Position numbers and translations under genes: made by a program. From IMG/VR virus record IMGVR_UViG_3300036945_000458, positions 1 through 64,000 of that record: DNA of 64,000 nucleotides; one strand, written 5' to 3'. The notes below the pieces were generated by a model. That model was not told the origin of the DNA and searched no databases. It was given only the letters and a program-made list of their open reading frames with translations. Shown in pieces: positions 1 through 64,000 of this stretch. The DNA comes from a virus. Each line of letters opens with the position of its first letter. The stretch's first letter is position 1.

Positions 1-3000
1 TAAAAGGTGTAACTTACAATAGAGGTTTATTAGGAGCACTTGGTGGTGAAGCAGTTTATGATATAACTAATCCATTAGCTACATCGCCATCACAACCATC
101 ATTATTACCACCATCGTTATTAGAAACATCGCCACCTCCTATACCTCCACGAATATCTTCTGATAAACCTATTCAATATTATAACACTAATCCTAAATAT
201 GGAGAAGTAGAAAAACCTGGACAATCTTCTAATATAAAATATGTTCCTGTTTCTAATTCACAAGAATTAAAACAATGGAAAAAACAAAAGACAGAACCAT
301 TAGATTTACCTGAACCAGCAGGTCCTGTAACATTTCCAATAGAATCACCATCAGCACCTGCAGAGTTTGCAATGGGTGGTTCTATTCCAGGAGCTGTAGG
401 ATTTACATACGCACGTACGAAAGGCATTCCATCTAATGGTCCATATGCAAAGAAGACATTGGCTAGTGCACAGAATGGTGAGCAATTAGATATGCATGGA
501 AATCCAATGCTTGCAAGAAGAGTGGATAATCCTAACATAAATAGAAGTTACTATGATCCTAGGATAAACACAATGAACATAGGAACTGATTACACTACAT
601 GGAAAGATGGTGAGGGTAACCAATTAACAGGAGATGATTTGAAATATCATCAAGACAAACTGTTGGCACACGAAAACTATCATGCTATTCAGCATTCAGA
701 AGGTAGAGACAATTATGACATAGCTCATAATACAGAAGATAGACAATGGGCTGAGATGCAAAAGCGTCCACAGATGATGACCACTGATGCTATATGGAAT
801 AATTTTTATAATAGAAGTGATTTAGAAGATCAACAAGACTATGAAAGATTAATAAATGATATTCCAGAAACAAGGATTCTTAATGAAAATTTATTATTTG
901 ACAAAGTTCTTGATAGCCAAAGATATGATAATCCTTCTAATGCAGAAGGAGAAGCAAAGTTTTACGAAGATACAGGAGTTGATCTTAGTAAACAATCTCC
1001 ATTTTCTTTAAACTTTACAGAATTTCAAAATGGTGGAGAGATGTCTTACTACCAACATGGACTAGATTGGAAACCTAAAGGAATGAGGAATGGTGGATGG
1101 TTAGATTCATTTGCTGAAGGGGGAGTTATTAAAGATGACAGAGGACAATGGGCTCATCCAGGAGAAGTAACAGAAATAGGTTCTAACAACATAACCATGC
1201 AAGGAGTTCATTATGATGTATTAGGAATATCAGATGAAGGAGATACAAAACTAATGAAACCAGGAAAGAATTATAAGTTCAAAGGAAAGAAAGTAACAGA
1301 GTTTCCAATGGCTAAGAATGGTGTAAATCAACAAGATCAAAAAACTTTTGAACAGTTAGATCAATTAACTAACTTTACAAACTATAATACAAAGCAACCT
1401 GGTGGATGGTTAGATAAGTTTGCAGAGGGAGGAACGTTACCTGCAGAAGCAGCTAGTTTGCCTGCAGAGTCATATGATATCAAAGAAGGAGATACATTAT
1501 TTGAAATTGCTCGTGACAATGATGTTCCATTAAACACGTTAGCAAATGCAAATAATTTATCTAATCCTGATCTTATTAAAACAGGAAACAAGCTAGTGAT
1601 TCCAAAACAATACAAAAAAGAATTATCATTTGCACAAATTCCTACAGCTGATAACAAGAAAGTTGTGATAGATAACTTTAGTCCTCACTACGATTATATT
1701 GTAGAAGGAGATAAAACTTATTACAAAGTTAAAAGTGGAAAAACGTGGGCAGATATTTCTGATAATAAACAAGCTAGAGAAAACCTAATGAGTTTCTTAG
1801 ATAAGAATGATTATTGGGCAGGGTATGGTAGTGGTGAGAAAGCTAAGTATGATAAGGTGCATCATCAACCTGTAGTTGTTCCTGGAAGTAAAGTTCCAAA
1901 AACAACACCAAGTGTAATAAGAAATACTGAAACAGGTAATAAACCTGCAATTGTAAAACGACCTATTAATAAAGTAGTCAAAGAAGAACCAGGATTCTTT
2001 AGTGACATTTCTGAGTTTGTATATTCAGGAGTTAAATCTCTAGAGAAAAAATGGGAGGATGTAAAAAAAGAAACTAGTGACATAGTTAAAGACGTAGAAA
2101 ATTCTGTAAAAACAAGTGCAAACAATGCTATTCGTACAACAGAAGATGCATACCAAACTGTAGTGAATGGTGTGGAACGTAAGTATAAAACTTACACAGG
2201 AGATGATGATGATATTAAAGTTACAACTAAAACTTCTCCAATACCTAAAACTGTAAAAGAATGGTATGGTAATAAATCTGGAGCTGAGATTACACAGGTT
2301 ATAGATGCACCAAATACTAATGGTAGAGTTTATAAACAACAGGTTTTACCTACATCTAATATTAAATTTGGAGTTAGAAATAGAGGAGAATATAAAGATA
2401 TCAATACTGATGGTTTAGAAGTTACAACTTTTAATGCATTTAGTAAAGATCCTCTTCCTGATAATACAACAGTATTAGCTGTAGATCCTAAAGGAAATTT
2501 ACATACTGGAGCATATAAAGATTTCAAAGGACAGAAAGGTTATTTGTTCAGTAAAACTTTTAGAAATAACATTGTTGATTTTTCTGAAGTTAATGGAAAG
2601 AGTGAATATGTAAGTGGTGTAGCATCAGGAAATCCTAAATATCAACAACCAAAAATCAAAGTGTTAGGTGATGATGGTAAAGTTGTAAATGGATCTTTGA
2701 ACATATTAGTAAAAGATGATAGTAAAAAAGATTACTATGGTCAAGTTCAAGGTGGTCGTATATTATTTGTGAACCCAGATACAAAAGAACAATATCTTGT
2801 ATCTGGAAGTATGAGTCACATTAAACAGAAGTTCAAAGAGTTAAAAGGAAATTCTAAATATTTAGAGGCGTACACATTAGACAATGGTACTTATTCAAGA
2901 GGACTATCTTATAAAGATAAGAAACTTACTAAGGATAGATTGAAATCATATGACTTAGAAAATACAGGTGGAGGTAATGGATTATACATATTAGATTACA

Positions 3001-3533
3001 AACAACCAGTTAGTAAATATGAAGAAGACTATATTGACAACATGCCAAATGTTAGAACAAAGAATGATACGAGTTATAAAAAAGGACATCCTTTAAAAAA
3101 TGAAGTAAAAAATATTGTATTACATCACACAGCATACACAGGACCTAATGCTGAACAAGAGCTTAATAAACAATATATGACTCCAGGAAATAACTCTTCT
3201 CATATTGTAATACAACAAAATGGTAAGAGAAGTGTTTATGCATCTCCAGAACAAGTTACATTCCATGCTGGAGAATCAGAATGGAACAAAAGAAAAGACG
3301 TTAATGATTTTAGTATAGGTGTAGAATTTCAAGGAGACACAAATAAGAAACCATTAACTCAAGCACAAATAGAATCATTTGTTGAGTACTATGCTCCACT
3401 AGCTAAAAAATATAATTTATCTTTGAAAGATATTATAACTCATCAAATGGTTGCACCAGGAAGAAAACCTGATATAAATGAAAAACAATACGCTCGAATA
3501 TTAAAATATATGAGAGATAAAAACTTTAAATAA
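1..3533 (+). CDS. Virion-associated lysin: zincin-like + LysM + amidase_2 (5'-partial)
   Basis: The frame is open from base 3 leftwards out of the window, so the gene starts upstream; the first ATG at 372 is probably internal. The visible order is a proline-rich linker (about 3-370), an HExxH motif (HENYH, 669-683) suggesting a zinc peptidase, a Bacteroidota-phage virion motif around 1080-1320 (SNNITMQGV...KVTEFPM), a LysM peptidoglycan-binding repeat (about 1465-1615), a long low-complexity middle, and a C-terminal N-acetylmuramoyl-L-alanine amidase type 2 domain (about 3090-3530, with LHHTAYT, a TFHAG segment and THQ..APGRKPD). Two GGWLD.FAEGG copies flank the virion motif. Its place ahead of structural genes, far from the lysis cassette, suggests a tail or ejectosome enzyme that opens the wall on entry rather than an endolysin. 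The amidase and LysM calls are firm; the N-terminal peptidase is a motif-level guess. Confidence 0.82.
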   Translation, partial: KGVTYNRGLLGALGGEAVYDITNPLATSPSQPSLLPPSLLETSPPPIPPRISSDKPIQYYNTNPKYGEVEKPGQSSNIKYVPVSNSQELKQWKKQKTEPLDLPEPAGPVTFPIESPSAPAEFAMGGSIPGAVGFTYARTKGIPSNGPYAKKTLASAQNGEQLDMHGNPMLARRVDNPNINRSYYDPRINTMNIGTDYTTWKDGEGNQLTGDDLKYHQDKLLAHENYHAIQHSEGRDNYDIAHNTEDRQWAEMQKRPQMMTTDAIWNNFYNRSDLEDQQDYERLINDIPETRILNENLLFDKVLDSQRYDNPSNAEGEAKFYEDTGVDLSKQSPFSLNFTEFQNGGEMSYYQHGLDWKPKGMRNGGWLDSFAEGGVIKDDRGQWAHPGEVTEIGSNNITMQGVHYDVLGISDEGDTKLMKPGKNYKFKGKKVTEFPMAKNGVNQQDQKTFEQLDQLTNFTNYNTKQPGGWLDKFAEGGTLPAEAASLPAESYDIKEGDTLFEIARDNDVPLNTLANANNLSNPDLIKTGNKLVIPKQYKKELSFAQIPTADNKKVVIDNFSPHYDYIVEGDKTYYKVKSGKTWADISDNKQARENLMSFLDKNDYWAGYGSGEKAKYDKVHHQPVVVPGSKVPKTTPSVIRNTETGNKPAIVKRPINKVVKEEPGFFSDISEFVYSGVKSLEKKWEDVKKETSDIVKDVENSVKTSANNAIRTTEDAYQTVVNGVERKYKTYTGDDDDIKVTTKTSPIPKTVKEWYGNKSGAEITQVIDAPNTNGRVYKQQVLPTSNIKFGVRNRGEYKDINTDGLEVTTFNAFSKDPLPDNTTVLAVDPKGNLHTGAYKDFKGQKGYLFSKTFRNNIVDFSEVNGKSEYVSGVASGNPKYQQPKIKVLGDDGKVVNGSLNILVKDDSKKDYYGQVQGGRILFVNPDTKEQYLVSGSMSHIKQKFKELKGNSKYLEAYTLDNGTYSRGLSYKDKKLTKDRLKSYDLENTGGGNGLYILDYKQPVSKYEEDYIDNMPNVRTKNDTSYKKGHPLKNEVKNIVLHHTAYTGPNAEQELNKQYMTPGNNSSHIVIQQNGKRSVYASPEQVTFHAGESEWNKRKDVNDFSIGVEFQGDTNKKPLTQAQIESFVEYYAPLAKKYNLSLKDIITHQMVAPGRKPDINEKQYARILKYMRDKNFK

Positions 3534-3543
3534 TACAATTAAT

Positions 3544-6486
3544 ATGAAGGCTCAAATATTAAAAATCGCAGGAGTTAAATCTGAAAAAGAATTCTATAAA
3601 AAGTTTCCTTCAGAGGAAGCATTTATGAAAGTGCATGGTAAAGCTTTTAAGAAAGCTCAAACTTCTGATGCAGTTGAGAAAGCTCAATTTGGTCTTCTTC
3701 AACCTGCAGGTACTACCTATGGAACACCTCAGCAACAACTTTCTCAATCAGCAGGTGCTGCTGTTAATACTTTTCAACAAAATAATCCAATTGGAACTGC
3801 TGCAGCTGCTGCAGGAGGTGGTGGTGGACCTTTAGGTTTTCTAGGTGGTCTTTTTGGTGGAGGTGCTGGAGGTGCTGGTGGATTTAATCCATTGAGCACA
3901 ATACCAATAGCAGGAAGTGCTTTTGGTGTAATTGACTCATTCATTAACAGTAAGAAAAAAAGAGATGTTGCAAGACAGAATGCAGCATTAACATCAGTGC
4001 AAGCAGAAGCATCAGGTACAAGAGCTGAAGATCCTACACGTAATTATAACTTTCCTCAAGTTGGATTATCAGGAGGAATGGGTATGGGTACAAATCCACT
4101 AGCAAGAGATGGAGCAGAGATTCAAAACACTTATGCTCCTGGTACACTGTATGATGATCTTGGGTATGAGCCACTCAATGATTCAGATGAAGTAAAAGCA
4201 TATGCGTATGGTGGAGATATTCCTAGAGCAGCAAGTGGGGTTATGCAGTTTATGAAAAATAGAGGATCAAACATGTTAAGTAATCAACTTGCTGCTAGTA
4301 ATGATTTTAATACAGGAAGTCAATTAGGTGGTCTTCTTGGTGATGTAGGTGATTTTATAGTTCCTGGATCAAGCATGATTACTAAACCACTTTTAACAGG
4401 TGTAATGGGTGCACTTGATCCAATTGCCAATGAGACTAAAGGATATAAAAAACAATCCCAAAAAAATCAAGATCAAATTATGGCTAACCAGTTTGCAAAT
4501 AGTAATGCAGCAATGAACGCATCTTACATGGAAGATGGTGGATGGGTGAGTCACGATTGGCAACCACAAGTGATAGCATCATTTGGAGGTCATAGTATGA
4601 AAGACTTATTGGCTCCAGATAAAACTATGGATACATTGAGAACAGGTGGGCACATCAAACAAAACAATATGTTCCCTCAAGATAGATATGCATTTGGTGG
4701 ACAGATGACTATGGAAGGTAATGGTGATACAGAACTTGTAGGATATAATCCTATTACAGCAAGTAGAGGTATTAGTGGAGAAACTAGAATCTCTAGAGGA
4801 CCTTCACACGACGAACAAGATAGAACAGGAGACTTCTCTATTCTAAATTATGGTGGTAACCAAGTGAATGTAGAAGGAGGAGAAACTATTATGGAACAAC
4901 AAGAAGATGGTGGTCAGATAGATCCTATGACAGGAAAACCTAATGCATCAGCTGTAGTTCTTGGAGACATGTACATAGGAGAAATTGGAAAAAATGTATT
5001 GGGACAAATAGATAAAAAACTATTGAAAGGAAAAAAAGATGTTAAGGATATAAAATTCAAACATCTTGGAAATACAATTGCAAAAGAAGAAGGAAAATTA
5101 AACAAAGCTGAACAAGAATATACAAGCATTGCTAGTTCTGTAAAAGGTAATTCTCCTTCAGAGTTATTAGCAACAAAAACAGCTGAAGTAGCTCTCGAAG
5201 GTATTAAGATGAGCTATGCAGATCTTGATGGCATAAAATCAAAACTTTCTGATATACAGAACACATATCATGATGTAGCTGAAGCTAATGGGTATGATGA
5301 CACTCCTAAGTTCTTAGAAGATCTTAAGAGAAACAAATTCACTCCAATAGACATGAATGTGAATAAATCTATGTCTGCTCAGAAAGGCACAAAATTAAAT
5401 AAAGGATTGTATGATGATGAAGAAGAAGTTAATGAAGAAATTAAATCAAAACAAAAAGATTCAAAAGTTGCAACATCAAAAGCTTCTGCATTTAATATTA
5501 CTCGTCCTGCTCCCCAATTTGATCGTTCAAATTTTAGTTTTGAAGATGTAATGTTTAAAGAAGATCCTGCACTTGGAACACCTTCACCTTATGTTTCTTC
5601 TCAAACTATTCCTCAAAGTAGAATTAATCAGATAACGAAATTAGGAAAGATGGCAGATGTTCCTGAATCAGCTCGTAAAAAAGAAACAAAAGAAGAAAAG
5701 AAAAAAGACGATACATATAACAGAAGTGCATGGATGGATGTGTTATCAGAAATGGTTCCATACCTAAGACCTACTAATCAAGAAGACATTGATCCTAGAC
5801 AACTCTATGGAGAAAACTTCATAATGTCATCTAACCAAATACAACCTGTAGGTACGCAATCATATCAACCTATGCTTCCAACAAGAAGAGGTAATATATC
5901 TATGCAAGACCAATTAAATGAGAACACTGCAGCATATAGAGCAGCACAAAGACAATTAGGATATAACCCAGCAGCTCAAGCAAATCTTGCTGCTCAGATG
6001 TATGGAGCTAATTCAAAAGTGCTTGCAGATCAAATGAGAATAAATCAGGAGATGGATAACAAGTACTACTTAGATAGTATTGCTACGATGAATGATGCGC
6101 AGCTTAAAAACATTAGCTTGTACGATACACAACAACAAAGACAGAACCAAGCTATTAGTAATACAAGAGATGCTACGTTAGCTGCACTTAATTCATACAG
6201 TGATAAAGTTGTTAAAAACACTGCATCTAATAGAAAACTTGGTATATACGAAAACATGTATAACTACAGATTTGATCCTGTTACAGGAAGAGCAATAAAC
6301 TATAATGCCCCTCATCAATTTAACTATAATGGAGTTGCTTCTACAGATAAGAAAGCTTCTCTTCCTGAAGGATATGAATACCTTTATGATTCAGAAGGAA
6401 ACCCTACTGATGTTAGAAAGAAAAAAGAAACTAAGACCAAAGACTCAAGAAATGGTTCAATTGTAAAATCACTTAAGTCCCTCTAA
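3544..6486 (+). CDS. Large virion structural/ejection protein
   Basis: A 980-residue protein of a type seen beside lysin genes in Bacteroidota phages. The N-terminus (EKEFYKKFPSEEAFMK, then KAQFG at 46-50) is followed by a Gly/Ala-rich hydrophobic stretch (about 85-135, GGGGG and FGGGAGG) that could contact membrane. The middle has several glycine-pair segments (EDGGWVSHDW, MEGNGDTELVGYNP). A Lys/Glu-rich segment (about 460-720) precedes a Gln/Asn-rich helical C-terminus. It starts 10 bp after the lysin stop, so the two are co-transcribed. I see no enzymatic motif. The role as tail or internal virion protein is inferred from position and composition. Confidence 0.6.
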   Translation: MKAQILKIAGVKSEKEFYKKFPSEEAFMKVHGKAFKKAQTSDAVEKAQFGLLQPAGTTYGTPQQQLSQSAGAAVNTFQQNNPIGTAAAAAGGGGGPLGFLGGLFGGGAGGAGGFNPLSTIPIAGSAFGVIDSFINSKKKRDVARQNAALTSVQAEASGTRAEDPTRNYNFPQVGLSGGMGMGTNPLARDGAEIQNTYAPGTLYDDLGYEPLNDSDEVKAYAYGGDIPRAASGVMQFMKNRGSNMLSNQLAASNDFNTGSQLGGLLGDVGDFIVPGSSMITKPLLTGVMGALDPIANETKGYKKQSQKNQDQIMANQFANSNAAMNASYMEDGGWVSHDWQPQVIASFGGHSMKDLLAPDKTMDTLRTGGHIKQNNMFPQDRYAFGGQMTMEGNGDTELVGYNPITASRGISGETRISRGPSHDEQDRTGDFSILNYGGNQVNVEGGETIMEQQEDGGQIDPMTGKPNASAVVLGDMYIGEIGKNVLGQIDKKLLKGKKDVKDIKFKHLGNTIAKEEGKLNKAEQEYTSIASSVKGNSPSELLATKTAEVALEGIKMSYADLDGIKSKLSDIQNTYHDVAEANGYDDTPKFLEDLKRNKFTPIDMNVNKSMSAQKGTKLNKGLYDDEEEVNEEIKSKQKDSKVATSKASAFNITRPAPQFDRSNFSFEDVMFKEDPALGTPSPYVSSQTIPQSRINQITKLGKMADVPESARKKETKEEKKKDDTYNRSAWMDVLSEMVPYLRPTNQEDIDPRQLYGENFIMSSNQIQPVGTQSYQPMLPTRRGNISMQDQLNENTAAYRAAQRQLGYNPAAQANLAAQMYGANSKVLADQMRINQEMDNKYYLDSIATMNDAQLKNISLYDTQQQRQNQAISNTRDATLAALNSYSDKVVKNTASNRKLGIYENMYNYRFDPVTGRAINYNAPHQFNYNGVASTDKKASLPEGYEYLYDSEGNPTDVRKKKETKTKDSRNGSIVKSLKSL

Positions 6487-6528
6487 CATTTTTAGTTATA
6501 AAGAATTACCAAAATTTATTACCCACTA

Positions 6529-6559
6529 TTGGATAGTATTATTATTCACATTACATTTG
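6529..6559 (+). promoter_or_regulatory. Bacteroidetes-type promoter
   Basis: TTG at 6529-6531, a 20-base spacer, then TACATTTG at 6552-6559. This matches the Bacteroidetes housekeeping consensus (TTTG/TTG, 19-21 bases, TAnnTTTG). It lies in the 110 bp gap before the gene at 6597. The core TTACATTTGCT is repeated exactly in the gap before the lysis cassette. Confidence 0.65.
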
Positions 6560-6596
6560 CTAATCACATGATTTATCATGTATAAAATAAACACAT

Positions 6597-9260
6597 ATGG
6601 CTTCATATACTGATAAAACCCCAACCTTTAATCCCTACGTAGAGCAGTTGCCCATTGAGGCAATGGTTCAGGTTGGTATGGAGAAACAGAAACAATATAA
6701 TGAAGGTATTGAAAAGATACAAACTAATATAGATAACGTTGCTGGTCTTGATATAATGAAGACTGAACACCAAAATTATCTAGAATCAAAATTAAATAAA
6801 CTAGGAAACGATCTTAAATATGTAGCTGCTGCAGACTTCTCAAACTTCCAACTTGTTAACTCTGTATCAGGAATGACAAATGAAATTGTCAAAGATCCAA
6901 TTGTTCAAGGTGCTGTGTATTCAACTAAGGTTGTTAGAAAAGGGCAGAATAATATGGAGACTGCAAAGAAGGCAGGAAAGTCTTCTGTTCAAAACGAAGC
7001 TAGATTTAACTATGATGTTTCTAATTGGTTAAACGATGGAGATATGTCTACTAAGTTCAATGGAGAATATGTAGACTACATAGACATTGATAAAAAACTT
7101 AGAGACGTTGCTGAGAAAATCCATGAGGTAGATAACTCATTTGAGATACCATTTAAAAGAGATAACGCAGGTAATACATTATATTATAAAACAGATGCTA
7201 AAGGTCAGACATCTGTATCAACAGATCCTAATAGTGGAGGTGTTACAAAAATAGATGACGCTATATTAAGTATTAAAACCAAAGGTAAACCTGCAGAAAA
7301 AATCTTAGCTAACTTCTATGACTCAATTAATGAGAATGATAAAAGACAATTAGGTATTGATTCTTGGTATCACTATAGAGGAGCTACAAAAGACACTTTC
7401 AAAAAAGACATATCAGATAATTACAGGAACACTAAAACAATGTTGAATGATGAGATTATTAATTTAAGTCTCAAACTTCAAACAGATACAAAGTTAACCA
7501 ACGTTGATAGAAGTGCAATACAAGCTAGAATAAATGATGTTAGTGAGATACTAAATAATGGAAGTCTTGACAAGAAGATGAATGATCAGCTTCTTGGTAT
7601 TGATAACATCAAAGATCTTGATAAGTTTAAACAAAATCTCTACACTGAAAAAACATTAACTAACTTAGCTAAAGACATGTCTTGGCAAAGTTATCAAATG
7701 GAATACAAAACCAATCCATATGCTCAAATGGATATGGAGAGAAAAAGATTACAATTCCAATACGACGATGCTGCTAGACAACAAAGAAATGCTGATCGTG
7801 CATTTGGTTGGGACCAAACTAAATTTTACATAGAGCAACAACAAAAGGCTGCTGAGAAACTTGGGTCACAACCTGTAGTAACTCCTGGCAGAATATCTAC
7901 AGATGTTGATAAACCAAGTCTTGATAAACTTAATAAAGAAATTATATCAATTTCAGGTGATCCAAAAGTTCCAGGATCTGGTCAGATACCAGAACTTAAT
8001 TCAGCATATGGTGCACTATTAACTGATCCTAATATTAAAGATAAGAAAAAATATTTGGATGGATTATACAGTGCATATGCAAAAGATCCTTCATTCCTTT
8101 CAAAAGTGAATGATCCAAATATGAAAGAGTATCTAGAAAAACGAAGATCATTAGAAATTACTATTGCACAAAAACGTGCATTGGCTACTGAAACAATGGT
8201 TCAATCTAAAAAATTTGATGAAAAATTAGATAAATTACTTGCAAGCGAACCAGGTATTGTTACAACAAGTGGCAGATCATTATATACAGCAAAAGATTTA
8301 TTTGAATTTAATAACTCAGCAAAATCTTATTATAGAACTACTTATAGAACAGGTGCTCCAGGAGGAGAAATTGCAAATGTTACATTGGATGCTAAAGGGA
8401 TGATGGCAGAATTCAAAGGAACAAAGAAAGAAGCTTTGGCAAAAGCTTTTATCAATGAGTATTATAGAAAAGAATTATCTCCTACAGAGAAAGTTTTATT
8501 TAAAAGAATGAAAGAAGTAGGTTATAAATATGGTGCTGTAGGTAATCAAATACATTATGATAAAATGGCTTTTCAAGCTGACTTCCTTGCTAAGTCTATG
8601 CCAGAAAGACAAACAAATATTGGTACATTGAGTTCTGCTAATACAGATGACATGGATAGAGTTACTCAATTAATTACAAGAAAAGGAATTGAGTTTAGTC
8701 AAGGTGGTGTAGACTCTGATAAGAAAGGTCAATTTGATCCTGATCAAATCCAAACATTAAGAGAAGGAAAAGGTGTTGGATATACTATCGAGAAGAAATA
8801 TGATGGTAGTGCAAATCTTATCATATCTAGTGGTAAAACTCAACAGATTATTCCAATGACACCTAGTGAGTTTAGTGCATACTTTCCTAGATATAGCAGA
8901 CCAAATGCAGTAAATGATATTAAGTATGCAGTGTTAGGTTCTCCAAATAAAACAACAAACCTTAATGGGGTTAAAGATGCTTCTGCTGCAGTGAATGCAT
9001 ATCTATCAGGAGAAAGTCTTCCACAACTAAAAGGTACATCTATTTCTCCATTAGTAAGACTTGATGTCGATGGAAGTCCTTTTAATGATGGTAGTGCTAA
9101 TGATAGATATGTTGTAAGAATGTATGTAAATAATAATGGAGAGTGGCTTACACAAACTCTTACTCCTGATTATGTAAACGATGCAACAATGCAAGGTATC
9201 ATAAATGGGATAGGCACAACTACTGTTGAAGAAATATTAAAACAAAATCGTAAAAGATAA
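6597..9260 (+). CDS. Virion cargo/ejection protein, crAss-like type
   Basis: An 887-residue protein. The N-terminus (F.PYVEQLPIEAM, then KQKQYNEG..KI, AGLD, YL..KLNKLG, and DFSNFQLV) is a pattern that recurs in Bacteroidota phage proteins encoded just before giant RNA polymerase genes. It is rich in charged helices with no signal peptide, membrane segment or catalytic motif visible. It is the first gene after a strong promoter match, and its stop is 5 bp before the polymerase gene. Co-packaging with the polymerase is a reasonable inference from synteny with crAss-like phages, but the function is not shown by the sequence. Confidence 0.6.
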   Translation: MASYTDKTPTFNPYVEQLPIEAMVQVGMEKQKQYNEGIEKIQTNIDNVAGLDIMKTEHQNYLESKLNKLGNDLKYVAAADFSNFQLVNSVSGMTNEIVKDPIVQGAVYSTKVVRKGQNNMETAKKAGKSSVQNEARFNYDVSNWLNDGDMSTKFNGEYVDYIDIDKKLRDVAEKIHEVDNSFEIPFKRDNAGNTLYYKTDAKGQTSVSTDPNSGGVTKIDDAILSIKTKGKPAEKILANFYDSINENDKRQLGIDSWYHYRGATKDTFKKDISDNYRNTKTMLNDEIINLSLKLQTDTKLTNVDRSAIQARINDVSEILNNGSLDKKMNDQLLGIDNIKDLDKFKQNLYTEKTLTNLAKDMSWQSYQMEYKTNPYAQMDMERKRLQFQYDDAARQQRNADRAFGWDQTKFYIEQQQKAAEKLGSQPVVTPGRISTDVDKPSLDKLNKEIISISGDPKVPGSGQIPELNSAYGALLTDPNIKDKKKYLDGLYSAYAKDPSFLSKVNDPNMKEYLEKRRSLEITIAQKRALATETMVQSKKFDEKLDKLLASEPGIVTTSGRSLYTAKDLFEFNNSAKSYYRTTYRTGAPGGEIANVTLDAKGMMAEFKGTKKEALAKAFINEYYRKELSPTEKVLFKRMKEVGYKYGAVGNQIHYDKMAFQADFLAKSMPERQTNIGTLSSANTDDMDRVTQLITRKGIEFSQGGVDSDKKGQFDPDQIQTLREGKGVGYTIEKKYDGSANLIISSGKTQQIIPMTPSEFSAYFPRYSRPNAVNDIKYAVLGSPNKTTNLNGVKDASAAVNAYLSGESLPQLKGTSISPLVRLDVDGSPFNDGSANDRYVVRMYVNNNGEWLTQTLTPDYVNDATMQGIINGIGTTTVEEILKQNRKR

Positions 9261-9265
9261 ATATT

Positions 9266-12200
9266 ATGCCAATTTTTAATGACGAACTTTTAAGTGGTGG
9301 GGTTAATAGAGACACTGAAATAGTTACTGGCCCTTTAGGATCTCCTGTTACTAGACAACTTAATACTAACTTAGGAGGATACACTCCACGACAAGCAGGT
9401 ACAGGATTGTCACTTGCTGAGTTGGCAAAAATGAGAACTGGTAATACAAGTGATTTTGATTCTCCATTTCAAATGGTTCCTAAATCAGAATTGCTGGAGA
9501 ATAAAAGATATGCATTGTATGAGAGAGATAAAGATCTTGAGAACATATATGGATTGCAACAAGGTTGGGGAGCTCAATTAGGAAATGGTTTTGTTAAAAT
9601 GGCAGCCACTGCAGTAGGTACTTTTGCACAAAGTTTTGCTACAATCCCTAATACTATTGCTTCTATTCAAGGAGGTATGAAAGAATTATCAGGAGGAGAA
9701 GATGGATATGAAGGAGCTATTGATAATTGGTTAAAAAACATTGAAGATATATTCCCTAACTATTATACTAGACAAGAACAAGAAAGTCCTTTCTTAGCAG
9801 CTATTCCTGGGTTTTCAGGATCTGCAAACTTTTGGGGAGATAAGATTGTTAAGAACATTGGTTTCACTGTAGGAGCAATTGGTGGGGCAGTAGCACAAGA
9901 TGCTATTGTGGGACTTGCTACAGGAGGGATTGGAGAAATTCCATTGATTGCTAGTCAAATTGGTAAAGCTTCTTTATGGTTAAATAAAATTTTTGCAGGA
10001 ACAAATAAGGTTGATAGGGTATTGGATCTTGCAAGGGCTGCTGGTAAATCAGAAAGTCAATTACTAACTATCCAAAAACTTGGACAAGCAGCTGCTGCTG
10101 TAAAAGTTACTAATGGTGCAAGATATGCATTAGGACTGTATGGCTCTTCAAGAACAGAAGCTGCTGTAGAAGCTAGAGATGGTTTCAGACAAGTTAAGGA
10201 TGAATTATTACGTCAATATAAAGTTCAGAACTTTGGAGCTGATCCAACTCCAGCTGAATTAGAAGAAATAGAAAACACTGCAACAGATGCTATGAATACT
10301 AGATTTGGTATTAACATGGCACTCTTAACTGTATCAAATGCCATTCAGTTTGATAATTTATTTAAATCGTTTACTGTTGCTAGTAAATCAGGAATTCAAG
10401 GAAGCATCACTAAAGAAATTGAACAGGCAGGAAAGATTGGACTTAAAGAAGGATCTTTAGATGTATTTGAACAAAAGGCTGCTACTGGATTAGCAGGAAG
10501 AGTTTGGGAAACTGTTAGACCTAAAATGGCTAACATTTTTACAGAAGGTGTTTATGAAGAAGGTGGACAGTTTGCTGCTGAGAGAGGTACGTATGATTAC
10601 TATACAAGAAAGTATAGAGATCCTAGTAAAGGAAAGAATGTTGAAACTTGGAATAGTTTAAATGAAGTTATAAGTTCTACTACTAAAGGATTGTCTGATC
10701 AATTCAATACCACTCAAGGTATTGAGAACATGCTTGTTGGTGGAATATCTGCAATGATTACTGGTGGTATCATGGGCAAGATAGATCAAGTTAAAGGTAG
10801 AGGTAAAGAAGCTAGATTGCAACATGCTATTAATTCTTTGAACCAATATGGTTTAACAGGTATATTAGATCAGAAATATACAGACACTCTTAATGCTGTA
10901 AACATTGCTAAGGAAATGGATGAGGCAGCTAAGAGTGATAATATATTTAAATACAAAAACTTAAAACATGATATGTTCTTTGGTTTTGTTAAGTCACGTG
11001 TTTCTACAGGAATGCATGACGTAACAATTGAGCAATTGAATATGTTGAAAGACTTGTCCAAAGAAGAGTTTGAAAAAACTTTTGGTATGGACTTCAGCAC
11101 TTCAAACAGAGAAACTGTTGCTGCATATGTAGACAAGATGATCTCTTCTGCAAATAACATTCATGATACAATCACAGCATTAGATGCAACATTCCAGAAT
11201 CCTTTTAAAAATGTTGTAAATCCAGAAACTCCTGAAGATGTAGTTAGTGCACAAAACTTTAAAACATTTAATGATTGGAAAACTGATTTGGCATATTATG
11301 CTAGTGTTGCTCCAGATATAAATGATAGATTGAACTCAATCAACCAAGATGTTATTACAATAAACCCTTTATTGAATAATGATATTCTTGCAACACTTAC
11401 TCGTTCTGATACATTACTTGACTTGAGTAAACAATATGAAGAGCAAGCAGACCAGTTAAGTAAAACCATTACAGACTTTACAACTCCTGAAGATAAGAGA
11501 AGAATCAAAAATCAAGTAAAGGAGTTACGTACACTATCTGAAAAAATAAATCTGGCTAAGAATAACCAAAATTTAGATTTAAAATTATTCAATCAATTAT
11601 TAAATTTTGAATTGAATGGCAGAGATTCTAAAAAAGATGCAATCATACCTAATGAAAAATCTCTTGAGTTATTCAAATTTGGTGTTGATATAAATCGAAA
11701 CAATATACTTAAAGAAGAAGTTTCAGATATCTATGATAAATTAAGTGACAAAGAAGGTTTTGAAAAATATTTTGCACAAGCACAAGACATTGCTAATCAA
11801 GCTGTACCTGAACCTGAAACAATTGACACAGAAGCTGAGGAAGTTACAGATCCTGTATATGATTTTAAAAACTCAAAAGGAGTTGCAGAATCACCAGAGA
11901 TTGGTAGAGAGTATGAATTACCTTCTGTAAAATCAGCTAAGGTTAGAAAGATGGGAGAGGACAGATTTAAAGTGACAGCTCCTAATGGTGATGTTACATT
12001 CTATCCTACAAGAGAGAAAGCAAAAGAAGTAGCTGATGAAATGAATATGGATTTGGCTGACTTAACTAAAGTTAAAGTTATAGCCACCAATCCTGATGGC
12101 ACTGTTAAAGTGGAGGACCTTGCTGGTAATATCCAGAACATCAGTCCTGCACAACTTGCAGGATATGAGAGATTACAATCTGATCAAGAAAAGTTAACTA

Positions 12201-15200
12201 AGGATAAAGAACAACTTGATGAAGAACAAAAGAAAATAGAACTCGACTCTCCTGAAGTGGCTACAGGTGATCCAACAACAGAAGTAATCAACACACAAGA
12301 GGTTACTGTTACATTAGAACCTATTGAAGAAAGTTATTTAAAAGATGAGAGTATCTATTTCATCTCTGGAACATCTCCTTCTGAAAACGAATCTAATTCT
12401 GAAAATGCTGCTATACATATTAGAAACTCAAGAGAGTTTTTAAACAATGCTAAGAACTTTAAAAATAGAGACAACCTTCGTGCTATAATGGTTACAGCAA
12501 AACAATTAGAAGCATTGAACCTTAATGGTGTTGCACAGATATCATATGGTGTTCCATTGGATACACCACTGTCTGATATTCAAGATATATTTGATGTAGA
12601 TAAAGGGTTAGTCCTTCAGTTGTTTGTAGATCAAGATGAACAAACAGGTGAGCTACATGTTGTAAATAAAAATGGTGAACGTATTGGAAAGTTAGGTGAT
12701 GAAGGAATTAATGTTGCTGATGCAATATTCCAAACAATGCCTACAACAGAATTGTACTACACATACACAGATCCTAAAACAGGACAAAGAGTTCCTAGAT
12801 TTAGAGAGAATCAAAGAGCTACATTTGAGAGAAGAGCAAAAGCTTGGGAAGCAAAACGAAGAGAATTATTCAATGCTCCTGGAAAGTCTTACAAAATATT
12901 CAGTTTCACAATCTCTAGAGGATTACCTTTTACAGCTAGAGATAATAATGGACAATTCAAAAGAAGTGTTGTAGGTGGTGTATTGATTCCTGAAGAAGTG
13001 ATTCCTAAAATAGAAACACTTATTCAATTTTCTAAAGAAGGAACTGTATCACATCAAGGACGACTTATTTCATTCCCTACAGGAAGACCTGTATTACAAT
13101 ATGGTGATACGTTGGAGTTCTTGAACAATACTAAATTTGGAAGAACTAAAGCTATTGTTATTTATGAAATAATAAAAGCAATGGCTGATGACATCAAAGC
13201 TAAGTCTGATGCAAACCAAAAGGTTACAATTAATCCAGTATTTACAAACTTCTTACAAAATCTTTTATATTGGAAAAAAGGTGGAGCCACACAAAATCAA
13301 ATCTATGTAGATACAATAGGTATGAATATCTCTTTGGGAGGTGTGAATTATCCTATTACACAAATTGCTGACTATGCTAAACAAATAGTAGATCAGTTAA
13401 CTGATACATATCATAACGTAAATGGTAACACACTTAAATTTAATTTCCACAAACCTTTCATAGAATACTATATAGAGGACAACCAAATTAAAAATAGACA
13501 GTGGACAAACTATCAAGAGTATTTATTGGGTTCTAAAACTCCAGATGGAAAATCTAGAAATGAAGAAACCACTCCTCTTGTTACAAACACTTTACCTCCT
13601 ACATCAAGCGTTCCTTATACACATAAGCAGAAGTATGCTACAATGAACGACCTTGATCTTCCTATTCAGAACATCCCTGAAACAGAAGCACCTGCTCCAC
13701 CTGTAGCACCTACACCAGCTGCACCAGCTGCTGCTACAACATCAACAAAGATTGGTGAGTATGAAATGAATGGTCAAACACCAAACACATTTCCATTTGC
13801 AAGTGGTCCAGTTGAGTTTACAGGAACTGTAGATGCCCAAGGTAATATTGCAGTAGATGTTAAGTCAAATGATACAATAAAAAATGCTGCAGAGAATGCA
13901 GCTACATTAGCTACAATAGATAATGTATTACAACAAACAGGTAAGTTCAATGCTGAAGATAGTGCAGAAGAACGTGTTGCAACATTTGTAGCAGATAAAC
14001 TTATTGTTGAATTAGTGAACTTACAAAAAGCTGAAGCTGCTAAAGCTGAACAACAAAAACCTGAAGAAAAGAAAGAAGAAGTTTCTGATATAGAAGCTAA
14101 AAAAGCTGATATAGAAAAAAGAAAACGAGAAGAATTGGCAAAGTTATCAGAGCCAAGACCTGTTACTTTGAAAGAAGAAGATCTTCCTGAAGATATGCCT
14201 GAAAAAGGTAGACATGCTGTTTATAGATTATTATTAGATTTTGCAGCAAGTATATATCGTGTTGATCCAATAAGCGAAGAAGCTTTACTAAACGATGAAG
14301 GATATTATTGGTTACAAAAACTTGGTGGAAATTCTTATCAATTTATAGGTAAGCCTAGAATGGCATACAAAAAATTATTAGAAGAAAAAGAGCAAATAGA
14401 TTCGTCATTATATAAACGTGATAAAGAAGAAATAATTGCTAAATATAATGCAGAACTAGCTGCTTTAGAAGGCAAAGAAGTTCAACCACCTATTAATGAT
14501 AAACCTCTTGATACAGATGAGATAGAGTCTATCGATGATCCATATATGCGTGTTGCTAATGGTGATTTGAAGAAAGGTGTAATGGACAGCAATGATGTTG
14601 AAATATTAAAAGCATGGCAGGCAGAAAATCTTCAAGGTATTCCATTAGAAATATTAGAAAATCTTGTTAACACATTTGATAATGAGAAAGCATTTGGTGT
14701 GTTTGAAGATGGTGTAGCTAAGTTTTACAAAGCTGGACCAAGATCAGCACCATACCACGAGCTCTTTCACGCTATATGGAGAAACTTCCTTACACCTGAA
14801 CAGAGAGAAGCTCTTACACAAGAGTTTAGAAACAAGTCTGGTAAGTTTACAGATAGAGCTTCAGGTAAGAAAATCAACTATGCTGATGCTACAGACGAAC
14901 AAGTAGAAGAAAGATATGCTGATGACTTTGGTGAATTCAAAGCAGGGAAACTTCCTGCTAGAACACTAACAGAAAGAGTATTGAAATTCTTTAGAAACAT
15001 CATTGAGTTTGTTAAAAAGTTTGTAGGCAAACCTTCTTTGAAAAAAGATTTGTTCAAAGCAATTAATGAAGGTAAGTTTAAAGACTACAAACTTCCTGAG
15101 AATGTAAAAGAACAAGCTCCTGCATACATGCGTATTCCTGGATTAACAGAATCACAAGTGTATGAAATAGTTGAAGATATGAAAGTTCATACTTCAGGAT

Positions 15201-18200
15201 ATATATTTGGTAAGGATAAAAAAGCATTGTACAACATAAAAGAAATCACAGGACAACAAATCTATGATAGATTGGTAGATGTGTACAAGCAGAAAAAAAT
15301 ATACGATCAACTTGGAGAAGAACGTTTCAATCAATTATTTATAAGATTGACAGAATCGTTTCGTCCAATGCGTATTAACATTAATGCTGAAGAAGTTGCC
15401 AGCATCAATGATGAAAACTCAAGCAGCACATTATATGCACCTGAGCCATTCTCTGTAGATTCAAAAAAGAATGCTCCATTTGCAATTAAGTTTATTGCAT
15501 CTACGCTTCCTCAGACAATTCCAATGAACCAGGAAAACAGTAGTATGCTAGAGATGCCTAAGAGATTAGAAACAGCAAAACTAAAAAGTTTCAAACTTGT
15601 TCCTTTCAGTAAAGTGTATGCTACTTTGATGAATAAACTATCTAACACTTCAAATGTGAAGTTGTTAGAAAAAAGATTATTGGAACTTGCAAAAGCAGAA
15701 TCTGAATATGTAAGATTCTATAAAAACATAGGTGGAGATATTGAGAATGGATATATTCCTTTTGAAAACTTCAAAGATGAAGATTGGAAACTATTCATTG
15801 AGTTCTATCAAACATTCACCAAACAAAAACCAGAAGCACTTGTTCAGTATGTAATGGAGGATGAAGTTTTCACAGCTCCTGCTAATCAGTTTACTGCTAG
15901 CAAAGAAGTTGAAAGAACTTGGTTTGATACAATGAAAACAATTTCTAAGGATAGAAAATCACTTATCAAACTTGACAATAAGATATACAAAGTTGATGTA
16001 AATGCATTCCCTACTAGTGTTCCAAAAACTGCAGAAGAAATGATTGCATTCTTGGAAACATTAGGTGTGGACTTCCCTATACAAGAATATAAAAAATTAA
16101 AACTCACAAAACTATCTACAGATAAGAAATCAGATAGAGATAGATTTAGTGATGCTGTATCAGGAATATATACATATTTAAAAAAGACTCCAGACATTGC
16201 TACAATTAAAGGTAAGACATTAGGTATCAATAACCAATTGTCCATCTTGTCAGGACTATATGTAAAAGTTACAAATCCTATCACTGAGAACACTCACTAT
16301 GGTGTAGAAGGAAACAAACTTCAAGACTATACAGAGAGCAATGCTCCATCTGTTTTTGAAAATGAATTTAATGAGTCAGCTAATTTAGAACAACTTAAAA
16401 AACTAAGACCAGAATTAAATGATGTGTTTAGTGAGAATAGTGTTGTTCTTAAATCAGGAGGAGAGTTCTACAATAAAGATGGTGAGAAGATAAAAAGCTT
16501 CAAAGTTTCATATATCGAGGGAGAGAAAAATACTAACACAGATAAAGGAACTGTTACAACAAATCTTTCTTTAGGAAGAAGATTTACACAAGAGTTAAAT
16601 CAAAACCTAAATGGTAGATATTACATATTGATTCCTGCTGAATCTGCAACAGAGTGGGAAATTAATCTTGGTAATCATGTGTCATTCTCTGATTTGAAAT
16701 CAAACAAAGGATGGACACAGGTATATAAAATATTTGATGGTTATCTATCAGATGAAATTGGATTAGCCCTTGATGCAGATAACAGAGAGAAATTGAAAAG
16801 TGTTGGTAATAAAGCAAAAGAACTTCGTTTCATGAAGGATATTTTGCCTGACATAATTGTTAAGAATCTACATTCAATGTTGGCATCAGACACTGTTCCA
16901 AGAGCAGATATTGATCAATATGTAAAAGATAATGCTGACGCAATACATCAATCTGTAAAAGCATTTATACTATCTACAGTAGAAGATACAAAAGGTGAAT
17001 TAATAAATAATAACCAAATCAGAAGAAGAGAGTCTGGATATATTTACAGAAATCTTGATAATACATTCATCAATAGAGAGAATGAAACTAGTGCTGATAA
17101 ATTAAACAAATCTGATCTTACAGAAGAAGATTTAAATAATGTATTGACATTTGCTAACGTTAATTACATCATCAATAATATTGAACTTCACAAAATCTTA
17201 TTTGGTGATCCATATCAGTTTGCTGTGAAGAATGGAAAACTAGATGAGACTAAACGTATTAAATCTTTCCTATCTCCAAGAAGAATAACTTTTGATACTC
17301 CAGAGTACAACACTTTCTTGAACACTAAGGAATATAGTCGTGCAGGTGAAATTGAATTAGAAGCTCCTAATGCTGAGAAAGGAACTTTTGGAGATCTTGG
17401 ATACCACTTACATAAACCATATGCTAATACAGTTACGTTGCAAGATGTTGATATTGTTGGTAGCGTTGCTTTAATGGAAGGAGTTAGCCAAGAATTAAAA
17501 GATGCATTTAGTAGAACTAATGAAGCAGATGCTGCATCTATCATAAAAGATTTAACATACAGAGAAGTAAAACTAAAAAATCGTCAATGGTCTAATGAAG
17601 CTGAAGAATGGCATCAATGGCAAATGGCTTGGACCAGACAAAACCATCCTGAATATAAATATACAAATGAGGCACTGAGAAAACAGGATGAGAAATTAGT
17701 AGAATCTCCTGAGCCTAAATACACATTAGATGTATTAAAACCTATTGTAACAGGAAACAAATACAACAAGAACTACTTTAACCAAGTGTTAGATAAGTTC
17801 TCTCAAATGCCTATGTACTATAGTATGGTGAAAGGTACTAATCTTGAAAAGCTTTACACTAAGATGTGGAAAGAAGATACAGACTATGTAATCATGCAGA
17901 GTGGTAGAAAAGAGGGTATTGAAGAAATGCATCCATTATATGTAGATGGTCAGTTCAACGATGCTGCATTTAACAATAACATCCAAGTGCCTTGGAAAGC
18001 TTATGGTATCCAAGTGGAGAATGCATACGAAGGTGTTAAGTCTCAGACAAGAGGATCTCAAATGATAAAGATCATCAGTATGGACATGTTTGATGCTGGT
18101 GAAGAAGTTATGCCAGGTGCAAAACAAGAGTATGATAGATACAATAGAATCTTAGATGCAGTTCATCAGAATGCTTACAACACACTCATCTCTGAACTTG

Positions 18201-21200
18201 GACTAGAAGATTTAGGTACATCATTCAGGTTAGTAAACAATGATTCTATAGCAAGAACTTTACAAGCAGAGTTATTCAAAAGAGAACTATCTGAGAATGC
18301 AAAAGATACATTGAAGCGTGATGCAAATGGAGAATTTGTAATTCCATTTGAAGCATCTCCTATGTATAAAAAAATCAAAGATGTTCTCTATTCTATGATT
18401 GAGAAATCATTGCTTTCTCCAAAGATGTCAGGTAGCTCTCACGTACAAGCTCCTGTGACATTGTGGGAAAATGCTAAAAAGGGAAGAGAGTTAGTATTAG
18501 CTAGAAGAGATGATAAAGGAAAACTAATTTCCTACAGTAAAATATCTAGAGAAGAGTTTGAGAAACTTTCTGAAGAAAAAAAGAAAGACGTTAAACTTAC
18601 AAGTGGTGCTCTTAAGTTCTATGAAAATGAAGATGGAAAAAGACACTGTGAAGTATTAATTCCTGCTTGGTTTAAAGATAAATTAAAAGGTAAATTCAAA
18701 AGCGATAAAGAGTTGATGACTTACCTAAACAATCATCCTGATGGTAAAAAGATTTTATCAGGTATAGGGTTTCGTATTCCTACACAAGCTACCTCTTCTA
18801 TAGATGTGTTTGTTGTTAAAGGATTCCTTCCAGCATACATGGGAACAACAGTTATTGTTCCTTCAGAGATTACAACTAAATCAGGATCTGACTTTGATAT
18901 TGATAAATTGAACATGTACCTTAAGTCTATATACATAGATGCGAAAGGAGATATTCAATTAGTATCATACAAAGGATCTGAAGAAGCTACAAAAGAATTC
19001 TATAGCAAAGTTTACGATGATACAATCAAAGCAGAGATTGAGAAAATAAGAAAAAGTGACAACTATAGAGAAGACTTGTACAAGATATTAGATACATTAG
19101 AAACAAACAGTCTTCTAAGTAAAGAACAGAAGAAGTTCTATGATACGCATGAGACAGTTATTAATGAAATAATTTCTCAAGCTGATGATCTTGATATGAT
19201 TCCTTCAGAATACATACTCAAACAAATAACAAATCAAGCTCAGAAAGAAGTTAAGGCAACTGAGAAGTTATTAGATAGCACATTCAAAGAAAAGTTTGTA
19301 AACGACATGTACAAAAAATCTTTGGAGAATGAGCTGTATGATTCTATGGAGAAGCTTCTAACATTACCACAAAACTTCTTACGACTTATTTCTCCTGTAA
19401 CAGATGGAGGACTTTCTAAAGTTGCAGATGAGATGGATGCACTTGTTGGTTATGATGAGTCAAAAATTAAAAACAGACTACTTAGTAGAACATACATGAC
19501 TACTCTTAGACATCAATACTTGATTGCTAAGAAATGGGTAGGTATTGCTGCTACAAACATTACAGGAAACTCTAATGCACAGAAGAGCAAAGTGATCATA
19601 GACTTAGATAGAGTTTATAATAGACTAAACTACCAAGACCAACAAGTATTGTATAATGATAAAATACTTCTTCCACATAACACTGTGGATGTGGATGGTA
19701 AGTCTTATGCAACTATATCAAAAATAAAAGTAGCTAATTCTGATAAATACATTTCTGATAGACTTTCTGGATATGCTACATCTTTTGTGGATGTTGCAAA
19801 CAATCCATTCATCATGAAGATTGTTAAATCTAATTTGATTGTAAGCACATTCATGTTCTTAGAAAGAATTGGTGCAGGAGAGCACACTATATTCTTCTTG
19901 AATCAACCAATCATTGCAGAGTATTTGAAGTATCTTGACAATATAGATTCTAAATCATTATTCAGTAGAGGTAATATAGATAACTTCACTACGTCATTTT
20001 TCATGGATAAAAATGTATCTAGTGAAATAAAACCTATACAAGGAAATGAATTCTATGATCTTGATAACTTGAAACAAAACATCAAGGATTATTATGCTAC
20101 AGATGGTAAAAGCTTAACTCCTGAAAAGGCACGTGAACAAAATTTAATCTTTGATGAGTTCTTGAAATATGCTAAGATGGCAGAGCACTTGTTTGACTTT
20201 AGTCAAGCTACTAACTACGATACAAGTAGATTTAGAAGTGGTGAATCATTTCGTAGAAAGAGACTAAGAACACAAATTGCAAGAGAGAAAAACATATTTA
20301 CATCTGTTGATAATTTATTCAAATCAACTTTTCTTGGTAAACAAAAAGACCTAGTTGAAAAGAGTATGCAAAGTATGGGAGCTATCTTCAAACTTGAAGA
20401 AGATAGATTCTCAATCATTACAGACTCTGTATTAAGACCTTTCCAAGAAAATAAATATTTAAGTAACGATGACTTTGACACTATTGCTAGCAAAGTGAAA
20501 GCATCTTTCTTAGACTATATAGTTCAAGTTAAATTAGGAATGAACACTCCTGCATTATTGACTGGTGAGAATTCTGTTGCTAGTCAATTATTAAAAGCAA
20601 GAGAGGCAAACAAAGATGTTAAGATATTACATGATCTTGAACCAACCTTGTCAGATAGAATAGATGGTGCAAAAAGCATTAGACTAAGAGCTAATTTAAA
20701 AGAAGCTAGCGATGAGAATTTGTTTATTGAGATGATGAGAGAGTTGAAAGAAATCAACCCTACATTATTCAATAACATAATCAAAGTTGCAAGACTGCAA
20801 GGTTCATACCAATCAGCTATCTCGATAAACAATGTTATGCCTGTAGATGATTTTGCTGAAGATATTAAGGGCATCTTTAATACGTTGGTTGCTTCAGATG
20901 ATATTAGAGCTTTTAAAAATGGCTGGTTCCAAAGAAACAATTGGAAAGATGACGCTATTTTCCCTGAATTAAAAAATACAAAATTTGCTTTTCCTGTAGA
21001 TAATGCAGGAGCAATAGTTGATGAACCTATAGGAGAAGATCCATATGGAAATTTAATTTATCAATATACGTCTAATTTGTTTCCATACATTCCAAGTTTA
21101 GGAGTGGATGCAAGTAACAGAGGAATTCTTTTACTACATAGTAAGTATGACACATTTAATGGAGCTAATGAAGACTATTTAAAAGTTCCTAGAGTTGTAC

Positions 21201-22720
21201 AACTACCTGGAACAGAAGAACAAATTGACCTTACAACAGGACAAACACTTGTTAAGGCTGCATTCAGAGCAAGAAAGAATGCTGGTGACTTGTCACTAAG
21301 AGATATGTTTGGATATCAAAAAGTAAAATATCCTGATGGAACGCCATTGGTTACAGGTAAAGGTGAATATGTTTACAAAATCATAAACCTTTATGGTGAT
21401 GGTGCATTGTTCTCTGAATACAAGTTGGACTACACACCTTCTGAGATTGACAATGGTACAATGAAAGTTAAACAGGAATTGAATGACATAGATATCATTG
21501 AGTACTATGGTGGTAGAGTAGTTGCTGCTCCTACAATTCAAACATTCAGTTCAGAAACTGAACAGCTGTACAGTCAAATGGGTAACATAACTCAATCTGA
21601 AAATGTAGTGTTACCAGGAGTAGGTAATTTAGCTGATGTTACATATGAAGGTAAGAACTTCTGGAGTGAAATAGTGCCTGAAGCAAGAAACTGGTATGAA
21701 AATCCTAGCAATCCTATCATCATTGCATATAGAGGAAATCGTAAAAAATCATTCCTTGAAAACTATAAAAGTAATACTATTGGAAATCCATTTGATTGGC
21801 AAAAAGAATATGGAACAAGAGACCAACAAGGTGTTATATCTACTAAGAAGTTCATCGAGTGGTTGATTACAGGCAATAACTTTGGAGAAGAGAATGCTAC
21901 AGAAGCATACAGACAAGCATTGGTTAATGATTTCAAATCAGGTAAATGGAAAAATAATGTAATCCTATACTACCAAGAGAAAAATTATGCAACTCATGCT
22001 ACAGCTTTAGATTATTTGATAAACAAATATAATTGGAATAGTAGTGAGCAATCTGCAGAAGAAGAAATTACACCTGAAGAAAATTTACAGTTTGAAATAA
22101 ATAATCTTATTCAACGAATAGCTGAACTACAAGAAGTACAGAAAGAACTTAATACTAATAATCTAGAAACAATTGTATTAAACAATCTGCCTCTAATAAC
22201 TCCAGACTCTGCTAGAAAAGAAACTGGTATGAAAACTGGAACTAAAGCAGATATCAAATACACATTATTGAGTGGTAGTGGAGTTACTGTTGATCGAGCT
22301 GCTCACAATATATGGCAAAACAATTTTGGAATTGATTCTAACGTCACCACGCAAGACATAAGAGATATTATTATTGATATACTATCTTCAGGAAGTAAAG
22401 CTAACTACGCTGCTGAAATCAATACATCTAGTGAAGTGCGTCAATTAAAACAAGACTTGAGAGATTTACAAGATGAACTCTCTTCAATGAAAAAAGCTAA
22501 ACGTGCTGAGAAAGCAACGAAGCCTGCTTCAAAACAATTGAATTTATTTGCAGAAACATTTGATGACATAAAAGATTTTGATCCTAAAAGAAAAGAAGAA
22601 ATTTTAACTAACTTTGCTGATAAACATAAAATGACTATTGCACAAGCTAAAGAATATATTAACAATGGACTTGCTGTAAATAGAGAAGAAGTAATCAACA
22701 AACTTAAAGACTGTTACTAA
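9266..22720 (+). CDS. Giant virion RNA polymerase polyprotein with embedded metallopeptidase motif
   Basis: A 4484-residue protein, the largest in the window. Residues 3209-3213 are DFDID, preceded by KGFLPAYMG and IVPSE and followed by KLNMYL. This is the metal-binding loop of the two-barrel RNA polymerase found in crAss-like virions; the polymerase core probably spans about 2000-4130. The N-terminal 500 residues hold several hydrophobic, possibly membrane-active stretches (about 105-135, 193-235, 486-505). A Pro/Ala linker lies at about 1473-1495 and a Lys/Glu coiled region near 1580-1640. HELFH at 1831-1835, with a later ERYADDF, looks like a gluzincin site. A C-terminal unit near 4150-4260 (YRGN, then GNPFDW) is unassigned. 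In crAss-like phages the homologue is injected and transcribes early genes. The length is far above the roughly 2200 residues of the studied polymerase, so this is a fusion with other polyvalent domains. The polymerase call is strong; the other domains are motif-level. Confidence 0.85.
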   Translation: MPIFNDELLSGGVNRDTEIVTGPLGSPVTRQLNTNLGGYTPRQAGTGLSLAELAKMRTGNTSDFDSPFQMVPKSELLENKRYALYERDKDLENIYGLQQGWGAQLGNGFVKMAATAVGTFAQSFATIPNTIASIQGGMKELSGGEDGYEGAIDNWLKNIEDIFPNYYTRQEQESPFLAAIPGFSGSANFWGDKIVKNIGFTVGAIGGAVAQDAIVGLATGGIGEIPLIASQIGKASLWLNKIFAGTNKVDRVLDLARAAGKSESQLLTIQKLGQAAAAVKVTNGARYALGLYGSSRTEAAVEARDGFRQVKDELLRQYKVQNFGADPTPAELEEIENTATDAMNTRFGINMALLTVSNAIQFDNLFKSFTVASKSGIQGSITKEIEQAGKIGLKEGSLDVFEQKAATGLAGRVWETVRPKMANIFTEGVYEEGGQFAAERGTYDYYTRKYRDPSKGKNVETWNSLNEVISSTTKGLSDQFNTTQGIENMLVGGISAMITGGIMGKIDQVKGRGKEARLQHAINSLNQYGLTGILDQKYTDTLNAVNIAKEMDEAAKSDNIFKYKNLKHDMFFGFVKSRVSTGMHDVTIEQLNMLKDLSKEEFEKTFGMDFSTSNRETVAAYVDKMISSANNIHDTITALDATFQNPFKNVVNPETPEDVVSAQNFKTFNDWKTDLAYYASVAPDINDRLNSINQDVITINPLLNNDILATLTRSDTLLDLSKQYEEQADQLSKTITDFTTPEDKRRIKNQVKELRTLSEKINLAKNNQNLDLKLFNQLLNFELNGRDSKKDAIIPNEKSLELFKFGVDINRNNILKEEVSDIYDKLSDKEGFEKYFAQAQDIANQAVPEPETIDTEAEEVTDPVYDFKNSKGVAESPEIGREYELPSVKSAKVRKMGEDRFKVTAPNGDVTFYPTREKAKEVADEMNMDLADLTKVKVIATNPDGTVKVEDLAGNIQNISPAQLAGYERLQSDQEKLTKDKEQLDEEQKKIELDSPEVATGDPTTEVINTQEVTVTLEPIEESYLKDESIYFISGTSPSENESNSENAAIHIRNSREFLNNAKNFKNRDNLRAIMVTAKQLEALNLNGVAQISYGVPLDTPLSDIQDIFDVDKGLVLQLFVDQDEQTGELHVVNKNGERIGKLGDEGINVADAIFQTMPTTELYYTYTDPKTGQRVPRFRENQRATFERRAKAWEAKRRELFNAPGKSYKIFSFTISRGLPFTARDNNGQFKRSVVGGVLIPEEVIPKIETLIQFSKEGTVSHQGRLISFPTGRPVLQYGDTLEFLNNTKFGRTKAIVIYEIIKAMADDIKAKSDANQKVTINPVFTNFLQNLLYWKKGGATQNQIYVDTIGMNISLGGVNYPITQIADYAKQIVDQLTDTYHNVNGNTLKFNFHKPFIEYYIEDNQIKNRQWTNYQEYLLGSKTPDGKSRNEETTPLVTNTLPPTSSVPYTHKQKYATMNDLDLPIQNIPETEAPAPPVAPTPAAPAAATTSTKIGEYEMNGQTPNTFPFASGPVEFTGTVDAQGNIAVDVKSNDTIKNAAENAATLATIDNVLQQTGKFNAEDSAEERVATFVADKLIVELVNLQKAEAAKAEQQKPEEKKEEVSDIEAKKADIEKRKREELAKLSEPRPVTLKEEDLPEDMPEKGRHAVYRLLLDFAASIYRVDPISEEALLNDEGYYWLQKLGGNSYQFIGKPRMAYKKLLEEKEQIDSSLYKRDKEEIIAKYNAELAALEGKEVQPPINDKPLDTDEIESIDDPYMRVANGDLKKGVMDSNDVEILKAWQAENLQGIPLEILENLVNTFDNEKAFGVFEDGVAKFYKAGPRSAPYHELFHAIWRNFLTPEQREALTQEFRNKSGKFTDRASGKKINYADATDEQVEERYADDFGEFKAGKLPARTLTERVLKFFRNIIEFVKKFVGKPSLKKDLFKAINEGKFKDYKLPENVKEQAPAYMRIPGLTESQVYEIVEDMKVHTSGYIFGKDKKALYNIKEITGQQIYDRLVDVYKQKKIYDQLGEERFNQLFIRLTESFRPMRININAEEVASINDENSSSTLYAPEPFSVDSKKNAPFAIKFIASTLPQTIPMNQENSSMLEMPKRLETAKLKSFKLVPFSKVYATLMNKLSNTSNVKLLEKRLLELAKAESEYVRFYKNIGGDIENGYIPFENFKDEDWKLFIEFYQTFTKQKPEALVQYVMEDEVFTAPANQFTASKEVERTWFDTMKTISKDRKSLIKLDNKIYKVDVNAFPTSVPKTAEEMIAFLETLGVDFPIQEYKKLKLTKLSTDKKSDRDRFSDAVSGIYTYLKKTPDIATIKGKTLGINNQLSILSGLYVKVTNPITENTHYGVEGNKLQDYTESNAPSVFENEFNESANLEQLKKLRPELNDVFSENSVVLKSGGEFYNKDGEKIKSFKVSYIEGEKNTNTDKGTVTTNLSLGRRFTQELNQNLNGRYYILIPAESATEWEINLGNHVSFSDLKSNKGWTQVYKIFDGYLSDEIGLALDADNREKLKSVGNKAKELRFMKDILPDIIVKNLHSMLASDTVPRADIDQYVKDNADAIHQSVKAFILSTVEDTKGELINNNQIRRRESGYIYRNLDNTFINRENETSADKLNKSDLTEEDLNNVLTFANVNYIINNIELHKILFGDPYQFAVKNGKLDETKRIKSFLSPRRITFDTPEYNTFLNTKEYSRAGEIELEAPNAEKGTFGDLGYHLHKPYANTVTLQDVDIVGSVALMEGVSQELKDAFSRTNEADAASIIKDLTYREVKLKNRQWSNEAEEWHQWQMAWTRQNHPEYKYTNEALRKQDEKLVESPEPKYTLDVLKPIVTGNKYNKNYFNQVLDKFSQMPMYYSMVKGTNLEKLYTKMWKEDTDYVIMQSGRKEGIEEMHPLYVDGQFNDAAFNNNIQVPWKAYGIQVENAYEGVKSQTRGSQMIKIISMDMFDAGEEVMPGAKQEYDRYNRILDAVHQNAYNTLISELGLEDLGTSFRLVNNDSIARTLQAELFKRELSENAKDTLKRDANGEFVIPFEASPMYKKIKDVLYSMIEKSLLSPKMSGSSHVQAPVTLWENAKKGRELVLARRDDKGKLISYSKISREEFEKLSEEKKKDVKLTSGALKFYENEDGKRHCEVLIPAWFKDKLKGKFKSDKELMTYLNNHPDGKKILSGIGFRIPTQATSSIDVFVVKGFLPAYMGTTVIVPSEITTKSGSDFDIDKLNMYLKSIYIDAKGDIQLVSYKGSEEATKEFYSKVYDDTIKAEIEKIRKSDNYREDLYKILDTLETNSLLSKEQKKFYDTHETVINEIISQADDLDMIPSEYILKQITNQAQKEVKATEKLLDSTFKEKFVNDMYKKSLENELYDSMEKLLTLPQNFLRLISPVTDGGLSKVADEMDALVGYDESKIKNRLLSRTYMTTLRHQYLIAKKWVGIAATNITGNSNAQKSKVIIDLDRVYNRLNYQDQQVLYNDKILLPHNTVDVDGKSYATISKIKVANSDKYISDRLSGYATSFVDVANNPFIMKIVKSNLIVSTFMFLERIGAGEHTIFFLNQPIIAEYLKYLDNIDSKSLFSRGNIDNFTTSFFMDKNVSSEIKPIQGNEFYDLDNLKQNIKDYYATDGKSLTPEKAREQNLIFDEFLKYAKMAEHLFDFSQATNYDTSRFRSGESFRRKRLRTQIAREKNIFTSVDNLFKSTFLGKQKDLVEKSMQSMGAIFKLEEDRFSIITDSVLRPFQENKYLSNDDFDTIASKVKASFLDYIVQVKLGMNTPALLTGENSVASQLLKAREANKDVKILHDLEPTLSDRIDGAKSIRLRANLKEASDENLFIEMMRELKEINPTLFNNIIKVARLQGSYQSAISINNVMPVDDFAEDIKGIFNTLVASDDIRAFKNGWFQRNNWKDDAIFPELKNTKFAFPVDNAGAIVDEPIGEDPYGNLIYQYTSNLFPYIPSLGVDASNRGILLLHSKYDTFNGANEDYLKVPRVVQLPGTEEQIDLTTGQTLVKAAFRARKNAGDLSLRDMFGYQKVKYPDGTPLVTGKGEYVYKIINLYGDGALFSEYKLDYTPSEIDNGTMKVKQELNDIDIIEYYGGRVVAAPTIQTFSSETEQLYSQMGNITQSENVVLPGVGNLADVTYEGKNFWSEIVPEARNWYENPSNPIIIAYRGNRKKSFLENYKSNTIGNPFDWQKEYGTRDQQGVISTKKFIEWLITGNNFGEENATEAYRQALVNDFKSGKWKNNVILYYQEKNYATHATALDYLINKYNWNSSEQSAEEEITPEENLQFEINNLIQRIAELQEVQKELNTNNLETIVLNNLPLITPDSARKETGMKTGTKADIKYTLLSGSGVTVDRAAHNIWQNNFGIDSNVTTQDIRDIIIDILSSGSKANYAAEINTSSEVRQLKQDLRDLQDELSSMKKAKRAEKATKPASKQLNLFAETFDDIKDFDPKRKEEILTNFADKHKMTIAQAKEYINNGLAVNREEVINKLKDCY

Positions 22721-25700
22721 TGGCTTGTATAAATCCAAATGATCCAGCATACCAAGAAATCTTGGCTAGAGTAGGTAATCCTATTCTAGCTGAGATTGAA
22801 TTTGATAAACAACAACAGATTAAGTCAGGTGTAGAGAAACTGTTTGAGTCTAATCCTGAATTAGCTAATCAAGTATATGATGCTTCAGGGTTTCAAGTTA
22901 ATGCAATAGAATCAAATATAGAAAATGCAACAATAGGAATAACCTCACAACAAAAAGAACAAGCTATACAACAATACTCTCAATACTTAAACTCTATATT
23001 TCCAGATAGTAAAGTGAAGGATATTGTTTATCATACAACATTTAAAGAATTTAAAGGGGATAAATTTAATAAACCATCTGAAGAATCTTTAACTAAAGGG
23101 GCAGATGATGGTATTTATTTTAGTAAAAATCCAAATTATTACACTAGTGAAGGAAATAAAATTGCAAGTATTTTAGAGTTAAAAAACCCAATGAAATATA
23201 GTCATGGAGTTTTTATGAACGCTATAGATGCTTCTGGTTATAGACAAGTAGAAGGTTCTGATGGTTTTATTACATATTTAAAAGAATATGGAGCTGATAT
23301 AAATGCTGTTAAACCTCAATTTCCAGATATTGACCCTAATGATTTTTCCAAAGAAGAATTGGAAGAAATAGAAAATAATTATGAAAAAGAATTAAATGCT
23401 TGGAAAGATTTAGTAAATAAAGAGGAATTAGTATTTGCAACAGTATTTGAACCAGAACAAATTCATATATTAGGAACTCAGAAAGACATGAATGACTTTA
23501 AAGATTTCCTAAATGATGAACAACCTCTATACCAATTATCTGATTCAAAAACAATAAGCTCTCAAGCTTCTCCTAAAACTATTGCTATTGTAAAAGACTT
23601 CCTAACACGTATTGGTGTTGATTTTGGATCAGTAAAAGAAATAGTTGTCAATGGTCAGAAGATAGATGCTAATGGTGTTGCTAGAATCACACAGGCATTA
23701 GTTCAAGTGTTGGAGGGTAAAGAAGCTACAGCACTTCCTGAAGAAGCTATGCACTTTGCTGTTGAGATTATTCAACAGACAAACCCTAAACTCTTCAATC
23801 AGTTATTAAAAGAGATAAACAGTTACTCTGTATATAACGAAGTGTTAGCAGAGTATAGCAAGAACAAATACTACCAAACAAAAGATGGTAAACCAGACAT
23901 ATTAAAACTAAAGAAAGAAGCTATAGGTAAAGTGTTAGCTGAAACAATAATCAATCAATCTGAAGGATTTACAGAAAGACCTGAGTTGTTAGCTAAAGTA
24001 CAAACATGGTGGCAGAAAATTCTTGACATAATATCAAACCTATTTGCAAAAAGTGGATTTGATAGATTTGCTATGGACATCCTATCAGGAAAAGAGATAG
24101 GAACTGTCAATGATTTAGTGAAAACAAAGTCAGAAGAAATATATCTTCAACAAGATCCTCAGCAAAAAGTAATAGATGATTTAAAATCTACATCTGCTAA
24201 GATTGAAAAAAGAGATGAAGTTTATTACATAGATGACAAAAAGATTAACAGAAGGGTTACAGAACTTGTAGATGATTGGTATCGTAGAAGATATGGTGAC
24301 AACAGTTTACTTAAGACTGAGTATCAACAAGCAGTGGATGATCTTAAAGCTGAGAAAGGAACAGCAGGGCACAATGACCTTGAACATGCTGCAAAATTAT
24401 ATCTTAATGAAGATGGCTCACTAAAAACTAAAGATGAGATGGATGCTGCAGAAATTGATGACGTATATCAATCTCTTATTGATCCTACTGACCAATCAAT
24501 GTATCAGCTCCTTAGAACTAATATGAGACAACGATTGGAATCATTTCCATCAGGAACTAAGTTCTTACTTGAGCAAAAGATATATGATCCTAATAGAAGT
24601 ATTGCAGGTACTGTCGATTTCTTAGCAATTACTCCTGAAGGTAAAGTGAGTATCCTTGACTGGAAGTTTATGAATCTAAATACAGATGCATACACTGATG
24701 TTCCTTGGTATAAAGTTTTAGCATGGCAGTTACAGATGAATCAGTACAAATTGATTCTTCAAAATGCCTATGGTGTAAAGTCACAAGACTTTCAACAAAC
24801 AAGGATGATTCCTATTCAAGCAATCTACAGTGACCAGAATTCTAAAACAGGTGAGATACCAAAACTTCTTCGTATAAGAATAGGAGACGTAGATGTTAAA
24901 AACATTACAGATGACTTCTTACTTCCTGTAGCATTGAAAGATGAGAAAACAGGTAAGAGAAAGATAGATGAGTTGATAACAAAATTAAATGCTCTCTATG
25001 AAAACATTTCTGCTAAGTCAGTAACTGATGAAGAGAAGCTTGCTAAGAATGAGCAGTTGAACACTTTGTTTACAGCAATAAGACGTTTACAAATTCAACA
25101 AGATGTCACTCCATTGATCAGACAAGCTCAAGTTTTAATTGTATCTACTCAGTCCATAATTGATAAATACGAACAAAAGTATAAAGATAGAGATCCAAAA
25201 ACTTTTACAAATCAAGAGATTAATGATTTTAGTGGAGAGGTACAAGATTCTCTTTCTGCTATAGATGTTTATACAAAACTTTATTCTAACTTAAAAGAAA
25301 TCATACAAGACGATCCTGATTCTGCAGAATTATTAGAAGACCTTAGAAAGGTATCTGATAAAGCTATTGATTTTGAATCTGAACTTCAATACATTCTTAG
25401 GGAATTCACAGCAAATATCACAGCTAAAAAAGAAAATGTAAGTAACCTATTGTTACCTGAGAAGGTTATAAAAGGTATCACTAAACTATTCTCTACTACA
25501 TCTAAACTTCAAACTAAAGCAATACAATTCATTTATAAAAAAGCCAATAAGGCATTTGGTTATTCTGCACAAGACACTCTTACAGAGAATAAAAAACTTA
25601 TGGAGTTGAAGAAGAACTATGATGCATGGGCTAGATCAAAAGGACTATCTCTTAAGAATTATTTTAGCATGATTAAGAAAGCTGGTAGCAATGAGTTGAT

Positions 25701-28164
25701 TGACCAATTTGATCCAGAATTCTATACACTTCTCAAAGATAAAACTAAGAACAAAGACTATGAGTGGGTTAGAGAGAACATAGATATTCCTGAATACAAT
25801 GCGCATATTAGAGAAGAGCTTCAGAAAGAGATAGATAGACTTATAAATAAACCTAGAATTCTTACACAAGATGAGCAAGATGGTTTAGATCAATATCGTT
25901 CTTCAGGAAATGAGGTTACACTTCCTAGAGAAATACAATTAGAAATAAATACTGCTCGTGCATTATATAACACTTCTACAACAACTTCTCCAGGATGGTT
26001 ATTAACTAAGCAATTGACTAAGTTTCCTAAAAAAGATAAGTGGACAACTTCTGAATGGACTGAATTAAATAAACCAGAGAATGCTCCTGCTAAAGCATTC
26101 TATGATTATATTATAGAGAAAAATACAGAGTATGCTGATTTAAATTACATTGGTAAAGGAGATGTGAACACCTTTCTTCCATTTGTAAGAAAAAGTCTTG
26201 CAGAGAAATTTATAATTGGAGGAGACATTAGACTTGGAGAACAATTCTTCAGAAGTATTTCTGTTGATGAAGGTGATATAGGATATGGTGAATTAGACAA
26301 ACTAACTGGAAAACCTATCAACAAGATTCCTAAATACTTTACAAGAGAGTTAGATGGCGAAACTAGTGATGACCTTTTCAGAACTATGGCATTCTATAAC
26401 GAGTCTGCTATTAGATACAAATACTTAAAAGAGATTGAGAATCAAATTAGCGCAGTGCTAGCTGTAGAAAGAAATAAACAATCTATTGCTACATCAGTAT
26501 TTGGTAAATCTCGTATTGAGAATGGAGAGTTAATATACAATGATGAGAATAATGAAAACTCAAAACTTGCTGAAGCAATGATGAGAGCAATTATTTACAA
26601 TCAACGTTATTTAGAAAGTGATACATTTGATCAGCTTCTTGGTAAACTTGGAAAATGGGGAGAAACATTTAATTCAAAAATGGGAGTTAAAATTTTTCCA
26701 GAAAATCTTTCTGAGAGACAGATGAGTATCAACAAGGTGATTGATCAATTAAATAATATATTCCAACTTACAACACTAGGATTGAACGTATTGTCTGCAT
26801 CTTCCAACTTCTTTGGAGGTAATGCTCAGTCAATCATTAATGCTGGTATATACTTTACAAAAACAGATTACTTAGCTGCAGAAGGAATGATTTTTATGGA
26901 TAAGTTTTCTAGCCAAGATCAAAAGAAAATGATTGGGGCTCTAGAATACTTTCTTCCTCTTACAGAAAACTACAACAGAGAGATTGCAAAAAGTCTATCC
27001 TTAAACAAACTTAGTCAAGAGAACATTCAGGACTTCTTAATGATCTTAATGAGAAAGACAGACCTTAATGTTCAGACAGCAAACTTCTATGCGTATTTAA
27101 AAAATTCAATTGTTGTAGATGGTAGAGTTGAGAATGCAAGAGAATACCTTAGAGCTCAACCAAAATATGCAGACAAATACAGTCTAACAGCAGAAGAAAG
27201 AAAAACATTAGAAGAAGATTTTGAGAAAGATGTTAAGAAACTTGTTGATGAACAAGGGGTATTAACTCTTGGTAAAGTAGAGAACGATGAATTTATTATT
27301 CCTGGTGTTGATAGAAAAGATGATTCTGTATTGGAATTAAGAAGAAAAGTACAACAGCTTAGTAAAGATGCTCTTGGTAACTTATCAGAAGATGATCTTA
27401 GAATGATTAACATGACTGTTTATGGAAAGTCTTTCATGATCTTCAAGAACTGGATTCCTAGACTTGCTGAGGTGAGACTTGGTAATCTTCAATATGATTC
27501 AGCTAGCGATGCGTATGAGTGGGGTAGAGTTAGAACTGTATTTAGTATTATGTCCAAAGACATATTAGGTAGTATTGGTAATCTACGTAACTCTTTAGTT
27601 GCAAATGAAAAAGGTGTTGAGTTCTTGAGAAAGTTATACGAAGAAAAAGCTCAACAACATAAACAAGAAACAGGTGAAGATTTGAATATGACTGAAGCTC
27701 AGTTTATAGATCTTGTAAGAAAGAATGTTAGAAACCAAATGTATGACGTTGTATTCTATATAACATTATTTATTCTTGTTGCAGGAATCAAAGGGCTTCC
27801 AGATGATGAAGAGGATCCAATAGTTAAGAATCAATACAAATTTATTGTAAAAGCTGCTGATAAATTCAAAGATGAGATTGCATACTTCTATGATCCAACA
27901 AGTATCTCTACCTTGTTTTCAAAAGGATTATTTCCTTCATTAGGGCTAGTGGATAACTTTACAAAACTTTTCAAAAACTTTATGATAGAGAACTGGGCAC
28001 TTGCTACAGGGGATGAAGAAACAGTTAAGAAAAACCAAGTGATTAAATATTTAATGAAATCTTTTCCAATATCTAATCAAATGGTAGGATATTTGCCAAT
28101 GTTTTATCCAGAGCTTGCAAAAGACATGGGAATCAAAATGCAGAAAAACTATGGTATACGATAG
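22720..28164 (+). CDS. Polyvalent virion protein: ART-like + degenerate zincin + PD-(D/E)XK nuclease-like
   Basis: A 1814-residue protein whose ATG overlaps the stop of the giant polymerase gene (TAATG), implying translational coupling. Residues about 100-270 resemble the ADP-ribosyltransferase domain of phage polyvalent proteins (VYHTTF at 103-108, then DDGIYFSKNP, ending FEPEQIHILG). Residues 341-345 are EEAMH, a zincin-like motif with the first His replaced. Residues about 500-740 look like a RecB/Cas4-type PD-(D/E)XK nuclease (GHNDLEHA near 550, GTVDF with D633, ILDWK with D647 and K649). The rest is mainly charged helices, with one hydrophobic segment near 1675-1695. Such domain strings are typical of proteins injected with phage DNA to disarm the host. 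The nuclease and ART folds are good matches by eye; activity is unproven. The stop is TAG. Confidence 0.7.
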   Translation: MACINPNDPAYQEILARVGNPILAEIEFDKQQQIKSGVEKLFESNPELANQVYDASGFQVNAIESNIENATIGITSQQKEQAIQQYSQYLNSIFPDSKVKDIVYHTTFKEFKGDKFNKPSEESLTKGADDGIYFSKNPNYYTSEGNKIASILELKNPMKYSHGVFMNAIDASGYRQVEGSDGFITYLKEYGADINAVKPQFPDIDPNDFSKEELEEIENNYEKELNAWKDLVNKEELVFATVFEPEQIHILGTQKDMNDFKDFLNDEQPLYQLSDSKTISSQASPKTIAIVKDFLTRIGVDFGSVKEIVVNGQKIDANGVARITQALVQVLEGKEATALPEEAMHFAVEIIQQTNPKLFNQLLKEINSYSVYNEVLAEYSKNKYYQTKDGKPDILKLKKEAIGKVLAETIINQSEGFTERPELLAKVQTWWQKILDIISNLFAKSGFDRFAMDILSGKEIGTVNDLVKTKSEEIYLQQDPQQKVIDDLKSTSAKIEKRDEVYYIDDKKINRRVTELVDDWYRRRYGDNSLLKTEYQQAVDDLKAEKGTAGHNDLEHAAKLYLNEDGSLKTKDEMDAAEIDDVYQSLIDPTDQSMYQLLRTNMRQRLESFPSGTKFLLEQKIYDPNRSIAGTVDFLAITPEGKVSILDWKFMNLNTDAYTDVPWYKVLAWQLQMNQYKLILQNAYGVKSQDFQQTRMIPIQAIYSDQNSKTGEIPKLLRIRIGDVDVKNITDDFLLPVALKDEKTGKRKIDELITKLNALYENISAKSVTDEEKLAKNEQLNTLFTAIRRLQIQQDVTPLIRQAQVLIVSTQSIIDKYEQKYKDRDPKTFTNQEINDFSGEVQDSLSAIDVYTKLYSNLKEIIQDDPDSAELLEDLRKVSDKAIDFESELQYILREFTANITAKKENVSNLLLPEKVIKGITKLFSTTSKLQTKAIQFIYKKANKAFGYSAQDTLTENKKLMELKKNYDAWARSKGLSLKNYFSMIKKAGSNELIDQFDPEFYTLLKDKTKNKDYEWVRENIDIPEYNAHIREELQKEIDRLINKPRILTQDEQDGLDQYRSSGNEVTLPREIQLEINTARALYNTSTTTSPGWLLTKQLTKFPKKDKWTTSEWTELNKPENAPAKAFYDYIIEKNTEYADLNYIGKGDVNTFLPFVRKSLAEKFIIGGDIRLGEQFFRSISVDEGDIGYGELDKLTGKPINKIPKYFTRELDGETSDDLFRTMAFYNESAIRYKYLKEIENQISAVLAVERNKQSIATSVFGKSRIENGELIYNDENNENSKLAEAMMRAIIYNQRYLESDTFDQLLGKLGKWGETFNSKMGVKIFPENLSERQMSINKVIDQLNNIFQLTTLGLNVLSASSNFFGGNAQSIINAGIYFTKTDYLAAEGMIFMDKFSSQDQKKMIGALEYFLPLTENYNREIAKSLSLNKLSQENIQDFLMILMRKTDLNVQTANFYAYLKNSIVVDGRVENAREYLRAQPKYADKYSLTAEERKTLEEDFEKDVKKLVDEQGVLTLGKVENDEFIIPGVDRKDDSVLELRRKVQQLSKDALGNLSEDDLRMINMTVYGKSFMIFKNWIPRLAEVRLGNLQYDSASDAYEWGRVRTVFSIMSKDILGSIGNLRNSLVANEKGVEFLRKLYEEKAQQHKQETGEDLNMTEAQFIDLVRKNVRNQMYDVVFYITLFILVAGIKGLPDDEEDPIVKNQYKFIVKAADKFKDEIAYFYDPTSISTLFSKGLFPSLGLVDNFTKLFKNFMIENWALATGDEETVKKNQVIKYLMKSFPISNQMVGYLPMFYPELAKDMGIKMQKNYGIR

Positions 28165-28217
28165 CTATATTATAGCATTTATTTTATATTAAAATGTAGA
28201 ATAATACATATAAATTA

Positions 28218-28228
28218 TTACATTTGCT
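28218..28228 (+). promoter_or_regulatory. Promoter -7 element before lysis cassette
   Basis: TACATTTG at 28219-28226 matches the Bacteroidetes -7 consensus TAnnTTTG. It sits in the 135 bp gap before the lysis genes, inside the 11-mer TTACATTTGCT shared with the promoter before 6597. There is no good TTG at the -33 distance, so this may be weak or need an activator. The rest of the gap is AT-rich with no other clear signal. Confidence 0.5.
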
Positions 28229-28299
28229 TACTTCGAATTAATCGTTTTTATCAAGGGAGAGAGTGGAAAATTAGTTACAAACTATAACATCATTCTTAA

Positions 28300-28743
28300 A
28301 TGAAAACATTTTTATTACAATTACTAGCAGCCTTACTTTTATTTTTTGCGCCAATTCAAGAGTTAGTTATGGTTGTAGGTTTAGCAATAATGCTGGACAC
28401 ATTCACAGGTATTTATAAATCAGTTAAATTACAGGGATGGAAGTCTATTCGTAGTAGAAAGTTGTCCAATATAATAAGCAAGATGGTTCTTTATGAGGTG
28501 TCAATCATCATCCTCTACCCAATCGATAAATTTTTATTGAACGAACTGTTGCTGAACATTGTTTCAGTTCAATTCTTTTCTACAAAAGTAGCATGTGTTC
28601 TTCTTATTCTAGTAGAGCTTACATCAATTAAAGAGAATATAGAAGCTGCTCTTAAGATTAATATCTGGCAGATTTTAAAAAGAACAATAAACAGAGCAAA
28701 AGAAATCTCCCATGATGTAGATGACATAGCCAACCCTAAATAA
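28300..28743 (+). CDS. Phage holin (toxin-secretion/phage lysis holin type)
   Basis: A 147-residue membrane protein with hydrophobic segments near 1-30, 65-80 and 95-110 and a basic amphipathic loop (VKLQGWKSIRSRKL) between them. This matches the phage holin_4 family, which makes holes in the inner membrane to start lysis. It heads a compact cassette with other small membrane proteins and an endolysin, which supports the call. Confidence 0.75.
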   Translation: MKTFLLQLLAALLLFFAPIQELVMVVGLAIMLDTFTGIYKSVKLQGWKSIRSRKLSNIISKMVLYEVSIIILYPIDKFLLNELLLNIVSVQFFSTKVACVLLILVELTSIKENIEAALKINIWQILKRTINRAKEISHDVDDIANPK

Positions 28744-28749
28744 TATATT

Positions 28750-29124
28750 ATGGATAGTCTAGAAGGATTTATTCCAAAATTTTTAAAAGGAGGATGGATT
28801 GTTACGTTAATTGGTGCTGCAGGAATGATAGCAAGATTGGCTGTATCTGAAGAAGAGAATGCCATGAATACAATAATCAAGAACATATCTGCTGCAATGA
28901 TTGCATCTAGCATCTCTTGGTTCATATTAGAACAGTTCGAAATTAATTCAATGATTAAAGCAGTGACATATGGACTTGTTGGATTAAACTCACCAGAACT
29001 ATTAAAAGGTATAACAAAAATATCTGGTGCGTTCTCTGAAGATCCTGCAAAGTTTATAACCAATGCTAAGAAAGGTAAAGTTACATCAACTAAAAAACCT
29101 GTAAGAAAAAAACCTACAAAGTAA
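28750..29124 (+). CDS. Holin-like membrane protein (LydA type)
   Basis: A 124-residue protein with hydrophobic segments near 15-35 and 45-62 and a lysine/proline-rich tail (TKKPVRKKPTK). This resembles class II / LydA-type holins. It follows the first holin by 6 bp, and its stop overlaps the next ATG (TAATG). It could be a second holin, an antiholin or a pinholin; sequence alone does not separate these. Confidence 0.6.
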   Translation: MDSLEGFIPKFLKGGWIVTLIGAAGMIARLAVSEEENAMNTIIKNISAAMIASSISWFILEQFEINSMIKAVTYGLVGLNSPELLKGITKISGAFSEDPAKFITNAKKGKVTSTKKPVRKKPTK

Positions 29125-29825
29125 TGAATAAGAATACTTCATTAATAGCACTAACTCTAATTATGTTATCAGTTGCAATCTATGGTAAATGGATTGAAGT
29201 GAAGATATCAGAAAACGCACGAGCTATAATAGAAGACAGATTAAAACCTCAACCATGGCTATCAAGAGCATTTGATTACTATGGTACACCAATAGAAGCA
29301 AACTTTGTAAATAAAGAATTTTCAGTTGACAAGTTAAAAGAAAATCTTGATTACATAAAAGATTGGCGTAAATCAAGAGACAGTGTGTGGTCAGCATACA
29401 TTGCTACTGAAATGGTTCCTGAAGAACAGAAACTTATTGATAAAGTAAATGAGGATACAAAAGAAGTTGATGCTATCATAGAAGACATTATAGAAGATGT
29501 TGAGAACAATAGGAATTTAGAAGAAGTAGACTCTATAATTAAATCAGGTGTTATAGAAAAGAAGATAACACCAATCATGGATAACATCAACTTGTTAATT
29601 GATTTGCAATCTTCAGAAGGTGAAAAGTTAGCAGATGATATGAAGGTTACAATGTATACATTTTCAAACTTCATGATAGGAGTGTTATCGTTATCTTTTA
29701 TCTTATTAGGTACATTGATATATGATTATATAAAAACAAAAAGAGAAGCAGCTAAACCTGTAAGAAAACCAAGAAAACCAGCAACAAAGAAACCAGTTAA
29801 ACGTACAACCACTAAAAAGAAATAG
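29124..29825 (+). CDS. Two-helix membrane protein with chemoreceptor-like four-helix-bundle region
   Basis: A 233-residue protein. One membrane helix sits at the N-terminus (about 5-22) and another near 180-203. Between them lie about 155 residues of charged helix resembling the 4HB_MCP ligand-sensing domain of chemoreceptors. After the second helix is a very basic tail (KKPVKRTTTKKK). This topology puts the bundle in the periplasm. Its place between holins suggests a lysis-timing or superinfection sensor, which is inference. It lacks any signalling output domain. The stop is TAG. Confidence 0.5.
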   Translation: MNKNTSLIALTLIMLSVAIYGKWIEVKISENARAIIEDRLKPQPWLSRAFDYYGTPIEANFVNKEFSVDKLKENLDYIKDWRKSRDSVWSAYIATEMVPEEQKLIDKVNEDTKEVDAIIEDIIEDVENNRNLEEVDSIIKSGVIEKKITPIMDNINLLIDLQSSEGEKLADDMKVTMYTFSNFMIGVLSLSFILLGTLIYDYIKTKREAAKPVRKPRKPATKKPVKRTTTKKK

Positions 29826-29829
29826 GTAA

Positions 29830-30087
29830 ATGGGATTTTTTAGAGAATTAGTAAGTGATGACAATTCAATAGATGAGAAAGCATTTGTTGGGGTCATTTC
29901 ATTTTTTGCAATGGTATTTACATTGTTAGTAGATGTAATTACAGGCATCTTTGACAAGGAGTTAATCATCAAACAATTTATCTTTGATGGATTTATGACT
30001 CTTACAATGATCTGTTTTGGTATAGCCACAGCAGGTAAAGTATTTAGTATGAACAAACAAAAGAAAGAACAAGATGCAACTGAGTAA
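29830..30087 (+). CDS. Small holin-like membrane protein
   Basis: An 85-residue protein with two hydrophobic helices (about 19-40 and 52-72) separated by a short charged turn, plus a charged C-terminus. Its place directly before the endolysin, with a 14-base overlap, suggests the endolysin-linked holin. It could also be an antiholin for the first gene of the cassette. Confidence 0.6.
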   Translation: MGFFRELVSDDNSIDEKAFVGVISFFAMVFTLLVDVITGIFDKELIIKQFIFDGFMTLTMICFGIATAGKVFSMNKQKKEQDATE

Positions 30088-30541
30088 ACACTTATCATTA
30101 GCTGAAGTTACAAGAAGTGATTCAGCAAAAAGAAAAGGAATTAGCAATATGCCAACTCCAGAACACATTGAAAACTTTAAGCTATTAGCTGAAAAAGTAT
30201 TTGAACCTATTAGAGAACACTTCAAGGTTCCTATTCACATCTCGTCAGGGTACAGAAGCAAGGCTCTCAATACTGCTATTGGAGGGAGTTTGTCCTCACA
30301 GCATTGTTCTGGTGAAGCGATTGATATCGACATGGATGGTAGTGCAAGTGGTGTTACCAATAAGCAAGTTTTTGATTTCATTAAGCAACATCTAAACTTT
30401 GATCAAATGATTTGGGAATTTGGTACAGATTCTAACCCTGACTGGGTTCACGTATCATACGAATCAACTGGTAAACAACGTAAGCAAGTTTTGAAAGCAA
30501 TTAAGCAAGGTGGAAAAACAAGTTATGTACCATATAAGTAA
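30074..30541 (+). CDS. Endolysin, peptidase M15 family (D-Ala-D-Ala carboxypeptidase-like)
   Basis: A 155-residue zinc peptidase of the M15_3 type. The family signature is visible: SSGYRS near 56-61, SQHCSGEAIDID (first His and Asp ligands) near 73-84, and the C-terminal WVHVSY His ligand. Such enzymes cut peptide cross-bridges of peptidoglycan. There is no signal peptide, so it depends on the neighbouring holins for export. The gene overlaps both neighbours by a few bases, as is usual in lysis cassettes. Confidence 0.85.
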   Translation: MQLSKHLSLAEVTRSDSAKRKGISNMPTPEHIENFKLLAEKVFEPIREHFKVPIHISSGYRSKALNTAIGGSLSSQHCSGEAIDIDMDGSASGVTNKQVFDFIKQHLNFDQMIWEFGTDSNPDWVHVSYESTGKQRKQVLKAIKQGGKTSYVPYK

Positions 30542-30860
30542 GTTCATAAAACAACAATGGTTAGGAACCATTCTAATTATATTATTCATTCTGTTTTTGG
30601 TTTATGGAATAGGACAGAATAGTGAATTAGAAAAAGAAAAGCAACGTCTTGAAAAAGAGATTGAAGTGCTTGAGCAAAAGGAAGAACTACACTGGAATAA
30701 ACTAGATAGTTTAAAAGTTAGCGAAAACACTATAATCAAAAAGGAAAAAATATTAATACAAATACAACATGACACAATTAAGATTATTGATACTATGTCT
30801 GTTAGTGAGCTTCAAAAGTATTTCACAAACAGATACAATCAAAAAGATAGTATTAGATGA
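30525..30860 (+). CDS. Inner-membrane spanin-like (Rz-like) protein
   Basis: A 111-residue protein. I chose the ATG at 30525 rather than an upstream GTG at 30510. It has one N-terminal membrane helix (WLGTILIILFILFLVYGIG) followed by a long Lys/Glu coiled coil, the architecture of an i-spanin. It starts inside the endolysin gene and its last 92 bases overlap the next gene in another frame, like lambda Rz/Rz1. The function is inferred from architecture and position; sequence identity to known spanins cannot be judged by eye. Confidence 0.6.
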   Translation: MYHISKFIKQQWLGTILIILFILFLVYGIGQNSELEKEKQRLEKEIEVLEQKEELHWNKLDSLKVSENTIIKKEKILIQIQHDTIKIIDTMSVSELQKYFTNRYNQKDSIR

Positions 30861-31236
30861 GAGAGTTGGTAGAGAAGTTGTTAAAGACCTTGTAAGAGGA
30901 GATATTTGTAGACAACTTTTAAATCTTGCTCAAGAGAAGAACGATGTTCTTAAAAAACAAAACGCTGAGCTATACTCAATCATTGCAATTAAAGATAGCA
31001 TCATCTCTAAAAAAGATGAAATAATCACTATACAAGACAAAGCTATTGGCTGGTGGAAGAAACCTGAACTTCATGGATACTTAGGAGTTCAAAGTGCAAA
31101 CGCTAGTATAGTTAATCCATATTTGTATGGAACATTACTACTTGAATTTCCTAAATTTAGTTTAGGAGCACAATACTTTGTACAACCAAACAATCCATCA
31201 GGGTATGGATTCATTGCAGAATATAACTTATTTTAA
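30769..31236 (+). CDS. Exported protein, candidate outer-membrane spanin partner
   Basis: A 155-residue protein with an N-terminal signal-like segment (LRLLILCLLVSFKSISQ), a central coiled region (LLNLAQEKNDVLKKQNAE), and an aromatic C-terminal third with alternating residues ending in Phe, as in outer-membrane strands. It begins inside the i-spanin-like gene, in the +1 frame. I do not see a clear lipobox, so it is not a standard lipoprotein o-spanin. It may anchor in the outer membrane by its C-terminal part, which would be unusual. Confidence 0.5.
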   Translation: MTQLRLLILCLLVSFKSISQTDTIKKIVLDERVGREVVKDLVRGDICRQLLNLAQEKNDVLKKQNAELYSIIAIKDSIISKKDEIITIQDKAIGWWKKPELHGYLGVQSANASIVNPYLYGTLLLEFPKFSLGAQYFVQPNNPSGYGFIAEYNLF

Positions 31237-31241
31237 AACCA

Positions 31242-31376
31242 ATGGCAAAAGTAACCAACACAGTAGAAAAGATTTCAAAACCTAAAGTGGCTAGACCAGG
31301 TGTGCATGCTAAGAGCAAAACATCAAAGTTGAAATCTAGCAAACTATACAAGAAATTAAATAAAGGACAAGGATAA
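31242..31376 (+). CDS. Small basic protein of unknown function
   Basis: A 44-residue lysine/serine-rich protein (RPGVHAKSKTSKLKSSKLYKKL). Small proteins with this RPGVHAK..TSK pattern recur in Bacteroidota phages. It starts 5 bp after the previous stop and overlaps the next ATG (TAATG). The composition suggests nucleic-acid or cell-envelope binding; the function is unknown. Confidence 0.65.
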   Translation: MAKVTNTVEKISKPKVARPGVHAKSKTSKLKSSKLYKKLNKGQG

Positions 31377-31522
31377 TGGATTGGCAATTAGAAATATCAT
31401 TTCATTGGCCACACGATAGACTAGCAATAGGATGGGAAGTCCTATATCCTGATGAGAAATACGAGTATACCTCGTACGTTCTCTTTCTTGGTTTCATAAC
31501 AATAACATTAGATATAAATTAA
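31376..31522 (+). CDS. Small hydrophobic-tailed protein of unknown function
   Basis: A 48-residue protein whose ATG overlaps the previous stop. The N-terminal half is aromatic and charged (ISFHWPHDRLAIGWEV) and the C-terminal half is hydrophobic (YVLFLGFITITLDIN). The tight coupling to both neighbours supports a real gene. The function is not recognised. Confidence 0.6.
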   Translation: MDWQLEISFHWPHDRLAIGWEVLYPDEKYEYTSYVLFLGFITITLDIN

Positions 31523-31530
31523 TATCTTTG
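31523..31530 (+). promoter_or_regulatory. Possible promoter -7 element before the large adhesin gene
   Basis: TATCTTTG matches TAnnTTTG and lies 22 bp before the adhesin ATG. No TTG at the -33 distance was found, so this is weak evidence. Confidence 0.3.
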
Positions 31531-31552
31531 ATAACTAATAAATTATAAAGAA

Positions 31553-34500
31553 ATGGGAATACCAAATAGACAAATAGGTTGGGACCAACAGTCAAACTTA
31601 TTATGGCAACTTCAAGCACAGCTTAATAAATTAGGCAAAACAATGAGTCAATGCTGTGGATCTTCTACAGCTGCAGGTTGTATTAGTTTTACTGATATAA
31701 CTTGGGAAGCATTCATCACTGCTGTTAATGCAGGGACTATTGCAGATTGTTACTACAACATTACAAACAGACCTAACTCAGGTACAGATCCTTTATACGT
31801 CCTTGTTGAAAAAGGACTTCCTAATTTTGATAATGAGGTGAGAAGATCAGAGCAAGCAACAAGTGCTTTGTGTATTACAACTGATCAAGGAGTGGGATGT
31901 TTCAATGTATATGCTGAAGAAGAAACTATTTCTTTTGATTATGTAGAAAATGCTGTAGTCTATCCTATTGGATTAAAAGACTGTTCTATTTTTGCTGAAG
32001 GTGACACTGTTACATTTACAAGTTTTCAAGCTCCTTTTCCTACATATACAGGAGTTATACATTACACTTATAATGATCCTAAAAAAGGATGTGAAACATT
32101 TTTTCAAATAACAGGAGGAACAGGTCCTATACCACCAAGTCCTCTTAACCCTGATGGGAATTTTAGTAATGGTGTAGACAATACAAATGGAGTATTATTT
32201 GCAGCTGAAGCAGATAAAAATTGTGATCCTTTCCCAACACTATCTGTAGGAGATTCAATTACGTCAAATACAATTAATGGTCTTATACAAGCAACAATAA
32301 CAAGTATATCAGGAACAACAGTTACAATAGCTCCTACATCAGGAGATTGGACTGGTGTCACTGTATTTTATATAGGGGATAATCAATTTTGTTTATTTGT
32401 AACAACAGCTCCTATTACAACAACTAGTATACTTCTTACACCAGATCCTGTATGTTTTGATTTTAATAATCTTCTTGGACAAGGAGTTTATTTGAATACA
32501 TTAATGCAAGCTACAGATGGTTTGATTTATGGCACATTAGCACAAGTTAATAATTCTAGAGGACAACTTGCTCAGGGTCAATTATTCTCTATGGATCCTG
32601 TTACAGAACAAGTGACAATATTGTTTAACTTTGATGATTATAATACATATGGTGGTTATCCTAATGCAGGAGTTGTTGAAATAGCAGGAGAATTATATGG
32701 TACATGTAATGGTGGTGGTAGTGGTGTAAATCCTGGTGGAACTATATGGAAATGGAATATAGCAACAAACACGCTCACTGTATTACATACTATAGATGCT
32801 AATAGTCAAGAAGGATTATATCCTTATGGAACATTACTATATACAGGAGGAAAACTATATGGAACTTGTGAGAATGGAGGATTTAATGATGCTGGAACAT
32901 TATTTGAATTTGATCCTATAGCTAATACATATACAGTTTTAAATTGGTTTGCTAATAATGGAGATGTTGCTAATCCACAAGGACCATTAGTAGAAGTTAT
33001 TCCTGGAGAGCTATGGGGAACTTCTTATGGAGGTGGAACTAATAATCTTGGTACAGTGTTTAAATATACACTTAGTACAGGAAGTGAAGAGGTAGTTGTA
33101 AATCTTGATGACATTTCTGTATCAGGAGAATACATAGGTGCTAGTGGAGGAGTGATGTTGGCCAGTGATGGTAATGTTTATTTCAATACAAATTATGGTG
33201 GGGATAATGATAATGGAACATTGTGTCAAATTACAGACATCTCTACATCTCCATCACTTAATGTTGTATATAGCTTTGATGTAGATTATGGATATGGAGA
33301 TGCTGTATGTCCTGTAGAAATAGCTGGTAATTTGTATGGATGTACAAATGATACAAATGGACCAATATTTATTGGTGAGTGTAATCCTCCATTGGGAAGT
33401 ATTTATAAATATGATCTTAGTGTGGGTATATTTACAACATTATATACATTTAATGCTCAAATTGATGGTGGTTCTCCATATTTAGGACAACTTCTTCCAC
33501 TTGGAGATGTATTGTATGGAATGACAAATCAAGCACCAAGTGGTAAAGGATGTCCTATAGGTCAATTTGGACAAATATTCAAGTACAATCTTACAACAGA
33601 AACATATACAAACATTCAAGCTTTAGGAGCTCCTGTTTCTACTCCTGCTGAGGTGGCAGAATCTATTTGTGCTAGCATTGTAGATCCTGGATATACATGT
33701 ACTACAGTGGGTGGATGTCTTTTTGTTTCAGGAACACAGTTTGGAAACGAAGCAGGTCAAACATTAGTGGTTAGAACTATTGTTACGTTTATAGGTAATT
33801 TAGATGGATGTACAGCACCTACTGTTGGACAGCTTTTATATAATGATATTACAGGTGATTTAATAGGAACTGTTATTAGTTTTGTTGATGATGATCCATT
33901 TACAATGGAAGTGGAATTAAATGATAATGCTAATCCTGGATATACTAGTTTACCATTCGATGGTTACATAGAAGGAGTTGGATGTGTATTTCCAGTGCTG
34001 AGAGTAAATGGAACAATCCTTGACTACACTGTTCAACCTTTTGAAGGAGGAAAAGAACCTGTTAACAGACCTTGTTATTACAATGCTACATACGATGTAA
34101 TCACAGACTATCCTCTTTCACAACCACATACAAAAGCAGAAATAGACTATCTTGTAAATAACAACTTGTTAGTGCCAGGTGCGTTCTATCACATCATGGA
34201 TGTGGATAAGTTCTTGTATGGAGGAACACAGATTGTAATTCAAGCAAATAGTCATCATGCATTTAATGATACAGCAATGGGCTTGTTCTACAATCCTAAA
34301 TATGATCAATCTGTAGCAGGATTTGGAATATATAATAGTGATATAGAGTATTCTATTGGAGACACTGCTATATGGGGAGGACTTGTTATAACATATGCTG
34401 CAGGTGGTTCTATAGGTAATGCATCTCCATATAATCGAGAATATGGCCAATGGACATTCCCTGGTAAATTCAAAGTGTTTGTAGATGATGCTTCAGTTTT

Positions 34501-35440
34501 CACTGCAGGTGAAATTGTTTATGATCCTAATAATCCTAATAACTCAATGCTTATTACAGAAGTGGGAGCTGATTACATTATTGTATCATGTCCTCCATTA
34601 TTCTTAGCATTTGCTACATTTATTGTTAATGGTGTTGATTCAGCTGGTATTACATCTATAGAACTACACGAATCATTCTACAGCGATCTTATTTACAATG
34701 CTGTATGGGATGAAATAACATATGATTATGCACATGATTTCATTAGTTCTAGAAAAGACAATGCTGGAAATGTTGTAGAACAATCTTGGAATAATTATAA
34801 ATTATGGAATAAAGGAATTCCTACATGGAGAGCCATTGCAGGATTCCAATGGGGTAACGAATATGCATATAATGTAGATCTTGATGATACTGTTGGAATG
34901 TATGGGAATAAAATAACTGAAAGTTATGTAGAAGTTATTAATTTTACATTAAGTCTTTTTACAAATAACATTTTTGAAAGTTCTAGATTTTTAAATAATA
35001 TATTTGACAGAAATGGAGGTTCAATTTTCTATAACATTTTTCAAAATGAGTCATATGTAGAAAATGTTGAATTTATTAACACTCCTGGTTTTAATAGAAA
35101 TGTTTTCAATAGTTCTAATTTAATAGATTCTACAATTGATGGTAGTAATTTTTCAGATAATACATTAAACAATAGTGGCATTGAACAAATTCCTTCTGGT
35201 GGGACAACAAGTTTTGCAAATAATGCTGTGAAAGGTTCACAGCTAGATTTATCAACACAAACAGGAAACATAGAACGTACAAACTTTGATTATGTCATCT
35301 TAAATGATGACATATCTGCTGCTTCAAGAATCTATCAAACTACATATGCTAAAGAAGTGGTATCAAGCAATGGTGCAGGAAACTTTATTAAATATGTAAG
35401 TGCTACAGGTACATACATAGTTGCTGCTGTAACAGTATAA
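31553..35440 (+). CDS. Large tail fibre/adhesin with propeller-like repeats
   Basis: A 1295-residue protein. Residues 1-45 (RQIGWDQQSNLLWQ..., ending in a Cys-Cys pair) match the N-terminus of the adhesin at 35632, suggesting a shared attachment module. Residues about 295-700 hold tandem repeats (pattern LYGT..NGG...GTLF.FDP....YTVL) of the beta-propeller type known as GloVer repeats. The C-terminal part has short Asn/Phe-rich repeats (about 1130-1220) that may form a beta-helix. The repeats, length and low Lys content fit a surface fibre that contacts host polysaccharide or protein. No enzymatic motif was recognised. Confidence 0.65.
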   Translation: MGIPNRQIGWDQQSNLLWQLQAQLNKLGKTMSQCCGSSTAAGCISFTDITWEAFITAVNAGTIADCYYNITNRPNSGTDPLYVLVEKGLPNFDNEVRRSEQATSALCITTDQGVGCFNVYAEEETISFDYVENAVVYPIGLKDCSIFAEGDTVTFTSFQAPFPTYTGVIHYTYNDPKKGCETFFQITGGTGPIPPSPLNPDGNFSNGVDNTNGVLFAAEADKNCDPFPTLSVGDSITSNTINGLIQATITSISGTTVTIAPTSGDWTGVTVFYIGDNQFCLFVTTAPITTTSILLTPDPVCFDFNNLLGQGVYLNTLMQATDGLIYGTLAQVNNSRGQLAQGQLFSMDPVTEQVTILFNFDDYNTYGGYPNAGVVEIAGELYGTCNGGGSGVNPGGTIWKWNIATNTLTVLHTIDANSQEGLYPYGTLLYTGGKLYGTCENGGFNDAGTLFEFDPIANTYTVLNWFANNGDVANPQGPLVEVIPGELWGTSYGGGTNNLGTVFKYTLSTGSEEVVVNLDDISVSGEYIGASGGVMLASDGNVYFNTNYGGDNDNGTLCQITDISTSPSLNVVYSFDVDYGYGDAVCPVEIAGNLYGCTNDTNGPIFIGECNPPLGSIYKYDLSVGIFTTLYTFNAQIDGGSPYLGQLLPLGDVLYGMTNQAPSGKGCPIGQFGQIFKYNLTTETYTNIQALGAPVSTPAEVAESICASIVDPGYTCTTVGGCLFVSGTQFGNEAGQTLVVRTIVTFIGNLDGCTAPTVGQLLYNDITGDLIGTVISFVDDDPFTMEVELNDNANPGYTSLPFDGYIEGVGCVFPVLRVNGTILDYTVQPFEGGKEPVNRPCYYNATYDVITDYPLSQPHTKAEIDYLVNNNLLVPGAFYHIMDVDKFLYGGTQIVIQANSHHAFNDTAMGLFYNPKYDQSVAGFGIYNSDIEYSIGDTAIWGGLVITYAAGGSIGNASPYNREYGQWTFPGKFKVFVDDASVFTAGEIVYDPNNPNNSMLITEVGADYIIVSCPPLFLAFATFIVNGVDSAGITSIELHESFYSDLIYNAVWDEITYDYAHDFISSRKDNAGNVVEQSWNNYKLWNKGIPTWRAIAGFQWGNEYAYNVDLDDTVGMYGNKITESYVEVINFTLSLFTNNIFESSRFLNNIFDRNGGSIFYNIFQNESYVENVEFINTPGFNRNVFNSSNLIDSTIDGSNFSDNTLNNSGIEQIPSGGTTSFANNAVKGSQLDLSTQTGNIERTNFDYVILNDDISAASRIYQTTYAKEVVSSNGAGNFIKYVSATGTYIVAAVTV

Positions 35441-35458
35441 CAATAAATATAAAACAAT

Positions 35459-35635
35459 ATGAAAAAGATTCAACGCACAACAGACAATAAATATCTTGTA
35501 TCATTCTTTGAGGATGTATGGACAGATAACATTGAAGAAGCAAAAGTTTTTAATCGCTCTGGAGAATCTAGAGTTACAATTATGAAACTTTCAGCAAGAC
35601 TTGGTCGTGATAAAATTAAAGAAATCGAACTATGA
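35459..35635 (+). CDS. Small protein of unknown function between adhesins
   Basis: A 58-residue, mildly basic protein (KKIQRTTDNKYLVSFFEDVW...). The ATG at 35459 follows the large adhesin by 18 bp, and its TGA overlaps the ATG of the next adhesin (ATGA), so the two are translationally coupled. This may be a chaperone or an assembly factor for the fibre, by position only. Confidence 0.6.
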   Translation: MKKIQRTTDNKYLVSFFEDVWTDNIEEAKVFNRSGESRVTIMKLSARLGRDKIKEIEL

Positions 35636-37245
35636 TAAGTCGTGAAATAGGTTGGAGTAACCAAAACAATCTTACGTTTGGTATCATTCAACAAGTAAAC
35701 AAAATACAGAAAGAGGTGTGTTGTAATTGTAATATTTCTACAACTACAACCACCACCACTGTGTTTCGTAACTTTGATGTTACAGCAGATTGGAGTCTTT
35801 CTGTTCCTGCTGTTACAAGTCCTGCTACATTCAAGACATTCTTGGAAAGTGGACAAGATGGTGATGGGAATACTAATAGCTTAACAGGTGTTGTAATCAC
35901 TGACTTCTTACTTGTAGGAAATAGATTGAGATGTAATGTTTCTTCTACTGGAGGATTTAATTTAGGATTTGCATTCATGGGTGTGACAGATGTTACATCA
36001 TTTGGAAACCTACAAATGAACAATAGTTTAAATTTATATGGTAATAACATTTCATCTGTTGACAATACATCTTGGCCAATTGGTGTAACTAGTATTGATT
36101 TAGGTGATAATAGTATTACATCATTTGACAATGTTACATGGCCTAGTTCACTTGCTGGTTATTTAGGACTATATTCAAATGCTTTAACATCATTCAATCC
36201 TGTAACTCCTTTACCAAATACAATAACTGAACTAGATTTAAGTAACACTTTCATTACATCATTTGATGATGTTGTTTGGCCAAGTGATTTACAATATTTA
36301 TACTTATATACCACTGCAATTACTTCTTTTGATCCATCTACAGCTCTTTCTAGTGGATTACAAACTTTAGATTTAGGTGGCAACGCATTAACAAACTTTG
36401 ACCCTAGCATTGCTTTACCTAGTTCATTACAGTATTTGTATTTGTCTAGCACTAATTTAACATCATTTGATCCATCAATTGCTTTACCAAGTTCATTATT
36501 GGCTTTATATTTATATAATAATACTCTACTAACATCATTTGATCCAAGTATAGCTCTTCCTAATTCATTACTAACTTTAGACTTAAGTGATAGTTCATTA
36601 ACATCTTTCACTCCAAGTTTACCATTGCCTAGTTCATTACAAAATTTATATTTAGCAAATAACCAAATAGTTACATTTGATCCAGCATATGATTTACCTA
36701 TTGGAGTAACACAGTTACAATTACAAAGCAATCAGATAGTAAACTTCACTCCAAGTAATTCACTTGGAAGTGGATTGCAATATTTATATTTACAAAATAA
36801 CCAAATAGTTAATTTTGATCCTGGCGTAGCATTACCAAGTTCATTGATCCAAATATATTTAAACAGTAATCAAATAGTAAACTTCAATCCAAGTATTGCT
36901 TTACCAGTTACTGTATCAAATCTTGAAATTTATTTAGGTCAAAATCAAATAGTGAACTTTAATCCAACAATAGCATTACCAAGTGTATTGACAGGTTTAT
37001 ATTTAGATGGTAATCAGATAGTAACATTTAATCCTACTAATCCTTTACCAAATTCATTGATATATTTATCTCTGAATAACAATCAAATGACAACTGCTGG
37101 ATACACAGGATCAGAACCATGGGCTAACGCTATGAGTGTAATACCTGGACGTGGTAATGTATATATTAGTGGTAATATAGATACTGTTTCAGCAACAAAC
37201 TTGGAAACTATTTTAACAGCTAAAGGCTGGACTGTATATCCATAA
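35632..37245 (+). CDS. Leucine-rich-repeat adhesin with shared fibre-attachment N-terminus
   Basis: A 537-residue protein. Residues 1-42 (SREIGWSNQNNL..., ending VCCNCN) align with the N-terminus of the previous adhesin and are followed by a run of threonines. From about residue 120 to 500 there are roughly 17 leucine-rich repeats of 22-24 residues, each like LxxLYLxNNQIVNFDPSxALP. LRR solenoids bind proteins or glycans, so this is probably a receptor-binding tip or an accessory fibre. The repeats are very regular, also at the DNA level, so the copy number may vary between relatives. Confidence 0.75.
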   Translation: MISREIGWSNQNNLTFGIIQQVNKIQKEVCCNCNISTTTTTTTVFRNFDVTADWSLSVPAVTSPATFKTFLESGQDGDGNTNSLTGVVITDFLLVGNRLRCNVSSTGGFNLGFAFMGVTDVTSFGNLQMNNSLNLYGNNISSVDNTSWPIGVTSIDLGDNSITSFDNVTWPSSLAGYLGLYSNALTSFNPVTPLPNTITELDLSNTFITSFDDVVWPSDLQYLYLYTTAITSFDPSTALSSGLQTLDLGGNALTNFDPSIALPSSLQYLYLSSTNLTSFDPSIALPSSLLALYLYNNTLLTSFDPSIALPNSLLTLDLSDSSLTSFTPSLPLPSSLQNLYLANNQIVTFDPAYDLPIGVTQLQLQSNQIVNFTPSNSLGSGLQYLYLQNNQIVNFDPGVALPSSLIQIYLNSNQIVNFNPSIALPVTVSNLEIYLGQNQIVNFNPTIALPSVLTGLYLDGNQIVTFNPTNPLPNSLIYLSLNNNQMTTAGYTGSEPWANAMSVIPGRGNVYISGNIDTVSATNLETILTAKGWTVYP

Positions 37246-37297
37246 CACCAAAACATAATAAACACACAACAATAAATTATAATAAACCAACTACATT

Positions 37298-38314
37298 ATG
37301 AAAGATTTGAAATTTATCTGCGCACAACCAGATGACACTTACTACACATGGCAAGTACACCTTTGGTTAGAAAGCTTAAGAGAAATAGGACATTCAGATA
37401 AAGCCATCGTGCTTATTTTTATTCCTAGTTATAGAGAACAAAATAAGAAGTGGGACCAAATTATAAGTCTATATCCAGAAGCTGAATTCAACTTCTACAA
37501 AGATGTAGATAACGTAAGTCAATTATTAGGAATATACATTCCTGTTCTTCGTCCTTACGTTCTTTGGAAATACTTTAAAGAGCATCCTGAAATGAGCGAT
37601 AAAGCAGTCTTTTATTGTGATTCTGATATTCTCTTTACACAGGAATTCAGTCTTGATAAGTTCTTAGAGGATGATGTGTGTTATCTTTCAGATACAAACA
37701 GTTACATTAGTGCTAAGTATTTTGACAGTAAGATTAATCAGGTGTTACCTGAGAAACTAGAAGAATACAAAACAAGAGATATTCTTGGTGAGATAGCAAG
37801 TGTTATTGGTATATCAAGAGAAATTGCAGAAGCAAACAATGATCATTCAGGAGGAGCACAATACTTCTTAAAGAATGTAGATGCTAACTTCTGGAGTAAA
37901 GTGATGAATGATTGTATTCTCATAAGAACCTATTTACAAAAAGTGAATAGAGAATTCTTTAAAGATGAGAATGCAGGGTATCAAAGTTGGTGCGCAGATA
38001 TGTGGGCTGTTCTTTGGAACCTATGGTTGAGAAACCAAGAAACTAAAGTGGTTGAGGAACTTGCATTTGCATGGAGCCCAGACCCAATTAAAAAACTAGA
38101 GACACATACAATCCTACATAATGCAGGAATCATTGGAACATCACAAGATGGTTATGCATGTTTCTATAAAGGGAAATATCATACAGGACAAGATCCTATG
38201 TTAGATCCACATTTAGATGTAGTGTTGAATGATGAGAAATCAAAAACAAGATGCACATGGTATTATGCCAGTAAATTGAATTTATTAAAACATAAATATA
38301 AACTTAAATACTAA
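37298..38314 (+). CDS. Glycosyltransferase-like protein (GT-A fold)
   Basis: A 338-residue protein. A DxD-type metal/nucleotide-sugar site is visible (VFYCDSDILF, DSD at 108-110) after a Rossmann-like N-terminal half, and a later segment (NNDHSGGAQYF, near 188-198) fits the acceptor side. It probably transfers a sugar, either to virion adhesins encoded on each side or to a host surface glycan. It stands alone, with a 52 bp gap upstream and 5 bp downstream. The substrate is unknown. Confidence 0.65.
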   Translation: MKDLKFICAQPDDTYYTWQVHLWLESLREIGHSDKAIVLIFIPSYREQNKKWDQIISLYPEAEFNFYKDVDNVSQLLGIYIPVLRPYVLWKYFKEHPEMSDKAVFYCDSDILFTQEFSLDKFLEDDVCYLSDTNSYISAKYFDSKINQVLPEKLEEYKTRDILGEIASVIGISREIAEANNDHSGGAQYFLKNVDANFWSKVMNDCILIRTYLQKVNREFFKDENAGYQSWCADMWAVLWNLWLRNQETKVVEELAFAWSPDPIKKLETHTILHNAGIIGTSQDGYACFYKGKYHTGQDPMLDPHLDVVLNDEKSKTRCTWYYASKLNLLKHKYKLKY

Positions 38315-38319
38315 AAATT

Positions 38320-38526
38320 ATGACACCAAACAAACGTGACTTAAAAGCGTATGCTCGCTTTGATGGAACTGGACGTATCGTCCCAGGAAGCTTAGTGCTT
38401 AGACGTAATGAGCCTAAAGTAGGAAATTGGCAGGAAATTCAAGCATATGAATGCTGTAATCCAACTACCACAACAACAACAACTGTAGCTCCTACAACGA
38501 CTACAACAACAACTGCACTAGTATAA
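38320..38526 (+). CDS. Small protein with poly-threonine tail (copy 1)
   Basis: A 68-residue protein. The first 47 residues form a compact domain (LKAYARFDGTGRIVPGS, then KVGNWQEI.AYECCNP), followed by seven threonines, VAP, seven threonines and ALV. It is a tandem paralogue of the next gene and shares the Cys-Cys-then-Thr-run design with the LRR adhesin. Possibly a small virion or fibre-linked protein; the function is unknown. Confidence 0.65.
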   Translation: MTPNKRDLKAYARFDGTGRIVPGSLVLRRNEPKVGNWQEIQAYECCNPTTTTTTTVAPTTTTTTTALV

Positions 38527-38702
38527 TGGCAACAAACAATAGACCTCTGAAAGCATATGTAAGATTTGATGGATCTGGCAGAGTTGTTGCTGGAAGCTTA
38601 ATTCTTAGAAAGCAAAAGCCTAAAGTGGGTAAATGGCAGGAGATTCCTGCTTATGAGTGTTGTAACCCAACAACTACTACTACAACCACTGCTCCAGTAT
38701 AA
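38526..38702 (+). CDS. Small protein with poly-threonine tail (copy 2)
   Basis: A 58-residue paralogue of the gene before it: LKAYVRFDGSGRVVAGS, KVGKWQEIPAYECCNP, then seven threonines and APV. Its ATG overlaps the stop of copy 1 (TAATG), and its own stop overlaps the next ATG in the same way. The second Thr block of copy 1 is missing here, which fits repeat-length change after duplication. Confidence 0.65.
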   Translation: MATNNRPLKAYVRFDGSGRVVAGSLILRKQKPKVGKWQEIPAYECCNPTTTTTTTAPV

Positions 38703-38926
38703 TGAAACTTCCATTAATTCCTTTAGATAAGGCAAACCATATTATATATGGACTTGTAATATACATCATAGCCAATTTGTTTGTTGAAAACATCTTGGCT
38801 TTTGGTGCAGTTGTATTATTTGGTGCAGGAAAAGAGTTGTACGATTACAAAAGTTATGGTAAATTTGATGTGTTAGATTTACTAGCAACTGTTTCTGCAG
38901 CATTACTATTAACAATTTTATATTAA
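38702..38926 (+). CDS. Small two-helix membrane protein
   Basis: A 74-residue protein with hydrophobic segments near 12-40 and 55-74 around a charged loop (GKELYDYKSYGKFD). The pattern DKANHIIYG...GAGKELYDY is typical of small phage inner-membrane proteins of unknown function. It overlaps the poly-Thr gene by TAATG. Confidence 0.6.
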   Translation: MKLPLIPLDKANHIIYGLVIYIIANLFVENILAFGAVVLFGAGKELYDYKSYGKFDVLDLLATVSAALLLTILY

Positions 38927-38936
38927 AACAAACACA

Positions 38937-39350
38937 ATGGCATTAAAATCTTTATTTCCTGAAGACATGATGAAATCATCAGGAGCAGAAATGACACTAG
39001 AAAGTGTAGCTGCAAAACTTACATATTTCCATGAGCAATTACATTTGTTGCACTGGCAAACTACAAGTTATGCAGAGCATCAAGCTCTTGGATCATTGTA
39101 CGATTATGTACATGATTTCAAAGATGGTGTAGTTGAGAAACTCATGGGCTATATGGGAAAAAGACCTTCTGTATATAAGATTGATCCTCTTACAAATTGT
39201 ACAGCTATGTCTTGTGTAGAATCTCTTTGCAACTTTGCATCAGAATTAAAAATGTATGGAGAGAGAAACTCATTCCACGACATTTGCAATCTAGCAGATT
39301 CTCTATCAGGAGAAGCAGCAAAAACTAAATTCCTACTAACATTGTCATAA
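38937..39350 (+). CDS. Dps/ferritin-like four-helix protein
   Basis: A 137-residue, mainly helical protein. The segment YFHEQLHLLHWQTTSYAEHQALGSLYD resembles the first ferroxidase helix of Dps-like proteins and matches a family of phage proteins (DUF5856-like). Canonical Dps proteins store iron and shield DNA. Whether all metal ligands are kept cannot be decided here. Its place among fibre genes is odd for a DNA-protection protein and suggests a structural use. Confidence 0.5.
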   Translation: MALKSLFPEDMMKSSGAEMTLESVAAKLTYFHEQLHLLHWQTTSYAEHQALGSLYDYVHDFKDGVVEKLMGYMGKRPSVYKIDPLTNCTAMSCVESLCNFASELKMYGERNSFHDICNLADSLSGEAAKTKFLLTLS

Positions 39351-39641
39351 ATGCAAGTGAACAAAAAATTCTTCCCAAAGGTGATGCAAGACAACGACAC
39401 GTTGTACCTTGCTCATCTCGAGGGAATAATTAATTCTGTAGATGAGCTATCAAGTCTCGAAATAACAAAGAACACAAACTCTTACAGGTTTCGATTAGCT
39501 CCAAGTCTCCCAAAGTATATTCCTATGCTTTTAGAGGAGATATTAAAATTCCATAACATGTTTAGAATAAAGCTTGATCTTTCTAAATCAATAAAAAGTT
39601 CTGGAACAATAGTATTTGAAATAACATTAAACGAAGAATAA
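39351..39641 (+). CDS. Protein of unknown function
   Basis: A 96-residue mixed alpha/beta protein. It starts directly after the Dps-like stop and ends 1 bp before the collagen-like gene. No motif was recognised. Position suggests a fibre-assembly role. Confidence 0.55.
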   Translation: MQVNKKFFPKVMQDNDTLYLAHLEGIINSVDELSSLEITKNTNSYRFRLAPSLPKYIPMLLEEILKFHNMFRIKLDLSKSIKSSGTIVFEITLNEE

Positions 39642-39642
39642 A

Positions 39643-40605
39643 ATGGCAACATTCATTAAAGCAGGTTTCTGGGAACAACTTTGTGTTCCATGTAAGGGAT
39701 ACAAAGGCTGGCTAAACCTTGATGAACTCATTAAGAAGTTAGCTAGTACAGTGGTTGGCCCACAAGGTCCTCAAGGAATCCAAGGAGTTCAAGGCCCACA
39801 GGGTGTTGAAGGTCCACAAGGAATTCAGGGAGAAACAGGTGCTGCTTTAACAGTGTTAGGTTCTTATCCTGACCTTCCTTCATTTTTAGCTGGTGCTGGT
39901 GGATCTCCTGGTACTCCAGGTACAGCATGGATTATAGAATCAGATGGTTCTTTATATGTATGGAACACAGCTACTACTGCTTGGGAAGATGTTGGTGACC
40001 TTCAGGGTCCACAAGGTATACAAGGAATACAGGGGCCTCAAGGAGAACAAGGTATTCAGGGGATACAAGGTATCCAAGGACCTGCTGCTCCTTCTACTAG
40101 TTTGTTTGCTCAAACAGCAAACTCAACTCCTGTAACAGGAACTATTGTAGAAACAACATTAATAGGTGCAGGTGTAGGAACTTTATCTGTTCCTGCTAAT
40201 GGATTTCAAGTGGGAGATAGCTTTAGAGCTGTCTTTGGTGGTGTTATGAATGCTGCAAATAATCAAACTATTAGAATTAAATTAAAAGCAGGAGCTGTTA
40301 TTCTTCTAGATAGTGGTGCACAAGATCTTGGAAGTGCTGTTATAGATGATGTATGGAGTCTAAATGTTGATTTTACAATTAGACAAGTTGGAGCTGCTAC
40401 TGTAGCTTCTATTGTATCATTAGGGTCTTTTCATTACACAAAAACTAATAATGCTTCTGTTCAAGGATTTGGTTTTAATGTTTTAAACAATACAACATTT
40501 AACACAACAATTAGTAACACATTAAATGTAACTGTACAATGGGGAAGTACTAATGCTGGTAATTCTATATACAGTGATATTTTCATATTAAACAAAACGT
40601 ACTAA
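39643..40605 (+). CDS. Collagen-like tail fibre protein
   Basis: A 320-residue protein. It has two blocks of nine Gly-X-Y triplets each (GPQGPQGIQG... near residues 39-66 and 122-149), separated by a small domain (GSYPDLPSFL, then GSLYVWNTATTAWEDVGDLQ). The C-terminal 160 residues are beta-rich and probably trimerise. Collagen-like stalks are common in phage fibres. The N-terminus (GFWEQLCVPCKGYKGWLNLDELI) is probably the virion attachment site. Confidence 0.8.
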   Translation: MATFIKAGFWEQLCVPCKGYKGWLNLDELIKKLASTVVGPQGPQGIQGVQGPQGVEGPQGIQGETGAALTVLGSYPDLPSFLAGAGGSPGTPGTAWIIESDGSLYVWNTATTAWEDVGDLQGPQGIQGIQGPQGEQGIQGIQGIQGPAAPSTSLFAQTANSTPVTGTIVETTLIGAGVGTLSVPANGFQVGDSFRAVFGGVMNAANNQTIRIKLKAGAVILLDSGAQDLGSAVIDDVWSLNVDFTIRQVGAATVASIVSLGSFHYTKTNNASVQGFGFNVLNNTTFNTTISNTLNVTVQWGSTNAGNSIYSDIFILNKTY

Positions 40606-40610
40606 ATAAA

Positions 40611-40642
40611 TTTGTACAAGTAAAAATACTTGTATACATTTA
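40611..40642 (+). promoter_or_regulatory. Promoter-like site with palindrome in its spacer
   Basis: TTTG at 40611-40614, then 20 bases, then TACATTTA at 40635-40642, close to the TAnnTTTG consensus. The spacer holds an 8 bp inverted repeat, TACAAGTA (40615-40622) and TACTTGTA (40627-40634), around AAAA. This could be an operator, or a weak terminator of the fibre gene. Confidence 0.4.
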
Positions 40643-40668
40643 CTGATCATTTTAAAAACCAACACATT

Positions 40669-40914
40669 ATGGCACAGTACGATCCAAACAAGAGATACTC
40701 TTGGGGACCTGAAGACAAATTTGAACTAAATGGAGCTCAATTTGGTCTAATTTTAAACACATTGCGAAGCATTCTGAACACAGAAGAAGCTGCAAAAATT
40801 ATTTTAGCACAACAAGCTAACGCTGCAATTGAAGCTGTAATGGCTATTGCTGTTGAAGCTGACATTGTGAAGGAAGCTCCTACTGTTGAAGCTCCTCCAA
40901 TGGAGAAGTTGTAA
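40669..40914 (+). CDS. Small acidic protein of unknown function
   Basis: An 81-residue protein. The ATG at 40669 (MAQYDPNKRYSW) is preferred over an upstream start inside the promoter-like region. The N-terminus is polar (WGPEDKFELNGAQFG), followed by an alanine-rich helix and a short acidic/proline tail. It is first in the run leading to the basic-protein cluster. No family was recognised with confidence. Confidence 0.55.
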   Translation: MAQYDPNKRYSWGPEDKFELNGAQFGLILNTLRSILNTEEAAKIILAQQANAAIEAVMAIAVEADIVKEAPTVEAPPMEKL

Positions 40915-40972
40915 AACACAATGTGTGGTTGGGTGATTAAGAACCACATATAGATAATCAAAGCACTTCTCT

Positions 40973-41176
40973 ATGAGAATATATGAACCTAAGAATAGAA
41001 TAGATGTTATAACACCCAAGGGAGAGGGATCGATCATGTTTATTACTGATTATGGATATGAAACAGACACCATCTATACAATTATAATTAATTCAACTGG
41101 GGAACTATGGCAGTATACCCATCGTGATATAATCGTTAAACCCAATATAACATTTAAACGCTATGGCAAAAATTAA
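40973..41176 (+). CDS. Small protein of unknown function
   Basis: A 67-residue beta-rich protein (VITPKGEGSIMFITDYGYETD...TGELWQYTHRDI), resembling a small SH3-like barrel. Its last 14 bases overlap the next gene. The function is unknown. Confidence 0.55.
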   Translation: MRIYEPKNRIDVITPKGEGSIMFITDYGYETDTIYTIIINSTGELWQYTHRDIIVKPNITFKRYGKN

Positions 41177-41321
41177 AAAATCTTCAGTAAAAAATATTTC
41201 TGCTGGACCTTCTAAAAAAACTCCTATTGCCCCTAAAGTAGATCCTAAAGGTGCTTACACAAAAGTACAAGAACGTACACTTGGAAAAATGAAGTCAGGT
41301 GGTAAAATGAAAAAGAAGTAA
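41163..41321 (+). CDS. Small lysine-rich protein (basic cluster 1)
   Basis: A 52-residue protein, about one third lysine or arginine, ending KMKSGGKMKKK. The ATG lies inside the previous gene. It is one of six adjacent basic genes. The composition suggests DNA or RNA binding in the virion; this is unproven. Confidence 0.55.
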   Translation: MAKIKKSSVKNISAGPSKKTPIAPKVDPKGAYTKVQERTLGKMKSGGKMKKK

Positions 41322-41323
41322 TC

Positions 41324-41485
41324 ATGGCTAAGGATGGCAAATGGATGCAAAAAGCTACTGCTTCTATTAAACGTAGAGGGACAAAAGGTAAATGTACACC
41401 AATCACTAAACCTGGTTGTACAGGCAAAGCCAAAACTCTGGCTAAAACATTTAAGAAAATTGCTAAATCTAATAAGAAGAAATAA
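41324..41485 (+). CDS. Small basic protein of the KCTPITKPGC family (basic cluster 2)
   Basis: A 53-residue protein with the pattern WMQKA..SIKRRGTKGKCTPITKPGCTGKAKTLAKTFKKIAK, a small family (DUF5872-like) widespread in Bacteroidota phages. The two cysteines in KCTPITKPGC are conserved and could bind metal or form a bridge. Its stop overlaps the next ATG (TAATG). Confidence 0.65.
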   Translation: MAKDGKWMQKATASIKRRGTKGKCTPITKPGCTGKAKTLAKTFKKIAKSNKKK

Positions 41486-42033
41486 TGGCTAAGATAACCA
41501 AAGTTCCAAATGGTCCCCTCATCAAGAAAGATGGTACTTCCTTGAGAAGAGGTGGTGTTGTTAAAAAGGCACAGAATGGTGATTCAACTAGTGCTGCTAC
41601 AATGACTCCTTATATGATTAAAAGAGCAGCTCAACAAAAAGTGAAAGATGCTAATATAAGAAAAAGAGATTCTGTTCTTCAGAGAAATGCAAATGTTGCA
41701 GGAATATCTAGAGAAGAATTAAGAAAGCAACAAGCAAAGAACGATAAGAAACCTGACGCTCAGTCTTATGAATGCAATGGTCCTAATTTTTCATCTACTA
41801 GTTGTCCTATAAGTAAAGCTGCTGCTAAACAAGAAAAAAGAGATTGGAAAAAAAGAAAGAATGGTGGTCCTGTTAAGAAAGCTAAGTCTGGTGCAATGAT
41901 AAAACGTGCAGATGGTTCATATTCTAAACGTGGATTGTGGGACAACATCAGAGCTAATAAAGGTTCTGGAAAGAAACCTACAGCTGCTATGTTAAAACAA
42001 GAGAAAAAGATTAAAGCTAAATCTAAGAAATAA
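41485..42033 (+). CDS. Lysine-rich virion-type protein (basic cluster 3)
   Basis: A 182-residue basic protein with no hydrophobic segment. The motif KKAQNG (27-32) follows a GG pair, and a second GGP.KKAKSG lies near 132-140. The middle has repeated Lys/Arg helices. The same AQNG-type motif occurs in the lysin and in the 152-residue protein of this cluster. It overlaps both neighbours by TAATG. Possibly an internal virion protein. Confidence 0.55.
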   Translation: MAKITKVPNGPLIKKDGTSLRRGGVVKKAQNGDSTSAATMTPYMIKRAAQQKVKDANIRKRDSVLQRNANVAGISREELRKQQAKNDKKPDAQSYECNGPNFSSTSCPISKAAAKQEKRDWKKRKNGGPVKKAKSGAMIKRADGSYSKRGLWDNIRANKGSGKKPTAAMLKQEKKIKAKSKK

Positions 42034-42311
42034 TGGCAACTCCTGCATGGCAAAGAAAAGAAGGAAAGAATCCATCAGGTGGATTGAATTCCAAAGGTGT
42101 AGCAAGTTACAGACGTGCTAATCCTGGCAGCAAACTAAAGACTGCTGTAACAACTAAACCCTCTAAACTTAAACCTGGAAGTAAAGCTGCTGGTAGACGT
42201 AAGTCTTTTTGTAGTAGAATGTCAGGTATGAAGAAGAAACTCACATCTGCTAAAACAGCAAAAGACCCTAATTCAAGAATCAATAAATCTCTACGTAAGT
42301 GGAATTGTTAA
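42033..42311 (+). CDS. DUF6321-like small basic protein (basic cluster 4)
   Basis: A 92-residue protein with the conserved pattern AWQRKEGKNPSGGLNSKG near the start, RRKSFCSRM..MKKK in the middle and DPNSRINKSLRKWNC at the end. This is a recognised family in phages and some bacteria (DUF6321) with no assigned function. It is strongly basic and has two conserved cysteines. Confidence 0.75.
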   Translation: MATPAWQRKEGKNPSGGLNSKGVASYRRANPGSKLKTAVTTKPSKLKPGSKAAGRRKSFCSRMSGMKKKLTSAKTAKDPNSRINKSLRKWNC

Positions 42312-42330
42312 ACAATTAAAAACATAAATC

Positions 42331-42789
42331 ATGTCACAACCTAAAAAGAAAGTGGTAAAAAAACCAGTGAAAAAACAATCACATCCTTCAGATGATTATA
42401 AAAATATGATAAATCCTGCTACAGGTAAAAAAGGTGGTGTAGGTGGTGAAGGAACAACTCCTCCATTTGGACCAATCAAAGAAGGAACTAGATATTATGA
42501 TATGGATAAACAAAAGTATTCATATAGAAAGAAAACTGATCCTCCTATTAAAAAACCATCTATGAAAATGGGTGGTAAAATGAAAAAAGCTCAAAATGGT
42601 TTAGGAATGAAATCTGTTAAATCTGGATTTGATAACAATTCTGGAGTAACAAGAGCTGATTTTGTTGCAATAGGCAAAGGTAAAGCTAAGTCTGGTACTA
42701 AGGTAAAAAAAGCAATGATGGGCACTATGGCTAAACCTATGATGAAGTCTGGTGGCTCAATGAAGAAATGCAAATATGGCTGCAAATAA
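42331..42789 (+). CDS. Lysine-rich protein with AQNG motif (basic cluster 5)
   Basis: A 152-residue basic protein. KKAQNG lies at 85-90, after MKMGGKM, and similar MK-GG units recur to the C-terminus (MKSGGSMKKCKYGCK). A proline/glycine middle (GGVGGEGTTPPFG) links the basic blocks. The N-terminal KKKVVKKPVKKQ is very basic. The function is unknown. Confidence 0.55.
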   Translation: MSQPKKKVVKKPVKKQSHPSDDYKNMINPATGKKGGVGGEGTTPPFGPIKEGTRYYDMDKQKYSYRKKTDPPIKKPSMKMGGKMKKAQNGLGMKSVKSGFDNNSGVTRADFVAIGKGKAKSGTKVKKAMMGTMAKPMMKSGGSMKKCKYGCK

Positions 42790-42790
42790 T

Positions 42791-42952
42791 ATGACATCAG
42801 GCAAAGCTAAGAAGTCAGGTGCACCAAGAAAAGCTCCAAAGGTTGGAATTCCTAAGAAGGATAAACCATTCTCAAAAATGAAAAGCATGGATGATAAAGC
42901 TATAAGAAAATCTCCTATGCAACCAATGAAACAAAAGAGACTCTCTAAATAA
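42791..42952 (+). CDS. Small lysine-rich protein (basic cluster 6)
   Basis: A 53-residue basic protein, the last gene of the plus block. An in-frame ATG at 42776 inside the previous gene would add MAANN; I chose 42791, which follows the previous stop. It ends 1 bp before the terminator hairpin. Confidence 0.5.
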   Translation: MTSGKAKKSGAPRKAPKVGIPKKDKPFSKMKSMDDKAIRKSPMQPMKQKRLSK

Positions 42953-42953
42953 T

Positions 42954-42979
42954 AAAAGCCCCAATCAAGGGGCTTTTTT
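42954..42979. terminator. Bidirectional intrinsic terminator between convergent blocks
   Basis: AAAAGCCCC, a short loop and GGGGCTTTTTT form a stem with an A tract on one side and a T tract on the other, so it can stop transcription from both sides. It lies just after the last plus-strand gene and touches the stop codon of the minus-strand methyltransferase gene. Confidence 0.85.
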
Positions 42980-43493
42980 ATTTTTTTATTCCCCAAAAGT
43001 AGAGATCTGTATCTCCTCGTTCAAGAGTTAATGATGATGATTCAAACATTTCCTCTGGAAGAACAGATCTAAAATCTTCTTTAGATATATTTCGATAGTG
43101 CTCTAATGTAAACTTACTATCTTGAGGAGTATGATTATTAGTACCATGTTCTTGTCTATTAGGACCAGCACATGTTAATATAAATAATCCTTTTGGTTTT
43201 GTATTTTTATACATTTGTAAAAGAGCTTCATCCCATTCTTTACAGTGTTCTAACATCTCTGATGATATTACAACATCATATTCATTCTCTCTAGAAAAGT
43301 CAACAATTGATATAACCATGTCAACTCCTGGAGCTTTTCCAAGATCAATACCAAGATAATCACAGTTTTGAAAATGTTTTCTAACTGAACCATTAATATC
43401 TTGACTACCTACTTCTAATACAGATTTTGTATTAAATAAATCAGGAAAAAGTTTTTTTACTTTAATTACAAAGTGATCTATTTCTGGATGCAT
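42978..43493 (-). CDS. Class I SAM-dependent methyltransferase
   Basis: A 171-residue protein with the Rossmann methyltransferase order: VLEVGSQDINGS (motif I, 25-36), LGIDL (48-51 region) and DVVISSEMLEHC with the LEH typical of the methyltransferase_11 group. The substrate is unknown. With the adjoining glycosyltransferase it may modify a surface sugar or a nucleotide-sugar. It is the last gene of its operon, 1 bp from the next. Confidence 0.75.
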   Translation of the reverse strand: MHPEIDHFVIKVKKLFPDLFNTKSVLEVGSQDINGSVRKHFQNCDYLGIDLGKAPGVDMVISIVDFSRENEYDVVISSEMLEHCKEWDEALLQMYKNTKPKGLFILTCAGPNRQEHGTNNHTPQDSKFTLEHYRNISKEDFRSVLPEEMFESSSLTLERGDTDLYFWGIKK

Positions 43494-43494
43494 A

Positions 43495-44241
43495 TTATTT
43501 ATTTATAAATTCAGTTAGCATTTTACTATAATCTTTCTTCCAATTAGGATTTAGATTAACTTCTCCTGTAGGAATCTTACCTTGTATTCTCAAGTTTTCT
43601 ATGTGGAGACTGTGTCTTTGTATTACATTAGGTTTACCAGCCACATCGTGACCTTGTCCACTCATGTGATAACCACGTCCACCCCACATATAGAACCAAC
43701 TAGCATCTTCTTCAGGCATCTCAACAAAGAGTCTTCCTCCATGTTTGTGTAGTCTTTCAATGAATGTCATGTCATATCCTGCATTCTCTATTGGATGTCC
43801 TCCAATAGCTTCCCATGCAGACTTTCTAAAAACAATTCCTGAATTCCCAAGCCAACAAATATCTGTAATCTTTGGTTCATTATAAAGAACACCAGTTTTC
43901 CAGTGCATAATGTTCACATCATCTGTAAAATGTTTGTATACATTATCTACATGATTAGGTAGTGCAACATCATCATCGTCCCATTGACAGATGATTTCTC
44001 CTTTACACAACTTTGTAGCGTAATTCTCTTTATCACCAATTGTACTGAATGTTTCATCAAGATTTACAATTGTGACTTCAGGATGATCAAAGAATAACTT
44101 CTGAAGAGGGTAGTCATTAACTATGATTAGTTCCTTTGGACCTTTGTAGTTTTGATGGAGGAAACTATATAAAGATTCCTCCAACATGTCTACCCTTCCA
44201 TAGGTGATCATCTTACATGATATTAATGGAAGCTCTGTCAT
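43495..44241 (-). CDS. Glycosyltransferase family 2
   Basis: A 248-residue GT-A enzyme. The N-terminus has the family 2 pattern (CKMITYGRVDMLEESLYSF, then IVNDY at 41-44) and the metal site CQWDDDD (85-91). A later segment (GNSGIVFRKSAW) is the usual acceptor-side motif. It probably adds a sugar to a phage or host glycan. Its start overlaps the stop of the GroES-like gene by 1 bp. Confidence 0.85.
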   Translation of the reverse strand: MTELPLISCKMITYGRVDMLEESLYSFLHQNYKGPKELIIVNDYPLQKLFFDHPEVTIVNLDETFSTIGDKENYATKLCKGEIICQWDDDDVALPNHVDNVYKHFTDDVNIMHWKTGVLYNEPKITDICWLGNSGIVFRKSAWEAIGGHPIENAGYDMTFIERLHKHGGRLFVEMPEEDASWFYMWGGRGYHMSGQGHDVAGKPNVIQRHSLHIENLRIQGKIPTGEVNLNPNWKKDYSKMLTEFINK

Positions 44242-44543
44242 TACCAGATATGAATTATATTAAAATAAGGAATCATAGCAACATCAAAATCTTCAAATTC
44301 AAAAGGTATATTAGATGCAGCAGCTAATGCAGAAGGTTCTACTAATACAAAAGATCCTTCTTTTAAATCTGGATCTGTGATACCTGATCCTAAAGCAAAG
44401 ATTTCTAACTTAGGCATTTTTTGAATTAATGCTTTTTCCATAGCTTCTTTAGTATTTTCATCTACAATTACCTTTCCTTCAACTTTTTTAGGAACTTTAA
44501 TATACACTCTTGTTCCTAATAACTTTGTAAATCCTTTTTCCAT
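44241..44543 (-). CDS. GroES-like co-chaperonin, tentative
   Basis: A 100-residue protein. GTRVYIKVP at 10-18, GKVIVDENTKEA, LGSGITDP and EGSFVLVEP fit the order of a GroES-type beta barrel (strand, mobile loop, glycine turn, hydrophobic strand). Phage-encoded co-chaperonins replace host GroES to fold large virion proteins. The match is by pattern only, and a pure structural protein is possible. Confidence 0.4.
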   Translation of the reverse strand: MEKGFTKLLGTRVYIKVPKKVEGKVIVDENTKEAMEKALIQKMPKLEIFALGSGITDPDLKEGSFVLVEPSALAAASNIPFEFEDFDVAMIPYFNIIHIW

Positions 44544-44545
44544 GA

Positions 44546-44821
44546 TTATTCGAATTCAGTTATATTAATAAATCTTTGTGCGTCCTCTGCATTCAATACA
44601 ATTTCTGATTGAACAGTTTCACGAACACTTTTAAATCCTTTCATCTTATTAGTCTTAATGTCGATGTCTGGTTGTTGTGTAACTCTCTCATTGAAATCAT
44701 CTAAGATTACAATAAGATGTCCATCAACATCAGTTAATGTTCTAATTACCTTGTTGATGTTTAAAGAAGCTACATACTCCTTTTCGCCAATTGTGGCTTT
44801 GTAAAAAAATTGGTTTTTCAT
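44546..44821 (-). CDS. Protein of unknown function
   Basis: A 91-residue protein, mainly beta in the first half (FFYKATIGEKEYVASLNINK) and acidic throughout. It lies between PhoH and the GroES-like gene in the same operon. No motif was recognised. Confidence 0.6.
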   Translation of the reverse strand: MKNQFFYKATIGEKEYVASLNINKVIRTLTDVDGHLIVILDDFNERVTQQPDIDIKTNKMKGFKSVRETVQSEIVLNAEDAQRFINITEFE

Positions 44822-44836
44822 ATTTAATTAATTTAA

Positions 44837-45487
44837 TTATTTTCCATATATATAATCTAGTATTTTACCTACTAATCCACTTCTGTGGTTAGCTTGTAAT
44901 TTAATCCATTGTATTCCATCAATGTTTTTAGAAAGCTCTATAGCAAAATCTAAACCTGTATAAGATTCATTTGTATCTCTTTGAGAAGAGTCACCATTAA
45001 TAACTATTTTACCTGTTGTACCAAGTCTAGTTAGAATAGCTTCCATTTCTCCTTTAGTTAAGTTTTGAGCTTCTTCTACAACAAGGATATCATCTATAGT
45101 TTTACCTCTAATAAATTGTATAGGAAGAGCTTGTATTTTTCCATTCTTTACAAGTTCATCTACTTTAAGTTTATCTGTACATTTATAAAGATTTTCAAGT
45201 AGTGCTTCCATATATGGATTAAACTTTTCTTTAAGATCTCCAGGAAGAAACCCTAATGACTTACCTACTTCAATAGCACTTCTAGCAACTAACACTTTTT
45301 CACATTGTTTAGTATTTAAAAAATCTAACGCTGTAATAGCCCCAACTAATGATTTACCACTTCCAGCTCTACCTGTAATTATAACAATTTGATTATCAAT
45401 AATCAACTGCTTTGCAGCTTTCTGTTCCTCGTTAAGGGTGATGTTGTATTTTATATCACTCTTTCTAGTCCTGTTTGGTTCCTTCAT
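44837..45487 (-). CDS. PhoH-like ATPase
   Basis: A 216-residue P-loop protein with GRAGSGKS (39-46) as Walker A, VVEEAQNLT as Walker B, and VINGDSSQRD, all typical of PhoH. PhoH proteins are ATPases, often with RNA helicase or nuclease links, and are common in lytic phages; the exact role in phage is unsettled. The first 23 bases overlap the thioredoxin gene. Confidence 0.85.
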   Translation of the reverse strand: MKEPNRTRKSDIKYNITLNEEQKAAKQLIIDNQIVIITGRAGSGKSLVGAITALDFLNTKQCEKVLVARSAIEVGKSLGFLPGDLKEKFNPYMEALLENLYKCTDKLKVDELVKNGKIQALPIQFIRGKTIDDILVVEEAQNLTKGEMEAILTRLGTTGKIVINGDSSQRDTNESYTGLDFAIELSKNIDGIQWIKLQANHRSGLVGKILDYIYGK

Positions 45488-45743
45488 CTTTTAGTTCTTT
45501 AGCATCATTTATTTCCAACAATAGAGCATCAAAGTCATCTTTAGATATAAGACCTGTAGTTCTGTGAACTTCATGTCCATCTTTAAAGAATATCAGCGTT
45601 GGAACTTTTCTAACACCAAACTTCTGGAATGTAGCTGAATCTGTTTCTGCTTTAATTTCCTTCATTGGAACACCTCTTAGCATTGAAGAGAGAGCCTTAC
45701 ATGGACCACACGTAGCCATTGTAAATTTGTAAACGTCAATCAT
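45465..45743 (-). CDS. Thioredoxin
   Basis: A 92-residue thioredoxin fold with the active site CGPC (12-15), the cis-proline segment VRKVPTLIFF and the closing helix. It probably supplies electrons to a ribonucleotide reductase or keeps phage enzymes reduced. It overlaps both neighbours by a few bases. Confidence 0.9.
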   Translation of the reverse strand: MIDVYKFTMATCGPCKALSSMLRGVPMKEIKAETDSATFQKFGVRKVPTLIFFKDGHEVHRTTGLISKDDFDALLLEINDAKELKDEGTKQD

Positions 45744-46147
45744 GATAAATTATATTTTTGTTTTAATTGTTCACGTCTTCTGTTGACTTCTTCATACTTA
45801 TATATGTCACTCTCCACATTTGTATGTTCGTCCAGTGTCAAAAGTATGATATTTTCTTCATCCAAACTAGCTTCAGGGTACTTTTCCTTTGGGAGGATGT
45901 GATGGAAATATGTGCTCATAGGTTCTTTACCTAAAAATTTTCCACTAATTTCACTATAATGGGGCATTTTTTTCCAGATAGATAGAAAGAACTCTCTCAT
46001 CTGTTTTGACCTGTCAAGTTTTCCTTGACAGCTCGTTTTGTCAAGTGTATTGCGTGGTTTACTTGACGTTTTTGATAGAGGCTTTCTGGGTTTATGGCGA
46101 AAGCAATATTCACTCTCGCCATTGTTCCCACATACTTTACACTTCAT
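45740..46147 (-). CDS. HNH/NinG-like nuclease-related protein
   Basis: A 135-residue protein. I chose the ATG at 46147 (MKCKVCGNNG), not an upstream TTG. It begins with a Cys-x-x-Cys knuckle and ends with HHILPKEKYP...NIILLTLDEHTNVE, the HNH core in a NinG-like layout. Lambda NinG helps recombination. It may process recombination intermediates or be a repurposed homing nuclease. Confidence 0.6.
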   Translation of the reverse strand: MKCKVCGNNGESEYCFRHKPRKPLSKTSSKPRNTLDKTSCQGKLDRSKQMREFFLSIWKKMPHYSEISGKFLGKEPMSTYFHHILPKEKYPEASLDEENIILLTLDEHTNVESDIYKYEEVNRRREQLKQKYNLS

Positions 46148-46556
46148 TAGTAGTGCTTCTATTCTTTGGATCAAACAAAGACTTCACATGAGGATTAATT
46201 CTGATTCCCTCTAAGATTTGTCTTTCAAAATTAAGGTCTCTGTTGATTGCACTGTCTTCTGTGAACTTGTCTGGATAACGTGCTGCAAGTTTAGCAATGT
46301 TAGTTTCTAAGATATCTCTTAGGTCCCATCCATTCATGTTACATAAATTAGCAACATACCACATAAGGTCTCCAACTTCTTCTTTGATATTTACAAAGTC
46401 TAGTGGTTTTTTGTATGCAATACATTTCTTGTATACATCAGCAATTTCTGCTGCTTCTGTTTGCATTCCTAGGACCATATGGAGATCATCCATAATAGCC
46501 CCATCAATTCTAGCACATGTACGTGCTGCTTCTGTCTGATAAGTGTTAATATCCAT
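46137..46556 (-). CDS. MazG-like nucleotide pyrophosphohydrolase
   Basis: A 139-residue helical protein with the MazG metal-binding pattern: MQTEAAEIAD (around 31-40) and KEEVGDLMWYVA (58-69). These enzymes hydrolyse NTPs to NMPs, clean nucleotide pools and can lower (p)ppGpp. It sits 2 bp downstream of recA, consistent with a nucleotide/replication operon. Confidence 0.8.
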   Translation of the reverse strand: MDINTYQTEAARTCARIDGAIMDDLHMVLGMQTEAAEIADVYKKCIAYKKPLDFVNIKEEVGDLMWYVANLCNMNGWDLRDILETNIAKLAARYPDKFTEDSAINRDLNFERQILEGIRINPHVKSLFDPKNRSTTNEV

Positions 46557-46558
46557 TG

Positions 46559-47605
46559 TTATAAATTAAAATTTTCTTCTTCTTCCACCACTTCTATTTC
46601 CTCTACAGGAATGTCTGTCTGTTGTATTTTATCAACGATCTTCTGTCTTAGTTCATCATAAAACTCTGGGTTGTTAAGGATTAACTGTTTGAATTCATCA
46701 AGATCATATTTGACAAAATCAAGAGTGAATGTCTTACCATACTTACGTCCTATCTCAAACTCATTAAGAAGTTCCATCATCTCTGTAAGCTTGTCAATAC
46801 CTTTACCATACACAATCTCAAACTGAGATAATCTATATGGAGGAGACATCTTGTTCTTGATACCTCTAAGCTTAGTGATATTACCATAAGTTACATCACC
46901 ATCTTTTGCCAAGGTTCTACTCACTTCTATTCTTGCATCGCTATAGAACTTAAGTGCATGTCCACCCTGAGTTGTAGTAGGGTTACCAAACATAACACCA
47001 ATCTTCTCTCTATATTGGGATATTACGATAACACATACATTGTGTTCTGATAGAGCAGACTTTAGTTTTGGATAGGCATTACTGTTTAGTAAAGCTTTCT
47101 TACCAATAGAGCTGTCACCCACTTCACCATCTAACACCTTCTTAGGAATCAATGATGAATCTGAATCTATGATTACAAGATCAATGTCTCCAGTGTTAAT
47201 CATTTCCATTGCAATGTTGAATCCCTCTTCGCCACATGATGGTTGAGCAATCAACATCTTAGTTGTATCCACTCCTAATGATTGGAAGTATTTCTTGTCA
47301 ACAGCATGCTCACCATCTATGTATAGAACAGTGCCACCTTTCTTTTGACATTCTGCAGTTACATGACCACAGATTGTAGATTTACCTGTACCCTCCCAGC
47401 CCATGAGCTCGTACATCTTACCTTTTACAAATCCTCCTACACCTAAAGTGATCCAATCAAAACCAATACTACCTGTACTGATTACATCATAATTTCCTTC
47501 AGACTTAGAGTCTAATGCTAATATGGTTCCTACACCATATTGTTTGTTTAATTTGTCAAGAGCTGCTTCTATGCCCCCTTTTTCTTCAGCTTTTTTCTTT
47601 GCCAT
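46559..47605 (-). CDS. recA: RecA-type recombinase
   Basis: A 348-residue RecA-fold ATPase with Walker A GWEGTGKST (69-77), Walker B LVIIDSDS, the RecA-like VIVISQYREKIG and GGHALKFYSDARIEV signatures, and an acidic tail. It forms filaments on single-stranded DNA and pairs homologous strands for repair and recombination-dependent replication. It has its own leader with a TAnnTTTG match and lies directly after a terminator. Confidence 0.9.
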   Translation of the reverse strand: MAKKKAEEKGGIEAALDKLNKQYGVGTILALDSKSEGNYDVISTGSIGFDWITLGVGGFVKGKMYELMGWEGTGKSTICGHVTAECQKKGGTVLYIDGEHAVDKKYFQSLGVDTTKMLIAQPSCGEEGFNIAMEMINTGDIDLVIIDSDSSLIPKKVLDGEVGDSSIGKKALLNSNAYPKLKSALSEHNVCVIVISQYREKIGVMFGNPTTTQGGHALKFYSDARIEVSRTLAKDGDVTYGNITKLRGIKNKMSPPYRLSQFEIVYGKGIDKLTEMMELLNEFEIGRKYGKTFTLDFVKYDLDEFKQLILNNPEFYDELRQKIVDKIQQTDIPVEEIEVVEEEENFNL

Positions 47606-47625
47606 TTTGATTGATTTTTGTTATA

Positions 47626-47633
47626 CAAATTTA
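47626..47633 (-). promoter_or_regulatory. Possible promoter -7 element for recA
   Basis: The minus strand reads TAAATTTG, matching TAnnTTTG, 20 bp before the recA ATG and after a terminator. No clear -33 TTG was found. Confidence 0.35.
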
Positions 47634-47690
47634 ATAATAATTCTTGTTATTTCCTAGTAATAATAGGACTTGACGATGGGTTTAAGGAAG

Positions 47691-47717
47691 AAAAAGCCCC
47701 AGAATTTCTTCTGAGGC
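47691..47717 (-). terminator. Intrinsic terminator downstream of DUF5522 gene
   Basis: On the minus strand GCCTCAGAA, a four-base loop and TTCTGGGGC form a 9 bp stem with one mismatch, followed by TTTTT. It separates the DUF5522 operon from recA. Confidence 0.8.
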
Positions 47718-47745
47718 AGTCTCCAAAAACAAATCAAAAATCAAA

Positions 47746-47913
47746 TCAAATCGTTTCTTTATTACCTTTAATGGATCGTGGTGTATAAGGACAATGCTTG
47801 CAATCATTTCCACAGCAGCTTCCTTTTTTCAGGTTATATGCTTCTGTAAAAATAACTCTACCATCTTCTATATAGTAGTCAATGTCCTTAATAAATTCTT
47901 TCTTCTCACTCAT
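47746..47913 (-). CDS. DUF5522 small cysteine protein
   Basis: A 55-residue protein with a metal-binding-type cluster CCGNDCKHCPY (33-43), the hallmark of DUF5522, a small family typical of Bacteroidota chromosomes. It overlaps the upstream gene by 8 bases. Its function is unknown; four cysteines and a histidine fit a zinc or Fe-S site. Confidence 0.75.
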   Translation of the reverse strand: MSEKKEFIKDIDYYIEDGRVIFTEAYNLKKGSCCGNDCKHCPYTPRSIKGNKETI

Positions 47914-48250
47914 GACCTTTATTCATTTTGCTCTCGACAGTTATATGCTTATCGAGATTGTATTGTTGTATTGCTTTCAACACAAAATCTCTGCCTATCT
48001 TTAATTTTTTAGCAGTTTGTCTTCCACTCTTGAGTTCTAAATAAGTTTCAATAATTTGAATCTTACGTGGATCATGTTCTTTGCTTCGTGTATCTAATCG
48101 TTTATATGAAACTATTTCTAGTTCTTGGCTAAAAGTAAACACTTTTGTTTGCCCTCCATATACACCTTTGATTCCTAATGCCATTACACGCTTCATGAGT
48201 GTGCTAACAGGTATGTTATGTTTCTTGCTTATTTGTTGATAGGTTGGCAT
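47906..48250 (-). CDS. Putative DNA-binding protein with two HTH segments
   Basis: A 114-residue basic protein. Two helix-turn-helix-like stretches are visible: TYQQISKKHNIPVSTLMKRV at the start and RQTAKKLKIGRDFVLKAI near 75-95. It may be a regulator of the early operons. The match is by pattern only. Confidence 0.5.
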   Translation of the reverse strand: MPTYQQISKKHNIPVSTLMKRVMALGIKGVYGGQTKVFTFSQELEIVSYKRLDTRSKEHDPRKIQIIETYLELKSGRQTAKKLKIGRDFVLKAIQQYNLDKHITVESKMNKGHE

Positions 48251-48488
48251 ACTTCATCTGTTTTATGATTTCACTCTCGTTCTCATACACATATTTGTAT
48301 CTGTTATCCTTATACTCTTCTAATACAAAAGATTCTTTAGGTAGTCTTCTGAAACAATATGCACTAGAACTAGCTTCTATAGCTAAGATGAAGTGCTCGT
48401 CATTATATCCACAAACTTTACCTTTGTACGTAGGATGAACAATTTCAAATTCTTTAAAGTCATTAAACAGGATTTCCATTCGTTTCAT
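48216..48488 (-). CDS. Protein of unknown function
   Basis: A 90-residue protein rich in aromatic and acidic residues. The first ATG is used; a second at codon 4 is possible. It overlaps both neighbours (35 and 26 bases), which supports an operon. No motif was recognised. Confidence 0.55.
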   Translation of the reverse strand: MKRMEILFNDFKEFEIVHPTYKGKVCGYNDEHFILAIEASSSAYCFRRLPKESFVLEEYKDNRYKYVYENESEIIKQMKYANLSTNKQET

Positions 48489-48801
48489 TTTCAGAATTAT
48501 TTAAACTTGCCAATCTTCTCTCAATTTCAAATTCCACTTTAAGAATGAAATTTATTTTCTCTTCCAGCTCTTGATGCATGATTCTTCCTACAAAGGGTAG
48601 GACTTCATCAAGGTTTGTATGCACTCTAGCCATCCCAAATTTAGTTTTAATTTGTTGATATTTAAAGCCATCTATCTTTATAAGATCTTGGAATACTTGG
48701 TCTACATAATGTATCACTGCAGGAATATCAATGCTTATTCCATAATGATCTTGTTCTAAGAAGTCTTCATACTTCTCATTAAATTCGTTTGATGTTCTCA
48801 T
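48463..48801 (-). CDS. Protein of unknown function
   Basis: A 112-residue helical, acidic protein, the first gene after the terminator at 48821. No motif was recognised. Confidence 0.6.
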   Translation of the reverse strand: MRTSNEFNEKYEDFLEQDHYGISIDIPAVIHYVDQVFQDLIKIDGFKYQQIKTKFGMARVHTNLDEVLPFVGRIMHQELEEKINFILKVEFEIERRLASLNNSENETNGNPV

Positions 48802-48820
48802 TGTTGTTGATTTAAAATTT

Positions 48821-48852
48821 AAAAAGGGACAGTAAAGTTAATCTACTGCCCC
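48821..48852 (-). terminator. Intrinsic terminator
   Basis: On the minus strand GGGGCAGTA, a 9-base loop and TACTGTCCC form a stem (one G-T pair), followed by TTTTT. It ends the unit that contains the gene at 48876. Confidence 0.8.
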
Positions 48853-48875
48853 CTAATAAACAAATTAATAATTAA

Positions 48876-49265
48876 TTATTCCTCCAATTGTGGTGATTCA
48901 ATAGGTGTTAGTTTCTCTTCAAGAATTCTGAATACATGTTGAATGATTAATTCTTCAGCATCTTTTCTTGTAGTTGCTTCAGTTTCTGCATCATTGTCAC
49001 TAATTTGTGCATGAAATTTTCCAACAACGTGAAACACATTGATAATAATTCCTTGTGCATCAAATACATCAAACAAACTTCTTGGTTGAGCATCTATCAT
49101 TATAGATAGTTTTTCATTATCAATGCCTTGTTGTCTCATAAATTCTTTGAACTCATCAGGAACATCTTGTGCATTGTTTATAGATTCAACCATCTTCTCC
49201 ATGAACCATGCTCTAAGCACTTCTGCTGTTTTAGGATTTGCATTTAACAATTCAATTGCCTTCAT
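48876..49265 (-). CDS. Protein of unknown function
   Basis: A 129-residue acidic protein with mixed helix and strand. It ends the transcription unit, 24 bp before the terminator hairpin. No motif was recognised. Confidence 0.6.
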   Translation of the reverse strand: MKAIELLNANPKTAEVLRAWFMEKMVESINNAQDVPDEFKEFMRQQGIDNEKLSIMIDAQPRSLFDVFDAQGIIINVFHVVGKFHAQISDNDAETEATTRKDAEELIIQHVFRILEEKLTPIESPQLEE

Positions 49266-49267
49266 AT

Positions 49268-49456
49268 TTATTTTTTAAGGGTTACACTTGCTTCTAGCCA
49301 CCAGTCACGTTCATAATCAAACTCACAAAGACCATCTAGGTCTTTGCAAGCATTGTATTTTATGTCGTACATGACACTGACTATCTCTGCAAATTTAGCA
49401 ATTTCTTCTTTGCCAAATTGCTCTACTAACTTATTAACTAACTGTTGATTGTACAT
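49268..49456 (-). CDS. Small protein of unknown function
   Basis: A 62-residue protein (FGKEEIAKFAEIVSVMY...DYERDWWLEASV). It overlaps the upstream gene by 23 bases. No motif was recognised. Confidence 0.55.
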   Translation of the reverse strand: MYNQQLVNKLVEQFGKEEIAKFAEIVSVMYDIKYNACKDLDGLCEFDYERDWWLEASVTLKK

Positions 49457-50000
49457 GTTCTTTAATTTTATCTAAGTTTAACACTTCTTTTTGTTCGTCC
49501 CAGCCATCCCAGACTTCCTGGTCTTCGTCAAAGGTTACATCTAATTTGTCTTCCCAAAATTCTCTAAGATCTTCTGTCTTCTTGAAGATACGAAGTTGTA
49601 ATGACAATTCATCTTTATGTAATCCATTCCTTATGATTTTGACAGCTTTTGGAAACACGTCTTGGAAAGCTTTAGAAGTTTTTGAATATTTGCCTTCTTG
49701 AATTAGCTTAAAATCCTTTTTGAATTTAGGATTAAGCTTACATACAACAACAACAAATCCATCTTCGTAATCATAATCTTCTATGATATGATTCTTTTTT
49801 TCATATTCCACATTCAGAAACTCTCTGAATTTATCAAGATCATTTGGTTGAAAGAGAATATACACAGCATCTTCATACTGTGTATCTCTTCTTTCATCTT
49901 TCATGTAACCATTGATAAAACCATTTTCTTTCAAAGTATCTTTAGGGAACTTCAATGTTGGAATCATAAAAATACTTGTTATGGTTTTTTTCACATCCAT
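49434..50000 (-). CDS. Protein of unknown function
   Basis: A 188-residue charged protein with a beta-rich middle (EDGFVVVVCKLNPKFKKDFKLI). It is encoded 1 bp from the nuclease gene, so it may act with it. No family was recognised. Confidence 0.6.
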   Translation of the reverse strand: MDVKKTITSIFMIPTLKFPKDTLKENGFINGYMKDERRDTQYEDAVYILFQPNDLDKFREFLNVEYEKKNHIIEDYDYEDGFVVVVCKLNPKFKKDFKLIQEGKYSKTSKAFQDVFPKAVKIIRNGLHKDELSLQLRIFKKTEDLREFWEDKLDVTFDEDQEVWDGWDEQKEVLNLDKIKEHVQSTVS

Positions 50001-50001
50001 A

Positions 50002-51054
50002 TTACCCTTTTATATTGGTTTTACCATTGTTAACATAATTCTCTCTGCTCATATTCCACACATCATTTTCTACAGCCCAATGTAAATCTTTAATAAGAGA
50101 ATTAACACCTGGATACTTACGTCCTTTGTGTTCAAATCCATGATATGCATCTTGCATGTCATCTAAATCAAGAGTGTAAATAAGAGGATTGAAATAGTTT
50201 GTGGAATCACAAATCATAAACTGTGGATAGAGTACTGTGTATCCATAGAATTCATTGTTCATGTCATGTGCTAGATGAATCATTGCACTCCAATACAAAT
50301 AAGCTTGAATGTATGCTCTACGATATAGATAGTATTCTTCATAGAATCCTTCTACAGCCCACACACATTTCAAATCATAAATCTGTATAGTCTGCTCATC
50401 GTGATCAATCACCACCTTATCCATCATACTCTTGAACAAGTGCCCATCAATTTCATATCCTTCAACCTGGAACTGGTTCAATATTGTATATCTAGAACTA
50501 TTAACCAAGTTTACAATACCCTTAGTGACAAAGTTAGTTTTGAGCTCTTCAACAATTCTTTCAGCATTGGAAATATCTTGTGTATTTACAACTGTAAGAT
50601 TGTTTGTTCTCACCTTTCTAATCTCATCATAATAGATTTGAGCATCAGAGTCTAGAAACTTACTAATCACAGCCTCGTAGTTGATTTTGAATCCTGAGAG
50701 CACATAAGCTTCTTGTGTCATATCAGCCATTGTTTTTGTCACCTCACCTGCTTCATTTGTAGACTCAGCTGTTACACGATATAATGCTTCAACAAAATCT
50801 AACATAAGCCCTGTTGGTGTTTTCATACATGCAGACATATAGAATCTGTTATCAAACTCTTCTGGCTCTAGTAACAATGTTTCTACAATACGTCCCATTG
50901 TTGCAGATAGATTGTCTTTGTCTTCAACCTTTTCTCCTTTAATGTACTTTTTGTAATACTTCTTGCGATCAACGCTGAAGTCTTTCAATGAACTACTGCT
51001 GTCCATTTTAACTGCTCTATACTGAGCTTCAGTTTTTGTTACTCCCTTTATCAT
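50002..51054 (-). CDS. PD-(D/E)XK exonuclease (RecE/YqaJ-like)
   Basis: A 350-residue protein. Conserved sites are GRIVETLL (E58 region), MMDKVVID with D212, YDLK with D227 and K229, and YRRAYIQAYLY with Q250. This is the RecB/Cas4/RecE nuclease order. It would resect double-strand ends to make single-stranded tails for the phage recombinases. The single-stranded DNA binding protein and Sak4-like ATPase are encoded farther upstream on the same strand. Confidence 0.75.
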   Translation of the reverse strand: MIKGVTKTEAQYRAVKMDSSSSLKDFSVDRKKYYKKYIKGEKVEDKDNLSATMGRIVETLLLEPEEFDNRFYMSACMKTPTGLMLDFVEALYRVTAESTNEAGEVTKTMADMTQEAYVLSGFKINYEAVISKFLDSDAQIYYDEIRKVRTNNLTVVNTQDISNAERIVEELKTNFVTKGIVNLVNSSRYTILNQFQVEGYEIDGHLFKSMMDKVVIDHDEQTIQIYDLKCVWAVEGFYEEYYLYRRAYIQAYLYWSAMIHLAHDMNNEFYGYTVLYPQFMICDSTNYFNPLIYTLDLDDMQDAYHGFEHKGRKYPGVNSLIKDLHWAVENDVWNMSRENYVNNGKTNIKG

Positions 51055-51059
51055 AATTT

Positions 51060-51281
51060 TTATTTAATAATTGTTACTTCTCCTTGCGTTTCAATCCAAA
51101 CGTGTGCTCCACAACTTAGTGGTTTATCTGGACTATACACTATCTTACTAGGACCATCTATCTCAACTTCGTGAGCATATCTATTCTCTTTGTAAGTTTT
51201 AACAGTTAGAACAGGGTCTTCAACTCCATTCTTTCTGTTAGCTTTGATTACGTGTTGATTCACATGTATTATTGTTTTCAT
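51060..51281 (-). CDS. Small protein of unknown function
   Basis: A 73-residue basic, beta-rich protein. It overlaps the upstream gene by 4 bases. No motif was recognised. Confidence 0.55.
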   Translation of the reverse strand: MKTIIHVNQHVIKANRKNGVEDPVLTVKTYKENRYAHEVEIDGPSKIVYSPDKPLSCGAHVWIETQGEVTIIK

Positions 51282-51505
51282 AGCGTTTGTTTAAATGCTT
51301 CAATAATTTGTGGATGCAATGCTCTCACTTCTTTTGGTACTCTTTGGAAAAACCATCTTATTTCTAGCTCATAAGGTTCACCCTTATCATCTACATTCTG
51401 TGGATGTATCATCCAGAAATAATGTTTCTCACCTTCGTGTTCTACAAATCCTTCATGCCATATCTCTGTGAACGAAGGTTCTTTGTTAATGACTATCTGA
51501 TTCAT
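51278..51505 (-). CDS. Small protein of unknown function
   Basis: A 75-residue protein rich in Trp, His and Glu (EIWHEGFVEHEGEKHYFWMIHPQ). It overlaps both neighbours by 4 bases (ATGA), a sign of translational coupling. No family was recognised. Confidence 0.55.
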   Translation of the reverse strand: MNQIVINKEPSFTEIWHEGFVEHEGEKHYFWMIHPQNVDDKGEPYELEIRWFFQRVPKEVRALHPQIIEAFKQTL

Positions 51506-51738
51506 AGTTCTACTTTATCAGGGTTCCACTCATATCCCAACAGTCTATAACTTTTACTCTCATAGTTAAAAGTCTTTGATGTTGAAACTAGTTTTGATTT
51601 TAACTCTTCAGGAGTTAACGTCATAATGTCCCCATTGTGCATTATCTGAAAGTTTTCATTTAACTTCAGACACTCTCTGACATCATAGTCTCTGACCTCA
51701 GCGTTACCATTGTACAGTTTTTTAGATTCTCTTCTCAT
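51502..51738 (-). CDS. Small protein of unknown function
   Basis: A 78-residue protein with a basic N-terminus. It is 1 bp from the upstream membrane protein gene. No motif was recognised. Confidence 0.55.
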   Translation of the reverse strand: MRRESKKLYNGNAEVRDYDVRECLKLNENFQIMHNGDIMTLTPEELKSKLVSTSKTFNYESKSYRLLGYEWNPDKVEL

Positions 51739-51739
51739 T

Positions 51740-51988
51740 TTATTTTAAAATTAATGTTGATACTAACAGCCCCACAGCACTACCAAAGGCAGCACCTGAC
51801 GCATACGTTATCCTATCTAGCAATGTTCCAAATGCAACTTTCTTTACATTCCAACTCCATATGAATGAAATCATAAAAGCACATAGGAACACTCCTACAT
51901 AAAATATCTTACTTAAAAAGTAAGTGTTGATTGCTACAAAGAACACTTGTACAAATCCTGTTATAAACAGTTTGACTCCATCTCTCAT
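51740..51988 (-). CDS. Small membrane protein
   Basis: An 82-residue protein with three hydrophobic segments (about 8-25, 30-46, 62-80). It overlaps the dNMP kinase stop by 4 bases. Possibly an inner-membrane anchor or a superinfection-exclusion protein; there is no direct evidence. Confidence 0.6.
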   Translation of the reverse strand: MRDGVKLFITGFVQVFFVAINTYFLSKIFYVGVFLCAFMISFIWSWNVKKVAFGTLLDRITYASGAAFGSAVGLLVSTLILK

Positions 51989-52749
51989 ATGATATTTTCT
52001 TTGATTAATAATGCTCTTACCTTTTCTATAAGATCTTCAATAGTTCCATCATTGATAATTTCATAATCAAACTTAGCATCATCAAGAGCTGTTTCTGAAG
52101 GATGTAGTCTTGAAGAATCTCCTTTCCATAAGTCCATGTGCTTTTGATTTGTTGGATCAAATGGAATAGTCTCAACATTTTCAGGACCTCTTGACTGTTC
52201 TACTGTTTTTGGATAACGCACTACTCTAATAGTAATACCTTCTTTTTCTTCTACAGCTTCCATCTCATTAGGAAATCTCATGTCTGTAATAATCCATTTA
52301 GGATATTTGATACTTACAGCAAAGTCTACTTCACCTGTATCTGATTCAATCCATGTACCATCAGCCTGTAATAGTTCTCTTTTGCTTTTATAATCAGCAA
52401 ACAAAGCATTTACCCATACATTTGTATGTAATCCATCACGCATTGCTTCTGTACCAAGCTTCTGAAGAAACTCTCTGTATGTCATTTTCCATTGAAGACC
52501 CATATGTTTTTGTTTAAACTGTTGGTTTTCAAACATCTCTATAGGAATCCCAGTAAGAAGAGAAGCTATTGTCTTTAGCTTCCCTGCAAACTTCTTAATT
52601 TTAAAAGATGAGTTTCTTTCAAGAGTGACATCATCATAAGTTTGAAATCCTATGTATTGACCATCTGGTTCTTGTTTAGTAAGCCATTGAATAATCTTAC
52701 CAACAGTATCCTTACCACTGCCAATCTTACCATTTACACCTATTATCAT
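51985..52749 (-). CDS. Deoxynucleoside monophosphate kinase
   Basis: A 254-residue P-loop kinase. GKIGSGKDT (7-15) is Walker A, KWIITDMRFPNEM is the acceptor-side DxRF segment, and the C-terminal half resembles T4 gp1-like dNMP kinases. It phosphorylates dNMPs, including modified ones in some phages, to supply replication. Its ATG overlaps the stop of the zinc-ribbon gene upstream. Confidence 0.8.
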   Translation of the reverse strand: MIIGVNGKIGSGKDTVGKIIQWLTKQEPDGQYIGFQTYDDVTLERNSSFKIKKFAGKLKTIASLLTGIPIEMFENQQFKQKHMGLQWKMTYREFLQKLGTEAMRDGLHTNVWVNALFADYKSKRELLQADGTWIESDTGEVDFAVSIKYPKWIITDMRFPNEMEAVEEKEGITIRVVRYPKTVEQSRGPENVETIPFDPTNQKHMDLWKGDSSRLHPSETALDDAKFDYEIINDGTIEDLIEKVRALLIKENII

Positions 52750-52850
52750 ATTGATTTGTTTTTAGAATTACAGGTTTTACATTTGAGAGTTTCTACATCA
52801 AAGTTTCTCTCTGTTTTGCACTTATTGCAATATTGATATAGCGTAACCAT
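52746..52850 (-). CDS. Very small zinc-ribbon protein
   Basis: A 34-residue protein with two Cys-x-x-Cys pairs (YCNKCK and KCKTCN) 14 residues apart, a minimal zinc ribbon. Its ATG overlaps the stop of the upstream gene (TAATG) and its TGA overlaps the dNMP kinase ATG (ATGA). This double coupling supports it as a real gene. It may regulate transcription or act as a small cofactor. Confidence 0.65.
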   Translation of the reverse strand: MVTLYQYCNKCKTERNFDVETLKCKTCNSKNKSI

Positions 52851-53398
52851 TACTCAGCAGCCCATCCAAATAAAATCCATCTACCTTCTTTCTCTGATGT
52901 AGACTTCTTGTAACTAATCTTAGCAACTTGGTCACTACATTTCTCTAACACTTTAACCATGTGAATGGTTGTTTGTTCCTGAGTTTTCTCAGTGTAGGTT
53001 CTAGCAGCCTTTACAGCATCTCCTTTTGTAGCATGTGAGCTAAGATCATTTCCATTGTATTTTCTTACAACGTATTTCAACACCCATTTCTTTGTTCCTG
53101 GTGTTACAATATGATCCACTTGAGATTTAACCTTGTTTGAATTAGTCTTTGGTTCTTCTAAACATATAGCAGCGCAATCACGCTTACTTAATCTGTCCCA
53201 TTCAGCTTCAATGAATGCATTCAATTCTTTCTTACTTCTTTTAAAAGATTGTGTAACATCTATAAAACCACTTGTAGTACTAATAGTACCATTATATGGA
53301 TCATCTCCATATTCTCTTGTTGCATATTCTACTGCTCTCTCGTAAGCATCTGATAAATTTTTACCTCTGCTATACATTGTGAAATTACTTGCTCCCAT
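52850..53398 (-). CDS. Conserved phage protein of unknown function
   Basis: A 182-residue protein. The start (MGASNF...YERAVEYATREYGDDPYNGTIS) fits a family recurring in lytic phages. The C-terminal half is basic with a beta pattern. Its ATG overlaps the end of the HNH gene by 14 bases. Confidence 0.6.
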   Translation of the reverse strand: MGASNFTMYSRGKNLSDAYERAVEYATREYGDDPYNGTISTTSGFIDVTQSFKRSKKELNAFIEAEWDRLSKRDCAAICLEEPKTNSNKVKSQVDHIVTPGTKKWVLKYVVRKYNGNDLSSHATKGDAVKAARTYTEKTQEQTTIHMVKVLEKCSDQVAKISYKKSTSEKEGRWILFGWAAE

Positions 53399-53801
53399 TT
53401 GTTTTAATTTTTTTAGTTAAACTTTTTTCTTTTTGTGTCTTCTCATTGTGACACGTTTCGCACAACACTTGTAGATTCTCTTGTTCACAAAATAATCTTT
53501 CAACAAAACCTGGAAGATCATTTGCACACGTAAGTGTTCCTGCAGGATGGATATGATCCACGTTAATCTTCTTCTCAGGATACCAATTCTTACAGCTGTT
53601 ACACTGATATTCAAACTTTTGTCTTTTAAGTGGACCTGTGTAAGGTCTACGTGCTCTTAATTTGCATTCTGTTATAGGCTTCCACCATCTGCTCTTTTGT
53701 CTTAAGCCACTTCTAATAAAACTCCAGAACATAGATTCACTCATTGTTCCAGCATTTCTATTTTTTACAACTCTTGACACTCTTACTACTTTCTTTGCCA
53801 T
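53385..53801 (-). CDS. HNH endonuclease
   Basis: A 138-residue protein. I chose the ATG at 53801 (MAKKVVRV); the frame extends to 53849, but that stretch covers a perfect palindrome. It has the core CNSCKNWYPE, NVDHIHPAG, NLQVLCETCH, with zinc-knuckle cysteines around the HNH. It is probably a free-standing homing-type nuclease inserted between rIIB and the conserved protein gene. Its basic N-terminus may bind DNA. Confidence 0.8.
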   Translation of the reverse strand: MAKKVVRVSRVVKNRNAGTMSESMFWSFIRSGLRQKSRWWKPITECKLRARRPYTGPLKRQKFEYQCNSCKNWYPEKKINVDHIHPAGTLTCANDLPGFVERLFCEQENLQVLCETCHNEKTQKEKSLTKKIKTNGSK

Positions 53802-53820
53802 AATATTATAATTAAAATTT

Positions 53821-53847
53821 GTCCCAAATTTATACCAAATTTGGGAC
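53821..53847. promoter_or_regulatory. Perfect 11 bp inverted repeat upstream of HNH gene
   Basis: GTCCCAAATTT (53821-53831), a 5-base loop, then AAATTTGGGAC (53837-53847). It lies between the rIIB-like stop and the HNH start. On the minus strand it also contains TAAATTTG. It may be a terminator of the rIIB transcript, an operator, or part of the promoter; the T tract after it is weak. Confidence 0.5.
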
Positions 53848-53862
53848 AAATAATTAATTTAA

Positions 53863-55395
53863 TTAGTCAATCGTAACGATACGCTTGCTAATTTCAAACT
53901 TCATTGATTCTAACGAATTCACAATACATTTAATCTCTGTAGATGATATCTGTGGTAGATTAAACTGGTGTTTAGCTGCTTCGTAAATGAATCCTTCCTG
54001 CACTTTATCTGCTAATCCTTCTAATTCACGAACAGCATAACTCTCGTCAAGCTCAAGTGTATCAAATGAAAGATCGTGAAGAATGCTTGTAGCTTCTTCT
54101 CTTGCAACAGTCATAATAGGAAGATACTCATAACATCTACCTTTGTGTGCACCAATACCTACAACTTTCATAGGATTAATAAGAACAAGAACAGATTGAT
54201 CACCACATCCTACGTAGTGAATCTGATCAGCTGTAAAGTGTAATCCTGCAGCAGCACAATCTTGTGTACTCCAGTTACAGTCACTCATAGGCATACTAAC
54301 AGTTCTACCAATACGAATGTCAAATGTTTTGGTCCAATCGTCTGTAAATCTATTCTCTGCTCTATTGGGAAGATCTAGATATAGTTCTGTCAATCCACCA
54401 ATCTTTTCTCCATGGTTTACATTCCACACTTCATCATAAGTGTACTCTTCTACATCACCTGTACCATCACATTCAGGACAATCAAACCAATCCTCATCTC
54501 CATTATAATCAACATCATCCCATCCACCTTCACCTAAACATTCAGGACATGTTGTAGATGTGCGAGTTTCTGTTTTAGTCAAATCATCTTCGTGAACAAG
54601 AACGTATTCACCATCTTTCAAGAACACTGTATACTTATCAGGAGATTTCTTCCACACAGCTTTCACCTTGTTGTAAGTGTTGCTTACAAAGTGTACAAGC
54701 TCAGGAGAACCATGAAGTGTTACAACATTTCTAAGGGCTACAAAGAAACCTTGTTTAGTGATTTTGAAACTGTTGTCTGTTAAGAATCTGTACAACTCAT
54801 TAGCTACCTCAGCTCTTGGGTTTAAACAACACCACATAAAGAATCTCTTGTGAGCCAAGTATTCATCATCTTGATTAAGAGCTTCTTCAAACGTTCTGTC
54901 ATCAGCCATTTGTTGTCCAACTCTGTCCACAATCTCAATGAATTTCTCCACAAGTAATTGAGGAAGACTTCTAGATGTACCTGCTAGATAGACAACATTG
55001 TCTTCTACAATGAAATCATCAAGATCTTCTAACAACTTAATCCCTTTCAACAGGGCTTGTTTACGTTTCAATTCTGCATCAGCTGCAATACGTTGGTCAG
55101 CAACTTCAGGTGTCATAACTACCTTAAGAATATCAGACTCAGTTTGTGCTAATGATACAGTAAAATAATCTTGCTCTGTAGCTCCTGGTTTACTGAATAT
55201 GTTACCATTTGCCATCACCACAGTTAGTGTATCATTTACTAACTTAAGATTCTTGTAGAGTTGTTTGTCTACATCATAATCAGAGCCCACAGGAACTTCA
55301 TCTTCCATTAGACTCTCTAGCTTGCTAGCTACCACTTTCTCAATTGCTCTCTCTGCAGTTCCTTTGAACCACTCTAAACTTAAAAATTTGCTCAT
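53863..55395 (-). CDS. rIIB-like protein with DnaJ-type zinc insertion
   Basis: A 510-residue protein. The C-terminal third has the rIIB-type signature (CAAAGLHFTADQIHYVG, then VLINPMKVVGI and KGRCYEYLP). Residues 283-290 and 306-313 are CPECLGEG and CPECDGTG, two CxxCxGxG units like the DnaJ zinc domain, inserted before it. The N-terminal half is charged and helical. In T4, rIIB works with rIIA at the membrane in exclusion and lysis control. Here the rIIA-like gene is next upstream. Confidence 0.65.
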   Translation of the reverse strand: MSKFLSLEWFKGTAERAIEKVVASKLESLMEDEVPVGSDYDVDKQLYKNLKLVNDTLTVVMANGNIFSKPGATEQDYFTVSLAQTESDILKVVMTPEVADQRIAADAELKRKQALLKGIKLLEDLDDFIVEDNVVYLAGTSRSLPQLLVEKFIEIVDRVGQQMADDRTFEEALNQDDEYLAHKRFFMWCCLNPRAEVANELYRFLTDNSFKITKQGFFVALRNVVTLHGSPELVHFVSNTYNKVKAVWKKSPDKYTVFLKDGEYVLVHEDDLTKTETRTSTTCPECLGEGGWDDVDYNGDEDWFDCPECDGTGDVEEYTYDEVWNVNHGEKIGGLTELYLDLPNRAENRFTDDWTKTFDIRIGRTVSMPMSDCNWSTQDCAAAGLHFTADQIHYVGCGDQSVLVLINPMKVVGIGAHKGRCYEYLPIMTVAREEATSILHDLSFDTLELDESYAVRELEGLADKVQEGFIYEAAKHQFNLPQISSTEIKCIVNSLESMKFEISKRIVTID

Positions 55396-55433
55396 TGTTT
55401 TAAATATTTAATTATTAATTGTTACTTGATAAG

Positions 55434-55455
55434 AGAGGGACACGAATGTCCCTCT
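55434..55455. repeat. Perfect hairpin-forming inverted repeat
   Basis: AGAGGGACA, CGAA, TGTCCCTCT: a perfect 9 bp stem with a four-base loop, in the gap between the zinc-protein gene and the rIIB-like gene. There is no T tract, so it may be an RNA-processing or stability element rather than a terminator. Confidence 0.55.
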
Positions 55456-55457
55456 GT

Positions 55458-55562
55458 TTAATCTTCTTCTTCATTGAAATCAGCATGTTCTCTACACTCA
55501 TTACAAATACCTGTGTCATCCAGCCATTCTGGAGCACCACAGCAATCACTTAGTCCACTCAT
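55458..55562 (-). CDS. Very small cysteine-rich protein
   Basis: A 34-residue protein with DCCGAPEW near the start and ICNECREHADF after a short acidic loop: four cysteines fitting a zinc ribbon. Its ATG is 3 bp after the rIIA-like stop, so it is co-transcribed. The CCGA...CxxCxEH pattern recurs in phages; the function is unknown. Confidence 0.65.
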   Translation of the reverse strand: MSGLSDCCGAPEWLDDTGICNECREHADFNEEED

Positions 55563-55565
55563 AAT

Positions 55566-57878
55566 TTAATTGATTAATTGTTCTACAGTTTCTTCTGTCA
55601 ATGCTTCAACTGATTCTTCATTAAGCTTAACACTATATCTAGTATAGTTCACTCTGTGTTTGTAATACTTGAACAAATCACTGATTGCATTAACTAAATC
55701 ATCATTATTATTGCTATACGTACGAAGAGTTCCCATCATAGGTTCTAAGAATGGTAACTTATCTACTACAGAAAGAACATCTTTGTATACATCATAGATT
55801 TCGTGATCAAACAAATTGTTTGCTTCAGCAACTTCTAACATTGCATCATAGATAGTTTCATGAGAATCATAATAGTTTTTGTAAACATATTCCTCTAACA
55901 ATTCTAACTTTTGAAATAGGTCATCAGACACAGTTTGTAAATGTTTTCTGTTAGAGAATAAGTTTTTACAACTGATCGTCAATCGTTTGATTAGATATGC
56001 AGTGATCAGTCTTTTAAATGGTTTTGTATTACCTTCTATAAATTTAGAATAAGGGATTAAATTGTGAATTTCTACTTTGTCCAATACATTTAATTCTCTT
56101 GGTGAGAATGTTAGAAACTTGGCACTTTGTTTTTCAAACACTTTGTACAAAGGATCTAACTTAGCTGCTTCATCATGAGATGCATAAACATATAAACATT
56201 TTTGTTTACCAATCTCTTCTAGCTTAAATGTCTTTGGAACCCATTTACAATTTTTACCATCTACCCATTTCTGTAATGGTTCACCAATCTTACTAACCAC
56301 TTCACCTTGAAGTTTAATGATTCGTTTACCATTAGCATCTGTTCTACCAAGAGAACCTCCCCTAACAGAAACTTTCTGTTTCTTCTTAGCATCTAACCAA
56401 TCTTGTGGAATTACAATAGTGTCAACGTTGATGAACTTACTGGTAAATAAAGATTGTACATATTGAAACTCTTTGATACGTGCTCTCCATTCAGACTTTG
56501 GATATCTTCCCAATTCTAATATCTCGTAATACGTATTGTATCCCTTAGAATGGTAGTTACCAAGTTTGTGAGATCTCTTCTTTTTAAGAATCTTATACTC
56601 AGATCGTTTATCAAAGATATCTTTCATGTAAAGTTTTACATTACCCTTGATTCTATCTTCATACACATAATAGTGAGTGTCATCTACGTGTGTAACATGT
56701 AAACTAGATCTCCAGTAATTATTCTTAACATCTCTCATTTTACTGTTCTGAATACTGAAGTTCACTTCGTATTCTGACAAGATATAATCTCTGTGCTTAT
56801 GAAGAGTTCTCAAGTTCAAAAGCTCAACACCTTGTAATTTAGGTTCTAGAATAGGAAGAGTGCTATATTGTAATAATCCACTAATGTTGAAGCTTTTGCT
56901 AATCATATTCAAATAACGATCACCATTTCCATAATACTCAAATATGGAGAGAATGTCACTATTACTAGTGATACCTTCGTTGTATTTGGTAACAATATGA
57001 TCTGCAAACTCTTCAATCTTTGCAAGGATAAGACCTTTGGATTCTTGTGTATATCTAAGAGCCTCTCTGTTTGGAGTTGGGAATATCCCATCAGTCAAAC
57101 TGAATCTCAATCCTACAGGAATTCTGATAGCATTTATACTAAGCTTATCAAAGTCAAGAGGATAATAGACATTGTCTAGACAGATGTGTAATCTTGAATC
57201 TTGAGCTAGTTCAGAGAATTGATAGATGCTATTTCTGTGAATAGAGAAATTGTTATCAATTCCATCTACATCAAACCATACACTCTCGAAATAGGCAAGT
57301 TGTGTTTTGATTTTCTCTTCAAAATCATTTCTATCACCCCATTTAACTGGCACAATAATCTTCACACCATTACCCTCAGATGTTGTTTCTTCACTCAATA
57401 GATCAATAGTGTTTACGTCTTCTCCTTCATACATCATATACTTACGCTCCACACCATCTTTTCTACATATGAAATAGAAACTACTAGAATAAGCAAGAGG
57501 GGCTTTGAAACCTAATCCCATCATACCTAATTCTGTGTTACTGTCTCGCTTAGTAGACTTACCATACTTACTAATAATGTTCTTCACATCATCAGCATCT
57601 AAACCAATACCAAAATCCTCTACACAGAATTCATAATTGTCCTGTGAGTTTCTTCCAAATGAAACGATAATAGGTTTATCCACTCCTGCTCTTCTGTGAC
57701 TATCTAAAGCATTACTTGCGCATTCTCTAATAGTTGAGCCAATAGAATCTGAATAGAGATTCTTACTTAACATCTGCATCAAGATTTGTGCAGAATCTAA
57801 GTCTAGCGACATTCCAATGGAATCTTGTGATTGTCCCTGTTGTAAAATGTTTGCTTCTGTTTGTTTTTCTAAAATCAT
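55566..57878 (-). CDS. rIIA-like GHKL ATPase
   Basis: A 770-residue protein. I chose the ATG at 57878, 12 bp after the upstream stop; an upstream non-ATG start would overlap that gene. The GHKL fold is clear: RECASNALDS (51-60; E52, N56, D59), DFGIG (88-92) and GLGFKAP (121-127), the Bergerat ATP site also used by Hsp90, gyrase B and MutL. Proteins of this kind are called rIIA-like in lytic phages and affect exclusion and lysis. The next two genes downstream are the small zinc protein and an rIIB-like protein. Confidence 0.75.
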   Translation of the reverse strand: MILEKQTEANILQQGQSQDSIGMSLDLDSAQILMQMLSKNLYSDSIGSTIRECASNALDSHRRAGVDKPIIVSFGRNSQDNYEFCVEDFGIGLDADDVKNIISKYGKSTKRDSNTELGMMGLGFKAPLAYSSSFYFICRKDGVERKYMMYEGEDVNTIDLLSEETTSEGNGVKIIVPVKWGDRNDFEEKIKTQLAYFESVWFDVDGIDNNFSIHRNSIYQFSELAQDSRLHICLDNVYYPLDFDKLSINAIRIPVGLRFSLTDGIFPTPNREALRYTQESKGLILAKIEEFADHIVTKYNEGITSNSDILSIFEYYGNGDRYLNMISKSFNISGLLQYSTLPILEPKLQGVELLNLRTLHKHRDYILSEYEVNFSIQNSKMRDVKNNYWRSSLHVTHVDDTHYYVYEDRIKGNVKLYMKDIFDKRSEYKILKKKRSHKLGNYHSKGYNTYYEILELGRYPKSEWRARIKEFQYVQSLFTSKFINVDTIVIPQDWLDAKKKQKVSVRGGSLGRTDANGKRIIKLQGEVVSKIGEPLQKWVDGKNCKWVPKTFKLEEIGKQKCLYVYASHDEAAKLDPLYKVFEKQSAKFLTFSPRELNVLDKVEIHNLIPYSKFIEGNTKPFKRLITAYLIKRLTISCKNLFSNRKHLQTVSDDLFQKLELLEEYVYKNYYDSHETIYDAMLEVAEANNLFDHEIYDVYKDVLSVVDKLPFLEPMMGTLRTYSNNNDDLVNAISDLFKYYKHRVNYTRYSVKLNEESVEALTEETVEQLIN

Positions 57879-57889
57879 TGTTCTAAGTT

Positions 57890-58216
57890 TTAAATTGTTT
57901 CTCTTTTTACTAACCAAATTTGTCTTCCATAAAGATCTACTGACACTGTCAAGTTGTGATCTTCAGGTGTAACTTTCCATTCTTTTTTTGTTCTTGTATA
58001 AGGATTGCCATTCCATACATAATTAGTTGTTACTATCTCTTGTCTAGTACTACATCTAACATTTTCATGCAATGGTTGTTTTGTACTCCAATGCACTTTG
58101 GTTTTACTCAACCTTGGTGCTCTTAACACTTTTAAATACTTGAAGTTTGACTGACAAGATATCATTATCTCGTCACCCACTTGTAAATCTTGAATTTCGA
58201 TTACTTGATTTTCCAT
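57890..58216 (-). CDS. Protein of unknown function
   Basis: A 108-residue beta-rich protein (QVGDEIMISCQSNFKYLKVLR). It is co-transcribed with the rIIA-like gene, 11 bp away. No family was recognised. Confidence 0.6.
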   Translation of the reverse strand: MENQVIEIQDLQVGDEIMISCQSNFKYLKVLRAPRLSKTKVHWSTKQPLHENVRCSTRQEIVTTNYVWNGNPYTRTKKEWKVTPEDHNLTVSVDLYGRQIWLVKRETI

Positions 58217-58227
58217 GTTTTTAATTT

Positions 58228-58947
58228 TTAAAATGGGGGATCAATGTTCAACCACATGATTGTGTCTGCATTGTTTTCCCAAACGATTTTGTTTACTTTA
58301 GTGAATACATCTTCTGTATCCCATTGTGTGTTTCTGTAACTAGCAGAAGCTGGATGAGATGTGACAAACTGCCACGTAAAAGGTGCACAATACTTCTTAT
58401 ACTTAGATGCTTCTTTACCAAGAAATACTGTAGGCACTCCTGTAGGATTAATAATCTCTTCATATAGGAATTTAATGAATGGTTCCCAAATGTCAAGATG
58501 ACTTCCTGCCTTGTTGATTTCTGTGGTTAGTGCTGCATTGAGCATAAGTACTCCTTGTCTGGAGAGATAGTCTACATCTGGACCTCTTTCAGCTTCAAGA
58601 CAGAGACCATCGTAGATCTCTTTCTCAATACCTGTATAGAATTGGTCCAATGTTGGTTGTAGTTTTCCTGTTACAGTACAACCCATAAGAAGTCCATCAG
58701 CTACAGGACTTCCATTGTAAAGTGAGTGATAAGGGCACAAGCCCATTAGAACTACCTTCAGATCATCTAAAGGTGTTTCTTGAAAGCATCTCCAAACATT
58801 TTGAGACAGAGGAGCAATACTTTTGCCCCTCTTACTCTCAGATTTTAGATATGCATAAATCTTATCACACTCTTCACTTTCGATGAATGGCCTGATCTTA
58901 GCATGCCAACTCTCGTGAAAATTGTCTTTAAATTTACTCCACTGCAT
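58228..58947 (-). CDS. Uracil-DNA glycosylase-like protein with altered catalytic loop
   Basis: A 239-residue protein of UDG family 1 order: VVLMGLCPYH (65-74) for the water-activating loop, DGLLMGC (84-90), VLMLNAALT (133-141) and TSHPASAS (196-203) for the DNA-intercalation loop. The usual GQDPYH reads GLCPYH, so Cys71 replaces the catalytic Asp and Leu replaces Gln. The Cys codon was checked on the minus strand. This may abolish base excision or alter chemistry. It could still bind uracil or a modified base. Confidence 0.7.
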   Translation of the reverse strand: MQWSKFKDNFHESWHAKIRPFIESEECDKIYAYLKSESKRGKSIAPLSQNVWRCFQETPLDDLKVVLMGLCPYHSLYNGSPVADGLLMGCTVTGKLQPTLDQFYTGIEKEIYDGLCLEAERGPDVDYLSRQGVLMLNAALTTEINKAGSHLDIWEPFIKFLYEEIINPTGVPTVFLGKEASKYKKYCAPFTWQFVTSHPASASYRNTQWDTEDVFTKVNKIVWENNADTIMWLNIDPPF

Positions 58948-58957
58948 AATTTAATTT

Positions 58958-59512
58958 TTAATTTTTATATTTCCATATAAATCCATTTGAACTTTTTCTA
59001 TAACCATTACATACTGAACTAATGTGACCAGGATTAAATCCTAATTCTTCTTTTATAAAGCTAGCCCCTTTCCATTCTTGTATAAAATTTCCATCTTTAT
59101 CAAATTGCAAAACAGGTTTCGATTTGTTCCTTAAATTTTTACGATGTTGATGAGATTTCTTTTTACCTAGATGAGCATTTCTCATCTTTTCTTTTGTTTC
59201 TGAAGAATGTTCATAAGTTTGCCTTCCTACAATCATTAAATTGTAACCATGTTCACTGTTTGTTGCATTATAAAAATTCACCCAATATTGTTCTTTGGCT
59301 GATAATTCTTCTACACTACAATATTCAATGGTTATAAAACAAAAAGAATCTTCCCCATACTTGTTCCAAGAATGTTGTAAATAAACATTTACATGTTTAT
59401 TGTTTCTTAAAGCCCATCTATGTGAACTTTTTCTACTAGAAAGGGACTTGGCTTTTCCAATGTAAACTTTATTTGTTACATTGTTTTTAATACAATAAAT
59501 TCCTGTTTTCAT
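58958..59512 (-). CDS. GIY-YIG homing endonuclease
   Basis: A 184-residue protein. I chose the ATG at 59512 (MKTGIYCIKN) rather than an upstream TTG. It has GIYCIKN and KVYIGKA for the GIY-YIG catalytic core, a NUMOD3-type segment (SSETKEKMRNAHLGKK) and a NUMOD1-type C-terminal repeat (VLQFDKDGNFIQEWKG...NGFIWKY) for DNA binding. It is a typical selfish nuclease, with its own 60 bp gap upstream. Confidence 0.9.
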   Translation of the reverse strand: MKTGIYCIKNNVTNKVYIGKAKSLSSRKSSHRWALRNNKHVNVYLQHSWNKYGEDSFCFITIEYCSVEELSAKEQYWVNFYNATNSEHGYNLMIVGRQTYEHSSETKEKMRNAHLGKKKSHQHRKNLRNKSKPVLQFDKDGNFIQEWKGASFIKEELGFNPGHISSVCNGYRKSSNGFIWKYKN

Positions 59513-59539
59513 CTTTAAAATTTTTAAGTTATAAAGATA

Positions 59540-59547
59540 CAAAAATA
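59540..59547 (-). promoter_or_regulatory. Possible promoter -7 element for the GIY-YIG gene
   Basis: The minus strand reads TATTTTTG, matching TAnnTTTG, 28 bp before the ATG. No -33 element was found. Confidence 0.25.
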
Positions 59548-59572
59548 TATTTTATTAATTTATTCCATTCCA

Positions 59573-59815
59573 TTAGTTAATACATATTGCGTTATAATCT
59601 TCTCCAGGTAACATAACAGAGTCTTCTGATATGTACACCTGTTCTAAATCTCTTGAATCATTGATGTTTGACATTTGCATTAACGTTGGTGTGAATATCA
59701 CTTTGTCGTATTGATTACCTTCATCATCTCTTGCATATACCACTTCATAGTTTTCAATCTCAGGGTTGTTCTTAACCATCAATATGATGCTGTTTAAATA
59801 CTCTCTTACAGTCAT
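59573..59815 (-). CDS. Small protein of unknown function
   Basis: An 80-residue acidic protein (MTVREYLNSIILM, ending NAICIN). It follows the DUF932-like gene by 2 bp. No motif was recognised. Confidence 0.6.
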   Translation of the reverse strand: MTVREYLNSIILMVKNNPEIENYEVVYARDDEGNQYDKVIFTPTLMQMSNINDSRDLEQVYISEDSVMLPGEDYNAICIN

Positions 59816-59817
59816 GA

Positions 59818-60576
59818 TTAAAACAATTGAAGTTGACGAGCAGGTGCACGTAATGGTGTAACCTCTATACCAGCAGCAGCAGTGAAGAAGTTATGAGCAT
59901 CAATGTGATTATCCATCCACAACGTAGGGTGAACTTCTTTCATAGAGAATGTTGTAAACTGATACAACTCCCAAAGACTTCCTGATGCACCATAATCATG
60001 TGTAGGGTTTTCCAACTCTTTTCTGATGATGTTCAACTGTGTGCTCTCAATAAATTGTTCTTCTACAATCATACGTCCAATCAATTCAGCCTGAACTCTT
60101 CTGCTTACATCAATAGATTTCATTGTCTCACGTTCTGCCTGCATTCTTTGAAATGCATCTCCTGCTCTCTGGATGTATTCAGTGATTGCTTGTGGTGTAA
60201 ACTCTTGGATTTCTCCTTGGTGTTTTTTCTTGAAAGCTCCATAATCACCTGACACACAGCCATTAGAACAAATAAAGATCTTTGTTCCAATTGCAAACTT
60301 TAAGGATAAAGATTTGTCATATGAGTTTTGCCACCCAATTTGTAATTGCATCTCTGAGTCTGCTACATTCTTAATAGCAAACTTTCCATTGGCAACATTA
60401 CCATTTCTAGCAGAAGAATAAGATTCTGTAGCTAATTCAAAACCTGATTGATGTATACTCTCAAGAGTAAGATCAATTAGTCTTTCATGACTTACTGGTT
60501 TGTAAGTTCTTGTTTGTTGAGGAATCTCTGCGTTAATCAGGATACTCTTTGCTGATTCATAAGTTTTTACGTCCAT
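59818..60576 (-). CDS. DUF932-like protein
   Basis: A 252-residue protein with the DUF932 layout: an N-terminal helix, a beta middle (FAIKNV, then LKFAIGTKIFICSNGCVSGDY) and a helical C-terminus. The family is common on plasmids and phages, and its role is unknown. It is first after a 4 bp gap from the small acidic gene upstream. Confidence 0.65.
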   Translation of the reverse strand: MDVKTYESAKSILINAEIPQQTRTYKPVSHERLIDLTLESIHQSGFELATESYSSARNGNVANGKFAIKNVADSEMQLQIGWQNSYDKSLSLKFAIGTKIFICSNGCVSGDYGAFKKKHQGEIQEFTPQAITEYIQRAGDAFQRMQAERETMKSIDVSRRVQAELIGRMIVEEQFIESTQLNIIRKELENPTHDYGASGSLWELYQFTTFSMKEVHPTLWMDNHIDAHNFFTAAAGIEVTPLRAPARQLQLF

Positions 60577-60580
60577 TGTT

Positions 60581-60760
60581 TTATTGTTTTAAGTCCATTT
60601 TTCTACCAAAGAATTTACTAAGAATACCTTCAAGGTTTTCTATACCAATACATTCAACTTCATCATTGTCTGTAGTGTACAACCATTCAATATTCTCTTT
60701 AATCTGTTCTTCAAGAAGGTCTAATTTTTCTTCTTCTTCAAAATCATCGTAATCTCTCAT
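60581..60760 (-). CDS. Small acidic protein of unknown function
   Basis: A 59-residue acidic protein starting at the ATG at 60760 (MRDYDDFEEEEKLDL), which overlaps the primase stop by 4 bases (ATGA). No motif was recognised. An upstream start would run deep into the primase gene. Confidence 0.55.
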   Translation of the reverse strand: MRDYDDFEEEEKLDLLEEQIKENIEWLYTTDNDEVECIGIENLEGILSKFFGRKMDLKQ

Positions 60761-61758
60761 AATAATTTTTTCTTTTTTAATACTTTTTCTATTGTACTCA
60801 TGCCATAATCCTTGGCTAGGTCTGCCCAATCTTTGATTCCATCAGATAAATAACTTCTGGGAACATTTGCATATTCAAAACCAAAGAGATCAGTGATTTG
60901 TTTAGAGTTTGCCACTCCTGTTGGATCAGAATCAAATGATAGGATTTGTCTTTGAGAATTAGATTTGAGATATTCTACATTCTCTTCAGAGAAACATGCT
61001 ATTCCTTCATTCTGAACTGCACAACAGCAGGGTAACAACTTCTTCATCACCATATAGTCTTTCTTGCTCTTATTAATAAAAGCAACTTCACAATTTGCAA
61101 TGTCTTCTTTACCATCCATTGCAGTGATTGGAACATTGTTTGGAACCCACTTGTATCTAGACTCAGCATATGGTCTATATATCTTCCAGTGTCCATCATA
61201 TAAATAACCAAACCTTAGTTCTGTATCCTTCATGGAAAACAGTTGTTTGTTTAGATATACCTTAGACAAACTGTAGACATTGTTTGCTCGTAAATCATCA
61301 ATGCTCTGATGATACTGAGCCCAATACGCTAATTCTTCGTTTGTAAACTTTCTAGTAACTACTTGAATAAGGGAATATCGTTTACCAAGATCTTCAGGTT
61401 GTTTATACTCACTAATGATTCTTTTGTAATCTCCCACTATTCCTGTAGATATACCAAGGCCAAAGTCTTGATCAATCATTCTCAAGACTTGGTCTATGGT
61501 AGTTAAGTTGTGTAGTAGTTTGACAAATGTAAAGCAGTTTCCACGTTTGGTTCCATCTGCAAAATCTATAAAGAATAATGTACCATACCTATTGCCAATA
61601 ATGAATGAAGGATTGTCTTCCTTCCTGAATGGAGATAATGTAGCAACATTAAGTTTCCAATTCTTGTGTGGCATATAGCGCATGAATACATCATACTCTG
61701 AGATTTTACTAAGAACACTCTCAGGTGTTAATCCAAGTTTTCTTTGTCCTTTTATCAT
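60757..61758 (-). CDS. DnaG-type primase (TOPRIM)
   Basis: A 333-residue protein starting at the ATG at 61758 (MIKGQRKL); an earlier ATG would overlap a terminator. The N-terminal part follows the primase zinc-binding domain pattern without clear zinc ligands (LSPFRKEDNPSF, FFIDFADGTK). A TOPRIM core is visible near the C-terminus (ILSFDSDPTGV, then DGIKDWADLAKDYG). It makes RNA primers for replication. Confidence 0.8.
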   Translation of the reverse strand: MIKGQRKLGLTPESVLSKISEYDVFMRYMPHKNWKLNVATLSPFRKEDNPSFIIGNRYGTLFFIDFADGTKRGNCFTFVKLLHNLTTIDQVLRMIDQDFGLGISTGIVGDYKRIISEYKQPEDLGKRYSLIQVVTRKFTNEELAYWAQYHQSIDDLRANNVYSLSKVYLNKQLFSMKDTELRFGYLYDGHWKIYRPYAESRYKWVPNNVPITAMDGKEDIANCEVAFINKSKKDYMVMKKLLPCCCAVQNEGIACFSEENVEYLKSNSQRQILSFDSDPTGVANSKQITDLFGFEYANVPRSYLSDGIKDWADLAKDYGMSTIEKVLKKKKLL

Positions 61759-61761
61759 AAT

Positions 61762-61787
61762 AAAAAACCCCCACATTTCTGTGAGGG
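61762..61787 (-). terminator. Intrinsic terminator after the ssDNA-binding gene
   Basis: On the minus strand CCCTCACA, loop, TGTGGGGG, then TTTTTT: an 8 bp stem (one G-T pair) with a T tract. It separates the ssDNA-binding protein unit from primase and argues against the longer primase start. Confidence 0.85.
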
Positions 61788-61808
61788 CTCTATATTTAAT
61801 AACTGTTA

Positions 61809-62678
61809 TTAATAATCAGAACCATCATCAGAAATAACTTTGTCTGATGCGACTAAGTTATCGTCTGGATTGTATTCTCTCAAGTCTGTGAATGTGTAAT
61901 AGTCTTTACAACCATACTCTCCTGTCATATTAAGAACAAATCTTTCATGTGGTTTAAGATCTTTTGATTTCTTAGCCTGAAGACCTGCAATGATCTTTTT
62001 ATCAGAATAATCAACCAATCTAAAGTTTTTCAAAGAATAAGCTGGTAAGAAAGCTCTGTTATAAATACCTTGGTATTCTTTAATTTCACCATCTTTGTCT
62101 TTAGTGATAACAATAGCAGAAGCTACAACATTACCACACCATTCTCCACCTATTTGGTCTTTCAAATCACGTACATTACCTTTCATAAGCTTTTTCCATT
62201 CTAGTGTAAGAGTGGTGTCAGCATGACGATAATCTAATTCGCATAACCATGTGCGTAAGAAGTTGTAAAGATCTTCTTCTCCTACATTTGCTTGACGATA
62301 GTCTCTATTAGAGAACCATTCAGGCAAGTTGTTTGGATCATCAGCCCAAGAACACATACCAATCTCATTGATATATTGTTGTTTAGTTCCATCTTTATTC
62401 TCTCTTCCCTTGTCCTCTAAGAAGAAGCTCACTTTGAACTTGTCTTGATTCTTAACTTCTTCAAGCCAAAAGTCAACACGTAGTACAGTGTTACCATCTC
62501 TCTCGCTTAGATATTCTGTAGCTTTAGAATCTTCTTTGATTTCCATACCTAGAACATCTTTAAACTGTTCTGCTGTTGGATTCACTGCAATCACTTTAGC
62601 TTCAAATAATCCTACAAATTTCTTAAAGTCTCCACCATTTCCTGTGTTTTCTCTTTTCTTTCCTCCAATGTTACTCAT
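61809..62678 (-). CDS. Single-stranded DNA-binding protein, phage type
   Basis: A 289-residue protein with a central OB-like beta region, a WCGNVVAS segment and a strongly acidic C-terminal tail, as in phage SSBs where the tail recruits partners. It is the last gene before a terminator, downstream of the Sak4-like ATPase. The fold call is by pattern and context. Confidence 0.6.
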   Translation of the reverse strand: MSNIGGKKRENTGNGGDFKKFVGLFEAKVIAVNPTAEQFKDVLGMEIKEDSKATEYLSERDGNTVLRVDFWLEEVKNQDKFKVSFFLEDKGRENKDGTKQQYINEIGMCSWADDPNNLPEWFSNRDYRQANVGEEDLYNFLRTWLCELDYRHADTTLTLEWKKLMKGNVRDLKDQIGGEWCGNVVASAIVITKDKDGEIKEYQGIYNRAFLPAYSLKNFRLVDYSDKKIIAGLQAKKSKDLKPHERFVLNMTGEYGCKDYYTFTDLREYNPDDNLVASDKVISDDGSDY

Positions 62679-62697
62679 CTTAATTTAATTTTAGTTT

Positions 62698-62961
62698 TTA
62701 TAATTCTTTTTCAAATCTTTCTTCCCAGATCTTTCTAGTTTCATATGGATTAGCTACATAAGCGTTTAATGCTTCCATTCCTTCTTTCACTGTTGAGAAA
62801 GGAATTGATTTACATCCTACTCGAATAACGCATCCTATTGATAAGAATTCTATTCTAATTTCATACTCTCTAAGAGCATCTTGTCTTGCTCCAAGTACTG
62901 GTCTTGTGCAAAGTACGTCTGGTTCTTGCATTGTTGATTTTTCTGTTAATTCTTCTCTCAT
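62698..62961 (-). CDS. Small protein of unknown function
   Basis: An 87-residue protein, mildly acidic, between the ATPase and SSB genes. No motif was recognised. Confidence 0.55.
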   Translation of the reverse strand: MREELTEKSTMQEPDVLCTRPVLGARQDALREYEIRIEFLSIGCVIRVGCKSIPFSTVKEGMEALNAYVANPYETRKIWEERFEKEL

Positions 62962-62973
62962 TTTTAATTTAAT

Positions 62974-63645
62974 TTAGTTATAATATTGATTTAATGTGTC
63001 TACAACAAGTTGTAAGTTGTTTGGTATCTTTAGTTCACTAAACATTCCATCTGGGCTCTTAGCTGGGAACTTTCTAAAACGATTGGTGATGAATTGATAA
63101 TCCATTGAACCATCTTTCTTTTCATCAACATGTGTGTAAAGACACACAGTCAATAGTCCTTCAAGAAGTACTTGGTTATCAATCAATTTACCTGCTGTTT
63201 TAATCTTGTACCCAATAATCTCACCACCATCTTCGATAGTTTCAGGATGTGTGAAATAGAACACCTTGATGTCATCTCTCAATAATCTAGCAGTTCTGAA
63301 TAGATCCACCATATCCTTAGCCATTACGCTAAACTTGGTGTAACCCACTTCAGTTGCTTTAGCCACCATACTGAATCCCATAATGTAATTACTGTCTTCA
63401 ATAACGATGTTCTTAATGTGAGGTGCTTTCTCAGAGATTGTTTTCAACAAACGAGTAATCTCATTTGCATCATCAACTTCCTTGTAATTCTTGTTGTCTG
63501 CGTTGTACAACTTCTCGCTACCTTTAAAGGGTAACTCTTTCTTTGCTACGTTAATAATGTACGTCTCCTTTGGATCTAGATGTTTAATACTAGTAGATTT
63601 ACCAGTACCAGTTGCACCCACGATCCCAATCAATTTTGAACTCAT
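62974..63645 (-). CDS. Sak4-like ATPase (single-strand annealing/recombination)
   Basis: A 223-residue P-loop protein: GATGTGKST (10-18) as Walker A, NIVIEDSNYIMG as Walker B and FYFTHPET as the sensor strand, the Sak4/AAA_24 order. Sak4 proteins bind single-stranded DNA and promote annealing with a partner SSB, which is encoded two genes downstream. It is the first complete gene at this end. Confidence 0.75.
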   Translation of the reverse strand: MSSKLIGIVGATGTGKSTSIKHLDPKETYIINVAKKELPFKGSEKLYNADNKNYKEVDDANEITRLLKTISEKAPHIKNIVIEDSNYIMGFSMVAKATEVGYTKFSVMAKDMVDLFRTARLLRDDIKVFYFTHPETIEDGGEIIGYKIKTAGKLIDNQVLLEGLLTVCLYTHVDEKKDGSMDYQFITNRFRKFPAKSPDGMFSELKIPNNLQLVVDTLNQYYN

Positions 63646-63708
63646 GTTACTTTTTTTAGTTATTTTTAAGTAATAAATATACGCAAATATTCGTAATAAT
63701 ACAAATGA

Positions 63709-64000
63709 TTATACGTATTTTATCTTGGTTTCATCAAAGAATTCGAGAGCTTTTTTTAACCATTTAAGCTCAACAGGTTCATTAGTGCTAATGATGTAAA
63801 TGTGAGCTTTCTTGTCAGGAGTGTTGTATTCAAATGCCATACAACGATTTATCTTCTGAGCTAGATTCTCTGCATTACTATCAAAGTAGTTTATTATAAC
63901 TCTGTTGAGAGGTTTGTAAGTTACTCCTGTGTTACCAATTTTCACCACAGCCATATGATTCCCCTTACCCTCAGCAAAATCAGCAAACATTTGTTTCTCG
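63709..64000 (-). CDS. C-terminal fragment of a probable SF2 helicase (cut by window edge)
   Basis: The frame is open to the right edge (EKQ precedes the first Met), so only the last 96 or so residues are seen. QKINRCM looks like helicase motif VI (QRxGR), and IYIISTNEPVELKWLKKAL fits the end of an SF2 helicase. The fragment is too short to be sure. Confidence 0.45.
   Translation of the reverse strand, partial: EKQMFADFAEGKGNHMAVVKIGNTGVTYKPLNRVIINYFDSNAENLAQKINRCMAFEYNTPDKKAHIYIISTNEPVELKWLKKALEFFDETKIKYV

What the first reader, a model, noticed from the sequence alone, without database searches (positions are those of the whole stretch)
9266..22720. Giant 4484-residue virion RNA polymerase fusion
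DFDID at residues 3209-3213 with IVPSE...GSDFDIDKLNMYL marks a crAss-like virion RNA polymerase. Such polymerases are known, but this protein is about twice the length of the studied example and carries an N-terminal membrane-active half, a zinc-peptidase motif and an unassigned C-terminal domain in one open frame. It may be cut after or during entry into separate enzymes.
Basis: partly seen in the sequence, partly recalled or inferred. Interest (0 to 1): 0.85.

Follow-up and report, generated by a model that had tools for sequence, protein, structure and literature searches.

The report
Giant injected phage RNA polymerase fusion
This 4,484-residue protein is a real crAss-like-phage RNA polymerase fused to an entry protein and a zinc-peptidase-like domain, an arrangement already present in described gut crAss-like phages; its less expected features are a peptidase site that flips between two paired states across relatives and a tail that carries exchangeable extra enzymes.

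Summary
In detail: 9266-22720 is one open 4,484-aa frame with DFDID at 3209-3213. The core (2560-3720) matches the solved phi14:2 virion RNA polymerase gp66 (6VR4) by profile (E 4e-58) and by fold (Foldseek E 1.4e-30, TM 0.64). The extra length is explained: residues 1-620 match crAss001 gp47 and phi14:2 gp67, proteins encoded separately there; a zincin (HELFH 1831-1835 plus E1881) sits at the junction; residues 4090-4484 are a variable tail. The giant fusion is not unique: at least 48 of 66 IMG/VR relatives and several described Suoliviridae (4,491-5,801 aa) have it, so this is a new member of a known kind. The self-cleavage idea is weakened. In 70 of 99 zincins HExxH has become HExxE and the third ligand Glu has become Lys or Arg, with no exceptions and at least 8 independent coupled switches, yet the chain stays fused and the domain stays under purifying selection. 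Accessory enzymes (NADAR, AlkB-like, RecD-like, DprA-like, a second HExxH domain) are inserted only in the C-terminal tail or just before the zincin. Most likely mechanism: an ejected polymerase that carries an entry module and exchangeable cargo.

The parts
9266..22720 (+). giant virion RNA polymerase fusion, 4484 aa
   Evidence: single-ORF homologues
9266..11125 (+). residues 1-620: entry/cargo module, homologous to crAss001 gp47 N-terminus and phi14:2 gp67
   Evidence: hmmsearch E 3.7e-37 and 1.6e-20 (gp47 42-291, 360-649), 3.7e-17 (gp67)
11126..14065 (+). residues 621-1600: conserved in this environmental lineage only, function unknown
   Evidence: conserved in the family; no significant match to reference phages or Pfam
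14063..14545 (+). residues 1600-1760: poorly conserved linker, cassette slot 1 in relatives (NADAR or a second HExxH domain)
   Evidence: occupancy 0.39-0.48 over 1601-1750; insertions in L039, L051, L046, L045, L139
14543..15445 (+). residues 1760-2060: zincin-like domain
   Evidence: homologous to crAss001 gp47 C-terminus and to zincins of cr4_1 and L064-066; AF2 helix / 3 strands / HExxH helix / Glu helix
14756..14770 (+). HELFH, residues 1831-1835
   Evidence: H1831 and E1832 invariant in both classes
14906..14908 (+). E1881, third zinc ligand candidate; covaries perfectly with residue 1835
15443..16945 (+). residues 2060-2560: region matching gp66 N-terminal part (gp66 about 222-712)
   Evidence: hhalign E 2e-4; Foldseek of model 1745-2560 to 6VR4 E 8e-11
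16943..19945 (+). residues 2560-3560: RNA polymerase catalytic core
   Evidence: 6VR4 E 4.2e-58, colinear 809-1265 and 1328-1739; AF2 pLDDT 84, pTM 0.83; Foldseek 6VR4 E 1.4e-30
18890..18904 (+). DFDID metal-binding motif, residues 3209-3213
   Evidence: invariant in 49 aligned relatives
19943..21535 (+). residues 3560-4090: C-terminal part of the polymerase module
   Evidence: first part matches cr4_1 and L064-066; conserved across the family
21533..22720 (+). residues 4090-4484: variable C-terminal tail, cassette slot 2
   Evidence: tail length 17-1168 aa among relatives; 4263-4440 shared with L010, L012, L018, L046 only; no Pfam family
22720..28164 (+). 1814-aa RNA-polymerase-associated protein, homologue of crAss001 gp49, with a weak PD-(D/E)XK match; 1-base overlap with the fusion
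   Evidence: tblastn to crAss001 gp49 and cr108_1; Pfam PDDEXK_1 E 0.0044, below cut-off
6597..9260 (+). 887-aa upstream protein, probable further ejection/cargo protein (inferred from position)
   Evidence: homologue in 15 of 16 near-full-length relatives

Best explanation
It is the early virion RNA polymerase of an environmental crAss-like (Crassvirales) phage, made as one chain in the order: gp47/gp67-type entry module, cassette slot, zincin-like domain, two-barrel RNA polymerase of the gp66 type, cassette slot. It is most likely packaged in the capsid, threaded partly unfolded through the tail ahead of or with the DNA, refolded in the cell, and used to transcribe the early genes together with the gp49/gp65-type partner encoded just downstream. 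Shown here: homology, fold, order of modules, conservation. Inferred from relatives: packaging, ejection and transcription. The zincin is a conserved part of the packaged protein whose canonical metal ligands are present in this phage but replaced in most relatives, so its common role is probably structural, in packaging or entry, or a non-canonical chemistry, rather than obligatory self-cleavage. The tail is a place where accessory enzymes are gained and lost.
For: 6VR4 match by profile and fold. Fusion equals gp47/gp67 + zincin + gp50/gp66. crAss001 gp47, gp49 and gp50 are virion proteins by mass spectrometry (PMC10172136); phi14:2 gp65-gp67 were annotated from virion MS/MS. Same single-ORF architecture in cr4_1, cr53_1, cr55_1, cr130_1. 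Partner gene downstream. Crassvirales portal in 16 of 16 near-full-length relatives. Zincin under purifying selection in both classes. Accessory domains only in two slots.
Against: No experiment on this phage; the 65-kb record has no confirmed capsid genes. Residues 621-1600 and the window's own tail are unassigned. Transmembrane evidence for the N-half is weak. In crAss001 the gp47-type half is a separate gene on the opposite strand, so the fusion is not needed for function in the group.
Confidence: 0.86

Rival explanations
1. Self-processing polyprotein: the zincin cuts the chain between the entry half and the polymerase, in the capsid or after entry, freeing separate enzymes.
For: Intact HExxH plus Glu in this phage. 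The two halves are separate genes in Steigviridae, and the gene break lies on either side of the zincin in different lineages: C-terminus of crAss001 gp47, N-terminus of the polymerase ORF in L064-066. Autoprocessing was proposed for zincins of polyvalent proteins (PMC5512222).
Against: 70 of 99 aligned zincins have lost the canonical ligand set while the chains remain fused. No position elsewhere in 4484 columns switches with the zincin state as a cleavage site might; only 1835 and 1881 do so perfectly. N4 virion polymerase with a zincin is packaged unprocessed (PMC5512222).
Confidence: 0.15
2. The zincin is an injected effector that cuts host proteins; the HExxE forms are relatives that lost the target.
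For: Repeated switching between states would fit gain and loss of a target; neighbouring slots carry conflict-type enzymes such as NADAR.
Against: The HExxE class is not decaying: H1831, E1832, E1835, Lys/Arg1881 and E1882 are strictly kept across pairwise identity down to 20% and dN/dS is 0.08-0.36.
Confidence: 0.15
3. Assembly or annotation artefact joining two genes.
For: Halves are separate genes in phi14:2 and crAss001.
Against: Closed single ORFs in at least 48 of 66 plus 27 further contigs and in described phage genomes.
Confidence: 0.01

Closest known systems
Suoliviridae giant RNA polymerase ORFs (cr4_1 4491 aa, cr55_1 4551, cr53_1 4645, cr130_1 5801)
   Same: one chain with a zincin in the middle and the gp66-type polymerase in the C-terminal half; gp47-type N-terminus also found in cr4_1; a second large protein follows
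   Different: gut lineage, three of the four use TAG as a sense codon; sequence very distant; different C-terminal tails
Cellulophaga phage phi14:2 gp67 + gp66 (6VR4) + gp65
   Same: homologous modules in the same order
   Different: separate genes; no detectable zincin in gp66 or gp67
crAss001 gp47 + gp50 + gp49
   Same: gp47 has the N-terminal module and a C-terminal HExxH+Glu zincin; gp50 is the polymerase; all found in virions (PMC10172136)
   Different: gp47 is a separate gene on the opposite strand
Coliphage N4 virion RNA polymerase gp50 (3,500 aa; PMC12633501, PMC5512222)
   Same: giant ejected polymerase chain with an N-terminal module studied in lipid nanodiscs and a zincin HExxH domain
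   Different: T7-like single-subunit polymerase, not two-barrel; zincin lies after the polymerase; convergent, not homologous as a whole
P23-45 gp96 RNA polymerase-tape measure fusion (5,002 aa; PMC10770324)
   Same: two-barrel virion polymerase fused to membrane and metallopeptidase domains
   Different: long-tailed siphovirus; polymerase at the N-terminus of a tape measure protein
Polyvalent proteins (PMC5512222)
   Same: injected multidomain proteins with a zincin and exchangeable conflict-type enzymes
   Different: here the constant unit is a two-barrel RNA polymerase; zincin clade not compared with theirs

Membership tests
crAss-like single-chain two-barrel virion RNA polymerase (gp66 type) | DxDxD catalytic motif in the conserved context | tested here: met
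   DFDID 3209-3213, invariant in 49 relatives
crAss-like single-chain two-barrel virion RNA polymerase (gp66 type) | sequence and fold homology across both barrel regions in one chain | tested here: met
   6VR4 E 4.2e-58, colinear 809-1739; Foldseek E 1.4e-30, TMq 0.64, next best hit not significant. Barrels inferred through 6VR4, not traced one by one
crAss-like single-chain two-barrel virion RNA polymerase (gp66 type) | partner large proteins of the transcription block next to it | tested here: met
   gp49/gp65-type 1814-aa ORF downstream; gp47/gp67 module fused
crAss-like single-chain two-barrel virion RNA polymerase (gp66 type) | present in virions and transcribes early genes | not testable with these tools
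   shown only for relatives (PMC10172136; phi14:2 structure paper not held)
order Crassvirales | crAss-type structural genes | tested here: inconclusive
   portal in 16 of 16 near-full-length relatives; crAss001 major capsid query matched only 1 of 16; the window record itself is a 65-kb fragment and was not shown to carry either
zincin metallopeptidase | HExxH plus third ligand Glu on the next helix, three-stranded sheet | tested here: met
   HELFH 1831-1835, E1881; AF2 secondary structure; no PDB zincin found by Foldseek or profile, so fold assignment rests on topology and motif
zincin metallopeptidase | proteolytic activity | not testable with these tools
   none
N4-type virion RNA polymerase | T7-like single-subunit polymerase | tested here: not met
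   matches two-barrel 6VR4; N4 2po4 only at E 2
P23-45-type RNA polymerase-tape measure fusion | fusion to a tape measure protein of a long tail | tested here: inconclusive
   N-half matches crAss001 gp47, not a tape measure protein; tape measure families gave no hit
polyvalent protein | injected chain combining a zincin with unrelated enzymatic domains | tested here: met
   domain content across the family; injection inferred

The most novel reading that the evidence does not exclude
The zincin of this polymerase family is a two-state site: HExxH with Glu1881 or HExxE with Lys/Arg1881, switched as a unit at least eight times, with H1831 and E1832 invariant in both states. The HExxE/Lys state would then be not a dead peptidase but a maintained alternative (altered chemistry, or a metal-free structural form), making the injected polymerase a natural series for testing what virion-polymerase zincins are for.
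Probability: 0.3. Interest if true: 0.72.

Novelty: new member of a known kind. Interest (0 to 1): 0.5.

Why it matters
Giant polymerase chains with an entry module and a metallopeptidase domain occur in three virion-polymerase groups with different organisation (N4, P23-45, crAss-like), and what the peptidase does is open. This family gives a natural experiment: about 100 relatives in which the metal site is intact in some and replaced in most while the rest of the chain is kept, so obligatory self-cleavage becomes directly testable. The cassette slots suggest that phages load extra enzymes, some probably against host defences, onto the polymerase they inject.

Tried and rejected
Pfam and PHROGs scans of the whole chain gave nothing above cut-off; single-sequence phmmer against the PDB missed 6VR4, which the profile then found. 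DNA-level search of phages found nothing. A search of bacterial genomes for host-linked copies found no relative, so the host is not established. A hidden zincin in phi14:2 gp66 or gp67 was looked for and not found. Strong transmembrane segments in the N-half were looked for and not found. A co-varying cleavage site was looked for and not found. Recombination of the zincin relative to the polymerase as the sole cause of the switching: the zincin's own tree still needs 10 changes, 8 forced by well-supported branches, although these are quick-search trees without bootstrap.

Full report
Observation. The window holds one open frame at 9266-22720, 4484 aa, ATG start, with DFDID at 3209-3213 and HELFH at 1831-1835.

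Polymerase identity. A 49-sequence profile of residues 2560-3720 matches only one solved protein at a significant level: 6VR4, the phi14:2 virion RNA polymerase, E 4.2e-58, colinear over 809-1265 and 1328-1739. The AlphaFold2 model of that region (pLDDT 84, pTM 0.83) again finds only 6VR4 (Foldseek E 1.4e-30, TM 0.64 by query length).

What the extra length is. Family profiles show residues 1-620 to match crAss001 gp47 (E 3.7e-37 and 1.6e-20) and phi14:2 gp67 (3.7e-17); residues 1760-2060 to match the C-terminus of crAss001 gp47 (5.6e-20) and the N-terminus of the polymerase ORF in L064-066; and residues 2560-3560 to match gp66 and crAss001 gp50. So the chain is gp47/gp67 + zincin + gp66/gp50. 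In phi14:2 these are adjacent genes sharing one base; in crAss001 gp47 is on the opposite strand. crAss001 gp47, gp49 and gp50 were all detected in virions (PMC10172136). The partner protein gp49/gp65 is encoded next to the fusion in the window. The crAss-type portal is found in 16 of 16 near-full-length relatives.

Is the fusion known? Yes. Described Suoliviridae have the same arrangement in one ORF: cr4_1 4491 aa, cr55_1 4551, cr53_1 4645, cr130_1 5801, and a review states polymerase ORFs of up to about 6000 aa (PMC10136315). A zincin next to the polymerase is annotated in CrAssphage ZA (RNAP-associated protein fused to a zincin protease).

The zincin. The AF2 model of residues 1745-2560 shows a helix, three strands, the HExxH helix and a second helix with E1881, the core described for polyvalent-protein zincins (PMC5512222). 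No PDB zincin was returned by fold or profile search, so the assignment rests on motif and topology. Across 99 aligned domains residue 1835 is His in 29, always with Glu1881, and Glu in 70, always with Lys (69) or Arg (1); 33 of these rows come from contigs not used to find the pattern and show no exception. crAss001 gp47 was left out of that count because its profile alignment was off at this site; by eye it reads HEAFH with Glu. The two positions change together in all 8 independent pairs on supported branches (sign test p 0.008). Over all 4484 columns they are the only two that track the state perfectly; the next is 1839, one helical turn on. H1831 and E1832 are invariant in both classes. 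Close pairs in both classes show purifying selection on the domain (dN/dS about 0.04-0.36).

What this means for cutting. If the zincin had to cut the chain, the canonical ligands should be kept wherever the chain is fused. They are not. The N4 virion polymerase also has a zincin, is packaged uncut, and needs that region for encapsidation (PMC5512222). A structural or packaging role, with catalysis optional or altered, fits best. The strict retention of the His-Glu pair in the HExxE class is unexplained by simple decay and is the basis of the novel case.

Cassette slots. Beyond residue 4090 the tail varies from 17 to 1168 aa. Recognisable modules occur in 33 of 88 chains: AlkB-like oxygenase, NADAR, RecD-like helicase, DprA-like, DUF7831, phrog_2072, and a second HExxH domain. 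They lie in the tail, or within 350 residues before the zincin (5 cases), and nowhere else seen; the one case not classed automatically lies far past the zincin, near the C-terminus. The nearest relative, L008, is almost identical in the zincin yet has an extra domain of about 118 aa in the tail. The window's own tail (4263-4440) is shared with four relatives and has no family.

Limits. No host is established. Trees are quick-search. Function is inferred from relatives. The N-half's membrane role is plausible from the gp47 homology but not from hydropathy.

Noticed in passing
L075 (PP511876, Dulem virus 42): The polymerase region is annotated as many small genes under the standard code but reads as one frame of at least 5359 aa with TAG as glutamine: probably a mis-annotated recoded crAss-like phage.
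   Followed up: partly
L079 (cr108_1), 1985-10888 and 11179-13575: The polymerase is split between two ORFs: one (2967 aa) with zincin and the region before DFDID, the other (798 aa) with DFDID.
   Followed up: partly
window 14765-14767 and 14918-14920 (residues 1834 and 1885): A second pair in the zincin covaries: Phe with Ala, or Gly with Met/Trp/Leu, consistent with packing of the two helices.
   Followed up: partly
L023, L027, L028, L047, L048, L055, L097 tails; L045 and L139 before the zincin: A second, unrelated HExxH domain (HEVKH/HEKAH type) is appended in nine relatives, eight of which have the HExxE central zincin.
   Followed up: partly
window 28300-30541: Lysis-type cassette: holin family (28300-28743) and peptidase M15 (30074-30541), with a four-helix-bundle protein resembling chemoreceptor sensory modules between them (29124-29825).
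   Followed up: no
window 35632-37245: Leucine-rich-repeat protein of 537 aa in a phage genome.
   Followed up: no
window 55566-57917 (-): 783-aa protein with a GHKL-type ATPase domain, possibly a topoisomerase subunit.
   Followed up: no
window 6597-9260: The 887-aa upstream protein has a weak match in a Leptolyngbya (cyanobacterial) phage and in an epsilon crAss-like phage.
   Followed up: no
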